Positions 1 to 64,000 of a stretch of 64,000 bases of DNA are shown in pieces (within the stretch, counting starts at the first letter, position 1; every line of letters begins with the position of its first letter). The notes under the pieces are model-generated. The model made no database searches and was not told the origin of the DNA. It worked only from the letters and a program-made list of their open reading frames with translations. Source of the DNA: Azorinus chamasolen (Eukaryota > Mollusca > Bivalvia > Cardiida > Solecurtidae). The stretch is from contig OY755241.1 in NCBI GenBank assembly GCA_963576725.1, positions 53,261,955 through 53,325,954 of the forward strand. Reading direction: 5' to 3'. The translations under genes were made by a program, and so were the position numbers.

Positions 1-875
1 CACCACCCTTCTTGCATTTGCAAATTTCTGAGAAAGTTTTCTTTCTAATCGGAGTCTTATGAAAGTGACACTCTGTTCAGTTTCTTGCCTTCGTTTTCGC
101 ACACTGTCAAGTTTTCTGGCACGTTTCTCGAACAATTTCCCTGGAGAAATCCCTACTGATGAATTGACTTCATTCATATATGTGCAGCCAATATTCTTTT
201 GGGCCACTACACAACTTACCCTATTCATTAAACTGTCTGAGGAAGAATAGTGAATTCGTTTAGGAGCTTTGGTGGCAACCATATTATTGACCGATTCTAC
301 ATCTTTAGTTGAACCCCCAGGAGCTATCTTTGATGCATTTCTGATAAAAACATTAAACACAGCATCAAGGTCTGCCCTTAGGCTTTCTCCAGATAATGCT
401 TGACCATGTGGCAAACCATCATGCTTATAGTGCTCAGGATTCACACTAGACACATAGCCACACCAACTGCCACATGAATCATGTTCTCCAAATAAGTGTG
501 GAACCACCTGACTCAAAGCTGACTTGAATTTCTCAACATTTCCTTTAGTTTGCGCAAGGGCATAATTGAAGCACTTTTGAATGTGCTTGATTACCATGGT
601 AGATAAAGCGTTATGCTTTTTTTGGAGACTGTACAAATTGTTGCCAAGATGTTTAACAAGTGTGATTTTGGTCACTCCATTTTTGTACATCATGAGAGAG
701 CTCCTGCTTGATCCTTGCAATTGTTGTACAGTCATCATCTATTACTATAACTCCCACAAGTACATTTTCTTTCTCTTTAACAAGCTGTCCCCCCACTTTT
801 GGAGCTTCCAGTCCAGGTTTTACAACAGTCGTGTTTTGGTATTTGGTTTCCTTTATGCTTATGATATTCACAAAG
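1..875 (-). pseudogene. Mutator-like transposase, C-terminal part (decayed, runs off window start)
   Basis: The minus strand is open from about position 655 to the window edge. It reads through blocks typical of the C-terminal half of animal Mutator-like transposases, such as KCFNYALAQTKGN and HDSCGSWCGY. Positions about 660-770 continue in another frame with IDDDCTTIARIKQE and DVQKWSDQNH, and positions about 790-890 in a third frame with LCEYHKHKGNQIP and CCKTWTGSSKS, so at least two frameshifts are present. The N-terminal half of the same gene lies at 2780-3156 on the same strand, and Naiad copy A has separated the two. The family cuts and pastes DNA elements, but this copy cannot encode a functional enzyme. 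The assignment comes from motif recognition only. A source from a domesticated host gene is not excluded. Confidence 0.72.
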
Positions 876-881
876 TTTACA
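876..881. repeat. Target-site duplication, left copy (TTTACA)
   Basis: TTTACA is repeated at 2774-2779. Removing 882-2773 and one copy joins the two halves of the Mutator-like gene inside a Cys-Lys pair (DIRCK then LCEY), which fixes the insertion point of Naiad copy A. Confidence 0.7.
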
Positions 882-897
882 TTAATGCTGACATTAA

Positions 898-1462
898 TGC
901 TTCATTTTTAGATTTGAATCTTTCAATTACAAATGATAAAGTTTCGTCCAAAGTATACGATAAAAGAGAAGATTTTAATTTTAAAATTGTTAGTTATCCT
1001 TTTCTAGATGGGGATGTGCCACGTTCTACATCTTATGGTGTTTATATTTCTCAACTTATTAGGTTTGCCCGAGCCTGTTCTTTGCTTGAAGATTTTAACA
1101 GACGTAATTTAGTTACTGATAAACTTCTTAAGCAAGGTTACAGATATCACAAACTTCGGAAAACCTTTTCTAAATTTTATTATCGAAATTTACCTCTCAT
1201 TAGTAAATATAATTGCAATCTACGGACGTTACTGCGACAAGGCATTTCTCAACCAGAATTTTATGGGGATGTTATCTACAAACTTAGGAAAATTCGGGGT
1301 CATATCCATTTTCATGATTTGTTTATAAAACGCATTAAAAATTTTAAAAAGAAAGGTTATGATCCTATTATATTGCAACACACTGCATGTTTGGTTATCG
1401 ATCCTTTTACAGTCGGTAGCTACGCTTCCCTCTTTGCTTGCGCGATGACAGGCCGAGGGTAG
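898..1462 (+). pseudogene. Naiad copy A reverse transcriptase, C-terminal fragment
   Basis: The frame starts abruptly at ASFLDLNLSITND, equivalent to the region just after the catalytic YLDD of copy C, and runs to TAG at 1460-1462. It shares the block KTFSKFYYRNL and the region around HTACLVIDPFTVG with copies B, C and D. All catalytic motifs are lost through 5' truncation, so it is not a functional enzyme. No in-frame TGA occurs in the retained part. The apparent start upstream at 581 lies in Mutator sequence on the opposite strand and is not real. Confidence 0.8.
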
Positions 1463-1504
1463 TACTCTATGATGGTATACTCTTAAACTTGGATACAGGA
1501 GGAG
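1461..1504 (+). promoter_or_regulatory. Truncated SECIS-like element of Naiad copy A
   Basis: Starting at the stop codon, the sequence has the helix-I strand AGTAC, an ATGA quartet, the helix-II strand ending CTCTT, unpaired AAA, a small stem CTTG/CAGG and the returning strand AGGAG. It stops at the LINE junction before the 3' core. It is homologous to the complete elements of copies B, C and D. Confidence 0.7.
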
Positions 1505-2629
1505 TGAGTGAGTGAGTTGGGTTTTACGGCACCGCGACACTAAGTAGGTCATATAGCGCCAATGACGAAAATTATGATGAAACGATGAAAATCAATAAAA
1601 AAAATCTCGATCAACGAGTATGTAAATCATTAAAATATACGAAGATGGAAATGTAGAAAGGAATACAGAAATAATATAATAATGATAGAACTGGTTAAAC
1701 AGATTTATATTTTAGAATAAAGACCAGTCTCTTTCAAAAACGAAATTATATTCTCGTACGGAACTGTATTAAATAACTGTTGCATAGAATCAACAGAAAA
1801 GTATTTATGTCTTATTATAGAAAGGTCAATACATTCAATCAAAAAATGTTTTACTGTGTATGGCTCTTGACAGAAGACACATTCTGGCTGAATTTCGCGC
1901 TTTAGTAAATAGGAATGAGTAATATGAGAGTGTCCAATGCGACAGCGAGCTAGGACCACCTCATCTCTTCGAACAGCTCTATAATTTAACAGAGAATCAC
2001 CAATGGTTGGTTTGATGGCATGAAGTTTATTGTTAACATTGCTGTCCCAAGAAACCTGCCATTTGGAACATGTATGCTGTTTAATCAATGGTTTAAAATC
2101 AGTATATGGTATTTTGAAAACTGCCTCATTCAGATTCAGGGATGACTTGGCCATTTTATCTGCCTCTTCATTTCCCCGAATTCCAACATGACTAGGTAGC
2201 CAACAGAAAGCAATATTGTTTGACAGAGATAATTTATGGTGTTTAAGAAGAATTTGCTGAACTAATGGATTATTCATATTTCTGTTGTTCAACGCTTGAA
2301 GAACAGAGAGCGAGTCTGAAAAAATTATGTATTTGTTCATATTGTGCACCGATATGAATCGAAGGGCAAGGTCAATTGCTTGGACTTCAGCTGTAAATAT
2401 GGAAGATTTGTCGGGTAGTCTTACTTTAGAGGTATGAAATTTACTGACAGATGCACAACCGACTTTATTTTCATCTTTAGAACCATCAGTGTATATGGGA
2501 ATATGGTCAGGATACTGTGATTTAAGTTCTTCAAATTCGGATTGAAATTCTAGTGCATTTGTAGAAGACTTTTTTTTTGAAGCCAGATGTAAGAAAACAT
2601 TAGGTTGTTTGATAGTCCATGGCGCAATG
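1503..2629 (-). mobile_element. 5'-truncated LINE (I/Nimb-like) with RNase H, nested in Naiad A
   Basis: This is the 3' part of a non-LTR retrotransposon on the minus strand. Its 3' end is a short-repeat tail, read on the plus strand as (GAGT)n followed by TTGGGTTTTACGGCAC. The same terminus occurs near 23811, 48867 and 56690. Naiad 3' UTR sequence resumes at about 2630, marking the truncated 5' end. No polyA tail is seen. Confidence 0.78.
1705..2627 (-). CDS. LINE ORF2 C-terminus: RNase H domain plus Cys-rich tail (5'-truncated)
   Basis: The frame is open across the whole fragment, entering from the truncated 5' end without a start codon. RNase H signatures are visible in order: YTDGSKDENKVG (first Asp), FTAEVQAIDLA (Glu), IFSDSLSVLQ (Asp) and WLPSHVGIRGNEEAD (His/Asp). 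A C-terminal segment RCRIGHSH followed by PECVFCQEPYTVKHFLIEC resembles the Cys/His tail of such LINEs. RNase H removes the RNA strand during target-primed reverse transcription. The RT and endonuclease domains are missing here but occur in other copies at 19.1, 43.7 and 57.1 kb. It is open but cannot act alone. Confidence 0.82.
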
Positions 2630-2773
2630 TTTCTGTGTTCATTTCATATGTGTGTGTGCGTGTGCGTTTGGGTGTGTGGTTGTGAGTGTGTGTGTGTCAT
2701 GCTGTCTATCGGTGTTTTGGTGGTGGTTGCGTCTTGCATGTGGCTTTGCCTGCTTGACTGTACTACTTTTCCA
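2630..2773 (+). other. Naiad copy A 3' UTR terminus
   Basis: This GT-rich segment matches the 3' UTR end of copy B (reverse complement of about 12406-12550), including GTGTTTTGGTGGTGGTTGCG. It ends CTACTTTTCCA immediately before the right target duplication. Confidence 0.78.
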
Positions 2774-2779
2774 TTTACA

Positions 2780-3156
2780 ACGAATGTCATATGCACATAT
2801 TTTACCTGTTTGGTTTCCAATAACAGTCCCCACACCAGACTAACTGTCATATGATCTCCCAGAACCTCTTTTTTGCCATCCCATATCATATTTAAATGCA
2901 GCATGTACAGGCTGGCTTCTAGTGATATAGGAATGATCAAGATCATTACTTTGTTATAAGAGAGTTTTCCGACACACAACGCTCTTGTTCATGAGCACTA
3001 CTGCTTAAAACCAAAGGCTCTTCTGATGTAGGGACATCCCTTGCAATTGAAGTCTCTGCTAGGGATGAGGATTCAGCAGTCAGCTGCGTGCCTATTTCCA
3101 CTGACAATGTCCCATACTCATTTCGATTATCAACACTCGCTGATGTTGTCGTGGAG
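2780..3156 (-). pseudogene. Mutator-like transposase, upstream exon (nonsense and frameshift mutations)
   Basis: A splice acceptor (TTTCAG) ends at 3157-3159 on the minus strand. The following exon has a Ser/Thr-rich stretch, then, after a frameshift, the diagnostic transposase block DMGWQKRGSGRSYDS, an in-frame TAG, SGVGTVIGNQTGK and CAYDIRCK. The order agrees with Mutator-like transposases, and the next residues are found across the Naiad insertion at about 885 on the same strand. The copy is dead through at least one nonsense codon and one frameshift. Other exons upstream were not recognised. Confidence 0.72.
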
Positions 3157-3214
3157 CTGAAACAATACAGAGAATCTTACAGGAGTGTTTATTTCCAATG
3201 TGTAGGACGGTTAA

Positions 3215-3870
3215 CCAATTTCCTCATATTTTTGACGCCTGTAAAAGTCACTTTTTGAAACATTTGTGATAAACAGCATTTCTTCCATTTGAGCAAATGC
3301 TGTATTTATCAAAATGGTTTCAGAACTACACAATTCTAAAAAAAATCCTTATCTCTAGTAAATGCTCCTTTTTGGTAGATTTATTCAAAAAGGTTGGGTA
3401 TAAAAAATAGCCCATGAGGTAATGGGTTAAATAAGCTTATTTTAACCCTTTCCTCCATAAATACGCCTTTCTATGCCTCTGTAATAGTCACTTCTTGAAA
3501 ACATTTGCTCTATTTGTCACAACGGTTTCAATACTAAACAATTCTAACATTTTCCTTTTCTCTAGTAAGTGTTCCTTTTGGGTAGATTCAAAGAGGTTAG
3601 GTCTAAAAATAGCCCCTGAGGTAACGAGTTAAATCATCTTACTTTAACCTTTCCTCCATAAATACGCCTTTCTATGCCTGTTTGGTTAGATTCATTGAAA
3701 ATGGTTCGGTCTAAAAATAGTCCATAGGAGCAAATGCTCGCATTTATCACAACGGTTTCAATACTAAACAATTCTAAGATTTTCCTTTTCTCTAGTAAAT
3801 GCTCCTTTTGGGTAGATCCATTCAAAGAGGTTGGGTCTATAAATACCCTTTGGAAGAAAGGGTTAAATAA
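3215..3870. repeat. Three diverged tandem units of about 200-215 bp
   Basis: Each unit contains TTTCCTCCATAAATACGCC or a close variant, AACGGTTTCAATACTAAACA, and GGGTAGATTCA followed by AGGTTGGGTCTA. The units begin near 3220, 3437 and 3645. The flanking motif TTAACCCTTTCCTCCATAAATAC is shared with the termini of the hairpin MITE family, suggesting a related element. No coding potential is seen. Confidence 0.6.
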
Positions 3871-3889
3871 ATGTTAACCCCATGCCATT

Positions 3890-4105
3890 GAAGAACAAGA
3901 GCACTGCAAGCGGGTGCGAACGCTCATCTGTTATCAATTTGGTATGTGTGGATAGGCCTCGTCCAGATGAACATGCATACCAAAAATGAAGGTTTACTGT
4001 AAATGAAAAATTGAAGGTATAGTCAAATTTCGGACGACAACGACGACGCGGACGCCGGAGTTACGCAATAGCTCGTGATTTCACAGACGAGCTAAAATTG
4101 CTTTT
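3890..4105. repeat. Interspersed repeat fragments ahead of a GACGACG...GAGCTAAAA element end
   Basis: Positions 3890-3985 (CAAGAGCACTGCAAGCGGGT) match, in reverse complement, about 61025-61130. Positions 4028-4101 (ACGACAACGACGACGCGGAC to ACGAGCTAAAA) resemble the 3' terminus of the hairpin-ended elements at 43739 and 56474. No gene is seen. Confidence 0.5.
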
Positions 4106-4560
4106 CTAAACGTAGAAAATGCTACTTTAGTGGAGTTTTAAAATATTCTCCTCCTTAGAATTTATTTTATACCATTTCATGACCAAGTGACAAACCAGCA
4201 AAAATGCAACAAACCAGCTTTTCCAGGCCATATTCTGTTTGACCTGCTTATGATGGGACTAATTAAACTAGCCACTGTTTGCATGCTATACAGACTGACT
4301 TCAATGATCGACCATGTACATTTATACACTCTCAAACACTTACCTTTCACATTTCCTTGTAGCATCTGCTTCCTGTTTGATGGCAGCGGTGCATGATTTC
4401 TTTGCCACAGATCTCACATGAAGTCCAACCTACAGCACGTATAAGATGTGATAATTGTCATTTTCAATATACAGAAACCCTCGCTAATCCAACCACTAAA
4501 TGACGAGGAAAATGTTTTGCTGGAGACTTAATGAAGAACATCTGTAATTTTTTGTATGCA

Positions 4561-4621
4561 AACAGAGTAGACCATGATCAGACAGTTACTATAGAAGATG
4601 TCTGACTTGGGTCTACTCTTT
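4561..4621. repeat. Hairpin MITE core (AACAGAGTAGACC family)
   Basis: Imperfect palindrome: AACAGAGTAGACCATGATCA pairs with the returning arm that ends GGTCTACTCTT. One of about twelve copies in the window. Confidence 0.6.
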
Positions 4622-4774
4622 TTTCAAAGTCTTCAATGTTCGCTTTTTTCATGTAAAGGAATAAACAGCCATCTATCCCAAAGTACCACTAAACATGTCT
4701 ATCTTTGGTGGTCGTTTTAGCAAGGTTTTACTGTTTATTAAATAGCTGAAATAGCCCCAAAACAGCCAGTACAA

Positions 4775-4885
4775 TATAAGTAGTGGTGTTTTTATACTAA
4801 GTTGTGGTGTTTTGATCAATATAAGTAGTGGTGTTTTGATCAATATAAGTAGTGGTGTTTTTATACTAAGTTCTGGTGTTTTGAT
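4775..4885. repeat. Minisatellite, about 30-bp unit (ATAAGTAGTGGTGTTTTGAT)
   Basis: Three to four tandem copies of a unit containing AGTAGTGGTGTTTTGATCAA. The minus-strand open frame of alternating IKTPLLI across it is a by-product of the repeat and not a gene. Confidence 0.75.
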
Positions 4886-5219
4886 TAATATATCTAATTG
4901 AATATCGATCATTTGAAAAAGTATTCTGATTAAATGATCACAAGTTCATGCAATTGATTTATTGACATTTTGTAACCTGATGACACCTTGACGCCTCTAT
5001 TAAAGCCTTGTTTGAAACCATTGTGATGAACAGAGCATTTCCTCCAGTAGAGCAAATGCTCTCTTTATAACAATGGTTTTCAATATTTTCTATAAGTCTA
5101 CACAATAATGACACGATGTTGATCTTTATAAAGCAAAATAAAATCAGACATTATTAATCGATTAATCACCAATCATCAGTTGGAAAAGAGTCACTGATCA
5201 ACCATTATGAAACACTAAA

Positions 5220-5365
5220 CCGCTTCCCAAAACTAGCTATAAATTCTGAAGGTTGATGACCTTTCAAAGGAAAAATAGCAATGCAAAATGAGAAAATTGC
5301 AGATTTGGTTTTATTGAGTCATTAGCAGTTATTAATGTGCAACACTGCTCACGCCCCTCAAACTT
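5220..5365 (-). repeat. Inverted partial copy of the 7558-8119 repeat unit
   Basis: The reverse complement contains GTGAGCAGTGTTGCA, GACTCAATAAAACCAAATCT and GCAATTTTCTCATTTTG, in the same order as in the units at 7558-8119. Confidence 0.6.
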
Positions 5366-5959
5366 ATTGACCATTCATGCCTTGCTTTCAAGCTTTCTAA
5401 TGGTTTTATGATGAGCAGCAGTGACTTCTATGGCACTCATAAAATTGTTGATGTGGGTGTACCAAAGTCCTGAATGGATCATACCTGGATATTGAAATTG
5501 TACATTTGTAAAATATTCTTGAGAATATTTGTGCACTAAGCAAACTAAATACATAAATACATCTATGCATGTACTTACTGCATTTGTATCAATTTCATAA
5601 AGGTATATAAATTTCATGTATTTAAAAAGAATTAAAAATGAAGATGATGTAGAGATTATAAAGTGTTGTCCTTCACCAGCTGAAAATAATGTCTGCTGAA
5701 ACTCTTGTCTGGTTTATTTAAAAATTGTCCAAAAATCACCCAGACTTTTACCACTGACTGATCAAGAATTAGCTTGGGTCCGGATCAGATGTTAAGTCAC
5801 TTGGCATCTGGTCTGGATCAAAACTGTTTTCAAATGTTATAATGTCCTGAACAGCAGGTGAATGGTGATTGGTTAATAGCTTTAAACTTATTTTATGTTT
5901 TATTGGAAACTAAATATTGATGGCTCACATAAAAGAAAATTAAAAAGATGTTTGTGAAA

Positions 5960-7540
5960 CACTATGCCCCTCAATGATATTTGACCCTGAATAATGATTT
6001 TGATCTTGACATGTCACTCCTCAAACTGTGCAGCTTCATGGGGTACACATGTATACCAAATATCAAGTCTGCATCTCTAATGTTTCAAAAGTTCTGGCCA
6101 ATGTTAAAAGTTGGTGACCTTTGACCATGAAGGATGACTTTGACATGTCACCCCTCAAACTGTGCGGCTTCATGAGATGCACATGCATACCAGTATCAAG
6201 GCTGTATATCTACTTGATCAAACGTTATGGCCAATGTTAATGACCTCTGACCTTCAAAGATGACCTTGACCTTGACATGTCACCCCTCAAACTGTGCAGC
6301 CAAATGAGAAACACAAATAGACGAACTATGAAGTCTGTATCTCTACTGGTTCAAAAGTTATGGCCAATGTTAAAGTCGGTGACCTTTGACCCTGAAAGAT
6401 GACCTTGACATGTCACCCCCAAACTGTGCAGCTTCATGAGATACACATGCATACCAAATGTCAAGTATGTATCTACAGGTTCAAAAGTTATGGCCAATGT
6501 TAAAGTCGGTGACCTTTGACCCTAAAAGATGACCTTTTACCTTGCCATGTTGCCACTCAAAATGTGCAGCTTCATGAGATACACATGCATACCAAATCTC
6601 TATTGGTTCAAAAGTTATGGCCAATTTGAAGTTGGTGACCTTTGACCCTGAAAGATGACCTTGACATGTCACCACTCAAACTGTGCAGCTTCATGAGATA
6701 CACAAGTATACCAAATATCAAGTCTCTATCTGTACTGGTTCAAAAGTTATGGCCAATGTTAAAGTCGGTGATTTGACCCATATATTTGACCTCTGACCTT
6801 TAAGGCTGATCTTGACCTTTACATGTCGCACCTCAATATATGCGGCTTTATGAGATACATATTCATGCCATATATCGAGTTTCTATCTGTACTGGCTCAA
6901 ATGTTAAAGTTACAGACAAACAGACAATTTGACCCTGAAGAATGACCTTGACATGAAATGTCATCCTTCAAAATGTGCAGCTTCATGAGATACACAAGCA
7001 TGCCAACTATCAAGTCTCTATCTCTACTGGTCCAAAAGTTATGGCCAATGTTAAAGTTAGTGATTTGACCCATATATTTGACCTCTGACCTTGAAATGTC
7101 ACCCCTCAAAATGTGCGGCTTTATGAGATACATATGCATGCCAAATATCAAGTCACTAGCTGTACTGGCTCAAACGTTATGACCAATGTTAAAGTTACAG
7201 ACAAAGAAACAAACAATTTGACCTTTGACCCTGAAGGATGACCTTGACCTGGGTTCATGAGATACACAAGCATGCCAAATATCAAGTCTCTATCTCTACT
7301 GGTCCAAAAGTTATGGCCAATGTTAAAGTCAGTGATTTGACCCATATATTTGACCTCTGACCTTGAAGGATGACCTTGACATGTCACCTCTCAAAATGTA
7401 CAGCTTTATGAGATACATATTCATGCCAAATATCAAGTCTCTATCTGTACTGACTCAAAAGTTATGACCAATGTTAAAGTTGCTGACAAACAGACAGGGC
7501 AAAAACAATATGCCCCCAGATTTGATCTGGGGGCATAATA
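5960..7540 (+). repeat. Tandem array of about 135-bp units ending in a GC-rich hairpin
   Basis: About ten diverged units contain TTTGACCCTGAAAGATGACC, CTCAAACTGTGCAGCTTCAT, and TGGTTCAAAAGTTATGGCCA. The array ends at 7510-7536 with a perfect stem ATGCCCCCAGA/TCTGGGGGCAT. The many short open frames on the minus strand here are repeat shadows. The arrangement (array plus terminal hairpin) suggests one non-autonomous element rather than a free satellite. Confidence 0.75.
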
Positions 7541-7557
7541 AGTAGGTATGTGACTTC

Positions 7558-8125
7558 ACCTCCCTTCAGAATTTATAATCTTTACAACAGCAGGTGTTAA
7601 GTGCTTGTGTGGCGGCCGTAAAACGTCGCCCCGTACTTCATTCTCAGTGGTATACCTTCTGATCCATCGAGATCATAAATTTCAGTACTTCTTGTTCTGA
7701 AAATTGAATACCGCTTTCAAAGTCGGTGCTAGGGGGGCGTGAGCAGTGTTGCATTTTCAATTACTGTTCACGAACAGACTCAATAAAACTGAGTCTGCAA
7801 TTTTCTTTTTGTGTTGCAATTTTTGCTCTCGGAGAATCGCCTCCCTTCAGAATTTATAATCTTCACAACAGCAGGTGTTAAGTGCTTGTGTGACGGCCGT
7901 AAAACGTCGCCCCGTACTTCATTCTCAGTGTTATACCTTCTGATCCCTCGAGATCATGAATTTCAGTACTTCTTGTTCTGAAAATTGAATACCGCTTAAG
8001 CCGGTGCTAGGAGGCGTGAGCAGTGTTGCACTTTCAATTACTGTTCATGAACAGACTCGATAAAACCGAGTCTGCAATTTTCTCTTTTTATGTTGCAATT
8101 TATGCTCTCGGGGAATCACCTCCCT
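7558..8125 (+). repeat. Direct tandem duplication of a unit of about 282 bp
   Basis: Unit 1 is 7558-7839 and unit 2 is 7840-8119. A third starts at about 8118 and breaks off. Each begins CCTCCCTTCAGAATTTATAA and contains GGCGGCCGTAAAACGTCGCC or a near copy, plus the short inverted repeat AGACTC/GAGTCT around AATAAAAC. Identity between units is high, suggesting recent duplication. No open frame follows the unit. Confidence 0.75.
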
Positions 8126-8264
8126 TCAGAATTTAAAGCATGCTCAAATTGTTAGTAAAGGCTTTCTTATATATGTTGAGGTTAAGCTTATCTACATGTA
8201 TGTTAGACAATCAGTAACAAACTACTAGATCTTGAATATTTCTTCAACCTTTTCAGGCATTTGT

Positions 8265-8328
8265 AAACAGAGCAGACCCAGATCAGACGGCCTCTAGAGG
8301 AACCGTCTGATCAGAGTCTGCTGTTTGC
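8265..8328. repeat. Hairpin MITE core
   Basis: AAACAGAGCAGACCCAGATC and the returning arm ending TCTGCTGTTTGC form a stem around CCTCTAGAGG. Sequence after it (8350-8462) carries the family's shared inner part CATAAATATTCAGTAGGTAT and ends AACAGGGAAAGGCTTA. Confidence 0.65.
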
Positions 8329-8462
8329 TAATATAATTTGATACACCTGTTTATTTACTTTCTAAAATATCTACATTGATCCACCTTACATATTTCATTA
8401 CATCTATTTGTCCATAAATATTCAGTAGGTATTGAAATTGGTAATAAACATAGAACAGGGAA

Positions 8463-9287
8463 AGGCTTAGAGCACATCTTTGTAAGAGCACTGCGCTCTA
8501 CAATTTGTCGATCACTGGTAGATCCACCATACGCAGGAGAAACATGAAATCAGGCCCCCTGGTGAAGCACCAACTAACACTTTGACAGTGTTTCTGTTCT
8601 TGTATGTTGAGAACGTTGTTTGCTGTGCTGTTGGGTTCTGAGGTTTCTTTATGGGACATTCAGTTCCATCAATTATGACTCTCGTACTTGGATAGTTTCT
8701 TCTAAAACTACTTGGAACGAACAACTTGACTAACTCTTGACTTGGCCAAATGTTCACCTCTCTCCATGAATAAATCCAAGTGATGACAATGTTTGAAATA
8801 GTACTTTCAGCAACACTAAACATTCTTGAAAGTTCAAAATTCGATGTATGCCTTCTTAATTTCACTATCACAATGAAGAACTGGTCTTCTACAGTCACAT
8901 TCACAACAGAATGGTAGATGTATTCAGTTGATAAGCAGCTGGTCCAAGGGTGTCTAGTACAAAAATAAACTTGTCATAATTTTCAAGACCAGTGTAAAAG
9001 TGAACAGCTGCCGAATCTTTCTCAAAATTGTGGATGCTGAAGGCTGGTAGTTTTCGTGTTTGCACTTCTGCATCTGCTTTTATAACTGCTGATTCAATCT
9101 CAGGCTCCGAGATACATACTCTGGTTCTCTGGTATTTGAAAGGTCTTGAATAATCTTCTCTTTGTATCACATCGAGCCAAAACTCTCAACTTTCGTGCCT
9201 TGCTTTTTTCAAGTGTCTTTTTGCACGTCCAGGAAAACACACTTGGCACAGCTGTCTTGCGGAGGGCTTCTTTCTTTCGCCCTACAC
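8463..9287 (-). pseudogene. THAP-type DDE transposase, exon 2 (frameshifted, 3'-truncated)
   Basis: The minus-strand exon starts after a TTTTCAG acceptor (9288-9290) in the phase left by exon 1 at 10357. It encodes GVGRKKEALRKTAVP, then after a frameshift near 9150 a block FYTGLENYDKF, then FELSRMFSVAESTISN and the DDE_Tnp_4-type block IIDGTECPIKKPQ, TTFSTYKNRNTVK and GASPGGLIS. A second frameshift near 8540 restores AYGGSTSDRQIVERS before the frame is cut by the MITE at 8462. The family moves DNA with a DDE nuclease domain. This copy lacks the last acidic residue and is inactive. Confidence 0.75.
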
Positions 9288-9544
9288 CTGAAAACATACA
9301 AAAATATATTATCGAAACATTTATAGTTCTTTCAGAGTAGCTGTCTTCAGTATAAATAATTTATGTGACATCTGTAAATCATCTGACACCAATTATCAAA
9401 ATTGATTGATCCTCAAGAGATGCCAATGGTTTTAAGTAGTTACAAAATTCAGTACTAGAATTAGATTTCAGCATATAATTTAGTAGGGAAAATCATTCCA
9501 AACAGAAACAAATACTTATGTAACCGGGTGTTCTTATAAAGAAA

Positions 9545-9640
9545 CATACCCGCTCAGACCCGGGATTCGCCAGGTTCTCAATCATGCACTCTACCACGTC
9601 GCTATAGAAGCGCGCTTGTACAGGGACCCCTTGCACAGCA
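9545..9640 (-). repeat. tRNA-derived SINE-like segment in the intron
   Basis: On the minus strand TAGCGACGTGGTAGAGTGCA resembles a polymerase III A box. About 35 bases later GGCGAATCCCGGG weakly resembles a B box. No cloverleaf was completed and no tail identified, so this is tentative. Confidence 0.3.
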
Positions 9641-9759
9641 AGGCTGATACATACACACTGTGACAGTTAGCTATTGTAAAGATGAGCTGATATGAACACA
9701 AACAGGTTCTTTATTTCTCCCCCATCCCTTCTCTCTCTCCCTCTTATTTTCATCAATGA

Positions 9760-9990
9760 ACTGTTAACCCTATACTCCATAAATACACTTCTGCAGTCTG
9801 CACCACTGCAAACAGAGTAGACCCAGATTAGATGGCTCCTATAGGAGCTGTGTGATCAGTATGTGCTCTATTTGCTTATGAAATAACATGCGCTTCTACA
9901 GTTCTCATGTGTCTATGTGCTTTTATAAGAAACAAAATCTGATTAATATTGATAATGTCATTACTTCTAACATGAATATTCATGGAGGAA
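9760..9990. repeat. MITE in the transposase intron
   Basis: The hairpin core 9808-9875 (GCAAACAGAGTAGACCCAGA with its returning arm) is flanked by GTTAACCCTATACTCCATAA on the left and TTCATGGAGGAAAGGATTTA on the right, which are near mirror images of each other and define the element ends. Confidence 0.65.
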
Positions 9991-10356
9991 AGGATTTAGA
10001 CAGCATGCTATTTTTATCTTCCAAACCGAAAGTAGGTCGATATCATTAGAGTAAACAAATGTGGACTACTTCCCCTCTGTGAGCGTGATAAAATCTTATA
10101 GCTAATTATATATCTTGATTTTATACGAATCACCAGACAACTGTTACTGAAAACTGAAGTTTTTCATAATGTATAAAGCATCGCAAGTCTGTACAAAAGG
10201 GAAAAAAATCAGGATCTTCTTCATCTCGCATAAACCATTTGACCTAAATTTCATATTTTAGTTACGCATAAATACGATCACTGTGGTTTATCAGCAATTT
10301 TCTTCTATTTAAATATCAATAAATACCTCATTAAGCTACAAATCGCTAAATCTTAC

Positions 10357-10546
10357 CAGAATACGTGGTTGTGTGGTAGTCGTCTTCAGTAAAATGTTTT
10401 TCACAGACGTACAAGTAGATCGAAGGGGACCATAGTTTGAACTTAGTTTCTGCCCTTCGTATCGCTTGCAGACGTTTCTCGTCTTTCGGAAACTTGTGCT
10501 TTCCTTTATTTGTACAAAATGGCACAACACAAGTAGTTTCAGGCAT
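10357..10546 (-). pseudogene. THAP zinc-finger exon 1 of the DDE transposase
   Basis: The frame begins ATG at 10546 (MPETTCVVPFCTNKG). It shows the C2CH pattern of a THAP DNA-binding domain: C-V-V-P-F-C near residue 6, HKFPKDEKR, a Trp in LWSPS, and VCEKHFTEDDY. It stops at a GTAAGA donor (10351-10356), so Ser-Gly at the exon end joins in phase with exon 2. The THAP domain would bind the transposon ends. This exon is intact, while exon 2 is not. Confidence 0.78.
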
Positions 10547-10559
10547 GATTTAAGTCCTT

Positions 10560-11110
10560 TTATTGACAGATTTTATCACGGTTTTCTTGAGTAAACAATG
10601 CAATGGCGATCGATAAAAACAGAGGATATCCGGTTGTAGGACCTACTCGGTGCGAGCGCCACCTATAATTTTCATTTGGGCAGATAACCTACAAAAGACG
10701 CTCATTCATTGTAATGGGGCTGAGTTGGGTCAGGCACAGATAGCTACTGCAAAATAATTAATTCCAAGTGCAGTGGTTTAACCCTTTCATTGCTGAATAT
10801 TATCAACCATGCATACTGATTACCCTAATAATTGAAAATTTGTTTTCCATAGCAGATTTATTTCTCCAAACTGATTCTGAGGGCAAACAGTCAAGAGCTT
10901 GATCAGAAAACTCCTTCAACTCTAATTTAGATCTACACTGTTTGCAAAAATGCATCTTTGTGTGTCTCGCACTGAACATTTAAATGGAGTTCACACACCT
11001 TTCCTGTTCTATACTTAGTCCAAATCTCAATACCCAATGCATATTCATGAACAAAATATGAAAGGTGGAACATTGTAGCCATTTTAGAGATTAAAGAAAC
11101 AGATCTATTA
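10560..11110. other. No gene recognised
   Basis: This is sequence upstream of the THAP exon. Positions 10780-11100 carry MITE-family flanks (CATTCATTGCTGAATATTA, CCAATGCATATTCATGAACA). No convincing open frame is seen on either strand. Confidence 0.4.
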
Positions 11111-11179
11111 GCATACAGAGCAGACCCTGATCAGACGGCTCCTATTGGAGCCGTCTGGTCTGGGTCTACTCTGTTTGCA
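11111..11179. repeat. Hairpin MITE core (best preserved copy)
   Basis: GACGGCTCC and GGAGCCGTC form a perfect inner stem around TATT, extended outward by CAGAGCAGACC against GGTCTACTCTG. The right flank ends ATGACGGAAAGTGTTAA. Confidence 0.72.
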
Positions 11180-11219
11180 GATGCGTGAAAATGCATTTAC
11201 ATGACGGAAAGTGTTAAGT

Positions 11220-12400
11220 CAGAGAGCGTGGCATTGAGTCCTGCTCTGGCCATAATGACTTTTACAAGAATTCCGTTACATGTATTACAACTGCCAATAA
11301 AATTGTCAAGTAACTATTTCAAGAATGCCCAGCCTTTTTATCATACTTATATGCCCCTTTTATCAGTTTAGTTACTACCATTAGTGCATAATGTGTTACA
11401 GACACATGTATACATTGGTGAAGATTGAGGATTATATATTTATATATGCAAAAGCTGGATCTTGCACCCAATACCAAGCAAAGGCTAGGTTTCTAGTCTA
11501 CTATTCTATACACAACATTATATACTTACTTTCATGTAATTACACGTTCCTGCATAGATACAAAAATAAAATAACAAGTGGGGATCTACTCAGTTATTGT
11601 CATTTTTGTTGATCACTGATGTGCAAAGCAACAATGAATATCCCTCTTTTTCAGCCACTTCATTACCTCATTGTAGGAGTTCATTGTACACAAATGTACA
11701 CAAATGATCTAACTTGTGAAAATTTGAGCAGTTACTGGCATTGACTTCCAAAATGAGGACGACACAAAGGCTAAAAATCAAAGCTTTCAAACAGTTTTCA
11801 AAGACTGTCACATGACTAAATTGTATCATATTCTACCAGTTCTATTATTTATTACTAGAAAATGAAAATGTATTGTCTCATTGTCTTCAATTTCTATCAA
11901 TTATTACAAACAAAATGAAATTTGGTTAAAACAATGTTGTGCTATTGAAATCATAGTGAGCCTTTTCACATTTACTGTAAGGTTTGATTTACATATAACT
12001 AGAACAAATAGTTTTCTATTTCTCTACTCACCAAGCGCAGTTTTGGTATTGATGGAAAACCTTTGGGTCCTTTGTGGGATTCTTAATGGCGATGCCTCTT
12101 ATTAGTATCAATTTTATTTTTACATCCACATGTAGCACAGACTACTGTCAATACGGACCCAAATCCGTATGTTTTCTCTTTTCGTGTTTATGATATTCAG
12201 TTCGTTATTACATTGCATGCAATGATGAAGTTGTTTCATGATGTGATCCAGCTCCACTATCCGCAGTCCAGATATCACAGAATGTGTATCACGTACCTCC
12301 TCTTCAGCCCCAACATTTATCGGCCCGCTAAAAGCTACGTCGGACTGAAAAACAGTATCCGAGAAAGATCTTTCTTCCTGAGTTTCTTTTTCTGTATCTA
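11220..12400. other. No gene recognised
   Basis: AT-rich sequence with only short open frames without recognisable domains. A small direct repeat, TGTACACAAA, occurs near 11687-11706. Confidence 0.4.
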
Positions 12401-12911
12401 TTCAATGGAAAAGTAGTAAAGTCAAGCACGCAAAGCCACATACAAGACGCAACCACCACCAAAACACCGATAGATAGCATGACACACATAACCACACACC
12501 CAAACGCACACTCACACACGAGATGAACACAGAAAACAACAAAAGACACACAAGAACCTGAGACAAATGTTCCACACATGAACAAAATCACAAGCACCAA
12601 GACGCAAGGCAAACAGAAGGGTGACAAAGAGAGTACCGCCTTGGCACGGTCAGTAGCAAAAACACCACTGGGGGTTTAAACCGGTTTACGGACGTCCTAA
12701 CCTCACACTTCTCTCAAAGTCATCCTAGCTTTACAAATAGTATAAATAAAGGTATCCCCGCTGGACTTACCCACAACATAGACGACGGTGAACACAGAAC
12801 ATGTAAAACATAGCAAAATAACTGTGACAATCCGTCAAATATGTACTCAATCACTTTGCTGAAGTCAGGGCACCTGCAGGTAAGCCGTTAAGGGCACGAC
12901 AGGGAAAAAGT

Positions 12912-12974
12912 AATACATGAATCTGGTAAGCTCATCCTGTATCCAAGTTTAAGAGTATACCATCATAGAGTATT
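12912..12974 (-). promoter_or_regulatory. SECIS-like element of Naiad copy B
   Basis: On the minus strand, starting at the TAA stop: helix I AATAC/GTATT; core ATGA opposite AGAT; helix II GGTA/TACC and CTCTT/ATGAG (one mismatch); unpaired AAA; apical ministem CTTG/CAGG with loop GATA. It is 63 nt long like the copies C and D elements. AATAC/GTATT replaces AGTAC/GTACT, a compensatory change. Confidence 0.72.
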
Positions 12975-15275
12975 ACCCTCGGCCTGTCATCGCGCAAGCA
13001 AAGAGGGAAGCGTAGCTACCGACTGTAAAAGGGTCGATAACCAAACATGCAGTGCGTTGCAATATAATAGGATCATAATCTTTCTTTTTAAATGTTTTAA
13101 TGCGTTTAATAAACAAATCATGAAAATGGATATGACCCCGAATTTTCCTAAGTTTGTAGATAACACCCCCATAAAAGTCTGGTTGAGAAATGCCTTGTTG
13201 CAGTAACGTCCGTAGATTGCAATTATATTTACTAATCAGTGGTAAATTTCGATAATAAAATTTAGAAAAAGTTTTCCGAAGTTTGTGATATCTGTAACCT
13301 TGCTTAAGAAGTTTATCAGTTATAACTAAATTACGTCTGTTAAAATCTTCAAGCAAAGAACAGGCTCGGGCAAACCGAATAAGTTGAGAAATATAAACCC
13401 CACAAGATGTAGAACGTGGCACATCTCCATCTAGAAAAGGATAATTAACAATTTTAAAATTAAAACCTTCTCTTTAATCGTATATCTTGGACGAAACTTT
13501 ATCATTTGTAATTGAAAGATTCAAATCTAAAAATGAAGCTATAATGTCAGATTGATTCGCTTTGTTTAAAGACGGTTCTTTTGGGTAAATTGAAGAAATC
13601 ATAGTATCAAAATAAGGATTATCTAAATTCAAAATATCGTCTAAATAAGTTTTATTAAAAGCATTAACAATATCGGTCTGTGTACCAGGTGTTAAGCTAA
13701 GCATAAAATCCCTCTCATAGCAATACAAAAAAAATCTGCAACAAGAGGGGCACAATTTGTACCCATGGGTATACCAACAACTTGACGATATATGGTATCC
13801 CCATAACGCACAAATATATTATCTAAAAGAAAGGTAAGAGATCTACAAACATCAAGGCAAGTCCACGTTGTGTAATGTTCAACTTCTGAATGCGAAAAGA
13901 ATGAACGTTGAACATTACAAGCAATGAACATTTTGTTTTCTCTGGCAAAGGTTTTTTCTATTAATTTAATAAGTTTATCCTTTATAAGATGGTGCGGTAG
14001 AGTAGTATAGAGTGTAGATAAATCATAAGAGCTCAGTAAAGAAATGTTATACTGTTCATTTTCAAGTTTTGTTAAAACATCATTTGAATTTTTTATGGAC
14101 CAAAAAACATTAATACCAGAATTTTCATATATTTTATCACAGTAGCGTTTTACATGTTCTTTGATCGTAGTAAGACAGGACGTCAAAAGTATAGATAATT
14201 TAGTAGTGGTACAACAGCTAGAGTTGGCAATAAAACGCGCCTTATAAGGGTTGTTATGTAGTTTCGGAATCCAGTACAAAGTAGAACTTTATGTTGTTTT
14301 ATGTTAGGACCAGACCAGACAGATTATTGAACATTTTTACATGTTCCGAGACTTATCTTTTTCAGGTGTTTGAACTGTTATATAAGTTTTTGAATCAATT
14401 AGCTCCTTCTTTAAAACATCAACATAATACAATCTTCAAATAATGATTACATTATTTGATGCCTTGTCAGCAGGAACAAGAACATAATTTGAATGAGAAT
14501 TAGAAATGTTTTTCTTCAAATAGCGAAATGTAACTCTAGGTCGAGGTGGTAAAAGATGGTAATTTGATTTGTAAAAAGTAATACGCGTATCAATAATATC
14601 GAAAATATATTTCTTCCAATCTGAAAGGGCATTAACATCAGCATGTTCTCGTCGACACCATTTGATGCAGGATTCTTGAATAGCTTCCGCAATATGAGTT
14701 CGACAAGCGTCAAAATCAATAAGGGAAGGTGATCTATATTTAGGTCCTTTAGTTAGGAGGGTCCTGAGACGTTTATCCTTAATGATATCAACATTACCAG
14801 TAATGACATGACCAACTGGTTTATAGCAAAAGTCAGAGACAATTTTATTGTAGTTAAAAATAAAATTTCTAATAGGTTTATTATATTTATAACAGATGAT
14901 AGGTGATTCAGAGTTGATGAAATATTTGGGAATAGTATCGATTACATTCTTATCACGAAATATACTTTTAATATCAATAAAATCGATACCTTTATTTATG
15001 AACTGAAGTTTCAGAAAATGTCTTTTATGTTCAGATTCTTTATCAATACGTGGACAAAGAACATGCTGTGTGTAACTTTGTATAAGTGAGGCAGTATTAA
15101 TTAAGGGATCTGTACGCATATAGATTTTATCAGCCTCTTCGTCTACGGACTTGAGACAGGAAAAGGGTAAAGACAATAAACAAACAAGAGTCGTCACGGG
15201 TGACAAATGCCCCCAAAGTGTTTGACACCGAAATGCATTTTGGCGGAAAAACAATACAATGTAATGCAGGTGTAA
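12973..15275 (-). pseudogene. Naiad copy B linker and reverse transcriptase (frameshifted)
   Basis: The part 15275-14436 encodes the linker and the region upstream of the RT (ADKIYMRTDPLINTASLIQS to VPADKASNNVIII) and ends in TGA at 14436-14438. After that TGA the same frame continues RLYYVDVLKKEL, as in copy C, so the TGA is probably a selenocysteine codon and not decay. Beyond it, frameshifts and stops occur near 14290-14370, in the RT motif-B region near 13735, and a TAA replaces a Lys codon at about 13473. RT motifs YDLSTLYT and GIPMGTNCAPLVADF are recognisable, and the YLDD motif survives as TYLDD. Relative to copy C the U-x-C linker segment is deleted (VSDFCYKP directly). Inactive. Confidence 0.8.
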
Positions 15276-15299
15276 CATGAAATTTTGATGCTGTTAAAA

Positions 15300-15560
15300 A
15301 TGACACAGGAGTCAGTTCTTAACATTAGAAACAGAACCTTTGACGATTATGATAGCTAAGAAAAGAGACAAGGGTCAAAACTTAGTTTAAAAGGACCCTG
15401 GGTTGATTGTCAACGTTAAAAACAGATCCTGGGTAAATTCTTAACGTTTAAAAAAAAGACACGGGGTCAAATTTCAATATTAAAAAACATGCTGTTGATT
15501 GTTACTGTTAAGTTGATTCTTAATGTTTAAGAAAGACCCTATGTCGATCCTTAACGTTAA
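15300..15560. repeat. Degenerate short tandem repeats (GACCCTGGGTTGATTGTCAACGTTAAAA-like)
   Basis: About six loose copies of a 35-40 bp motif containing GACCCTGGGT and TTAACGTTAAAA lie between Naiad B and the next element. No coding signal. Confidence 0.5.
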
Positions 15561-17455
15561 CAAGAGGGCCAGAATGGCCCTGAAGCGCTCACCAGACAAC
15601 TACAGGAGAAAATTTTCAGTTTTCACTATATGTTTCTATAGAAAACTAGCCGGCCCTTGGGCGGGCCAATTTTGACCCCAGGAGAATAATTTAGAAAAAC
15701 TTGAAGGGGACCTGAACATGATGCTATGAGCCAAATATGAAAGCTGAGATTAACCTTCCAGTTTCAGCGAAGAAGATTTTCAAAGTTTTCCGAATATGTT
15801 TCTATTGAAAACTGCCCACCCCTGTGGCAGGGCCAATTTTGACCACAGGGCCATAATTTATATAACTTTTGTAGAGGACCTGAACATGATGCTCTGTGCC
15901 AACTATGAAAGCTGAGAGCCTTCCAGTTTCAGAGAAGATTTTCAAAGATTTCACTATTTGTTTCTATTGAAAACTGTCCACCCCTGGGGCGGGGCCAATT
16001 TTGACCCCGAAACCATAATTTATATAACTTTTGTAGACGACCCCAACATGATGCTATGTGCCAAATATGAAAGCTGAGAGCCTTCAAGTTTCAGAAAAGA
16101 AGATTTTCAAAGATTTCACTGTTTCTATTGAAAACTGCCCACCCCTGGGGCGGGGCCAATTTTGACCCTGGGGCCATAATTTATATAACTTTTGTAGAGG
16201 ACCTGAATATGATGCTATGTGCCAAATATGAAAGCTGAGAGCCTTCCAGTTTCAGAGGAGAAGATTTTCAAAGATTTCACTATTTGTTTCTATTGAAAAC
16301 TTCCCACCCCTGGGGCGGGGCCAATTTTGACCCCGGGACCATAATTTATAAGACTTGTAGAGGACCTGAATATGATGCTATGTGCCAAATATGAAAGCTG
16401 AAAACCTTCCAGTTTCAGAGGAAAAGATTTTCAAAGATTTCACTATTTGTTTCTATTGAAAACTTCCCACCCCTGGGGCGGGGCCAATTTTGACCCCGGG
16501 GCCATAATTTATACAACTTTTGTAGAGGACCTGAACATGATGCTATGTGCCAAATATGAAAGCTGAGAGCCTTCCAGATTCAGAGAAGATTTTCAAGGAT
16601 TTCACTATTTGTTTCTATTGAAAACTGCCCACCCCTGGGGTGGGGCCAATTTTGACCCTGGGGCCATAAATAATATAACTTATGTAGAGGACCTGAACAT
16701 GATGCTATGTGCCAAATATGAAAGCTGAGAACCTTCCAGTTTCAGGAGATGATTTTCAAAGATTTCACTATTTGTTTCTATTGAAAACTGCCCACCCCTG
16801 GGGCGGGGCCAATATTTATATAACTTTTGTAGAGGACCATAACATGATGCTATGTGCCAAATATGAAAGCTGAGAGTCTTCCAGTTTCAGAGAAGAAGAT
16901 TTCACTATTTGTTTCTTTTGAAAACTGCCCATCCCTGGGGCGGGGCCGATTTTGACCCCGGGGCCATAATTTATATAGCTTTTGTAGAGGACCTGAACAT
17001 GATGCTATGTGCTAAATATGAAAGCTGAGAACCTTCCAGTTTCAGAGAAGATTTTCAGGGATTTCACTATTTGTTTCTATTGAAAACTGCCCACCCCTGG
17101 GGCGGGGCCAATTTTGACCCCAGGGACATAATTTATATAACTTTTGTAGAGGACCTGAACATGATGTTATGTGCCAATTATGAAAGCTGAGAACCTTCTG
17201 GTTTCAGAGAAGATTTTCAAAATTTTACTATGTTTCTATTGAAAATTTCCCACGCCTGGGGCGGGGTAAATTTTGACCCCAGGGCCATAATTTATATAAC
17301 TTTTGTAGAGGACCGGAATAGGACCGGAATATGATGCTATGTGCCAAAGATGAAAGTTGAGATCTCTGTAGATTCAGGAGAAGATTTTTAAAGGTTCAAA
17401 TTGTCGACGACGGACGACGAACGACGCACGCCGACGGACAACGGGCGATCACATG
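15561..17455 (+). repeat. Hairpin-started element with about eleven tandem units of about 162 bp
   Basis: It starts AACAAGAGGGCCAGAATGGCCC, of which AGGGCC/GGCCCT is a short stem. Units contain GGGGCCAATTTTGACCCC, TTTGTAGAGGACCTGAACAT, GATGCTATGTGCCAAATATG and TTTCTATTGAAAACTGCCCA. The right side ends in GACGACGGACGACGAACGAC and then a new copy starts at 17457. Short open frames here are shadows. Confidence 0.78.
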
Positions 17456-17927
17456 CTAAACAAGAGGGCCAGAATGGCCCTGACATCGCTCACCAGACAA
17501 TCAGAGGAGAAGATTTTCAAAGTTTTCACTATTATGTTTCTATAGAAAACTAGCCAGCCCTGAGGTGTGCCAATTTTGACCCCAAGGGCATAATTTATAT
17601 AGCTTTTGTAGAGGACCTCAAGTGAATAGAAATTAAAGAAAAATGTAAATGTAAACATATTATAACAATGTAAATCTAAAGAAGGTCATATAAAAAAGTA
17701 TGTATAGCATCTCCCTGGGCAAAATGGTTGAATTTCAGAAAGAATAAATTAATTTATACGTATGTTCAAAATTTCAGATATTTTCATTATACCTTCTACA
17801 TGAGTTCATATTATTATTCATATCTTAACTTATTTTTAACCCTTCCCCTGTTCGATGTTTATTCAAAATTTCAATATCTACTGAATATTCATGGACAAAA
17901 TAGTTATAATGAAAAATAGAAAGTGTA

Positions 17928-18040
17928 GCCATTTTAGAAAGTAATGAAAAACATCTTTCAAATTCCATTAACAAACAGAGTAGGCCATTTTAGAAAGTAA
18001 TGAAAAACATCTTTCAAATTCCATTAACAAACAGAGTAGG
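17928..18040. repeat. 56-bp direct tandem duplication
   Basis: GCCATTTTAGAAAGTAATGA to CAAACAGAGTAG occurs at 17928-17983 and again from 17984 with no visible difference, so it is probably a very recent slip or unequal exchange. Confidence 0.85.
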
Positions 18041-18094
18041 CCCTAATCAGACAGCTGCTAAAGGAGCCGCCTGATCTGGGTCTGCTCTGCTTGC
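18028..18094. repeat. Hairpin MITE core
   Basis: CAAACAGAGTAGGCCCTAAT pairs with the arm ending TGGGTCTGCTCTGCTTGC. The right terminus is GAGGGAAAGGGTTAA at about 18120-18134. Confidence 0.62.
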
Positions 18095-18213
18095 AAATGC
18101 ATGAAAAGGCATTTATATGAGGGAAAGGGTTAAGTAAACATATTATAAGTACATTGTATATTGTACACAAAATGGAAATAATTTAATGCAATTTGCACTA
18201 TATAATATCATAA

Positions 18214-18280
18214 GTAAACAGAGCAGACTGATCATATGGCTACTAAATGAGCCATCTAATCTGGGTCTACTCTGTTTGCA
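18214..18280. repeat. Hairpin MITE core
   Basis: TAAACAGAGCAGACTGATCA pairs with TCTAATCTGGGTCTACTCTG around GGCTACTAAATGAGCC. The right terminus is GGAGTAAAGGGTTAA. Confidence 0.62.
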
Positions 18281-18419
18281 ATGGTGTAGAAATGCATAAT
18301 TATGGAGTAAAGGGTTAATTGTGCAATAGGCCAGATCTAAAAATATCAGTTGTCTACCCAGAAGGGAGGCAATCCAGTTATCAAAAGTGCAAAGGGAGAC
18401 CTAGCACAGTTTGGATTCT

Positions 18420-19105
18420 GATCTGATGCATATGTAACTTCAAGTTACATATGTGTCAGATTAGAATCCAATATTGTACTTCATAATTGTTTTGTACAAG
18501 AGAGTTTTAAATTGTAAGATTGACATGTATTAAAAAACAATGTGAACAATCTAAGACAAGCAGACAACAATTCTGAAGCAGACATATAATACTGATAAAG
18601 AATGCTACAGCATAGAACACTTGACTTGTATTCAGCTGAACTTCACAAAGATATACTGATAAGACTATATTGATATCTGAGAGCTTAATGCAGGACATAG
18701 ATATGCAAAGAGCATTTTGAGAATTATCCACTTAGTTTTCTCAATCTAAAATGCGTGTTTGTTATTTATTTGGCTAAACACAATTTCTACTCTACTGATC
18801 AGACTAAGGGTAAAACTTGCACAAACACTGAAACTGGCTATACTATGACATTTTCGTGTCCGCTCCATATCTTCTAAAGCCTTTGAAGGATTTTCATAAA
18901 AGTTTAATTAAATGTTAGCTAAATTGAGACGATGTGCAGAACACATGTGGCAGTCATGTCGGCTCAAGGTCAAGGTCACATTTGAAGATCAAGTGTTCGT
19001 ACCTTCAATTTCCATTATAGTTTCGTTATCTCCTATACCCCTTGAAGGATTTTCAAGAAACTTGCCTCAAATGTTAACCACGTTGAGACAATGTGCAGAA
19101 CACCA
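18420..19105. other. No gene recognised; two loose units of a 170-bp repeat at its end
   Basis: Around 18865-19105 the motifs CTTGAAGGATTTTCA and TTGAGACAATGTGCAGAACAC or near copies occur twice, separated by CGGCTCAAGGTCAAGGTCAC. A GTAACTTCAAGTTAC inverted repeat lies near 18433. Confidence 0.45.
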
Positions 19106-19107
19106 AG

Positions 19108-20303
19108 GGAAAGCCGAAGTCCTTGATGGTGAATGGGGTCAAGAATCTTCAGGTAAGACTTTCTAGCTGATCCATATACAATGCTTCCATAGTCCAGTTT
19201 AGAGCGAATTAATGATCGGTAAAGGCGCAGCAGCACTTTCCGATCAGCTCCCCAGTCAGTGTGAGCTAAAACTCGAAGAAGATTAAGAGATTTAAGACAT
19301 TTTGTTTTCAAATGCTTAATATGAGGTATAAATGTTAACTTTTTGTCAAATATAAGTCCTAAAAATTTGGCTTGATCAACCACAGGGATTTGAATATTAT
19401 TAAGATTTAAAACGGGGTCTTGGTGACAATTTCGTAACTGACAGAAATGAACACATTGCGTTTTTGACGTTGAAAATTTAAAGCCATTCTCATTATTCCA
19501 TGGTTTGTTGAGACATTGTTGAAGTTGTCTTTCAATAGTATGCATATTTTTGGTGCGATAACATATTAAAAAATCATCTACATACAAAGAACAGTCAACA
19601 CCTGAATTTAAACATTTGACAATATTATTAATTTTTAAACCAAATAAAGTTACTGATAAAATGCTTCCTTGAGGGACACCCTCCTCCTGCTGTTGTGTGT
19701 CAGAGAGTGTCGACCCAACTCGCACTTTAAAATTTCTGTCAGAAAGGAAATCCGCAATAAAAGTAGGTAGTCTACCTTTCAGACCTAGATCTTTCATAAT
19801 TCCGTACTTCCATGTTGTATCGTAGGCTTTTTCCATATAAAAAAAATACTGCAACAAGATGTTCTTTTTTAATAAAAGCATCACGAATAAATGATTCTAA
19901 ACGGACAAGATGATCGTTTGTACTACGCTGATTTCTAAAACCACTTTGAAAGTTATTTATAAGATTGTTAGATTCCAGAAACCAAACAAGACATGTATTA
20001 ATCATTCTTTCAAGTGTCTTACAGACACCACTAGTAAGAGCGATAGGGCGATAATTAGTAGGATTAGATGCATCCTTACCTGGCTTTGCAACAGGGACAA
20101 CAATGGCCTCCTTCCATGAAGGTGGAAGAACACCAGAATCCCAGATATGGTTAAAAATTGATAAAAGTGCTTGCAAAGATACATCGGGTAAATGTTTTAA
20201 AAGCTGATAATGTATGTCGTCTGGTCCTGTAGCAGTATCAGTTGACTTGCTCAAAGAATCCCTGAGCTCTAATAAAGAGAACGGTTTGTTATAATTTTCA
20301 TAA
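19108..20303 (-). pseudogene. LINE reverse transcriptase fragment (copy 2)
   Basis: Two overlapping frames together give an RT domain: NYNKPFSLLEL, TGPDDIHYQLLKHLP, PVAKPGKDASNPTNYRPIAL, then after a frameshift near 19835 EKAYDTTWKYG, GVPQGSILSVTLF, SLYVDDFLICYR and FLGLIFDKKLTF. At the frameshift the catalytic Asp of motif A, present as FFDMEKAYDT in copy 3, is lost in an extended T run. Endonuclease and RNase H parts are missing from this copy. The fragment is truncated both ways: beyond 20303 the protein no longer matches copy 3, and below 19108 it enters the 170-bp repeat. The clade is probably I/Nimb-like within the jockey group. The exact clade is an inference. Confidence 0.8.
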
Positions 20304-20399
20304 TATTTCCTATATTCAAGCAAATGGTAGCATAAATCAGACTGAATGTAGAACAGAAAGCTCTTTGTTAAGCTCTGTTTGTTTTTTTCACACACTTAA

Positions 20400-20582
20400 A
20401 TAAGCATTCTGCTTTACTTTCAGTCTACTGTAAGCAACAACCTGTCGGCATTGCTGAAAACAATCTATAGGGGAGGGGGGGGTTAAACTCAAGCAAAACC
20501 ATATAAAAACATAATATATTAACTCAAGCAAAACCATTTAAAAACATAATATATTTATTGAGAGTATCTAATCGTATTTTAC
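20400..20582. repeat. Short direct repeat AACTCAAGCAAAACCAT...CATAATATATT
   Basis: A unit of about 37 bp is present twice (about 20483-20519 and 20521-20557), preceded by a G-rich run (GGGGAGGGGGGG). Confidence 0.6.
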
Positions 20583-21035
20583 AGGTGACATTGAAGATAG
20601 CATCTACCATTCGAAGTCACTCAAGATGTTTCGTCTGTAAACGACCCGGGCCGAAGCTGGTCAACTTGTCAGCAGAGAGCCGTTGCTGTTCTTTCAATGA
20701 GCACAATATCCTGATACCTTCAGGTGCCAGATGCTGTCCAGTTCACGTCAGTGAGGGGTCACTCTTGGCGACAGCTGTTAGCACTATACAAACGGTTACA
20801 GACAAATCACATTCTTAGTCATACTGCAATCAACGATCTTCTTCAAAAATGCGAAATGCCTGCCTCACGCAGAACAAGTCACTGAACTTTGACTCCCTTA
20901 ATGACTCTGACTACGCATCACTCACTGGACTTACTCGTCAACAGTTTGATGACGTATGCATGCACCTGATCGACAAAGTTAAGAACACACCAAATAGATC
21001 TTCAAGAACAAGTATCTTCCACAAACATGTTGTAA
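20583..21035 (+). pseudogene. DDE-transposon protein N-terminal fragment (cysteine domain plus helical segment)
   Basis: A TTTTACAG acceptor precedes 20584. The first frame encodes RCFVCKRPGPKL, IPSGARCCPVHV, a Cys-rich module typical of the N-terminus of an invertebrate Harbinger-like DDE family. After a frameshift near 20815-20850 the segment DSDYASLTGLTRQQFDDV and RSSRTSI follows, which in that family precedes the catalytic domain. The DDE domain itself is absent. Family placement is from memory of protein patterns, not from a search. Confidence 0.55.
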
Positions 21036-21039
21036 TGAA

Positions 21040-21890
21040 GTAATGCTCAATAATTTATGAAAAATGTGATTTTAGAGGAGTACCATGGCAACATGACTTT
21101 TATTTTCGAGAAAAAAAATATTGTTTTCTTTCTTTATCGACCACCAACATGTAACTGTGGTATTATTGGTGAGTTCTCAAATGGGGCCAATTTCACCCCT
21201 TAGTGAACCTAGTCCTTTGTTTGGTAGTTTTATTTCGTAAATAAAGGGCCATAACTAAAATAAAATTATATCAAGTGTTGTGAATCTGTTGTAAGGGCGT
21301 TCTCTTCAATGACATATATCACCTATGAAGTTTCATGTTGATACCACTTATACCTTTTGCGTTATGAGCTACATTATAGGTTTTGCATGCTGACGTCTAT
21401 TATGGCTATTACACCGGTGTTCTAATAACCCAGTGATCATAATAGCTAGCATTTTTTCCAATGTGTTGAAATGAGCAATCCTCCAAATCTACAGGAAAGT
21501 GCAAAGTCACTGTTCTAGCCAGTTTGATTGAAGCAGATTTCACTGTATTTCTAACTTGTCTCAATTCTGCTGGTGAAAAGGTCACATTTCAGTAACTAAA
21601 AGTTTCCAGCTACAAAGAACAGAATTTCCAGATACAAAGCACAAACAACCAATTTAATTTTAGACATTATCACATAAGTGTACACAATTGCAAGTGCAAA
21701 TCAAAATAATTTGCAGTATCACAATAGTACAGCTAAGGATGTGGATGTTCTTAGCAAAAGAAACTGTTTTTGTACTCGGACAATCTCAGACTTATGATTT
21801 GTTTTTTTACTTGTATCTGGACTTTCATCAGCAGAAAGTCTTTGAGGTCACTGAATGCCATTGTCTGTCATTCTTTGTTGACTTGTGTGA
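21040..21890. other. No gene recognised; interspersed-repeat-like sequence
   Basis: Positions 21060-21420 carry AAATGGGGCCAATTTCACCC and AAGGGCCATAACTAAAAT, wording like other mollusc repeats. No supported exon. Confidence 0.4.
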
Positions 21891-21899
21891 AGTGGATTG

Positions 21900-22750
21900 G
21901 CATTAAGAGATCTTTTCAAAGTGATGTTGATTTTGAAAGTTTCTTGTAATTTTTTCGCCAGCATCTTCTTATTACACCATTCACAATTTATTGTGGGGTT
22001 AGAGGTGTGCATCATGAATGCAGTGTTACATAAGAAACAGAGTGTTTGTCACCTGCACAGCATCAGTTGTGTTCCACTCTATAATCTCTTCAGGAACTTC
22101 AATGCAGTGGTATTTGTTGTATTGTTGTCGTGAAAGTAGTTGTCAAAGATTTTACATTGTGATATGACCTCACTTTGACGTTCGTTATTCTGTAGCACAG
22201 ATCTTCCTCAGTTTGGTCAATTTGTTTATTCCAAACTGCCAAATCGATGAAGTCGCTTTCATCTGAAATGGTGATATCAGACTTCAGTAGGTCTTTGATT
22301 GGTTGGGGTTCTCCTTTTTGGTTACATTGCAGAGGACTGAAACACATGAAAGAGAAATACCTGTTTAGTATAATGCATCATCATATGATAGGTGATCTTG
22401 AATTGCTTTTGTGTTTGTCTGTTTTCAATTTACATGTCAAGTTTAACAGTATTTCAAACACACTGTATTGTTTAGCGAATTATTGTTGGAGGAAGACCCC
22501 AGATGGCCTTTATACGCTTTTTCTGGTGCAAAAGGGCAACTGGGTAGAACAATCTGCAAGCCAGCTGGTTTTTGTCAGTACATGAAATATGTTGAACCAG
22601 ATTGGCCGCAAACTCACAGTGGTGAGGAACATAGTGAGTGTTAGTCACAGCGACCTCAAGCACCCAAGACTGGATTAGTATCCAAGCTTTTGAGTAGGCG
22701 GTGTTGATGCTGGATGAACAATTACCAGAAATGTGTACATAGGACATTGA
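21900..22750 (-). pseudogene. OB-fold (RPA-like) protein with C4 zinc motif, decayed (copy 1)
   Basis: Minus-strand exons. An upstream part (about 22480-22745) has SYVHISGNCSSSINTAYSKA. After a TTTCAG acceptor near 22335 comes an OB-like strand series: SDESDFIDLAVWNKQ, YRITNVKVRSYHNVKSLTTT. Further frames give YHCIEVPEEIIEW and a C-x2-C...C-x2-C pair, CFLCNTAFM and CEWCNKKMLAKKL. Frameshifts separate these pieces. A paralogue with the same domain order lies at 53101. The pattern suggests single-stranded nucleic-acid binding, but no named family was assigned. It could be carried by a mobile element. Confidence 0.5.
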
Positions 22751-22759
22751 TACCCCCTC

Positions 22760-23810
22760 TGATTAAGTGGGGTTTGATGAAAATACATTTAGATGCATAA
22801 TTTCACAGGCTGATGAATATGTTTATAAATTTCATCACTCTAGCAGAAATTTCATAGGCAGTTGATAATGTTTATCGATTTTATCAGTGTAGCAGTTATT
22901 GCTTTTCGAGTTATAGAAGACGCTGGTCCAAATCTGGCTATTTTTTGGGGCCAACAATTTGCCGAAATCAGACGAAACTGGACCAAAACATCTCGATGCA
23001 TTATTTCATATGCTGAAGAATATGTACAAAGTGAAGTCCATTCATTACAAGTGAAAGGAAGAATAATTTTTGTTATATGTAAATTATGCGTTATGTGCAA
23101 TAATAGGAGGTGAAATATTTTCAGTCTGTCACATCTATGTAAAATGTTAGTGATTCATATGTAAGAAAGAATAGAATGACTCGTACTAGAGGTTCCAATT
23201 CCCAGAATGCAGGGACGAATACTAAAATGGAGGTGTATGTAGTTGGGTGTAGTAGTAGGAAGGGGTTATACTGCATGAGCTTGCACAAGTGGGTAGGATG
23301 GGCAAAGGCAATATCTATATGCCCTTGCTTCCTTTCTGATAGTAAGAGGGAGGATATAAGTAGAACTGTGCTTTGTAAGACAAATATGATGCCCCCACTG
23401 TATGAAGTTTATACGCAAAAGAAATGATTGTGACTTTGTGGAAAATTAAAGCAGATAAAAATCCTGATAACATGCACATCTATGGCATGTGTGGAAATGC
23501 TGTACCAAATTAGAATGAATGAATGAATGAATGGTGTTTTACCAAATTAGAAGAATGTGTAGCTTTAAAACTCTTGGAGAAGTTAGATGGACAAAGTATG
23601 TACTGTATATGTGGACGGACGGGCGAACAGATGGATGGACAGACAGGGGTAAAACAGTAGGCGCCCAAATGATCGTTGAGGGGGCATAAAAATATGGATA
23701 ACTGAATATGCATGAATGAAAGTTTTTAAATCGGCCTTAAATCTTTATGCTGAATGAGTTTTGAGATCCAGACAGAACCCTACTGTTTGAAAGGTAATTC
23801 GTCGAAGAGT
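22760..23810. other. No gene recognised; repeat remnants
   Basis: Positions 23515-23695 resemble a dispersed element tail: GAATGAATGAATGAATGGTG, a GGACGGACGGGCGAAC stretch, and AGGGGGCATAAAAAT. Other short open frames have no recognisable domain. Confidence 0.4.
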
Positions 23811-24822
23811 GAGTAAGTTGGGTTTTACGGCACCGCGACTCTAAATAGGTCATATAGCGCCAATGACGAACATTATGATGAAACGATGAAAATCAATAAA
23901 AAATCTCAATCAACGAGTGCGTAAATTATTAAAATATACGAAGATGAAAAGGTAGAAAGGAATACAGAAATAATGTAATGGAACGGGTTAAAAAGATTTA
24001 TATTTTAGAATAAAGACCAGTCTCAAAAACGAAATTATATTCTCGTAGGGAACTGTATTAAATAACTGATGCATAGAATAAACAGAAAAGTATTTACGTC
24101 TTATTATAGAAAGGTCAATACATTCAATCAGAAAATGTTTTACTGTGTATGGCTCTTGACAGAAGACACATTCTGGTTGAATTTCGCGCTTTAGTAAATA
24201 GGAATGATCAATATGAGAGTGTCCGATGCGACAGCGAGCTAGGACCACCTCATCTCTTCGTACAGCTCTAATTTAAAAGAGAATCACCAATGGTTGGTTT
24301 GATGGCATGAAGTTTATTGTTAATATTGCTGTCCCAAGAAACCTGCCATTTGGAACATATATGCTGTTTAATCAATGGTTTAAAATCAGTATATGGTATT
24401 TTGAAAACTGCCTCATTCAGATTTAGGGATGACTTGGCCGTTTTATCTGCCTCTTCATTTCCAACATGACTAGGTAGCCAACAGAAAACAATATTGTTTG
24501 ACAGAGATAATTTATGGTGTTTAAGAAGAATTTGCTGAACTAATGGGTTATTCATATTTCTGTTGTTCAACACTTGAAGAACAGAGAGCGAGTCTGAAAA
24601 AATTATGTATTTGTTCATATTGTGCACCGATATGAATGGAAGGGCAATGTCAATTGCTTGGACTTCAGCTGTAAATATGGAAGATTTGTCGGGTAGTCTT
24701 ACTTTAGAGGTATGAAATTTACTGACAGATGCACAACCGACTTTATTTTCATTTTTAGAACCATCAGTATATATGGGAATATGGTCAGGATACTGTGACT
24801 TAAGTTCTTCATATAGCTTTAT
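23811..24822 (-). mobile_element. 5'-truncated LINE with RNase H (copy of 1503-2629)
   Basis: It has the same 3' terminus as the 1503 element (GAGTGAGTAAGTTGGGTTTT on the plus strand) and near-identical coding sequence. It has several small deletions (for example the IRG before NEEAD is missing) and a frameshift near 24260 between LLN and the following RDEVV-like segment. It is inactive. Confidence 0.78.
23988..24800 (-). pseudogene. LINE RNase H domain, frameshifted
   Basis: IFSDSLSVLQVLNN, WLPSHVGNEEADKTAK and RCRIGHSHIDHSY follow the order of the copy at 1705, with Cys-rich tail PECVFCQEPYTVKHFLIEC. A frameshift splits the domain at about 24258, and upstream the YTDGSKNEN motif is still readable. 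Confidence 0.75.
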
Positions 24823-24930
24823 TTACATTATTTATTCGGCTCTATATGACCATCAGTGTCGATGGGCCGTAAAACACCATTCATTCATTCAATAGTTTGC
24901 ATATTGTTGGAACGATAACATATTAAAACA
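24812..24930. repeat. LINE/SINE tail of the (ATTC)n type next to a tiny RT remnant
   Basis: Plus strand 24820-24892 reads GGCTCTATATGACCATCAGT to AAACACCATTCATTCATTC. Directly after, 24893-24926 in reverse complement matches the LINE segment coding ICYR...MHTIE of copy 2. This is a mosaic of two LINE pieces. Confidence 0.6.
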
Positions 24931-25440
24931 AGAGGGCCAAGATGGCCCTTAATCGCTCACCTGATTACCATACATTTAAGATCATAGCTGGGTAACCCCA
25001 GAATGGGACCAATATTGACCCAAGGGAGAGTATTTGAACATTATTGATAGTGGAATATGAGCAGTGGTTCTGGAGAAGAAGATTTTCATGTTTTTTCCCA
25101 AATCCATTTTGTTTTTTAATGTACAAAAAAACACCAAAGGACCTTTGTTATGATATTATTCTGAAATCCAACCACTTGCTTCAGAGATTTTAAAATATTT
25201 TTCAAATAGCCATATATGGAAAAGTGACCATGCCCTCTGGCAGCCATGTTTTTTAACGAAATAAAATCCTCTGAAGAATAAAGAAGATGATTGTTTAAGA
25301 TCTGGTACCTGATTGCCATGGCAAAAAGGGGAACAGAATTAGAATGTACTTTGTGTTGAAAGGATTCAATGTCCTGTTTTAAATTAGGCTGATAAATTCG
25401 CATCAGAGAGCTATATCAGAATTATCATATAAACTAGAAA
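24926..25440 (+). repeat. AACAAGAGGGCCA hairpin-started element fragment
   Basis: It begins AACAAGAGGGCCAAGATGGCCC and carries TGACCATGCCCTCTGGCAGC, which also occurs in the element at 55974-56474. The 95-codon minus-strand open frame here is a repeat shadow. Confidence 0.6.
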
Positions 25441-25750
25441 ATTGTGTCTGTAAGACACAGCCATGCCCCCGTGGTGGTGCTTGCCTAGCTGCACGTAAAA
25501 TTCGTAAGTCATTTGACCTTGACACTGGGCTTGCGGGCAGTATGGAGTGGGTGCACAATGTAAGTATGGATGGTGTTTAATGTGAATCTGCAATTCCATG
25601 CCAATACCTATAGTGGTTACTGAGATGTAAGACAATGAAACAACTGCACGTAAATGTGATAACCAACTGCACGTAAAATTTCCAAGTCATTTGACCTTGG
25701 GCTTGCGGGCAGCATGGTCTGGGTGCACAATGAAAATATGGATGACACAT
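25440..25750. repeat. Two tandem units of about 157 bp (AGCTGCACGTAAAATT...)
   Basis: CTGCACGTAAAATT, AAGTCATTTGACCTTG, GGGCTTGCGGGCAG and GGGTGCACAATG occur at about 25490 and again at about 25665. Confidence 0.65.
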
Positions 25751-26167
25751 GTTTACAGAATCTAGCTTTTCTGTTGCTTCAATAAAGAACTAAGACTCTC
25801 AGGTAGCAATCTATTTTTTTATTTTCATTTTGCAATATCAGACATAGAATAACACAGATCTACAAATAAAAGTTAAGTCAAATAAGTGTTACAGTAACCC
25901 TTTTCCTGACGTTGTCATAAGGGGACAAAACTCGCCGGGTGAGAGTTTTTACACTATTTTAAAAAGTATAACAATATGACATAGATCATTAATAAAATTA
26001 ACATGCAAATATACAAACAACACAATAATTGTTAGTCATTGAATTAATTATAGAATAACAAATAGTTTTGACCCTAATCAGATACTGCTTAAATTCTGAA
26101 GCTGTGACTGGTTAAGGAACACCTGTCTCAAGACTGTTTCATGAACAGTTTACATAATAATTAATAA

Positions 26168-27020
26168 TATACTCCTCAAAAAAAGTTAAGGACCACAAAA
26201 TGAAAGAGCAGCTTTGTAGATAACTTTCCTTTTATATAGACAAATTCACTGTTCAATATTAATAATATTAAGAATATTGTCTCGATATCTGACACCAGTC
26301 AGAGTGCCGTCAAGGATGATGTACATATCTGTAGAACTGTCAAGAGAAGGTCCACCGCAAATAAGCACAGATAGAGGGTCCATCCCAGCAGTCAGGTTCT
26401 ACTATGTAACTGTCACGGAATCTCTAATTTTACTTTCTTTATGCATTGAAAGCATCACAACATTTGGATTCATCAGTAAACAGTATAGACCTTAATCTGG
26501 CATTCTGAATGTTTTGGTAATCTGTTGCAACACCCGATGCATCCCGGAAGTTGGCATTTAGCGTTTTTGCAGATTTGAACCTCACTCTGTTTGCACTGGT
26601 GATGATATAGCGGTCTTCAATAGCGCTAGTCTTCTTTTAACGATCACTTTTAGGGCGTTCAAGGACAGAACCAGTCTCTAGGTACCTCTGCCATATGCAA
26701 CTGACAACAGTGTAGCTGACATAAGTGTCTTCTCAATGGTATATTGACGACCTAAACAGTTTTCTTAGCAATTTATACCATAGTCTGCAGAAAACCTTCT
26801 GTGTTCACCTTTACACAAATTGTTCGACAAAACATATGGTCAGTTTTGGCCCACAGTTCAAGAGTATAAGCATTGCAATCGAAATTTGCGCTATACCCGT
26901 GCAAATACGCATGAAAAACAGTACAGTTCATTTCTATTTATGAACTGCCAGGCGTAACTGAATACTCATGATATAAAACTACATTCAAAAAGTGGTCCTT
27001 AACTTTTTTTGAGGAGTGTA
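26168..27020 (-). mobile_element. Tc1/mariner-like element, internally deleted
   Basis: The terminal inverted repeats are TACTCCTCAAAAAAAGTTAA on the left and its reverse complement on the right (about 29 bp each, one mismatch), bordered by TA. The interior on the minus strand shows Tc1-like transposase remnants in several frames: RYIITSANRVRFKSAKTLN, LFTDESKCC (first catalytic Asp) and MYIILDGTLTGVRYRDNI. The part carrying the last catalytic residues is missing, so the copy is dead. Confidence 0.8.
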
Positions 27021-27900
27021 TTTATCAATGATTCCAGTTTAGGTCCATTATAAAACTTTAGTGACATAACAAAGAAAAATATTTTGAACAGGGTTTTTGG
27101 ACCAAGGAACATATTTAATAAAAGTTGCTTCCTTCAACCCATTAGGCGATAGAGACACATTTTGACACATCTGGGATATTTGATAATTCAAAACACTATG
27201 AAAAATGGAGCATTTGCTCCTTAGGTATTTGTTCCATTTTCCATAATGTTTCAGAACTATTAAAAATAATGAAAAAAAAACATATTTGTTTTTATTTTTT
27301 TGAAAATTTCAAAACATTTTATTTAAAAATAGAAAATGTCATGATCTAAATATAGCATATGAGGTAATGGGTTGACACTTTAATTCATATGCCATATTTA
27401 GATCATGACATCATTTTCTATTTTTTAGTTAAAAACTGTCTTTTGAATAATTTGAAAGTATGGGAAATGGAACATTTTCTAGAAGCAAATGCTTCATTTT
27501 CCACAATATTTTCAAAATTCTGATATTTCCAAATGGCGAGTGTAAAAATAAAGGGTTAACATAAATCCTTTGTGAATTATAAAAAAAATTCTCATCTGGT
27601 ATTTGAAAAATTCCAAAGTTGGCAGAAAGATCTAAAGCATGGATCTGGGTAAGATGTCGATTCCTAAATAGCAGCCAACTCTTTAGCATGCAGTACGTGT
27701 CTTCTTTTTGTTCACGGCTGCTTCCATTATGGAAGGAGCTGGGAACCAAGTGAAGGCATTAAGCGCTAAAGAGATCAATCAGTGGTGGCCACCCTTCTTT
27801 AGTTTTGGCACCATAAGTACTAGGCGGGTGATAACTTGAAACATTTCTATTTTTGTAGGTAATGTTTATAACAGATAATTGTAACAGCAAATGAAATAGT
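27021..27900. repeat. AT-rich repeats with an inverted repeat; helentron 3' flank
   Basis: Positions 27325-27425 hold an inverted repeat: AAAATGTCATGATCTAAATA against TATTTAGATCATGACATCAT, separated by CATATGAGGTAATGGGTTGA. Motifs GAGGTAATGGGTT and GGAGCATTTGCTCC resemble the 3215-3870 repeat. No gene is recognised; the 106-codon frame at 27429 has no recognisable domain. Confidence 0.5.
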
Positions 27901-28556
27901 TTAGTCATCAGGCAAACTAAAATATATTAGCTTATGATCTGACCAGTATGCTTCAATTGTATCAGAAATGCCAGTGCAATTCGTAAATATCAAATCAAGA
28001 ATGGAGCCATAATCTGTTGTCATTTTTTTAATCAACTGTAAACAATGAAAGTCTCTCTTCATGAACTGGCAAAGAGTCCTATCAGATTTTGAAATATCAA
28101 TATTGAAGTCACCAATAAAAATAACATCTTTTGATGTGTCAATCTGTTTTTTCAACTCTTTTGTTATAGCGGCCTTAAATGATTTAAAGGAACATGATGG
28201 AGATTTATAAATAACAATTATTTGTTTGTCTGTGGAATGCTTTCTGACATCTAGGAAAGTAAATTCAATGTCTGTGGTGTTGTATGTAAAGCACTGATTG
28301 ACAATAATGTCATCTTTGACATACACAGCCAAACCATGTGGTGGTCTTACTCCAGGTTTGTTTTGTTTCTGGTCATTTCGAAGAAGTCGGAAACCATCAA
28401 CTGAATATTGTCCGCTACTATCAGTTCCATGTAATCTTGATTCAGCAAATGCCACCACATCAGCAGATTTCAGATTTTGGTCTGCACATATGTCTTCAAA
28501 ATGTTTATGTAAAGATCTGCAGTTGTTGAATAGAATAGTAAACCTGTTGTTCAATT
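27901..28556 (-). CDS. Helentron C-terminal endonuclease (exonuclease-endonuclease-phosphatase type)
   Basis: This is the last domain of the helentron polyprotein. Motifs in order: LFNNCRSLHKHFEDI (Asn), VVAFAESRLHG (Glu), VIYKSPSC (Tyr), FIGDFNIDI (Asp/Asn) and WSDHKLIYFSL (Asp-His), then stop after LPDD. These are the catalytic positions of apurinic-type endonucleases, which helentrons carry downstream of the helicase. Upstream residues in the same open frame (28557-28740) are Naiad 3' UTR read through and do not belong. It was originally joined to the helicase end at about 32162; Naiad C separates them. The domain itself is intact. Confidence 0.8.
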
Positions 28557-29010
28557 CAAAAAAAGTACAAAAATGAGTCATGCAGGAAATACCACATACA
28601 GAACAAACACTCGCCCGAACAGCAACACAAGGAAACAGCAAATGTACATGGGTAGAAAAAACAACAAGAGACGCACAAAGACAAAACAAACATTCAATAG
28701 GAGGAAGATGGAAGTACCGCCTTGGAACGGTCAGTGACAAAAGTCACCGGGGGTTTAAACCGGTTTATGGGCGCCCAACCTCACCCTTATTCCATCCCCA
28801 TCCTAAAAGACAAACAGTGTAAATAAACGTATCCCCTCTCCGACTAATCTACAACAACCGCGACAGCAAATACAGTGGTAAAGTGCATGTATAACAAAAA
28901 AAACCATTTAATTGAACATACTGTATCCACCTATCGCTAGTGTACTCAATGATTGAGCTGCAAACAGAGTAACTGTAGAAAAGTAATAAAGGGTACGACA
29001 AAAATGAAAT

Positions 29011-29073
29011 AGTACAGATATCCGACGTTCTCCTTCCATTTCTGGATTTAAGAGGTCGCCTTCATAGAGTACT
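29011..29073 (-). promoter_or_regulatory. SECIS-like element of Naiad copy C
   Basis: On the minus strand, overlapping the TAG stop: helix I AGTAC/GTACT; quartet ATGA opposite GGAT; helix II GGCG/CGTC (one G-U), an AC/AA internal loop, then CTCTT/AGGAG; unpaired AAA on the 5' side of the apical bulge; ministem TCC/GGA with loop AGAAAT. The spacing from ATGA to AAA is 12 nt. These are the features of a form 2 SECIS, which directs UGA recoding to selenocysteine in eukaryotes. Drawn by eye, not folded by program. Confidence 0.8.
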
Positions 29074-32000
29074 AAACCTTTCTTGTCGGCGTACATGCAA
29101 AGAGGCCAGCGTGATTGCCAACTGTAAAAGGGTTCACAACCAAACATGCAGTATGTTGTAATAATACAGGATCATATCCCTTTTTAATGAATTGTTTTAT
29201 ATATTTGATGAACAAAGTGAGAAAATGGGTATGTCCAATAATTCTACGAAGTTTGTAAATCACATCACCATAAAATTCAGGATGTGAAATACCGTGTCGC
29301 AAAAGTACCTTGAGATTACATTTGTACTTGCCAATAAGCGAGAGATTTCGATAGTAAAATTTAGAGAAAGTTTTTCTTAGTTTATGGTATCTATATCCTT
29401 GTTTAAGCAGTTTTTCAGTTAAAATGAGATTTCGACTGTTAAAATCGTCAATAGATGAACAAGCTCTAGCAAAACGAATAAGTTGAGATATATAAACCCC
29501 GTAAGATGGAGCACGGGGAACATCCCCGTCAAGATGAGGAAAATTTACAATATTAAAATCAAAATCATCTCTTTTGTCATATATTTTAGAAGAAATCATT
29601 CCATTATTAATTTTAAGGTCTAGGTCAAGAAACGCTGCATAATTGTCGGACGGGTTAGCTTTATTCAATTTGAGTTCTTTAGGATAAATTGTAGGAATCA
29701 GAGCATTAAAGAAAGGGTTATCTAAGTTAAAAATATCATCCAAATATCGACAAGTATCATTGAAGGCTTTTATAACATCTTCTTGTGATTGAGGATTCAA
29801 ACTCAACATGAAATCTCTCTCATAGCAGTACAAAAACAAATCTGCGACAAGTGGTGCACAATTCGTACCCATGGGAATACCAATTACCTGACGGTATATA
29901 GCATTCCCATAACGTACAAATATGTTGTCCAAAAGAAAGGTTAGTGCTTCGCAAACTTCTGAGCAAGTCCAATTGGTGTAATACTTCATTTGCTCGTCAG
30001 TAAAGAAAGCTTTTTCAGCATTACATGCCAAGAATGATGTTTTTTCTCGGGCAAATACTTTCTGGATCAAGTTAGTAAGCTTATCCTTAATTAAAACATG
30101 AGGAAGAGTTGTGTACAGAGTAGAAAAATCGTACGTGCTTACAGTGGATGCAAGATACCTTTTGTTCTTAAGTTTGTTTAAGACTTCTGAAGAGTTCTTA
30201 ATAGACCAGAAGAGATTTATTCCAGAATTTTCATAAGTCTTATCACAGTAAAATTTTAAATGTTCCTTTACCTTCGTTAAGCAAGAAGTCAAAAGTATAG
30301 ACAATTTAGTAGTTGTACATGAACTAGAATTTGCAATGAAACGCGCTTTATATGGTTTTTTATGTAGTTTTGGTAACCAATACATAGTAGGAAGTTTATG
30401 TTGTGTAATTTTAATATCGGTTCCAAATTGTTCACACTTTTTGACATGGTCTGAAATGATGGTCTTTTCGTCAGTGGTAACTGAAATGTATGACTTGGTA
30501 TTAGTAATTTCCTGCTTCAAGACATCGATATAATGTAATCGTCAAATAATAATCACATTATTTGATGCCTTATCAGCAGGAACAAAAACGTATTTTGAAT
30601 GGAAATCCTGTAAACCCTTTTTAAGATGTCTAAATGAAGTTCTAGGTTTAGGTGGAAGAAGGTGTTTATTAGAGCTGTAAAAGGAAATGCGTTTATCAAT
30701 TATATCAAAAATTAGTTTTTTCCAACAAGAAAGGGCAGTAGACTCAACATGTTCTCTTCGACACCATTTAATACTAAAATTTTGTAAAGCCTCCGCAATC
30801 TGAACTCGACAAGAGTTAAAATCTATCAAGGATGGTATTCTATATTTGGGACCTTTATTCAAAAGAGATCGTAGACGTTTATCTTTAATTATCTCAAAAT
30901 TACCAGTAATCACATGACCAGCCGGAGAATAGCAAAATTTTGAGATGGCGCAATCTCAATTATCAGGAATATTATCATTAATATTAAGGTCGGCCACAAT
31001 TTTATTGTAGTTGAAAATTGTATTTCTGATGGGTTTGTTATATTTGTAGCAGATGATAGGTGGTTCTGTATTTTTAAAGTATTTAGGAATAGTGTCAATT
31101 ACATTTTTGTCTCTAAAAATACTTTGTAGGTCAATAAAATCAATACCTTTATTAATAAAAGGAATTTTCAAGAAGAATCTTTGGTGTTCAGATAATTTGT
31201 CGATGTGCGGTCTGAGAACATGTAGAGTAAAGCTTTGTATCAAACTAGCAGTTCCTATGAGAGGATCTGATCGAAAAATAATTTTATCGGCTTGCTCGTC
31301 AATTTCTTTTAATGAACATATAGATAAGGAGGAAAGTCTAGAAAGCATGGCATGTTTTCCCGAAATTAGGCGTAAAGTATGTAGATCAAGAAGAGTCAAT
31401 TTCAAACGAGATTTTCGTTTAATATTACCATTCTTGCGAATGCCATGCGATCGAGATTTGCGTTTTCTAATAGAAAAAATTGAAAAAATATCTATATCTG
31501 GTTCTTTTGAAATATTTCCAGTCTGGTAAATATTATCATTCAGTCCTAAAGGAAAAGGTGTTTGCAATTTTTTGATCCAATTTAATTCAGATATAAATCT
31601 AGCTTTCGATTTAAAGCTACTAGTCGCCTCCTTATCGTATGTTATATGCTCAACAATTTGTACTAAAACATCTTTAAAAGAATGGCCAGATTTCCGAAAG
31701 TGTTGGTATAAAAAATTGTTTAGTTTACGATTTCGACACTGATATGCATGCTCACGAAATCGAGTTTTCAAAGCACGTCCTGTTTGTCCTACGTACTGTA
31801 TACCGCAACTAGGCGCGTTTCAAGTTAAAACATAAATAACGTTAGTAGTAGTACAATCAACGTCTGAGTTTATCTTGACATTAAATGTTCTACCATTAAC
31901 TGTAGATTTTATAGTGGAATTACAAGAAATGTTACTACAACATATGCACCTCTTAGCAAAGCACTTTTGGATAATTGGATACACTCTGTGTCGTCTGCAT

Positions 32001-32161
32001 AAGGACCGTTTACGAATAGAAGAAACATTTTGGATAACAGATTTTAAAGGTGAAAGTACAACTCTTGGTCCATTGAAAAAACATTTATTAATAGAAAGAG
32101 ATGGTATGTGAAAAGATGAAGCCGACTGAAGATTAAGTTGTTTTAAACGAACAAAAGGTTG
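29072..32161 (-). CDS. Naiad selenoprotein: GIY-YIG endonuclease plus reverse transcriptase with three in-frame TGA (Sec) codons
   Basis: About 1030 codons in a single frame ending TAG at 29072-29074, with TGA only at 31820-31822, 30956-30958 and 30542-30544. N-terminal part: RCICCSN, then GRTFNVK and the endonuclease NVIYVLT-U-NAPSCG followed by IQYVGQT (GIY-YIG core), LKTRFREHAYQ and SGHSF (the two His), FISELNWIKKLQT (Glu). The linker holds U-D-C in place of C-x-C. The RT (482 residues after the third TGA) has WLPKLHKKPYK, TYDFSTLYT (motif A), GIPMGTNCAPLVADL (motif B) and RYLDD (catalytic). N-terminal endonuclease order and CxC linker are the published Naiad hallmarks. No Met codon precedes the endonuclease inside the Naiad part, and the frame runs back into the helentron helicase, so translation start is unknown. 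It would copy RNA into DNA at a nick it makes itself. Apparently intact apart from the start. Confidence 0.85.
30542..30544 (-). other. In-frame TGA, candidate Sec codon 3 (before RT core)
   Basis: SNNVIII-U-RLHYIDVLK in copy C equals SNNVIII-U-RLYYVDVLK in copy B (TGA at 14436-14438). The same TGA between conserved flanks in two diverged copies argues for recoding, not random decay. Confidence 0.75.
30956..30958 (-). other. In-frame TGA, candidate Sec codon 2 (U-x-C linker)
   Basis: The frame reads NDNIPDN-U-DCAISKF. U-D-C sits where Naiads have a C-x-C motif between endonuclease and RT. Copy B lacks this stretch through a deletion. Confidence 0.72.
31820..31822 (-). other. In-frame TGA, candidate Sec codon 1 (first zinc ligand of GIY-YIG domain)
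   Basis: NVIYVLT-U-NAPSCGIQYVG: the TGA stands at the first Cys of the CCHH ligand set of Penelope-like GIY-YIG endonucleases. The Cys of SCG and the two His follow. One base separates TGA from either Cys codon. Confidence 0.75.
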
Positions 32162-35100
32162 AAGTTCACAGAGAGGAACATAACACAGCTCTAACCTTGA
32201 TTGACATAAACGTTGCATTTCTTGTACAACATGTTCATCTACCATAAGGGCGTTCTCATTAAAGTTCAAAATATGAAGGTTTGTCATAGACCTGACCCTG
32301 CTGAGAGCAACATAATGAAGGTGGGGAATTTTGCGTGTTTTCCTTTGAGACAAATCAATCACAAGTTCATCAACAGTTGTGCCTTGGGCTCGGTACACAG
32401 TTTTTCCAGCTGATGCTTGAAGAGGAAACTGAATTCGTTTTATAGTATTTCTGTAAGAGCAAAATGAACGCTCAACATCAAAAATAGGAGTCCACATTTG
32501 ATCAATTGCATCGTGATAAAAGCCTTTCTTTTTATATTTATTTCTTCTGTTTTTACCACATTTATCATCATCAAATCTGACCCAAATAATACTAGGCCTT
32601 GTTGTTTCTGTTTGTTTGTATTCTATATATTTTGCGATACATGGACTTCCATTGTTTAATCCATCTTCAGTGTCCAAGTTAATGGTTAAATCATAAATCA
32701 TCCCAAGAACAACAGTTAGAGAAAGCTGAAGACCCATTGTATTTGATATATCTAAAGACCTTATTCTATTTAAAATTTGTTCTTGTTTTTTGGCAGATAT
32801 ATTATCACCAACCACAGAATCATGACATTCAATGGATACTTTGGGTGCATTAAAACTCATCAGCATTTTGTCATTAAAACTATGCATAAATACATTTTCA
32901 GCAAAAATATGCGGTGCAGTTTTAGGATAAGACTCTGAATCTTGTTGAACAGTGCAGCCTGTAATGGTTATTTTGTCCTGCTCTGTCAATTTATTAATTC
33001 TTAGTCTATTGAGCATCTGAGCAAACTGAAAATCATCTTTTTGTCTCATGATTTCTGTAAGTTCAAACATTTTGAAATGTTCTTTCCATAAGTTTGGTGA
33101 TAATGCAGATGCATTCCTAGACAAATCCTGAAAAATCCATGTGTCTGCAACTGGTTTGAGTTGAAAAAGGTCCCCTACTGCAATAATGCTTATTCCACCA
33201 AATGGAATTTTCCTGCCAGTCAATTGCTGCAGCCTTTGGTCAATGAATGACAATTTATTATTACTGACCATTGATATTTCATCAATTATAACTACAGAAA
33301 GACTTTTGTATTTAGATCGAAATGTATTCAGCTGTTCACAACCTAATGTCTGGTTACTCTGTTTGAATCTTTCCATAAATGCAGATGATATAGTTGAGCC
33401 ATTTATATTGTAAGCTGCTTTTCCCGTGAATGCACATAACAAAATCCGCTTATCATCTGGATCTTCTCCCTCTTTCAAATTAAGCATCCTGTATAATGTC
33501 TGATACAAACATCTGATCACTACACTTTTACCTACCCCTGCGCCTCCAGTGAGAAAAGCATAAATGGGTTTATCCTTTGTCTTTATCCAATGGATCACAT
33601 GATTATAGAACTGCCTTTGTTTGTTATTGAGAGACCTTAAAAGTGATAAATAATCTTCATCTGACAAAACATTCTCAAGTTGCTCTACAGTTGCTGCAGA
33701 TCCACACCCACTGTCAAGTTCAATACCGATATCATACTCTCTAGGCCCTCCTACCTTATCAGGATTGAAAAATACAAATTCCTCAGACTCAACAGGCTCT
33801 TCTTGTAATGCTTCAGATTCTTGTTCCTGAGCTCCTGGAGCAATCTCATCATAGGCATTATAATCATTTTCTGCAAGCTCTCTAGCCTGATCTAATTCTT
33901 CAACATGATGTTCATATTGCTGTACTTTGACATCAATAAAGTTTTTGCGCTGTGTGTAATGAGCCTCAAAGGTATCATAATTACCTAATAAATCTGACTG
34001 TTCATTTCTCCAGGGGTGGAACAGAAGAAGTCTTTCCCTGTAGTAATTTTCTCTGTCGTTTCTCTTGTTGAATCTGACATATCTAATTACTCTCTTAGAT
34101 TTTCGTCTTCTGATCGTAATACCACTCTTCAACTTAATTGTTTTATCATCATCAAACCGTTCTATTTCAGACTCAGCTGTGTCATCATCATTGACTTCAT
34201 CATCATATGCTTCTGAGGATTTATCTTTTGGATATATAATATCAAGCTCTGATGCATAATCAGCAAGACAGAAATGTTGTATACAATGTGGTCGTTTTGA
34301 GTATCTGTTGATTAAATTGTCAGCAATGACATTAGTAGATTCAGCTGGTAATGCTTCTAAAGCCTCTTTGCTTTTCAGTAAATTAACTCTTTTACCAGTC
34401 ATTGATGTGTTTAAGAATACAACATCCCGAGTGCTTCTTGTTAATGGCATTTGTAAGACAAGATACACTGCTTCTTGAGCACTGACTTCCACACTGTTGG
34501 AAAACACATTGCCTACATGCCGGACCTGTCTTTTGATATCCATATTGCCAGCTTTTGCCTCTTTAACTGCAGCATGCATTAAATTACTCATTCCTCTCTG
34601 AGATTTACTTATATATGACACTATATACATTGCACAGGCATACGGATCTAATACAAACTGCATATCCATATTAGCTTTCCAGGCATGCAATACAGTTTCA
34701 TTGTAAAGATTCACACGAATATCTTTTGGACTTCGTTTCAAGAAAACTTTTGAAGCTTTTAAAGAACTTCTGATGCACTTGATATATTCTTGTTCATTCA
34801 TTTGTGCAACATTCAACAAGAATTCCTCATAAGACATTTCAAATCCCTCCTTCTCAGTGTTCATTCTCTTCTGTAATTTACTATACACCTTTTTATATTT
34901 ATCAGTGTCTGAGTCAAGTGGTTCCAATACCATAGTTTTTGCAAGAGGGGGTAATGGATAACCAAATCGACAAATATTATCTTCTTTTTTCCGACATGTC
35001 CGTGAATGCTTGTGAACTTGCAACTGTATTATGTCATTAAGATCATCATGATCAGAAGAGCATTTTAAATACTGATCCACAAAACTTGTGATTTCTTCAT

Positions 35101-35784
35101 GTGAATTTGACATAAGCTTTGGGGCTCCACCTACCCATACAATCATGTGAATATGTGGAGAACCTCTCTGTTGAAACTCAACTCGATAAAAATAGTCAGT
35201 AACTCTACCAATAGGGTTATGATCACTTTTCAAGACTGTCTTTATAAATTCTTGTACCCTATGATCAAAATATCTAGAGCATGTAACAGGATCTTTCTGT
35301 ACAAGTTTTGTCTTTTCTTCCCAAGTCATGGTATTAATCTGCTCATCTGTATAAGAAGCTCCATAATTTAATTTTGCAAGCATTTTCAACAAATCATTCC
35401 AACGTGTGTCAGCTGATGACAATGACATAAACCATGTTGGTAAACCAAGTTGTCGAATCATAGCAAATACATCTTTTTTCCGAGACTCTAGATATGCTGG
35501 AGAGTTTCGCAACTGCTTAAAAACAAAATACCCTTGATCCTTCCTAACAAATCCTTCAATGTGATTTTCATCTCGTGCTTGGGAAGCTGTTAATTTTCTA
35601 CCACTAAACTGACATTGTCTTACTACAAGATTTACTTTGTCATTCAACTGTTTCATTTGGATCTTTTTTAGCTTATAAAATATATTAGGAACACTATTAG
35701 CTGCTCTCCGGTCAACACTTCGCAACTCCCATTTTGCAACATCACTATATCTAACAGATACTGATCTTTCTTGATTGTCTTTGC
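32162..35784 (-). CDS. Helentron Rep/Pif1-helicase segment
   Basis: Open over about 1207 codons. The true frame enters from the upstream segment through a frameshift near 35784 (VGKDNQERSVSVRYSD), so the first apparent Met codons at 35830 are artefacts. Rep nuclease: two-His motif GSPHIHMIVW near residue 225 of the open frame and the tyrosine motif DPYACAMYIVSYISK near 395-409, which nicks and rejoins DNA. SF1 helicase: Walker A GGAGVGKS near 762, Walker B VVIIDEISMV near 847, ILLCAFTGKAAYNI and C-terminal HYVALSRVRSMTNLHIL. Usual Helitron order. It ends at VPLCEL, after which Naiad sequence follows in the same frame. Length and motifs agree with an active Rep-helicase core. Confidence 0.88.
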
Positions 35785-36348
35785 CCACAAAAAATTGCAG
35801 GAAAGCATAAATATTCTGAGTCAACATCATAGTAAATGCTCAAAGGCTTTTGGCCTTCACCTGGTGCAAATGTGAATGTTTCTGTTCTGTTTTCCAGATC
35901 TGAATAATCCACTAGAGTGTCAATATTTCCAACATTTGAATGATCAGTTTCCTCTGATTCAGAATCACACAAATCATTATCATCATTTTCATTAATATTT
36001 TGAACAATTTCTTGTGGATTTAAAACATGGCCGTCATTTGTTTCTTCACTTTCTGTTTGTGGCTTTACAAATTCTTGCAAAATGTCTTTACTCTGTTGTG
36101 TCACATCTTGAACCCATTTTTCATCAACTTGAACATTTGAATTTTTATACAGCTCACTGTGCCTCATTAACCAGTGCAAGGCAACTAGAACATGCAATGG
36201 CCTTATATTCTCTGTAAAAGCACAAGATGAGTATGACAATTTCTTCTTCAGTTTTACTGCAACAACAACATTCTCATCCAAAGGTCTTGGCAAAGCATCA
36301 ACAACAGGCTGCAGTTCTGTTGGCACATTCACTACAATACTGTCGTCC
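35784..36348 (-). pseudogene. Helentron N-terminal segment b (frameshift at both ends)
   Basis: It encodes VNVPTELQPVVDALPRPLDE and RPLHVLVALHWLMRHSELYK, then an acidic stretch and FTFAPGEGQKPLSIYYD, as in Helitron proteins just upstream of Rep. A one-base shift at GGGC near 35784 moves translation into the Rep frame. Another, at the GGGGAC run near 36348, joins it to the preceding segment. Confidence 0.75.
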
Positions 36349-36720
36349 CCTTGGCAATTCTCGTATCTGCATAAAAGGTATCCTAAGCGAAATAAGTCGT
36401 TCCTCTAGAGGAAACAATTCCAATTCTTTTGGCTTTTCTGGCCATTTCATACCATTTATTACTGAAAGCTTTGGAATTTTATTCAGCAATATGCTGTTTT
36501 TACATGTCAAACATATCCATTCTTTATCATCTACAGACACATGCTGTGTTAAGTACTTTTCTCTCTGTTCATTTGATAAAGTCTTTGCTTCTGATACACT
36601 CTGTTTGAACCATGTTTGGTGACAACAGCTACATATGTAGACTGGTCTTACCGATACATTTTTATGGAACACATCAATGCACTTACTGATATCTGAACCA
36701 TATTTCCTGCGCTTTAACAG
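36348..36720 (-). pseudogene. Helentron Cys/His-rich segment (DUF6570-like)
   Basis: RRKYGSDISKCIDVFHKNV, VYICSCCHQTWF, WICLTCKNSILLNKIPKLS and IPFMQIRELPRG are typical of the zinc-binding region between the N-terminus and Rep in animal Helitrons. It is joined to the repeat region by a frameshift around 36718. Confidence 0.7.
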
Positions 36721-38849
36721 CAATTTTTATAATCAACTGACTGCCTGGCTTTAGCCTTTGACTTTAAAGTGCACTGTCTTTCTTTGACCATTACTTCATC
36801 TGAAAGTCTTGCTAGTCTCTTTGCCTCTTTTTCTTTTTCCTTAAAGCTCTCTGACTGTCTTGCTTTAGCCTTGGCCTTTAAAGTGCGTCTTTTTTCTTCG
36901 AGCATAACTTCATCTGAAAGTCTTGCTAGTCTCTTTGCCTCTTTTTCTTTTTCCTTAAAGCTCTCTGACTGTCTTGCTTTAGCCTTGGCCTTTAAAGTGC
37001 GTCTTTTTTCTTCGAGCATAACTTCATCTGAAAGTCTTGCTAGTCTCTTTGCCTCTTTTTCTTTTTCCTTAAAGCTTTCTGACTGTCTTGCTTTAGTCAT
37101 GGACTTTAAAGTGCGTCCCTTTTCTTCGATCATAACTTCACTTGACTGTCTTGCTTGTCTCTTTGCCTCTTTTTCTTTTTGCTTAAAGCTCTCTGACCGT
37201 CTTGCTTTAGTCATGGACTTTAAAGTGCGTCCCTTTTCTTTAATCATTACTTCACTTGACTGTCTTGCTTGTCTCTTTGCCTCTCTTTCTTTTTGCTTAA
37301 AGCTCTCTGACAGTCTTGCTTTAGCCTTGGACTTTAGCGTTCGTCGCTTTTCTTCCACCATTACTTCATCTGATTGTCTTGCTAGTCTCTTTGCCTCCTT
37401 TTCTTTCTCTTTAAAGCTTCCTGATTGCCTCTGTTGTTGCTTATAGAATCGTAGGTAATTTTTTCTCATCTGTTCTTTTTTTCGGTCCTCCTGTTTTGTT
37501 TTGCTCTTTTGCACTTGATCCAGAAAATATCTGCCAATAAGTGTCACGTCTTCCTCATCAGTTGAAATAATAGCATAACCCTTTGCCACTTTCTTCAGCT
37601 TTGCTTTTGTTTCAACTTGATGGATAATTTCTGATACTACTTCTGGTTTCTTCTGTACATTTTTGGCTGTCTTTTTCCCTCTTGTAACATTTTTCCATTC
37701 ATTACAGCTAGCCTTACAGTTCATTCTTTCTTGTGCATCCACTTGACAGTTGTATGCAGTTGCCAATGTATCAACTTCATGATGGGAAACTTTACTATCC
37801 ATTTCATTGAAGACCAATGGTTGTAACTCAAACTGAGATGTCAAGTCAAGCAGCATGCTATTGTACACAGCATACATAAAACCAACTAGATCGTCAAGAC
37901 TATCAAATGATGCAAGCACTGAAAACCCATCAACAGAGGACAAGCCAGTATGGTCGTGTGAATGTGAGTCAAAGAAATAATATAGGCTATCTTTAATATA
38001 CACTGCTGAACAAACTGCACCAATTATGACAAGGATGTGTTTAGCACTCTGGAAGGCTGTATGTAGTGCCTGATGCAATGATGGTAGCTGCATATCACCA
38101 AACTGTTCAACAGCAACACCAGATATGACATTTGACTTTGTGATAATAACTTTTCTAGTGGGCATGTCTAAAACGTTTGGCAAATCATCAAAGCTCAGTA
38201 ACTTGCTCTCTAGCCTTTTTTTTGCTTTCAATCCAAAAATGATTCTGTGGTACAACTGATCACCCGCCACCAGCACATTGTCAATATCTTGTGAACAGAT
38301 GGTTTCTGGATATTTTCCATATGCTAATGCACACAAAGAATTAGCAACACACTGATTTCCCTAAGATTCAATGCTGAATTGTTTATCTCCTTGATGAAAA
38401 GTGCCAAAAATGAAATTCCCTGTGTTTGAGCTTCCATGCTTGTGAAAATCATCATTCAACATATCATTTGTTACTTCATTCAACAGGTGATTTGAGGCAT
38501 TTGATGTTTGCACAAATAACACATCCTCTAACATATCTTTAGGAATCTTTTCAGCAATATATTCTGGACAGTTTTTAGGTATTTCATAAAGCAATTCTTT
38601 TGGCAAGTCTTTGGCATTTATCACACAGTCAGATGGCCCATAAGGCTTGTAAGGGTGGGCATGTACCCCCATCTGATAACAAGTGCCCTGTGCAGATGAG
38701 CATATTTGCTCATCTGATTCATTTGAAGTCTGTAGAGGACTGCAGTCGTCAACTACACAATCTGCCTGCTCATCAACTGATCGTCTCCTCATAAACTCCC
38801 TGCGGCTAGATTTACGTTGGTCAGTAGACTTTCTCTTCAACCTCGGCAT
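36718..38849 (-). pseudogene. Helentron N-terminus: cysteine protease-like domain plus six charged repeats (one nonsense codon)
   Basis: Starts MPRLKRKSTDQRKSSRREFM at 38849. After 162 codons a TAG (38361-38363) interrupts FSIES and GNQCVANSLCALAYGK. The Gln-Cys block and the later YYFFDSHSHDHTGLS (Asp/His) fit a papain-like C76/tegument-type deubiquitinase fold or an OTU-like protease, as found in helentrons. About 240 residues later come six tandem 38-residue units (SESFKEKEKEAKRLARLSDE and onward), strongly charged and probably helical. Start, protease and repeats lie in one frame except for the TAG. The repeat count probably varies between copies. Confidence 0.7.
36741..37424 (-). repeat. 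Coding minisatellite: six 114-bp units
   Basis: Six in-frame 38-codon units, with the two central ones nearly identical at the DNA level, so array length probably changes by unequal exchange. The long plus-strand frame at the same place is its shadow. Confidence 0.85.
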
Positions 38850-39230
38850 TGTTCTGGAACAGAATTAAGCAAAGAAAAGTCATATGCAATGTAACTGATT
38901 CATAAATATACAGAAGAACTATATGGCTCTGAATGGGTGATTCTACATTCACATACTTTTAATCTATTTGACATGATCAATTATTACACAACTAGGTTTT
39001 GAAAGGGTTTTACTGTTTATATCCTGTATTTCAGACAGCAATATTGAAACTGCCCTGTGAAAAATAAACAATAATCATAACTGTTTTTTAAAACTATTTG
39101 ATATAGACAGGTATTGTCCAGTTTTTTAACCTGTCAAAACTTAAATAATTATATGCTTGCTGAAAACACCATACATAGGTTGACCGTAGACTAAGTGACC
39201 TAAAAAACAAGAGGTATCATTTATTGGTCA
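38850..39230. other. Helentron 5' flank, no gene recognised
   Basis: AT-rich sequence upstream of the first helentron codon; no terminal motif was confidently identified. Confidence 0.4.
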
Positions 39231-39264
39231 TTATCAACCACAACAGCAAGTTTAATGATTCTAA

Positions 39265-39470
39265 CACAAGCCGTTTATCAGTTAATGATGGGAAACCTTC
39301 GACTGACCGACCATCCAACCTTCCGACTGACAGACATGTGCAAAGCAATATACCTCCATTTTGCCATTTATCAATTAATGATGGGAAACCGTTTGACCGA
39401 CCGACCAACCATCCGAATGACAGACATGTGCAAAGCAATATACCTCCATTTCTTCAAAAGGGGGTATAAA
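39265..39470 (+). repeat. Two tandem units of about 90 bp in a GGGGGTATAA-ended element
   Basis: AGTTAATGATGGGAAACC then GACAGACATGTGCAAAGCAA and TATACCTCCATTT occur at about 39278-39360 and 39374-39450, followed by CTTCAAAAGGGGGTATAAA, which looks like an element end. Confidence 0.65.
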
Positions 39471-39479
39471 AAGAAGACT

Positions 39480-41750
39480 GACAACAACAATTTGATTGAA
39501 ACAGATACTGTTCATTGACAGTAATGAAAGGTACAACTCTGTCAAAGCCCCTATTAATGTACAAAATGAACTTAAAACCTACAAACAACTCGAATCCAAA
39601 GCAGATTACCTTGTTTTTTGTTTGGATTATATTTTTAACATTGGTATATATCTGTTACTTTGTTTTAATAAACCCATAAAATAGTTAATTACAATAATTA
39701 GCTTAACTGGAGAGCTGATCTAACAGATGTTGTTTCAAATCTATGCTGTACTTACCACACCTTCCAATATCTGTGTGGTTCAACACAGACCTCCTAATAC
39801 TCCTTCACACAATGTCCTTCACACTACACAAGTTCACTATCTAATCCCTGAAGTGTCTATGAACTGGCACAAAACTAGTTCCACAGCACTTATCACTTCA
39901 CTATATACCGGTATGTATTTTTAAGTCACAAAGAAATATAGAACTGGCACAAAACTTGTTCCACAGCAATGATTACTTGACTATAATACGTCTTTTAAAG
40001 TCACGAAGAAATATATTCTTATTTTGATACTAAAAAAAAGAAAGAGACATTAGTCACATGTATATTGTCATAGTTTTTTACCATATAGTTCAAAGTTTTT
40101 TACCATATAGTTCAAAGGTACCTCTGCTGTTTCTATCTCTGGTCAGATATGGGTAATTATTGTTGGAAGTCTGATAAAATGGATATGTTTAGCAACAGAA
40201 TTATAATGTTATAATGTTTCACTTGGTAGGACAGTAATATATGTGCAATAGATCTACTTAGAACTACACCCTTGCATAGATAGATATTAGAGACAAAAAG
40301 AAGAATGGTTCCTTTATGGAATACAATAGCATTACAGAAAGCTCCTACAGGAACTTTCTGCAATCCAATTGTGCTCCATTTAACTTTATTGTTGACTTTC
40401 CAGAGTTGTTACTGTATACACTTTGTCACTGCAGTTCTGGTTCAGGAAGTTACAAACCCTTTATACGTCTCTGTATAACAGGTGGAAAACACTTGTCATG
40501 TTTCCCATTACAAAAATAGCAGAGGTTATCACTTTTGAATTATAGGGTAAAAAGTTATGACAATATCAAAAGTGAAGCAAGATTTATAATGTTTAGAAGT
40601 TAAAGATAATGATATTCATACTTATATATATATTCTATTATTATACTGATGTCAGTATGTACATATTTAATAATCAACCAATTACAACACTGAAAACTTT
40701 TAAAACACCATAATGATATCTATATTATTATTATACTAAAGTGAATAAAACACTTAAAATGAAATAAAACAAAAAGTAAAAAAATCCGTGTTATATCAGC
40801 AACGCGGTTTCCATATGGCAGAGGCTCTTCCTAAGTCAAATGTGATGCTTAAAGTGAACTTTCAAGCATATTACATACAATGTTAATGTATGTAAAAGAC
40901 ACTAGATTTTTATTCATTTTTTTCTACATTCATTTCAAAGTACAGGAATGAAAGTAAATGAATAATTACTTTTCAGACATCACATTTGGCACTTCATATA
41001 ATACAAGTACCTAGTATACTTTACCTGGTACATGTCAGAGCTGACGCCTGCATTTTGTACACAATACAGAAGGGTACATGTGTACAATTGTAAATATTTT
41101 TATGTGCAGTAATATTACTGACATCAATTTATAACAATTGAAACTCCAAATACATTATAGGATTTCCTTCACAGAAAAAATCAATATTTGCCAGTAATTC
41201 AGCAGCATGAAAAGGGCATCAAAACCTGAAAAAGAACCATAATGACAGATTATTATCAGAGAAAGAGACAAGTTTCTACAAAACAAAAATCTTTATAAAC
41301 AACATTTAATGAAGAAAAATTGTCTAAACCTATACTTTCAAACTTTTCGTGTTGAATTCAAATGCACATTTACATTTACTTTAACTCTTTAGACTCTACT
41401 AAATGGTAAATATCTGAATCCACACTAATATCTAAATTTTCAACAATCAAACAGGTAATTACCCAAACTCTTATCATAAGCAATTTTGTCACAGTTACTC
41501 TAAATACATGTATGTGCTACAGATGAACCTATGATTAACTGTAGATTCAAACATTAGATTCAAAACAGTTTTAACCATCAGAATAATAATTTGTAATAAC
41601 ACACAAAAAAGGACTTTAAAATACATATCAGGTTGATATGAAAGCATGTTGCTTAACATTAAACATACAGATAGACATTGTGTAATAAGAATAAACAGAA
41701 TTCTTACCTGCTTAATACCCCCAAAAAACAATCTTGACAGAGACATCATA
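39480..41750. other. No gene recognised; small tandem duplications
   Basis: GAACTGGCACAAAACTAGTT is repeated about 92 bp apart (39859 and 39941). TTTTTTACCATATAGTTCAAAG is duplicated at about 40074-40117. Otherwise AT-rich sequence without a supported exon or RNA gene. Confidence 0.45.
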
Positions 41751-41759
41751 AAAACAAAG

Positions 41760-43739
41760 ATGTTCGAACTCGTCCAAGATATCATTTGTATGTTGAAGAT
41801 TGGGTAACAATTTTCAGTCAAAGTGGTGGCCTTTAGAGTGGTCATAAGGTTTTTCTAAGATTTGACCTAGTGAGCTACTTTTTGACCCCCACATGACCCA
41901 CTTTTGAACTCATCCCAGATTTTATCGAGACAGTCATTCTGGCTAAGTTTCATGAATATTGGACAAAAGATGTGACCACTACAGTGTTCACAAGGTTTTT
42001 CTACTATTTGACCTAGTGACCTGACATAGTTTTTGACTCCACATAACCCACTTTCAAACTAGGCGAGGATTTTATCAGGACAATCATTCTGATCAAGTTT
42101 GATAAAGAGAGGACAAAAAAAAGTGACCACTAGGGTGGTCACAACATTTTTCTACTGTTTGACCTAGTGACCTAGTTTCCGACTCCATATGACTCTTTCA
42201 ATCTCGAACAAGATAACCCACTTTCAATTTCATCTGAGATTTGATTAAGACAATCATTCTTACCAAGTTTCATGAAGATTCGAGAAAAAATGTGACCTCT
42301 AGAGTGTTCACAAAGTTTTCCTATTGTTTGACCTAGTGACCTACTTTTTGAGGCAACATGACCCACTTTCAAAAGCGTCCTACATTTTATCAAGACAATC
42401 ATTCTGACCAAGTTTCATGAAAATTGGACAAAAAATGTGAGCTCTAGAGTGTTCACAAGTTTTGTCTACTGTTTAACCTAGTGACCTAGTTTTTGACTCC
42501 ATGTGACCCACATTTCAAACTCATCAAAGACTTTATCAAAATTTATCATTCTGATAAAGTTTCATGGAAATTAGGCCACAAATGTGACCTCTAGAGTTTT
42601 CACAAGGTTTTTTGACTATTTGACCTAGTGACCTAGTTTTTAATTGCACATGACCCACTTTCAAACTCATCCGAGATTTTATGAAGACAATCATTCTTAC
42701 GAAGTTTCATGAAGATTGGGCTAAAAATGTGACCTCTAGAGTGTTCACAAAGTTTTCCTACTATTTAACCTAGTGACCTAGTTTTTGAACCCACGTAACC
42801 CACTTTCAAACTCGTCCTAGATTTTATCAAGACAATCATTCTGACCAAGTCTCATTGAGATTGCACTGAAATTGTGACCACTAGAATGTTCACAAGGTTT
42901 TCCTACTATTTGACCTAGTGACCTAGTTTTTGATTGCACATGACCCACTTTCAAACTCATGTGAGATTTTCTTAGGACAATCATGCTGACCAAGTTTCAT
43001 GAAGATTGGGCTAAAAATGTGACCTCTAGAGTGTTCACAAAGTTTTCCTACTATTTGACCAAGTGACCTAGTTTTTGTCCCCACGTAACCCACTTTTAAA
43101 CTCGTCCGAGATTTTATGAAGACAATCATTCTGACCAAGTTTCATGAAGATTGCACTAAAATTGTGACCACTAGAGTGTTCACAACTGTGGGCTAAAAAT
43201 GTGACCTCTAGAGCGTTCACAAAGTTTTCCTACTATTTGACCTAGTGACCTAGTTTTTGACCCCACGTAACCCACTTTCGAACTTGTCCGAGATTTTATC
43301 AAGACAATCATTCTGACCAAGTCTCATTAAGATTGCACTAAAATTGTGACCACTAGAATGTTCACAAGGTTTTCCTACTATTTGACCTAGTGACCTAGTT
43401 TTTGATTGCACATGACCCACTTTCAAACTCATGTGAGATTTTCTTAGGACAATCATGCTGACCAAGTTGCATGAAGATTGGGCTAAAAATGTGACCTCTA
43501 GAGTGTTCACAAAGTTTTCCTACTATTTGACCTAGTGACCTAGTTTTTGACCCCACGTAACCCACTTTTGAACTCGTCCGAGATTTTATGAAGACAATCA
43601 TTCTGACCAAGTTTCATGAAGATTGCACTAAAATTGTGACCACTAGAGTGTTCACAAGCAAATTGTTGACGACGCACGACGGACGCCGGACATTCAAGTA
43701 TCCCAAAAGCTCACCTTGAGCTTTGCTCAGGTGAGCTAA
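41760..43739 (+). repeat. Array of about thirteen units of about 146 bp with a hairpin terminus
   Basis: Units contain TTTGACCTAGTGACCTAGTT, CACGTAACCCACTTTCAAAC, AAGACAATCATTCTGACCAA and GTGACCTCTAGAGTGTTCAC. The right end (43665-43739) has GACGACGCACGACGGACGCC and a long perfect stem, AGCTCACCTTGAGC against GCTCAGGTGAGCT, then AAAA. Minus-strand open frames here are shadows. Confidence 0.8.
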
Positions 43740-43740
43740 A

Positions 43741-44867
43741 AATCATCTACATACAAAGAACAGTCAACACCTGAATTTAAACATTTGACAATATTATTAA
43801 TTTTTAAACCAAATAAAGTTACTGATAAAATACTTCCTTGAGGGACAATCTCCTCCTGCTGTTGCGTGTCAGAGAGTGTCGACCCAACTCGCACTTTAAA
43901 ATTTCTGTCAGAAAGGAGATCCTAGATCTTTCAGATCTTTCATGATTCCATACTTCCATGTTGTATCGTAGGCTTTCTCCATATCAAAAAATACTGCAAC
44001 AAGATGTTCTTTTTTAATAAAAGCATCACGAATAAATGATTCTAAACGGACAAGATGATCGTTTGTACTACGTTGGTTTCTAAAACCACGTTGAAAGTTA
44101 GTTATGAGATTGTTGGATTCCAGAAACCAAACAAGACGTGCATTAATCATTCTTTCAAGTGTCTTACAGACACAACTAGTAAGAGCGATAGGGCGATAAT
44201 TAGTAGGATTAGATGCATCCTTACCTAGCTTTGCAACAGGGACAACACAACAATGGCCTCCTTCCATGAAGGTGGAAGAACACCAGAATCCCAGATATGG
44301 TTAAAAATTGATAAAAGTGTTTGCAAAGATACATCGGGTAAATGTTTTAAAAGCTGATAATGTATGTCGTCTGGTCCAGCTGATAATGTATGTCGTCTCG
44401 TCCTGTAGCTGTATCAGTTGACTTGCTCAAAGAATCCCCGAGCTCTAATAAAGAGAACGGTTTGTTATAATTTCCATCATTATTTGATTTGAAATTTAGT
44501 TTCGACTTTTCTTTTCTTTTTCTTTTAAATGATTGGATTGTTAGTGTTAGTGTATCATTATTCTGCTTCAGATGAGAAACTGTTGAAGATTTATTTTTAC
44601 CGCTAATTTTCCTTACCATTTCCCAAACCTTTTTAACTGATGTAGGAGAATTAAGTTTTGATACATATGATTGCAAGGACTTCTTTTTTGTTTGTCTTAT
44701 TGTACGACGTGCTTTGGCTCTAAATATTCTAACACTCTATAGATTTTCACGAGTGGGACGGACATTAAATTTTCGAATTGCTGCCCTTCGTTCTTTAACA
44801 GCATTTTTACAATCATCATTAAACCATGGCCTTGCGCGTTTAAAATTAGTCGAGGTCTTTGGTATAC
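43741..44867 (-). pseudogene. LINE copy 3 RT N-terminal part (nonsense and small rearrangements)
   Basis: KRARPWFNDDCKNAVKERRA, a TAG within the following NL-SVRIFRAKARRTI, KVWEMVRKISGKNKSS, PFSLLELGDSLSKSTDTATG, NPTNYRPIALTS and FFDMEKAYDTTWKYG. A short duplication at about 44358-44395 repeats the AGCTGATAATGTATGTCGTC segment, with disrupted reading. The region after motif A is partly lost, then GVPQGS-like and SLYVDDF codons are readable at 43741-43850. Confidence 0.75.
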
Positions 44868-45638
44868 AATTCAATTCAATTCAATTCAATCAATTTTATT
44901 GCATTAAACATAATACAATGTTTATAGCAACTATTGTCAATTACAAATGGATATTCACAGAAATGTGGTGACACGTTAATAATTTCCATATCTTTTCAGA
45001 GCCTTAAATAAAGTTCAAATACTTTCTATCAAAAAGATTCTTTACATTTATAATATATCCTGTCCAGCCTACGTCGATTTTCCGTCGTCAAGTCCAGCTT
45101 AATTTCATGATTGGGTCGTTTCTCCTGTCAATATTGCTGATCGTCCTTGGTCACGTGGTCAAAAGGTCGGTCGTCACGTGGATTGTGTCGATTTCTGAAT
45201 GAATGGGTAGTTCATGTGTGTGTAAAGTTGCGTAAGTTGGCCTTATCTGTGATTCATGACGTATTCAGTATTTAGTTGTGGAATTATTGAAATCCTGTTT
45301 GGGTGAGTATTATTTGAGTTTATAGTTATTTGCCTGGTTTGCATTATCAGGAAGTCGCAATGTGTAATCGTGATACATGTGCATGCTAATTATACATAGT
45401 ATTTTTTGCAAAAATGCCGTCTGCTACAGATTGGAGTGTACCCTTATGTGTACGCTCGTGCAAGCGAGTGGTTTGCAGCTGATATTGAGGCGATTTTTCT
45501 ATTGTACCGATAAAGAAGTAACACTGTTTATTGTTCTTTTCTAATTTCTAGTGCATGGAATATATATTTTGCTATATTGTTTACAACTCGTTTTGATGTT
45601 TCTGAAAATAAATTAGTTAATTTTTGCATTGATGGCCA
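44868..45638 (-). mobile_element. Retroelement tail insertion with (TTGAA)n end and 6-bp target duplication
   Basis: Flanked by GTATAC at 44862-44867 and 45639-45644. Without the insert, the LINE frame rejoins as EECI followed by PKTSTNFKRARPWF. The minus-strand 3' end reads AATAAAATTGATTGAATTGA, a polyadenylation-like signal followed by a short-repeat tail. The body (771 bp) shows no coding region. Confidence 0.75.
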
Positions 45639-45644
45639 GTATAC

Positions 45645-45918
45645 ATTCTTCTGCTATTTGTATTAAAGCAGAAGAAAATTCTGCAATCGGATCTTCAGCA
45701 TTTTCAAACAGTTCTGTTACAAGTTTTGAGTGGCATTTAAAATTAAACATTTCCCAATTGGTTTTCGAAAATTTCCAATGAGGAACAGATTCAGATGTAA
45801 AAGCTGATGTATTAGATAAAATTAAAGGGAAATGATCACTACCACATACATCATCATGGACCTTAAAAGTATAGTCAAGAAATATCGATGGGCTGCTCAT
45901 TGCAAGATCAAGAGAAGA
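45645..45918 (-). pseudogene. LINE copy 3 endonuclease, C-terminal part
   Basis: SSLDLAMSSPSIFLDYTF and VCGSDHFPLIL (the SDH motif of apurinic-type endonucleases) followed by WKFSKTNWEMFNFKC. It continues the domain interrupted at 47219. Confidence 0.75.
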
Positions 45919-47218
45919 ACTAAAGGTTTGTTTTTGTCACAAAAACAGATGTCTCCCCCTCCCAACCTCTTTCCAATACACAAAATGAATACCCAATACA
46001 CAAGTGTAATATCTGTAACTTCAAACTTATCAGGGTCTACTGTTTAGGTCATCAGGGGCAATAACTCCAACATTGTCAGAGGGAGACAATTCAAAAGCCC
46101 CAGATACACAATAACACATGCTAGTCAACATTCTTGTGAAGTTTGGTGACTCTAGTACTAGTGGTTTCAGAGATACATGTGACACAAAGTAAAGTTTCTC
46201 TTATTTAAGTCATTAGGGGCAGTAACTCCAAAGTTATCAGGGGAGACAATTAAAAAACCCAGATGCAAAACAACTCATGCTGGTGAACATTCCTGTGAAG
46301 TTTGGTGACTCTAGCCCTACTGGTTTCAGAGATACATGCAGCAGAAAGTTTCTCTAATTTTAAGTTAACATGTCAGGGACAGTAACTCAAGAATTATCAG
46401 GGGGAGACAATTAAAAAACCCAGGTGCACAACAACTCATGCTGGTGAACATTCCTGTGAAGTTTGGTGACTCTAGCCCTAGTGGTTTTAAAGATATGCAT
46501 GACAAAAAAATTCTCTAATTTAATGTAATCATATCAGGGACAATAACTCCAAAGTTAACAAGGAAAGACAATTCAAAAACCCAAGTTGTACAACAACTCA
46601 TGCTGGTCGACATTCCTGTGAAGTTTGGTGACTCTAGCCCTAGTGGTTTCAGAGATATGCACGACACTAAGTAAAGTTTGTCTAATTTTAAGTCATCAGG
46701 GGCAGTAACTCCAAAGTTAACAGGGGAGACAATTCAACCCAAGAGCAAAACAACTCATGCTTGTGAACAATCCTGTGAAGTTTGGTGACTCTAGCCCTAC
46801 TGGTTTCAGAGATACGCGCGACACAAAGTTTGTATAAATTTAAGTATTCATATCAGGGGCAACAACTCAAGAATTATCAGGGGGAGACAATTCAAAAACC
46901 ATAGGTGCACAACAACTCATGCTGGTGAACATTCCTGTGAAGTTTGGTGACTCTAGTACCAGCGGTTTCAGAGATACGCGCGACACAAAGTTTTTCTAAT
47001 TTTAAGTCATCAGGGGCAATAACTCCAAAATTATCAGGGGGGGACAATTCAAAAACCATAGGTGCACAACAACTCATGCTGGTGAACATTCCTGTGAAGT
47101 GTGGTGACTCTAGCCAAACTGGTTTCAGAGTTACGCGCGACACAAGTTTGTGACGGACAGACAGACAGACAACTCTGGCAAAAACAATATATCTCCCCAT
47201 AAATGGGGGAGACATAAT
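45919..47218 (-). repeat. Hairpin-ended element with seven tandem units of about 160 bp, nested in the LINE
   Basis: Units contain CAACAACTCATGCTGGTGAA, CCTGTGAAGTTTGGTGACTC and GGGGCAATAACTCCAAA. The right end has ACGGACAGACAGACAGACAA and a stem TCTCCCC/GGGGAGA (47192-47213). The left end has AGATGTCTCCCCCTCCC near 45948, so both ends share a TCTCCCC motif. The frames across it are shadows. Confidence 0.75.
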
Positions 47219-47690
47219 AATGTCCAGTGGCAGGGTGTAGATAAGTGGAAGATTTATCATTGTGTAAGCATATATCATTTTTAGTCAAAAAATCTTCTAT
47301 AATTTTTCCTCCGTTAATGAGGTCGGAACAACCCCTCAAAGGATTGTGCCCATTTAAGTCACCTAAAAGACTAAATGGTTCTGGTAACTGACCAATTAAG
47401 TTTTCCAATTCTAATATATCAACATCATACCAATTAAGTTTTCCAATTCTAATATATCAACATCATTTGGGGGGAGATAAATTGAACATATAGTAATAGC
47501 TTTGTCAAGAGTTACACGAACAGCAACTGCCTGCAGCGCTGAATTTAGAGTTACAGAGCTATGAGGTAATTTATTATTAATTGCCAAAGAACATCCTCCT
47601 GAGGCCCTGCCCAAATTATTGTTAATAAAATTGTAAAGAGCGTAACCGTTTAAGCTAATATTATAACATTTAATTATATCTAAGTATTTG
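47219..47690 (-). pseudogene. LINE copy 3 endonuclease, N-terminal part
   Basis: GRASGGCSLAINNKLPHSS, VTLDKAITICSIYLPPND, LLGDLNGHNPLRGC (active-site Asp/Asn region) and STYLHPATGH. A 38-bp tandem duplication (47389-47464) shifts the frame. The very start of ORF2 appears deleted. Confidence 0.75.
47389..47464. repeat. 38-bp tandem duplication inside LINE ORF2
   Basis: CCAATTAAGTTTTCCAATTC to ATCAACATCAT occurs twice back to back. The extra copy causes a frameshift after LELENLIG. Confidence 0.85.
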
Positions 47691-48067
47691 GAGGAAGTAT
47701 GGGGCAGCGAGATCTGGCCCGACCTTCCCTATCAGACGGACTGCTTTCATCACAGTCCATCCGATTAGGGTAAGCCAAACCAGACACCCTCCCAGGCCCT
47801 TTCTCATTGTTGCGGCCGGCAGTTTTGCCAGGCCGACCAACATGCTGAGGCAGAATCTTTCTGCCCTTTCTGATTTTTCTTTTTAGACGCGGGTTTCCCC
47901 GGCGTCTCTGTACTAACAGTACAACCAGTAGTAGAAGTAGTAATACTACCTGTACAACCAGTAGTAGAAGTACTACCACTAGCAGTAGGTATACCAGATA
48001 CCGGCACATTAGATGTACCAGTACTGGGTGTAATAATTGACTCAGGAGTCTTGAGTAGACGAATCAA
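47690..48067 (-). pseudogene. LINE copy 3 ORF1 C-terminus (Thr/Ser-rich, then basic)
   Basis: A Ser/Thr/Gly-rich run (STSTTGCTGSITTSTTGC) followed in another frame by KGRKILPQHVGRPGKTAG and MDCDESSPSDREGRA, ending LPPNT. It looks like the C-terminus of a LINE ORF1. No zinc knuckle is retained. Confidence 0.5.
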
Positions 48068-48109
48068 CAGTTTACGTTTGAGCGTCTTTCATTTCAACAG
48101 ATGCTGGTT

Positions 48110-48860
48110 TTGATTTAATAATAGATGTATAAGTTTGCTGTGGGAAAGTTTGTTCGTCGAAGAGTACCATTACTGAAGCGTACTATTGCCGGATGAAGCG
48201 TTCTAAATGTATAAAAAGTCAACAAGTATCATTATTGATAATTATAATTGGTATCTTAAACATCAAAATAGTGTTTAAGATGTGATAAATAGAGGAAATT
48301 AAAAATATTTTGACCTGAAATGTGATTTTTTAAAAAGTGTTTTCTGTATGTCCAGTGTGTCAGGGGTTACTTAACATACCTGCAATGAAGTGCATAATGA
48401 GATTTCACTTTATACATGTGTAGTAGATCTACACTACATGTACAGACAAACCTGTCTTAACCGAATACGTTATGGCAGCATTTATACACCAGCTGAATGG
48501 CACGGATTTGATACAAGAGGGCAATTGGCCCTATATAGCTCACCTGAGTTACAGTAATATATCGACAAGTTTAATTTTCAGCAGACATTTAAACAGATGA
48601 AAGAAACTTAGTGTTAAACATTTCACTGCTGAACATAACGTGTACTGAAATTGACACAGTTTGGATTCAGATACGATACAAAGTAACTGTTTGACTAAGA
48701 TTTAAACTGCATACAACTTGTGACAATTTTGTCTTGGGTCAAAATGTTAAATCTGATCTTTTAGAAATGCAAGTACTCCTTGTGTTACTAAATTTTATTT
48801 TTTTTCAAATATTTTTTGTTGCCAGTCTTTTCAAAGTAATTGAGATGTAATTAATTACAT
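48110..48860. other. No gene recognised; start of an AACAAGAGGGC element
   Basis: Positions 48512-48545 read ACAAGAGGGCAATTGGCCCT and TAGCTCACCTGAG, the left end of the hairpin family. The rest is AT-rich. Confidence 0.45.
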
Positions 48861-48866
48861 TTGGCA

Positions 48867-48990
48867 AAGTGAGTGAGTGAGTGAGTTGGGTTTTACGGCA
48901 CTGCGACACAAAATAGGTCATATAGCGCCGATGAATGATGAGATGACATGATGATGAGGGATGACATCAGGAAGATGCAAAGTAATTTGA
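48867..48990 (-). repeat. LINE 3' terminus of the (ACTC)n type
   Basis: The plus strand reads GAGTGAGTGAGTGAGTTGGG, TTTTACGGCACTGCGACACA and GGTCATATAGCGCCGATGA, identical in plan to the ends at 1503, 23811 and 56690. Only the 3' end remains. Confidence 0.75.
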
Positions 48991-49189
48991 TTCATTACAT
49001 TCATAAAAGCATGATGTATCAGCTAGCTTAAAAGCAATACTGGTATACAGTGCTGTAACCTTTAAACTGTAGTTTCTAATGTGAAGTCTTCTTAGAAGTA
49101 TAGCCTCAGGGTGTAGTTATTTTTGGCCTGGGTGTTATAATTGGAACAAACTTGGTAGAGGTTTATTAGGTGATTTCAGAGAAGACTTT

Positions 49190-49490
49190 AAAAATTTCCT
49201 ATATAAGTCATATATTCATCATGCCTAGTTGTGCACATCTTTTTCCTTTTCTGGTTTGACTAGATGATTTCTGCAGTTATGGGACTATGAAATTTTGCCA
49301 TGGAAAAGTTTGTTTGCGGGGATTCCCTATAAATCTTTCATTGGATTTCCATGAAACTGCATAGGATTGATCAGCACCATGCCTATTTGTGCATAGTTTA
49401 TTCCTTTTCCGGTTCTGTGATTTTCTGCAGTTATGGGACTTTGGAAAATTTTGTGCACAGTTGTATCAAAAACAATTCTAGTTAACATGC
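49190..49490. repeat. Two tandem units of about 165 bp
   Basis: CATGCCTAGTTGTGCACATC or CATGCCTATTTGTGCATAGT, followed by CTGCAGTTATGGGACT, each occur twice (about 49219 and 49380). Confidence 0.6.
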
Positions 49491-50771
49491 AAATAAGCTA
49501 AATATACCGTTCATCAATGGTGTCGATCAAATATAACGATCAAAGGGAGCCAATTCATGCAGGTACATCAAATGATTATGTCCAGAATGTAAACATTTGA
49601 ATCTAATGAGAGATTTCGGCCATTGGCGAAGGCTGTTCCGTTTGATTACGTAGCAATTCATTTTTAGCTCACTAGAGCACCTTTGTGCTTCAGGGTGAGC
49701 TTTTGTGATTGCCTGATGTCTGGCGTCATCCGTCGTCAACAATTTCAACCTTTAAAAATATTTCAACCTTTAAAAATCTTCTGAATCTACAGGGTTCTCA
49801 GCTTTCATCTTTGGTACATAGCATCATCTGTAGGTCCTCTACAAAAGTTATATAAATTATGCCCCTGGAGTCAAAATTGGCCCTGCCCCAGGGGTGTTCA
49901 GTTTTCAATAGAAACATATAGTGAAAACTTTGAAATTCTTCTCCTCCCAAAGTAGAAGGTTCTGAACTAAAGTAGAAGGTTCTGAACTTTCATATTTGGC
50001 ATATAGCTTCAACTTCAGGTCTTCTACAAAAGTTATATAAATTATGCCCTTAGGGTCAAAATTGGCCCCACCCAGGGATTGCCAGTTTTTTTGTAGCTGG
50101 CTGCTTAAACAGCCCATGGAATCACTATATATGCATAGGGAAAACTTTGAAACTATTCTTGTCAAAACTACATGTCCCAGAGCTTAGATATTTGTTGTTG
50201 TGAAGATTTAGCATACCTTTATCAGTTTTGTTAATATCATAGTTCTGAAGTTAAAATTGGCCCTGCCCTGTGTAAATAGACTTCTTCACATCAGAAACTA
50301 GTCTAAAGGTTTCCCCATTAATCAGAGATAAGCCAGTGCTCTGAAAGGACTAGCCAGTGTATTGGTAACCACCCTTAAACTGATCAGTAGAGTAGAAATT
50401 GTGTTTAGACAAATTACACACACTAATTTTAGATTGAGAAATCTATGTGGATAATTATCAAAATGCAGAAAGCTTTTTTTCATATCTATGCCCTGCATTA
50501 AGCTGCCAGTTATCAATATAGATCCTATCATTGTATGTGTTTTGAAGTTAAGCTTAATACAAATTCAAGTGTTCTATTGCTTCTTGGATAGCAGTGTCTA
50601 TTTTTAGCTGGCAATTTTTAGCATACGTAAAAGGTAGGTTATCTCCCTTTCACACTTTTTGATATTACAACTGGATTGCCTCCCTTCTGGATAATGGCAG
50701 TTGCAAATTAGATCTGACCTGTAAATAGAACAATTAACCCTTTACTCCATAAATATGCATTTCTACACCTT

Positions 50772-50836
50772 TGCAAACAGTAGACCCAAATGAGATGGCT
50801 CATGTAGTAGCCATCTGATCAATCTGCTCTATTTGC
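50772..50836. repeat. Hairpin MITE core
   Basis: TTGCAAACAGTAGACCCAAA and GCCATCTGATCAATCTGCTC arms around GGCTCATGTAGTAGCC. Reverse-orientation counterpart of the copy at 18214. Confidence 0.58.
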
Positions 50837-50952
50837 TTATGATGAAATATAGGGCAAATTGCATTAAATTATTTTCATTTTGTGTACAATATACATGTAC
50901 TTATAATATGTTTACTTAAGCCTTTCCCTCATATAAATGCCTTTTCATGCAT

Positions 50953-51021
50953 TTGCAAACGGAACAGACCCAAATCAGATGGCTCATATAGCAGCTGTCT
51001 GACCAGGGTCTGATCTGTTTG
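50953..51021. repeat. Hairpin MITE core
   Basis: TTGCAAACGGAACAGACCCA pairs with the arm ending GGGTCTGATCTGTTTG. Confidence 0.58.
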
Positions 51022-51565
51022 TCAAACAGACAACTATAAAGAATTTGTCAGGCTGGTCCGTGTCTGGGGTGGCCTAACCTGTAGATGTGCTATGTGTTCC
51101 TGAGTTCTTACAGTTCTGCTTCCCCTGAAACCCTTTTATTTGCTTGATGTTTTGTTTGCTTATGTTTCCTGTTTTTTGCTGTTTGATACCATTAGATTCT
51201 TTTTAGTTGCAAACTCTTATTTGTATTGTATTGCATGCAGATGGCTGGGACCGCCACGATAATTTCCCATAGATTTAGATTGTTTTTATGCTAACCTTAT
51301 ACCTGTATATATTACTTGATCCTTCCCCATGCATGATGTAAAGTGGTTGTATATGCTCAATACATAGATAAATATCTGATTGATGATCAATTGTTATATA
51401 TTTACTACAGCTATAGGGGTGTTGCAAGGCATTACACACTGGGCACCCTCATTGGGGGAGGGGGGCTTAATTAATTGAAGTAACACATCATTACATGCAA
51501 ATACACTGCTATAGACATTGCAAATCTATATAGTAACCCTTCCCTCATGTAGACATTATCGAACG

Positions 51566-51634
51566 ATGCCAAAAAGAATATACCCAATCAAACGGCTCCA
51601 ATAGGAGCTGTTTGATCAGGGTCTGCCCTGTTTG
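51566..51634. repeat. Hairpin MITE core
   Basis: CAAACGGCTCCAATAGGAGC and TGTTTGATCAGGGTCTGCCC form the stem. The left flank is AACCCTTCCCTCATGTAGAC. Confidence 0.6.
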
Positions 51635-52138
51635 CTTTGTTCTCGACATAGTTATATGTTACATACCAAATTTTACAGTTTTCATCACGCAGGAATCTTT
51701 ATTTTTTCCCTGAAATTTATATAATGAAAGCAGTCTAATTAACTTTCAAGTTGTCATTTTAGCAAAATGCAGCACAGGTAAAGGGTTAATGTCTCCCAAT
51801 TATGTGTTTCTTTTTCGTTTTCGAGGAAACAGCATAATACAAGGGTTTTCATCTGTAATAAATGTATTACACCTCACATATATATGAAAACCATGTAAAT
51901 TGTTTTATGGTGAGAAAAATGCTGATCAGTTCTCCCCAAATCTGATTTGGGGTGATATATGTTTTTAGAATAATTTTAGCAGTCACACTTTTGTGTTCTT
52001 TTCGTCAAATCAGCCTCTTACTTATCGTCTTAAAGCAGTTTTTAGGCCTCTGGTCTAGATCAGCATCTTTCCCACAGCTTTTAACAAGATAAAGTTAACT
52101 CTTAAGTTGGTATTTGTCTAATATTATTATTTATAATA

Positions 52139-52312
52139 TAGATGGGTATGTATGTGTATGTATATATGTGCCAGTATGTGTTTGAGTATGTTAGTAATAA
52201 GTATACATACATGTGTGTGTGTATGCGTGTATGTATATATTTGTATGTGTGTATGTATATGTGTGTGTATATGTATATATATAAATATATGAGTATATAT
52301 ATTTATAAACAT
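52139..52312. repeat. (TATG)n/(TGTA)n microsatellite
   Basis: About 170 bp of interrupted TATGTGTATG-type repeats. The open frames on both strands are repeat shadows. Confidence 0.85.
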
Positions 52313-53100
52313 AATTTTAGGCCATCTACAGCAAACTTGTGAAGTATAAATTATTTATAGCTTTTCCTGTTCTAACATGTTCTTACCCACAGGCATTTAT
52401 TTCGATTAATGTATTTTGTTATGAAAATTTGTTTTAGTCGGTAAATAGCTTCTAGCTAATGTTAAATGTTATTCTGTAACACCCGACTATAAATAAAGTT
52501 TCTTGTATCTTGTACCTAATGGAATTTGAAATATGTTTCTTCACTTTCTTAAATGGCTAAACTGTCCCATTTTCCATGTTTCATTAGAACTATTCTGTCC
52601 ATGAATATTCACTAGGTATTGACATTTTTAATAAAGGTAGAACAGGAGAAGGGCTAAAAGTACATCAATCTTAAGATAAGATATGAATATGAACTCATGA
52701 AGATGTAATGAAAATATCTGAAATTTTGAACATATTAGTATAGATTAATTCATTCTTTCTGAATTAAAATTGGCCCCATCCAAGGACGGCTAGTTTTCCA
52801 TAGAAACATAGTGAAATCTTCTCCTCTGATTGTCTGGTGAGCGATGTCAGGGCCATTCTGGCCCTCTTGTTCTAGTTTTTCCCACACAAACAACCATTTA
52901 CTGACCGTGCTGTTTAGCGTTAAATACGCGTTAAGGTACATAGATTCCAATTCTGAAGTCAGTTCATGCTAAATTGAACCATGACCATAACTTTGAAACC
53001 CCCATGTGATATATAAACTTTATATTTGATATGCATGTTGAGGTCAATATAACTTTTTCAGTTTCTGACGAATAAAATTACTTCTCTCTCTTATTTTGTA

Positions 53101-53545
53101 GGTGACTGTCCATGCTAAAGTGCTTCATCTAGGAGATGCAAGTGACCAAAAATGAAGTCTGGCACAATCATGAAGGTGTATGCAACAATAGGCGATGCTA
53201 CTGACAGCATACATATTTGTGTGTGGGGCCAGTCAACAGTTGGCCAAGTGTTTCAAATTTGTCAATGTATCGGTTAGAAACTTTGACTGTGTGAAGTCAT
53301 TAACAACTTCACCCGACAGCTCTGTGGAGGAGGTTGATGACATTGGGTATGTCAGAAATGTGTAAACGGAGTTCATCAGTATCACTGAAACAGTAACCAT
53401 CGACTCTGTTTCGTCAGTGTCATCAACCCTTTGCGCCGCATGCAACAAAGATGTCGGCCAATATAATCAAGATGTTCCAACCATCAAATGCACTAACTGC
53501 CAGATGAGACAACGTACCTCATCTCTAGTGAAGACATTTAAAGTT
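53101..53545 (+). pseudogene. OB-fold (RPA-like) protein with C4 zinc motif (copy 2)
   Basis: A TTTTGTAG acceptor precedes GTGACTGTCC at 53101. Readable blocks: VTVHAKVLHLGDASDQK, IMKVYATIGDATDSIHICVW, then after a frameshift FVNVSVRNFDCVKSLTTS and EEVDDIG, an in-frame stop, and STLCAACNKDVGQYNQDV with KCTNCQMRQ. The order (OB-like strands, VKSLTT, acidic turn, C-x2-C...C-x2-C) equals the minus-strand copy at 21900-22750. Probable nucleic-acid binder; the family is unnamed. At least two disruptions make it a pseudogene. Confidence 0.5.
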
Positions 53546-53559
53546 GTAAGATGGGCTCT

Positions 53560-55540
53560 ACAGAACAACAGAGTACTAGGTTTTCAATACCTCATTCTGT
53601 ATTGCAAAACTTGGACTTGACCAAAGACATAAGTTCAGATTACCTGGACGATTTTTTCCTTTCACAAAATCAGTTTGTTTTTTAGCTGACTCCATCTAGG
53701 ACACAGGTCCTATCAATCAAGGAAGCTTTATAAACAAGGAGGGCCATACATTCAACCTGGATTTTTTTTAACCCTTTCCTTCATGTGTTTTCACTCATTT
53801 GCAAACGGAGTAGAGCCAGATCAGACAGCTTCTATAAGAGCCATCTGATAAGTCTGTTCTTCTTTGCTAATGAAATTTTATAGACCTGTTTCTTCTAATA
53901 GATCTCTTTCTAAAATGGCTACAATGTTTGACTTTACTTTTGTTCATGAATATTAAGTAGCTTTTGAAATTGTAAAAAACACAAAACAAGGAAAGGGCTA
54001 AACCAAAAGCTCTAAATCATACTTGATTTCTTTCTGGACTTCAATTCTTGCCGAAAGGTACTACTGTTTTGATTAGTCACTGGTATAAGCTGTCTTTTTT
54101 CTGGGAGTAATATTTATTTTCCGAAGGAATTCTTTAGAAATATATATATATATATATATATTGCTCAGAAGAAAAAGAAAACATTTTTGTTATGTCAGTT
54201 CTGTAGTACTTATTGTGTCTAGGGCTGCTGTCATTGATTCAAACGATATTGGGTTGTTTTTTTGGATTGATTATAATTACATAGTATTGAATATATAGAT
54301 ACATCAAATCCATATTTTCCTGCAAAAAATACAAAGTAAATGTCCATTGGATTATACTTCTTTTTAAATTAATTATTCTTCCAAATGTTGCACTTCAGAC
54401 TCGAGACACAATATGTATATTACAGGTTTGTCTTCTTGAATATTTTCCCAAAATGTTTTCTAATTTAAAATAAAACATACATACATATATTTATGCACAT
54501 GTTTGCAAGTCATCAATAGATTTAAGCTGTGTGCCAGTGCGTATGTGCAAATTGATATATCTAGGTATTGGCGATATTTCACTTCTGATATATCAGTATT
54601 GTTGATATGCATCTCAATGACAGCCTAGTTTTTTATGAATCAATCATTGCATAATATTAAGTGCTACAGTTACGTGTTAAAATGTGTTGTTTTTTTTCCA
54701 AAGGTTTCATAACTATCTAGTCATGTATTATATGCTCCTATGTTCTTATATTTTACCTCTTTAAAAACCTGAGAATATACCATGCTCTTTGCTCAGGCAT
54801 GCATAAAGATTAATTATTTTCGCATTTCTTATTTTATCCAGTCACCGGGCTTCTCTAGCGACATAATCAAGGGGGTGCAAATAAACTTAGGTTTATTAGG
54901 TTACTTCCGGTAGTAGGTCTATTAGGTTAGTAGATAGGCAGAATGATATTTTAATTTTCTGTAAATATGCATAAACATTATGCTGACGGAATAGATCTAA
55001 CAGAAAATTTGCCAATATAATTATTCAATTAAGAAAAAAATGGCTATAGCTGGATTCGAATCCGCGCAAACCCAACTCACTCATAATTATGTTGATAGAG
55101 GGTGATGAGAGTATGTTCAGTGAACAAGTGTTGTAACGCTAGATTCATTTTTGAGGGAAAACACCATTCATTCATTCCCTTAGTTACTTTCCGGAAGCAA
55201 TTTTTTGTCCGAAACAGAACTTGTAAAGTATTGCATAAACAACTGTGAAACTTTAGATATAGATAGAGGGGGGTGAGAGGATGTGCAGTCAACAAGGGTT
55301 GAAGTCATTTTTGAGGGTGTTATTCCCCTTTGTTACTTTTTAGAAGCAATTTGTTTGTCTGGAGCATAACCTCTCGAGATCTCATGTTAGGTTAAGAAAA
55401 TAGTTATCAAGTTTTACATTTGACCTTCCAATCACATTTATTACAAAGTACAAATTTGACCTTTGACCTCTACTTGCTACCTTGACATTAGCAGCATGTA
55501 CCAAAGTCCTTGGTAGAGGATATTGACCTAGTAAGGTGTA
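53560..55540. other. No gene recognised; hairpin MITE, (AT)n and a tandem duplication
   Basis: A hairpin MITE lies at 53800-53868 and an (AT)n run at about 54141-54162. TTCATTTTTGAGGG and TTTTGAGGGTGTTATTCCCC-type segments recur between 55085 and 55345 (unit about 185 bp). The block AACCCAACTCACTCAT at 55069-55084 matches the LINE (ACTC)n tail, preceded by GGATTCGAATCC, a B-box-like sequence. Confidence 0.45.
53800..53868. repeat. Hairpin MITE core
   Basis: TTGCAAACGGAGTAGAGCCA with the returning arm TAAGTCTGTTCTTCTTTGC. Flanked by TTTAACCCTTTCCTTCATGT on the left. Confidence 0.58.
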
Positions 55541-55560
55541 TGTGCACATTTATTACAAAA

Positions 55561-55973
55561 GGTACAAAAATGAGTCATGCAGGAAACACCACATACAGAA
55601 CAAACAGTCGCCCGAACAGCAACACAAGGAAACAGCAAATGTTCATAACTATAAAAACAACAAGGGACGCACAAAGACAAAACAAACATACAATAGGGGG
55701 AAGATGGAAGTACCGCCTTGGAACGGTCAGTGACATACCCATTTTCTCACTTTGTTCATCAAATATGTTGGTGATGTGATTTACAAACTTTGTAAAATTA
55801 TTGGACATACCCATTTACCAATTTTCTCACTTTGTTCATCAAATATGTTAAAAATTCATTAAAAAGGGATATGATCCTGTAGTACTACAACATACTGCAT
55901 GTTTGGTTGTCAAGCCTTTTACAGTTGGCAATCACGCTGGCCTCTTTACATGTACGCCGACAAGAAAGGTTTG
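55561..55973. mobile_element. Naiad copy E, two fragments in head-on (inverted) arrangement
   Basis: 55561-55734 is the 3' end of the element in minus orientation (GTACAAAAATGAGTCATGCA at the tip, as in copy C). It is directly followed by 55735-55973 in plus orientation, coding the RT C-terminus from HTHFLTLFIKYV to TRKV, where it stops at the stop-codon position. A 68-bp segment is partly duplicated, as in copy D. Inverted pieces of this kind are typical of Penelope-like insertions. Confidence 0.75.
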
Positions 55974-56474
55974 AAAAATTTGAACAATCTTTGTAGAGGA
56001 CCATAAGATCATGCTACATACGAAATATCAATGGTCTAGGACAGAATGGTTTCAGAGAAGATTTTTAAAGATTTTCATATATTACTATATATTTGAAAAA
56101 AATGACCACGCCCTCTGGCGGCCATGTTTTTTGCCGGATCAAAATTCTTTTAACTTTTAAAGTCTATCAACTGAGAAACATTTTGGTGAAAACTATATTC
56201 AAATCGGACAAGTCATTCTGGAGAAGATTTTTCTAGATATTGCGTACAGTTGCCATGGCAACAAGACCGATGGCCCCGCCCACTATCTTTTAACAACTTT
56301 TGAAGCACCCACCCACAGTATGTATCTGACCAAGTTTGGTTACAATTGGGCAGTCGATTTCAGAGAAGAAGTCGTTTGAAATTGTTGACGGACAGACAGA
56401 CGGACAGACGGACGACGGACACAGGGGTATCACAATAGCTCACCTTGAGCACTTTGTGCTCTGGTGAGCTAAAA
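55974..56474 (+). repeat. Hairpin-ended element fragment (…CAGGTGAGCTAAAA type)
   Basis: It carries TTTGTAGAGGACCATAAGAT, ACCACGCCCTCTGGCGGCCA, GGACAGACGGACGACGGACA and the terminal stem AGCTCACCTTGAGCAC/GTGCTCTGGTGAGCT followed by AAAAA. Confidence 0.7.
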
Positions 56475-56688
56475 ATGGCGAGAGGGGAACCTTGTCTTTT
56501 TATATACACCATGACACGAGAATTCAGGCTTGTATAAAAACTGAGTTTTTGGGCAATCTATCGTAAGATTTGGACAAAGCAGTGTTTTTTATTCATTTAT
56601 ATCGATTTCATTTGTTCCTGTCATCGAGTGCCTATGATTTAGAGGTATACTGCATGGATAGTTTTTCACGACGAGAGTAAAGTGATGG

Positions 56689-57111
56689 GCGAGTGAGCGA
56701 GTTGGGTTTTACGGCACTGCGACTCTAAGTAGGTCATATAGCACCAATGACGAAAATTATGATGAAACGATGAAAATCAATAAAAAATCTCGATCAACGA
56801 GTCTGTAAATCATTAAAATATACGAAGATGAAAATGTAGAAAGGAATACAGAAATAAAATAATAGAACTGGTTAAACATTTATATTTTAGAATAAAGACC
56901 AGTCTCTTTCAAAAACGAAATTATATTCTCGTACGGAACTGTATTAAATAACTGTTGCATAGAATCAACAGAAAAGTATTTGTCTTATTATAGAAAGGTC
57001 AATACATTCAATCAAAAAATGTTTTACTGTGTATGGCTCTTGACAGAAGACACATTCTGGTTGAATTTCGCGCTTTAGTAAATAGGAATGAGTAATATGA
57101 GTGTCCGATGC
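56689..57111 (-). mobile_element. Nested LINE 3' tail with 14-bp target duplication
   Basis: GAGTAAAGTGATGG is present at 56675-56688 and 57112-57125. The insert is the RNase H C-terminus and 3' end of the same LINE family as at 1503, ending in the GAGTGAGCGAGTTGGGTTTT tail. Removing it restores the RT C-terminal frame. Confidence 0.85.
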
Positions 57112-57125
57112 GAGTAAAGTGATGG

Positions 57126-59000
57126 CTCATTCGCCTCAACATATAAACTTTTAGCAGGGGATATCCTAAAGGCACCCAATGCTAAACGTAAACCTTGGTG
57201 ATGAATTGGATCAAGCATCTGCAAGTATGATTTCCTTGCAGAGCCATATACAACACTACCATAATCCAGTTTGGACCTCACTAAACTTCTATACAATTTG
57301 AGCATTACATTGCGATCTGCACCCCATTCGGTATGTGCAAGAATGCGAAGCAATTTCAGTGTTTTCTGGCATTTAGCCTTTAAATATTTAATATGAGGTA
57401 TAAAGGAAAGTTTTTTGTCAAAAATGACAGAGAAATTTTGCCTGGTCTACAACAGGAATGGGATCACCATTCAAGTGCAACTCCGGATCATTGTGGAATT
57501 TTCTCAGTTGACAAATGTACATAATTTGTTTTAGACTTTGAAAATCTAAAACCGTTTTCAGTAGCCCATTTTTGAGCTTTATCAATGGACTGTTGAAGTT
57601 GACGTTCAACAGTACGCATGTGTTTAGAACGGTAACAAATTAAAGTCATCAACATACAATGAACAATCCGTGTCATTAGTAATAGATTGAACAATATTAT
57701 TAATTTTAACATTAAATAGAGTAACTGACAAAATACTTCCTTGTGGAACACCCATTTCCTGTTTTTGCATATCAGAAAGAGTAGTTCCAACGCGGACTTG
57801 AAATTCCCTATCATTTAAAAAGTTTTCAATAAAAACTGGAAGTCGACCTTTAAGTCCTGATTCATGAAGGTCTTTCATTATGCCATACTTCCAAGTTGTA
57901 TCGTAAGCTTTCTCAAGATCAAAGAAGACAGCAACTAAGTGCTCCTTGATGAAAGCTTCGCGAATAAATGTTTCCAACCTAACTAAATGATCATTTGTAC
58001 TTTTTTGGCTCCTGAATCCACTTTGATACTCCGTAATGAGGTTGTTGGATTCAAGATACCAAACAAGTCTTGCGTTAATCATGCGCTCCAAAGTTTTACA
58101 TACGCAGCTCGTCAAGGCTATGGGACGATAATTATTTGGATTTGTGTTATCTTTCCCTGGTTTTGGAACAGGAATGACTGTTGCCTGTCTCCAAAACTTG
58201 GGCAATTTACCACTTGACCATATATGGTTAAAATATCTAAAAAAAACATGCATACAATTTGAGGGCAAGTGCTTAAGAAATTGATAATGAATGTCATCAG
58301 GTCCAACAGCTGTATCATGCGATTTATTAAGAGAATCAAACAATCCTCTCTCAGTAAAAGGTAAATTGTAGCTTTCAGTGTTATGAGACGTAAAATTAAG
58401 TTTTTCCTTTTCTTTACTCTTTTTAATGTGTCTAAATTCAGGGGTAGACTTAGCTGATGAAGAGTTTTTAGCAAAAGCACCAGCTAAGGAATTGGCTATA
58501 TCTTTTACATCTGTTAATTTTTTATCATCTGCATTTAAATGTCCAAAAGAGGATTTACCTTTACCACTTATTTTACGCACCATATCCCATACCTTCTTTA
58601 CTGATGAACGACAATTTAATTTAGAAACATATTTCTTCCAAGACTGCGATTTAACAGTCTTGATAGTACGACGAGCTTTAGCCCTAAATACTCTAAAATG
58701 ATTTAAATTTTCCTGAGTAGGACTGACTTTAAATTTTCTAAGAGCTGCTTTACGTTTTCTAATAGCCTCCTTACATTCATCATCATACCACGGTTTAGGA
58801 GGTTTCTTTGGGTTTGATGAGGACTTTAGAATGCATTCTTCTGCCACTGAATATAAAATGGATGTAAATGTTTCAATGGGGTCATCACTATTTTCAAATA
58901 CATCTGATCTAATCTTTTCCCTACACAATATTTCAAACTTTTCCCAATTTGCTTTCTTGAGTTTCCAGCGAGGAACACACTCATCGACTGGAGAAGTAAA
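57126..59000 (-). pseudogene. LINE copy 4 reverse transcriptase (frameshifted at YVDD)
   Basis: Open from about 59000 to 57624: KPWYDDECKEAIRKRKAAL, FRVFRAKARRTIK, KVWDMVRKISGKGKSS, TAVGPDDIHYQFLKHLP, NPNNYRPIALTSC, FFDLEKAYDTTWKYG (motif A), GVPQGSILSVTLF (motif B) and CSLYVDDFN (motif C). A one- or two-base deletion just after YVDD shifts the frame. FSKSKTNYVHL, WGADRNVMLKLYRSL and SKLDYGSVVYGSARKSYLQM continue in other frames. It would copy the element RNA by target-primed reverse transcription, but the frameshifts inactivate it. It is the best preserved RT of this LINE family here. Confidence 0.83.
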
Positions 59001-59012
59001 CGATAAAAATTA

Positions 59013-59287
59013 GTAGCTTCTAGGACAGCAGCGTGCTCAGAATGAACATGCTTCTTAAACTAAGAATGCTTTGTAACTTGGCAACAGACCTAGAAACTAC
59101 AATGTTTTCAATTCCTGTTTCAAACCACTATCATTCTGCATATCATGAGCAATTAATATAAGCTCCATACTCAATTTGTATGAGAAGAAATTTAGTTGTT
59201 GCATGCTCAAATTCAGGAAGTTTCATAACCTCAGGCCCTAGTTTAACTATTTTACAGTCATATAGGTAAATGCAATAACTTTTTTAG
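59013..59287. other. No gene recognised
   Basis: Sequence between the LINE and the SET-like exon; ends in a T-rich tract suitable as a splice acceptor (CTTTTTTAG at 59279-59287). Confidence 0.4.
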
Positions 59288-59470
59288 CATAGATGGCAGT
59301 GCCACACAAAAGCACATTTGCCAGCTGGTCATTGACGCAGATCCTAAAGAGGCGAACGCCATCATTAACAAGAAACCCAAGCTATGCCTATTTGCCCGGA
59401 AAACAGTTGCTATAGGAGATGAGCTGTTGTACGACTAAGGCGATGATAAAAATATCTGGTGGAGAATGAA
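59288..59470 (+). pseudogene. SET-domain-like exon 1 (Tyr to stop)
   Basis: After a CTTTTTTAG acceptor the plus strand reads IDGSATQKHICQLVIDADP, INKKPKLCLFARKTVAIGDE, LLYD, TAA, GDDKNIWW. This matches the end of SET methyltransferase domains, where LCLFA..., I..G.E and LYDYGD form the cofactor and substrate pocket; the Tyr of DYGD is a TAA here. The exon is cut by a LINE tail at about 59466. It could be a processed or captured fragment of a KMT5A/SET8-like gene family member. It cannot produce a complete SET domain. Confidence 0.55.
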
Positions 59471-59640
59471 TGAATGGTGTTTTACGGCCCATCGACACTG
59501 ATGGTCATATAGAGCCGAATAAATAATGTAAATAAATCTATATGATGAAATCAAATAAAGACAATCTCACTAGATTATGTAAATGTCAGTCCCGATCAAC
59601 AGGATTGTAAATAAAATAAGGACAAAACATAATCGACATT
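59466..59640 (-). repeat. LINE/SINE 3' terminus of the (ATTC)n type
   Basis: The plus strand reads GAATGAATGAATGGTGTTTT, ACGGCCCATCGACACTGATG and GGTCATATAGAGCCGAATAA. It has the same layout as the (ACTC)n tails, differing in the tail motif. Confidence 0.7.
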
Positions 59641-59642
59641 CT

Positions 59643-61012
59643 AACAAGAGGGCCAGAATGGCTCCGACATCGCTCACTAGGCAATCAGAGGAGAAGATGT
59701 TCAAAGTTTTCACTATATGTTTCTAGAGAAAACTAGCCACCCCTTTTTTAAAAGTAATTTTTTATGACTTTTAAATCATGTGAAAGGTGAGGGACAGCAT
59801 ATTACAATTTTTTGAAGAATCGCCCATATAAATTTCGTAGAGGACCTGAACATGATGCTATGTGCCAAATATGAAAGCTGAGAACCGTTCAGTTTCAGAG
59901 AAGAATATATTTCAAAGTTTTACCATATATTTCTATTGAAAACTGGCTACCCCTGGGGCGGGGCCAATTTTGACCCCAGGGGCATAATTTATATAACTTT
60001 TGTAGAGGACCTGAACATGATGATATGTGCCAAATATGAAAGCTGGGAACCTTCCAGTTTCAGAAGAAAAGATTTTCAAAGTTGTCACTATATGTTTCTA
60101 TTCAAAACTGGCTACCCCAGGGGCATAATTTATATAACTTTTGTAGAGGACCTGAACATTATGCTATGTGCCAAATATGAAAAAGCTGAGAACCCTGTAG
60201 ATTCAGAGAAGATTTTCAAAGTTGTCACTATATGTTTCTAATGAAATCTGGCTACCCCTGGGGCGGGGCCAATTTTGAACCCGGGGGCATAATTTATATA
60301 ACTCTTGTAGAGGACCTGAACATGATGTTATGTGTCAAATATGAAAGCTGAGAACCTTCCAGTTTCTGAGAAGATTTTCAAAGTTGTCCCTATATGTTTC
60401 TATTCAGACATGGCTACCCCTGGGACAGGGCCAATTTTGACCCCTGGGGCATAATTAATATTCTTTTTGTAGAGAACCTGAATATGATCCTATGTGCCAA
60501 ATATGAAAGCTAAGAACCCTGTAGATTTAGAGGAGAAGATTTTCAAAGTTTTCACTATATGTTTCTATTGAAAACTGGCCACCCTTGGGGCGGGGTCAAT
60601 TTTGACCCTAGGGGCATAATGTATACGAGTGATTCTTCAAAAATTGGTAATTTTGCCTACAAATTTTTCAGAAACATTTTGCTCATAAAACCGTTTGCTT
60701 AACACGTATACCATAACTATGAACTGTCTTTGACTTATAAAAAGTAATGTCCGTGCCGATTGTTCAATAGAAAAAAGATTTTTTACATTTTTTAAATTGC
60801 CAATGACCTGAAAATTCATAAAAGTGCCAAATATGAAAGCTGAGAACCTTCCAGTTTCAGAAGAAAAGATTTTCAAAGTTGTCACTATATGTTTCTATTC
60901 AAAACTGGCTACCCCTGGGGCGGGGCCAATTTTGACCCCAGGGGCATAATTTATATAACTTTTGCATCATGTTCAGGTCCTCTACAAAAGTTATATAAAT
61001 TATGCCCCTGGT
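59643..61012 (+). repeat. Hairpin-started element with about seven units of about 160 bp and an inverted end
   Basis: It starts AACAAGAGGGCCAGAATGGC. Units match the 15561-17455 array. About 200 bp at 60625-60825 is foreign to the unit (TCTTCAAAAATTGGTAATTT). At 60938-61012 the unit folds back on itself: GGGGCATAATTTATATAACT against AGTTATATAAATTATGCCCC. Confidence 0.72.
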
Positions 61013-61555
61013 GGCACCCGCTTGTGGTGCTCTTGTTGGCATGCATGTTCATCTTGACAAGGCCTATCCACCCATACCAAAATGATAACAGACGAGCGTT
61101 TGCATCCGCTTACGGTGCTCTTGTTTTATATAATATCGCCTTCAGATCTGAAGTACAATTTCGAAAGTGTCAACACTTATAAGGCATATTGAATCAGAGA
61201 AAGTTTGAAAATGGGCGTATCATGTACCGTACGCGGTACTTATTTTTGCTTTGACAAAAAATTTGAATCAGATCTATATCATGTCGCAAGCAAAGAGAAC
61301 AGGCGATGATCAGTCAACTCCGATTGAAGCCTTCTGATCTGGGTCTACTGGGTAAATGTGATAAAATGTGCTCCTATGGAACAAATGCTCAATTTATCGC
61401 AATGGTTCAAAGAATTGACCTTTACAGAGGCGTAGAAAGGCATATTTATGGATGAAAGGGTTAATAAATGTGCATAAACTAAATAGTCAAAAGTGATTAT
61501 AGAATTTCATATACATGGACTGGGCTATATGCTTGAATTATAAATATTTTTCAGT
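61013..61555. other. No gene; repeat remnants including a degenerate hairpin
   Basis: 61025-61130 is the inverted match of 3890-3985. 61288-61350 is a degenerate MITE hairpin (GATCAGTCAACTCCGATTGA...). 61380-61465 resembles the 3215-3870 repeat in reverse. Confidence 0.45.
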
Positions 61556-61728
61556 ATGGATACTGATGATTGGTTTGGGGATGTTTGCCAAATGATAGAT
61601 GATGCATAACCATCTGACAGCAATGCAGTTACATGCATTTAAGGTGTTTGACAGCACGACAAATTTACTGCAAGGGGATAACATTGTTTACGATTATGAT
61701 GATGCAAGCTACATGGTGGAGAAGAAAG
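61556..61728 (+). pseudogene. SET-domain-like exon 2
   Basis: The exon lies between a TTTTTCAG acceptor (ends about 61555) and an AAGAAAG/GTAAAT donor. It reads MDTDDWFGDVCQMIDDA, a TAA, PSDSNAVTC, then in another frame STTNLLQGDNIVYDYDDASY and MVEKKG. The plan (GDVCQ-IDDA, NA-, a short gap, L-QGDNI-YDY) parallels the exon at 59288 and SET-domain ends. It is broken by one stop and one frameshift. Confidence 0.45.
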
Positions 61729-61729
61729 G

Positions 61730-62375
61730 TAAATAATTATACAATTTCACCATAGCATTTCTCTCATTTGCATTTCTTAAAGAATCTGGATCTGTGTAGA
61801 ACTGGTTGTGATGGTCAGTGGTCAGAATTGAATGATATTTGACAGAAATACTCTTCCTATGACGCTTTCCAAAATGGTATTTTGAAGGAGTAGTTGCCTC
61901 ATGTCCCTTTAAAAATTGCTGAAATTATGCTGATACATGTATCTCAAAAAACATGGCCACCAGGGACCGTGCTAAACTTCCTTATATAACTATATAGAAA
62001 ACTAAAATTATTCTTCTCAAAAGCTGGTGGTCCAGTTTGAATGGTATTTCGTAGGAATAGTGTTTTATACCAAAATTGCTAAAATCAAGTACAACAAAAG
62101 GTAAGTTCTGTCCTTCAAATCTATACATTGGTCTACCTAAGCTGAACATCATGAATTGACTGAAATACTGTTAAAGCGGTGTAAAACCCGATAAACCAAA
62201 TCAAACCGTATGTCACACATTCAGTATATGCATCGGTCTACCTAATCCTTACGTCCTACTTTGAATATATACGTCGGTCCACCTAATCCATGTTGTCCTT
62301 AAAATATATATATCTGGCATATGAGCACGAATGTTTTGGACATGGCAGAAACTGTAGAATCAATTTTAATCTATA
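61730..62375. other. No gene recognised
   Basis: AT-rich sequence; GTCTACCTAA/GGTCCACCTAATCC motifs recur three times near 62130-62290 as a loose repeat of about 80 bp. Confidence 0.4.
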
Positions 62376-62440
62376 AACAAACAAAGCAGACACTATCAGA
62401 TTGATTCTACAGAAGCTGTCTGATCTTTGTCTACCCTGTA
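62376..62440. repeat. Hairpin MITE core
   Basis: AAACAAAGCAGACACTATCA pairs with GCTGTCTGATCTTTGTCTAC. Naiad copy D begins immediately after it. Confidence 0.55.
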
Positions 62441-62448
62441 TATAAATG

Positions 62449-62829
62449 CGTTTAAAGGCTTTCTCTAAATTTTACTATCGAAATCTCTCACTTATTGGCA
62501 AGTACCAATGTAATCTCAAGGCGCTTCTGAGACACGGTATTTCACATCCTGAATTTTATGGTGATGTGATTTACAAACTTTGTAAAATTATTGGACATAC
62601 CCATTTTCTCACTTTGTTCATCAAATATGTTGGTGATGTGATTTACAAACTTTGTAAAATTATTGGACATACCCATTTTCTCACTTTGTTCATCAAATAT
62701 GTTAAAAATTCATTAAAAAGTTATATGATCCTGTAGTACTACAACATACTGCATGTTTGGTTGTCAACCCTTTTACAGTTGGCAATCACGCTGGCCTCTT
62801 TACATGTACGCCGACAAGAAAGGTTTAGT
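62449..62829 (+). pseudogene. Naiad copy D reverse transcriptase C-terminal fragment
   Basis: KCNLK-like LLRHGISHPEFYGDVIYKL then a repeated GDVIYKLCKIIGHTHFLTLF, a frameshift after KNSLK at about 62720, then the block ending TPTRKV and TAG at 62827-62829. There is no catalytic motif. It ends at the SECIS, as in copy C. Confidence 0.78.
62558..62702 (+). repeat. 68-72 bp tandem duplication in Naiad D
   Basis: GGTGATGTGATTTACAAACT to CATCAAATATGTT occurs twice. Copy E carries the same duplication, indicating a shared parent copy. Confidence 0.85.
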
Positions 62830-62889
62830 ACTCTATGAAGGTGACCTCTTAAATCCAGAAACGGAAGGAGAACGTCGGATATCTGTACT
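62827..62889 (+). promoter_or_regulatory. SECIS-like element of Naiad copy D
   Basis: Starts at the TAG stop: helix I AGTAC/GTACT, ATGA opposite GGAT, GGTG/CGTC (two wobbles), CTCTT/AGGAG, AAA, ministem TCC/GGA with loop AGAAAC. It is 63 nt, as in copies B and C. Confidence 0.75.
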
Positions 62890-63218
62890 ATTTCGTTTTT
62901 GTCGTACCCTTTATTACTTTTCTACAGTTACTCTGTTTGCAGCTCAATGATTGAGTACACTAGCAATCAATAGGTGGATACAGTTTGTTCACTTAAATGT
63001 TTTCGTTATACATGCACTTTACCACTGTATTTGCAGATTAGTCGGAGAGGGGATACGTTTATTTACACTGTCTTTTAGGGTGGGGATGGAATAAGTGTGA
63101 GGTTGGGCGCCCATAAACCGGTTTAACCTCCCAGTGACTTTTGTCACTGACTGTTCCAAGGCGGTACTTCCATCTTCCCCCTATTGTATGTTTGTTTTGT
63201 CTTTTGATGTTTTTTATA

Positions 63219-64000
63219 CAGTGAGGTCTCGTTAATCCGGAATTCGTTAATCCGGAAAACTCGCGATCCGGACGAAAGTCGTGGGGAACGGATTTTTTGT
63301 GCAGTAAATTGACTCGTTACATCCGGAAATTCGCGTTCCGGAACCGGACATAGATTTCCGGTAACCAATCTATGTATTTACCTGTATTTGTGACTCGTTA
63401 ATCCGGCCGGGTCAGTAGCCCCGGGGCTTAATTGCCCACCCCTGACACTTAACAATAGTGCACAGCGGAGGTGCGAATACTTGTGTTTACAATCACGGGC
63501 ATGGGTAAAACAACCCCCGACTGTGTGCAAACTGGCTATTTATCAAAGCATATGGCACGCGGGTAGTGATGTTTGATATTCGTTAATGTTCCTTAATGAG
63601 ATGCACACTCGCCCAATTAATTTGTTACGTTAAAACCGCGCCGCCATCGTTAAACTGTTAATCACCGTAAATGATTTGCTAATTCATTATTTATCGGGGA
63701 TTCCCGCTATTTAGGGATTCCCTAAGATTCTAACTCACGCGTGAGCTGGCTGGTTCCCGACTTACAAGTACATGTACGCGGATGGAATATTCGGGAAACC
63801 AGTCATGTCAAACATGGAGATCTACGTCGATTTTACAAAAATTGCCCGCAGGCATATTCGATAATCCACATTGTACAACTAAAATGAGAGAACTGACACT
63901 TATGGATAGGGTACAAAAAGCATTTAGAACGACAAACAAGGCAATTATTTTGATATGACTTGCGATTATTACGGGCATATGCACACATGAACGTTACAAG
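63219..64000 (+). mobile_element. pogo/Tigger-like DNA transposon terminus (runs off window)
   Basis: After TATA, CAGTGAGGTCTCGTTAATCC begins, the CAGT...CGTTAATCCGGA layout of pogo/Tigger inverted repeats. TTAATCCGG recurs at about 63234, 63248 and 63407, with ACATCCGGAAATTCGCG in between, as subterminal repeats. The other terminus and a transposase are not in the window. It could also be a MITE of that family. Confidence 0.5.

Follow-up and report, generated by a model that had tools for sequence, protein, structure and literature searches.

A Naiad-type Penelope-like element of the bivalve Azorinus chamasolen predicted to encode a selenoprotein with three in-frame UGA codons

Organization of the Locus

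The window, that is, the whole stretch of 64,000 nucleotides analysed here, comes from the bivalve Azorinus chamasolen (GenBank assembly GCA_963576725.1, contig OY755241.1, positions 53,261,955 to 53,325,954 of the forward strand). It carries a Penelope-like element (PLE), designated copy A, which lies within a Helentron, together with degraded copies of the same and of a sister family (Table 1).

Table 1. Coordinates of the PLE, its relatives, and the surrounding Helentron in the window
Feature	Position	Strand	Description
Fragment C	890..1500	+	B-family copy reduced to its 3' end, with SECIS lacking its 3' half
SECIS of copy B	12912..12974	-	RF00031, 26.9 bits
Copy B	12979..15179	-	Sister family; truncated at the 5' end and broken in frame; its TGA at 14436-14438 corresponds to TGA 3; stretch of TGA 2 deleted
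Helentron endonuclease	27901..28559	-	3' portion of the gene split by the PLE; Exo_endo_phos (Pfam), 1.8e-5, 25 bits (cut-off 24.5)
3' untranslated tail of copy A	28561..29071	-	End GACTCATTTTTGTACT common to the 17 family copies shown
SECIS of copy A	29011..29073	-	Starts inside the TAG stop; AUGA / AAA / GA core, three helices; RF00031
Coding frame of copy A	29072..32161	-	Penelope-like (Naiad-type); GIY-YIG, then RT-like part; 1029 codons and TAG
TGA 3	30542..30544	-	Codon 540, flanked by NNVIII and RL.Y; also in copy B
TGA 2	30956..30958	-	Codon 402, first position of C-x-C linker (U-D-C)
GIY-YIG nuclease domain	31559..31840	-	Pfam PF01541, residues 108-201 of window:31442-32161
TGA 1	31820..31822	-	Codon 114, first Cys position of CCHH-like motif (U-x4-C)
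Codon 103	31853..31855	-	TGT (Cys) in copy A; putative Sec/Cys exchange site
Helentron Rep and PIF1-like helicase	32162..35911	-	5' part of the PLE-interrupted gene; Pfam Helitron_like_N 1.1e-28, PIF1 3e-23
Fragment E	62455..62892	+	3'-terminal piece of an A-like copy, including its SECIS region

A recount of the frame of copy A between positions 29075 and 32161 (minus strand) gave 1029 codons with three TGA, no TAA, and no TAG before the terminal TAG, in agreement with the first-pass annotation, which had described about 1030 codons. The nuclease domain was detected by Pfam (25.9 bits; cut-off 22.6) with the N-terminal 240 residues of copy A as the query, and no family was reported when the whole 1029 residues were used. 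The RT part, for which no Pfam or PDB match was obtained, is provisionally assigned by motifs such as YLDD, which was read by eye in the C-terminal part of the translation along with other RT-like motifs. The PLE as a whole had no match in PDB, and a structure prediction from alignment A1, with a pLDDT of 30.7, was set aside.

Two of the TGA codons had been placed at functional Cys positions, and the sequence of copy A bears this out, as U114-x4-C119 with a downstream His and U402-D-C404 can be read in it; these we take to be the CCHH-like motif and the C-x-C linker. The third TGA recurs, as had been claimed, between identical residues in copy B. Calculated from the single-base changes that lead to stop codons, the probability that three stops arising at random would all be TGA is about 0.024-0.028, which is weak evidence for copy A on its own and strong together with the related copies.

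Elsewhere in the window, a long and imperfect tandem repeat array was observed at 15559-17393, which is upstream of copy B, and repeats related to it at 59642-60953; a further block of tandem repeats, whose units are about 75-80% identical, lies at 5973-7490. Retrotransposon RT fragments with RVT_1 matches were present at 19033-19893 and 57624-59006 (minus strand), and a Pfam match to RNase H at 24271-24822 (minus strand).

Nested Insertion in a Helentron

When TGA is read as a residue, the frame of copy A extends upstream to position 35911, with an additional TGA at 35840-35842, and the extended frame (29072-35911) comprises 2279 codons. A PDB search with this long frame returned just helicases (PIF1-type and Helraiser). 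The Helentron itself occupies 27901-38864 on the minus strand and consists of an upstream ORF with a Herpes_teg_N match (5e-10), a DUF6570 match, the Rep-helicase, and the endonuclease, with the PLE interrupting it. At the end of its accessory ORF (36760-37430, minus strand), a unit rich in Lys/Glu/Ala/Arg (SFKEKEKEAKRLARQSDEV and similar) is repeated in several near-identical copies.

The same Helentron was found without the PLE at two other loci, with identities on the two sides of the site of 98.4% and 97.0% (L002) and 95.5% and 92.0% (L003). Their alignments run to window position 32159 or 32162 and resume from 28559. Because both loci align on either side without the PLE, the element must have landed in the linker between the helicase and the endonuclease. 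The flank repeat at the insertion is about two T, which is too short for a sure target-site duplication, and no second locus with the same Helentron-PLE junction was present among 22 genome matches.

Copies of the A Family in the Genome

The genome of 1.72 Gb in 137 contigs was searched for further copies; 21 of 43,619 candidates were scored, which yielded at least 17 further A-family copies, and all 17 were fetched. In all 17, the three codons were TGA and the frame ended with TAG, and neither TAA nor TAG occurred inside any of the frames, so that the alignment of same-genome copies proposed in the first-pass annotation revealed no random codons at these positions. One additional TGA lay upstream of the Met, outside the ORF.

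Since the other 17 copies have an ORF that begins at its own Met, 34 codons upstream of the part kept in copy A, copy A is 5'-truncated; the full-length protein of the family has 1,063 residues. Of the element span first proposed (29072..32161), the frame with its three TGA thus stands, but its upstream limit, 32161, is the insertion junction and not a start. Divergence among the 17 copies averaged 0.16%, with a maximum of 0.31%, and their ORFs included 15 distinct sequences. The A family is a recent burst, and because its members are nearly identical, the 17 copies amount to about one observation.

Conservation of the TGA Codons in the Sister Family

The sister (B) family is about 70% identical to the A family. 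A query from the copy B of the window gave 165 matches (12,797 candidates, 138 scored), and 29 loci (L035-L063) were compared codon by codon, with the window copy (L034), unaligned codons, and non-colinear pieces excluded; all copies come from one genome, and the loci fetched had the highest scores, a choice biased towards intact copies. In this comparison, TGA was found at codon 103 in 19 of 19 aligned loci, at codon 114 in 19 of 20 (TGG in the exception), at codon 402 in 27 of 28 (TTA in the exception), and at codon 540 in 26 of 29 (TCA, TGT, and TAA once each). The four sites together were TGA in 91 of 96 aligned cells, and stops elsewhere in the 29 loci numbered 12 in 27,107 codons (3 TGA, 6 TAA, and 3 TAG). 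The random codons or TAA and TAG that would have spoken against the reading of the first-pass annotation were not what the related copies showed at these positions.

Among the matches listed, a hand count over the queried stretch, with the window's own copy excluded, showed that two TGA were the sole stops in 101 of 110 near-full-length rows. Of the other nine, six had a single TGA, one had three TGA, one had two TGA together with a TAG, and one had a TGA together with a TAA; two shorter rows among the matches listed also contained TAG or TAA.

Codon 103 is TGT in the A family and TGA in the B family, which appears to be a Sec/Cys exchange, and the predicted number of Sec residues is accordingly three in the A family versus four in the B family. 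Among the loci examined, no relative had Cys at codon 114 or 402; at codon 540, the TGT of the single B locus is a Cys codon.

Selection across the TGA Codons

Codons 114, 402, and 540 remain TGA across a dS of about 1.5 between the families, a distance at which dN/dS ratios are rough. The dN/dS of copy A against the copy B of the window was 0.146 over 622 codons, and against four B loci, with the four Sec sites left out, it was 0.140-0.147 overall. By segment, the values against these four loci were 0.33-0.34 for the N-terminal 102 codons, 0.07 in two loci and saturated in two for codons 104-401, 0.20-0.22 for codons 403 to 539, and 0.138-0.145 after codon 540. The between-family ratio stayed at about 0.14 whether TGA was read as Cys or the sites were left out. 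The dN/dS check that had been suggested beforehand thus showed purifying selection between the families on both sides of these codons, also past the last TGA.

Within the B family, dN/dS was about 0.49, and fragments E and D compared with copy A gave 0.5-0.8. Such weak within-family constraint is as expected, being what dead copies would give.

SECIS Element at the Stop Codon

A SECIS-like structure had been noticed at the stop codon of copy A, and a search of 301 bases with the Rfam model RF00031 (SECIS_1) matched positions 29011-29073 over the full length of the model (26.0 bits, E 0.0044). The match of copy B was likewise full-length, but both scores lie under the gathering score of 35, and at the gathering score no Rfam match was obtained in the whole window. 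The claim that the stem-loop scores as a SECIS consequently stands as regards the full-length match and the covariation described below, but not as regards the gathering score. At E<=3, the whole window gave just two SECIS_1 matches, those of copy A (E 0.94) and copy B (E 0.51), which are singly not significant, yet each begins at a PLE stop codon. A motif-plus-fold scan of both strands, the limits of which were chosen after the element had been seen, returned the same two and no other. Helix I of the SECIS begins with the stop codon itself.

Folding compared with shuffled sequences gave z-scores of -3.0 for copy A, -3.2 for copy B, and -0.3 for fragment E, the last being no better than shuffles. 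The three commonest forms of the B-family SECIS had z-scores of -3.7, -2.6, and -1.6, and for the rarest of the three (z -1.6), 15 of 200 shuffles were as low. Across five sequences from the two families, 96.8% of cells paired, in comparison with 35-53% when the pairing was slid. Six of 19 pairs changed on both sides (reached by 19 of 500 shuffles), and none of 500 shuffles reached the covariation score, although in essence just two families underlie this covariation; further pair types were no more numerous than in shuffles (435 of 500). In helix I, copy B has A-U in place of G-C; this was considered as the norm of the B family and rejected, the norm being G-U.

The SECIS core word was present in 26 of 29 B loci, and 16 of the 17 A copies had one identical SECIS, with the remaining copy differing in helix I. 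In a search of three A loci and six B loci, SECIS_1 reached E<=1 in every A locus and in no B locus. In nine of the 17 A copies, an upstream unit carries the SECIS word 3960-3964 nt before the copy's own, and at one locus (L010) the upstream and downstream units share 786 nt at 100% identity. Evenly spaced, same-strand copies of the four-Sec B family were observed among the matches listed at C4:2143830-2157278 (4192-base steps) and C9:49674896-49684176 (4204-base steps).

Predicted Host Decoding of UGA

The genome contains a tRNA-Sec at C15:42628169-42628254 (80.7 bits; cut-off 47), to which ARAGORN assigned the anticodon TCA. The matched Helentron frames of L002 and L003 had no stop in 1206 and 1210 codons, respectively, so that UGA does not serve as a general sense codon. 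Two TGA were present in another Helentron piece (C4:2907948-2909003).

Discussion

Copy A is very probably a young, 5'-truncated insertion of a Naiad-type PLE encoding a selenoprotein, in which three UGA codons are read as Sec by means of a SECIS built on the stop codon and translation ends at UAG, with a sister family that does likewise with four UGA. The reading put forward in the first-pass annotation is thus supported by the TGA codons shared within and between the families, the SECIS_1 match, and the between-family dN/dS of about 0.14. The hairpin beginning in the stop codon would recruit the host SECIS-binding and Sec-elongation factors, the tRNA-Sec would decode the three UGA (or, in the sister family, the four) as selenocysteine, and the ribosome would terminate at UAG. 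Sec at the CCHH and C-x-C positions may help to hold zinc or may tune redox or enzyme properties.

Ordinary decay of a dead copy might be thought to account for the TGA codons in a window where copies B, C, D, and E are truncated or frameshifted and copy A has itself lost its 5' end. The same codons are, however, TGA in all 17 A copies and in nearly all B cells, and they persist over the distance between the families with a low dN/dS downstream. Decay or chance as their source was rejected on the strength of these shared codons and the between-family selection, and it is scarcely credible. Preservation of the downstream frame would follow equally from plain stop suppression or a variant code, with UGA translated as Trp, Arg, or Cys without a SECIS, although nothing direct speaks for it. 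Such read-through would not call for a SECIS with a core and compensatory changes at the stop codon, nor for Cys at codon 103 of the A family where the B family has UGA; the Helentron frames of L002 and L003 are free of TGA, even if the other Helentron piece has two, and a tRNA-Sec is present. We consider plain read-through improbable.

The 2279-codon frame could also be taken at face value, as a real Helentron-PLE fusion joining a Rep-helicase to a GIY-YIG-RT protein, given that it is a single frame, open apart from TGA, with Helitron and PIF1 domains. In L002 and L003, however, the same Helentron lacks the PLE and aligns on both sides into the endonuclease, each of the 17 other A copies has an initial Met of its own, with a match confined to the PLE part, and a junction would be in frame by chance about 1 in 3 times. 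The fusion was rejected because of the empty site at these two loci and is very improbable; the long frame arose by accident, where one junction of a nested insertion happens to be in frame. The preferred reading therefore remains a selenoprotein-coding PLE inserted into a Helentron.

Selenoproteins are scarce and, as a rule, encoded by the host. With at least 17 near-identical copies of full length, a mobile element that would need three or four Sec per protein would tie transposition to the selenium pathway, and the A and B families would form a natural Sec/Cys exchange pair within one genome. We tentatively propose that the co-resident amplified Naiad families, with their Sec/Cys exchange (three versus four), the SECIS built on the stop codon, and an upstream SECIS copy in a pseudo-LTR or tandem unit, might be gated by host selenium, with the Sec number tuning nuclease and RT output, though we think this rather unlikely. 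The element also serves as a warning, as gene callers that halt at TGA would split such ORFs into apparent pseudogenes.

None of the papers listed in a literature search had a title on Sec in Penelope-like elements, and no relatives were found in pattern scans of viral contigs or prokaryote contigs or by tblastn of phage records. Naiad elements have an N-terminal GIY-YIG domain, a C-x-C linker, a C-terminal RT, pseudo-LTR or tandem units, and a high copy number, and they are not known to carry a hammerhead ribozyme. Naiad PLEs of clams and spiders were reportedly described in 2021 by Craig, Yushenova, Rodriguez, and Arkhipova (Mol Biol Evol 38:5005) as selenoproteins with multiple Sec. The kind of element is thus already known, and what the present work may add to it is a further instance, two families that differ in having three or four predicted Sec, the fusion of the SECIS with the stop codon, and the nesting in a Helentron. 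The name Naiad is applied here provisionally, by domain order and motifs, and the present elements appear to fit that description in their N-terminal GIY-YIG domain, linker (U-x-C in place of C-x-C), C-terminal RT-like part, pseudo-LTR or tandem units, and many copies, as well as in the lack of a hammerhead ribozyme match in the window (gathering score and E<=3) and in nine element loci (E<=1). They may differ from Naiads described so far in comprising two families, one with three and the other with four predicted Sec, and in a SECIS starting in the stop codon.

As described in PMC11167929, canonical Penelope/Poseidon PLEs share with the present element a GIY-YIG nuclease and, if its RT-like part is correctly assigned, a telomerase-like RT in one ORF, as well as a pLTR, but their nuclease is C-terminal and their RNA contains a hammerhead ribozyme, whereas the GIY-YIG domain is N-terminal here; the word selenocysteine has no occurrence in the main text of that source. 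With animal selenoprotein mRNAs (RF00031), the element has in common the AUGA, AAA, and GA core and a full-length match to the model, and it is distinguished from them by a score under the gathering score, a SECIS that overlaps the stop codon, and its nature as a mobile element with three to four UGA.
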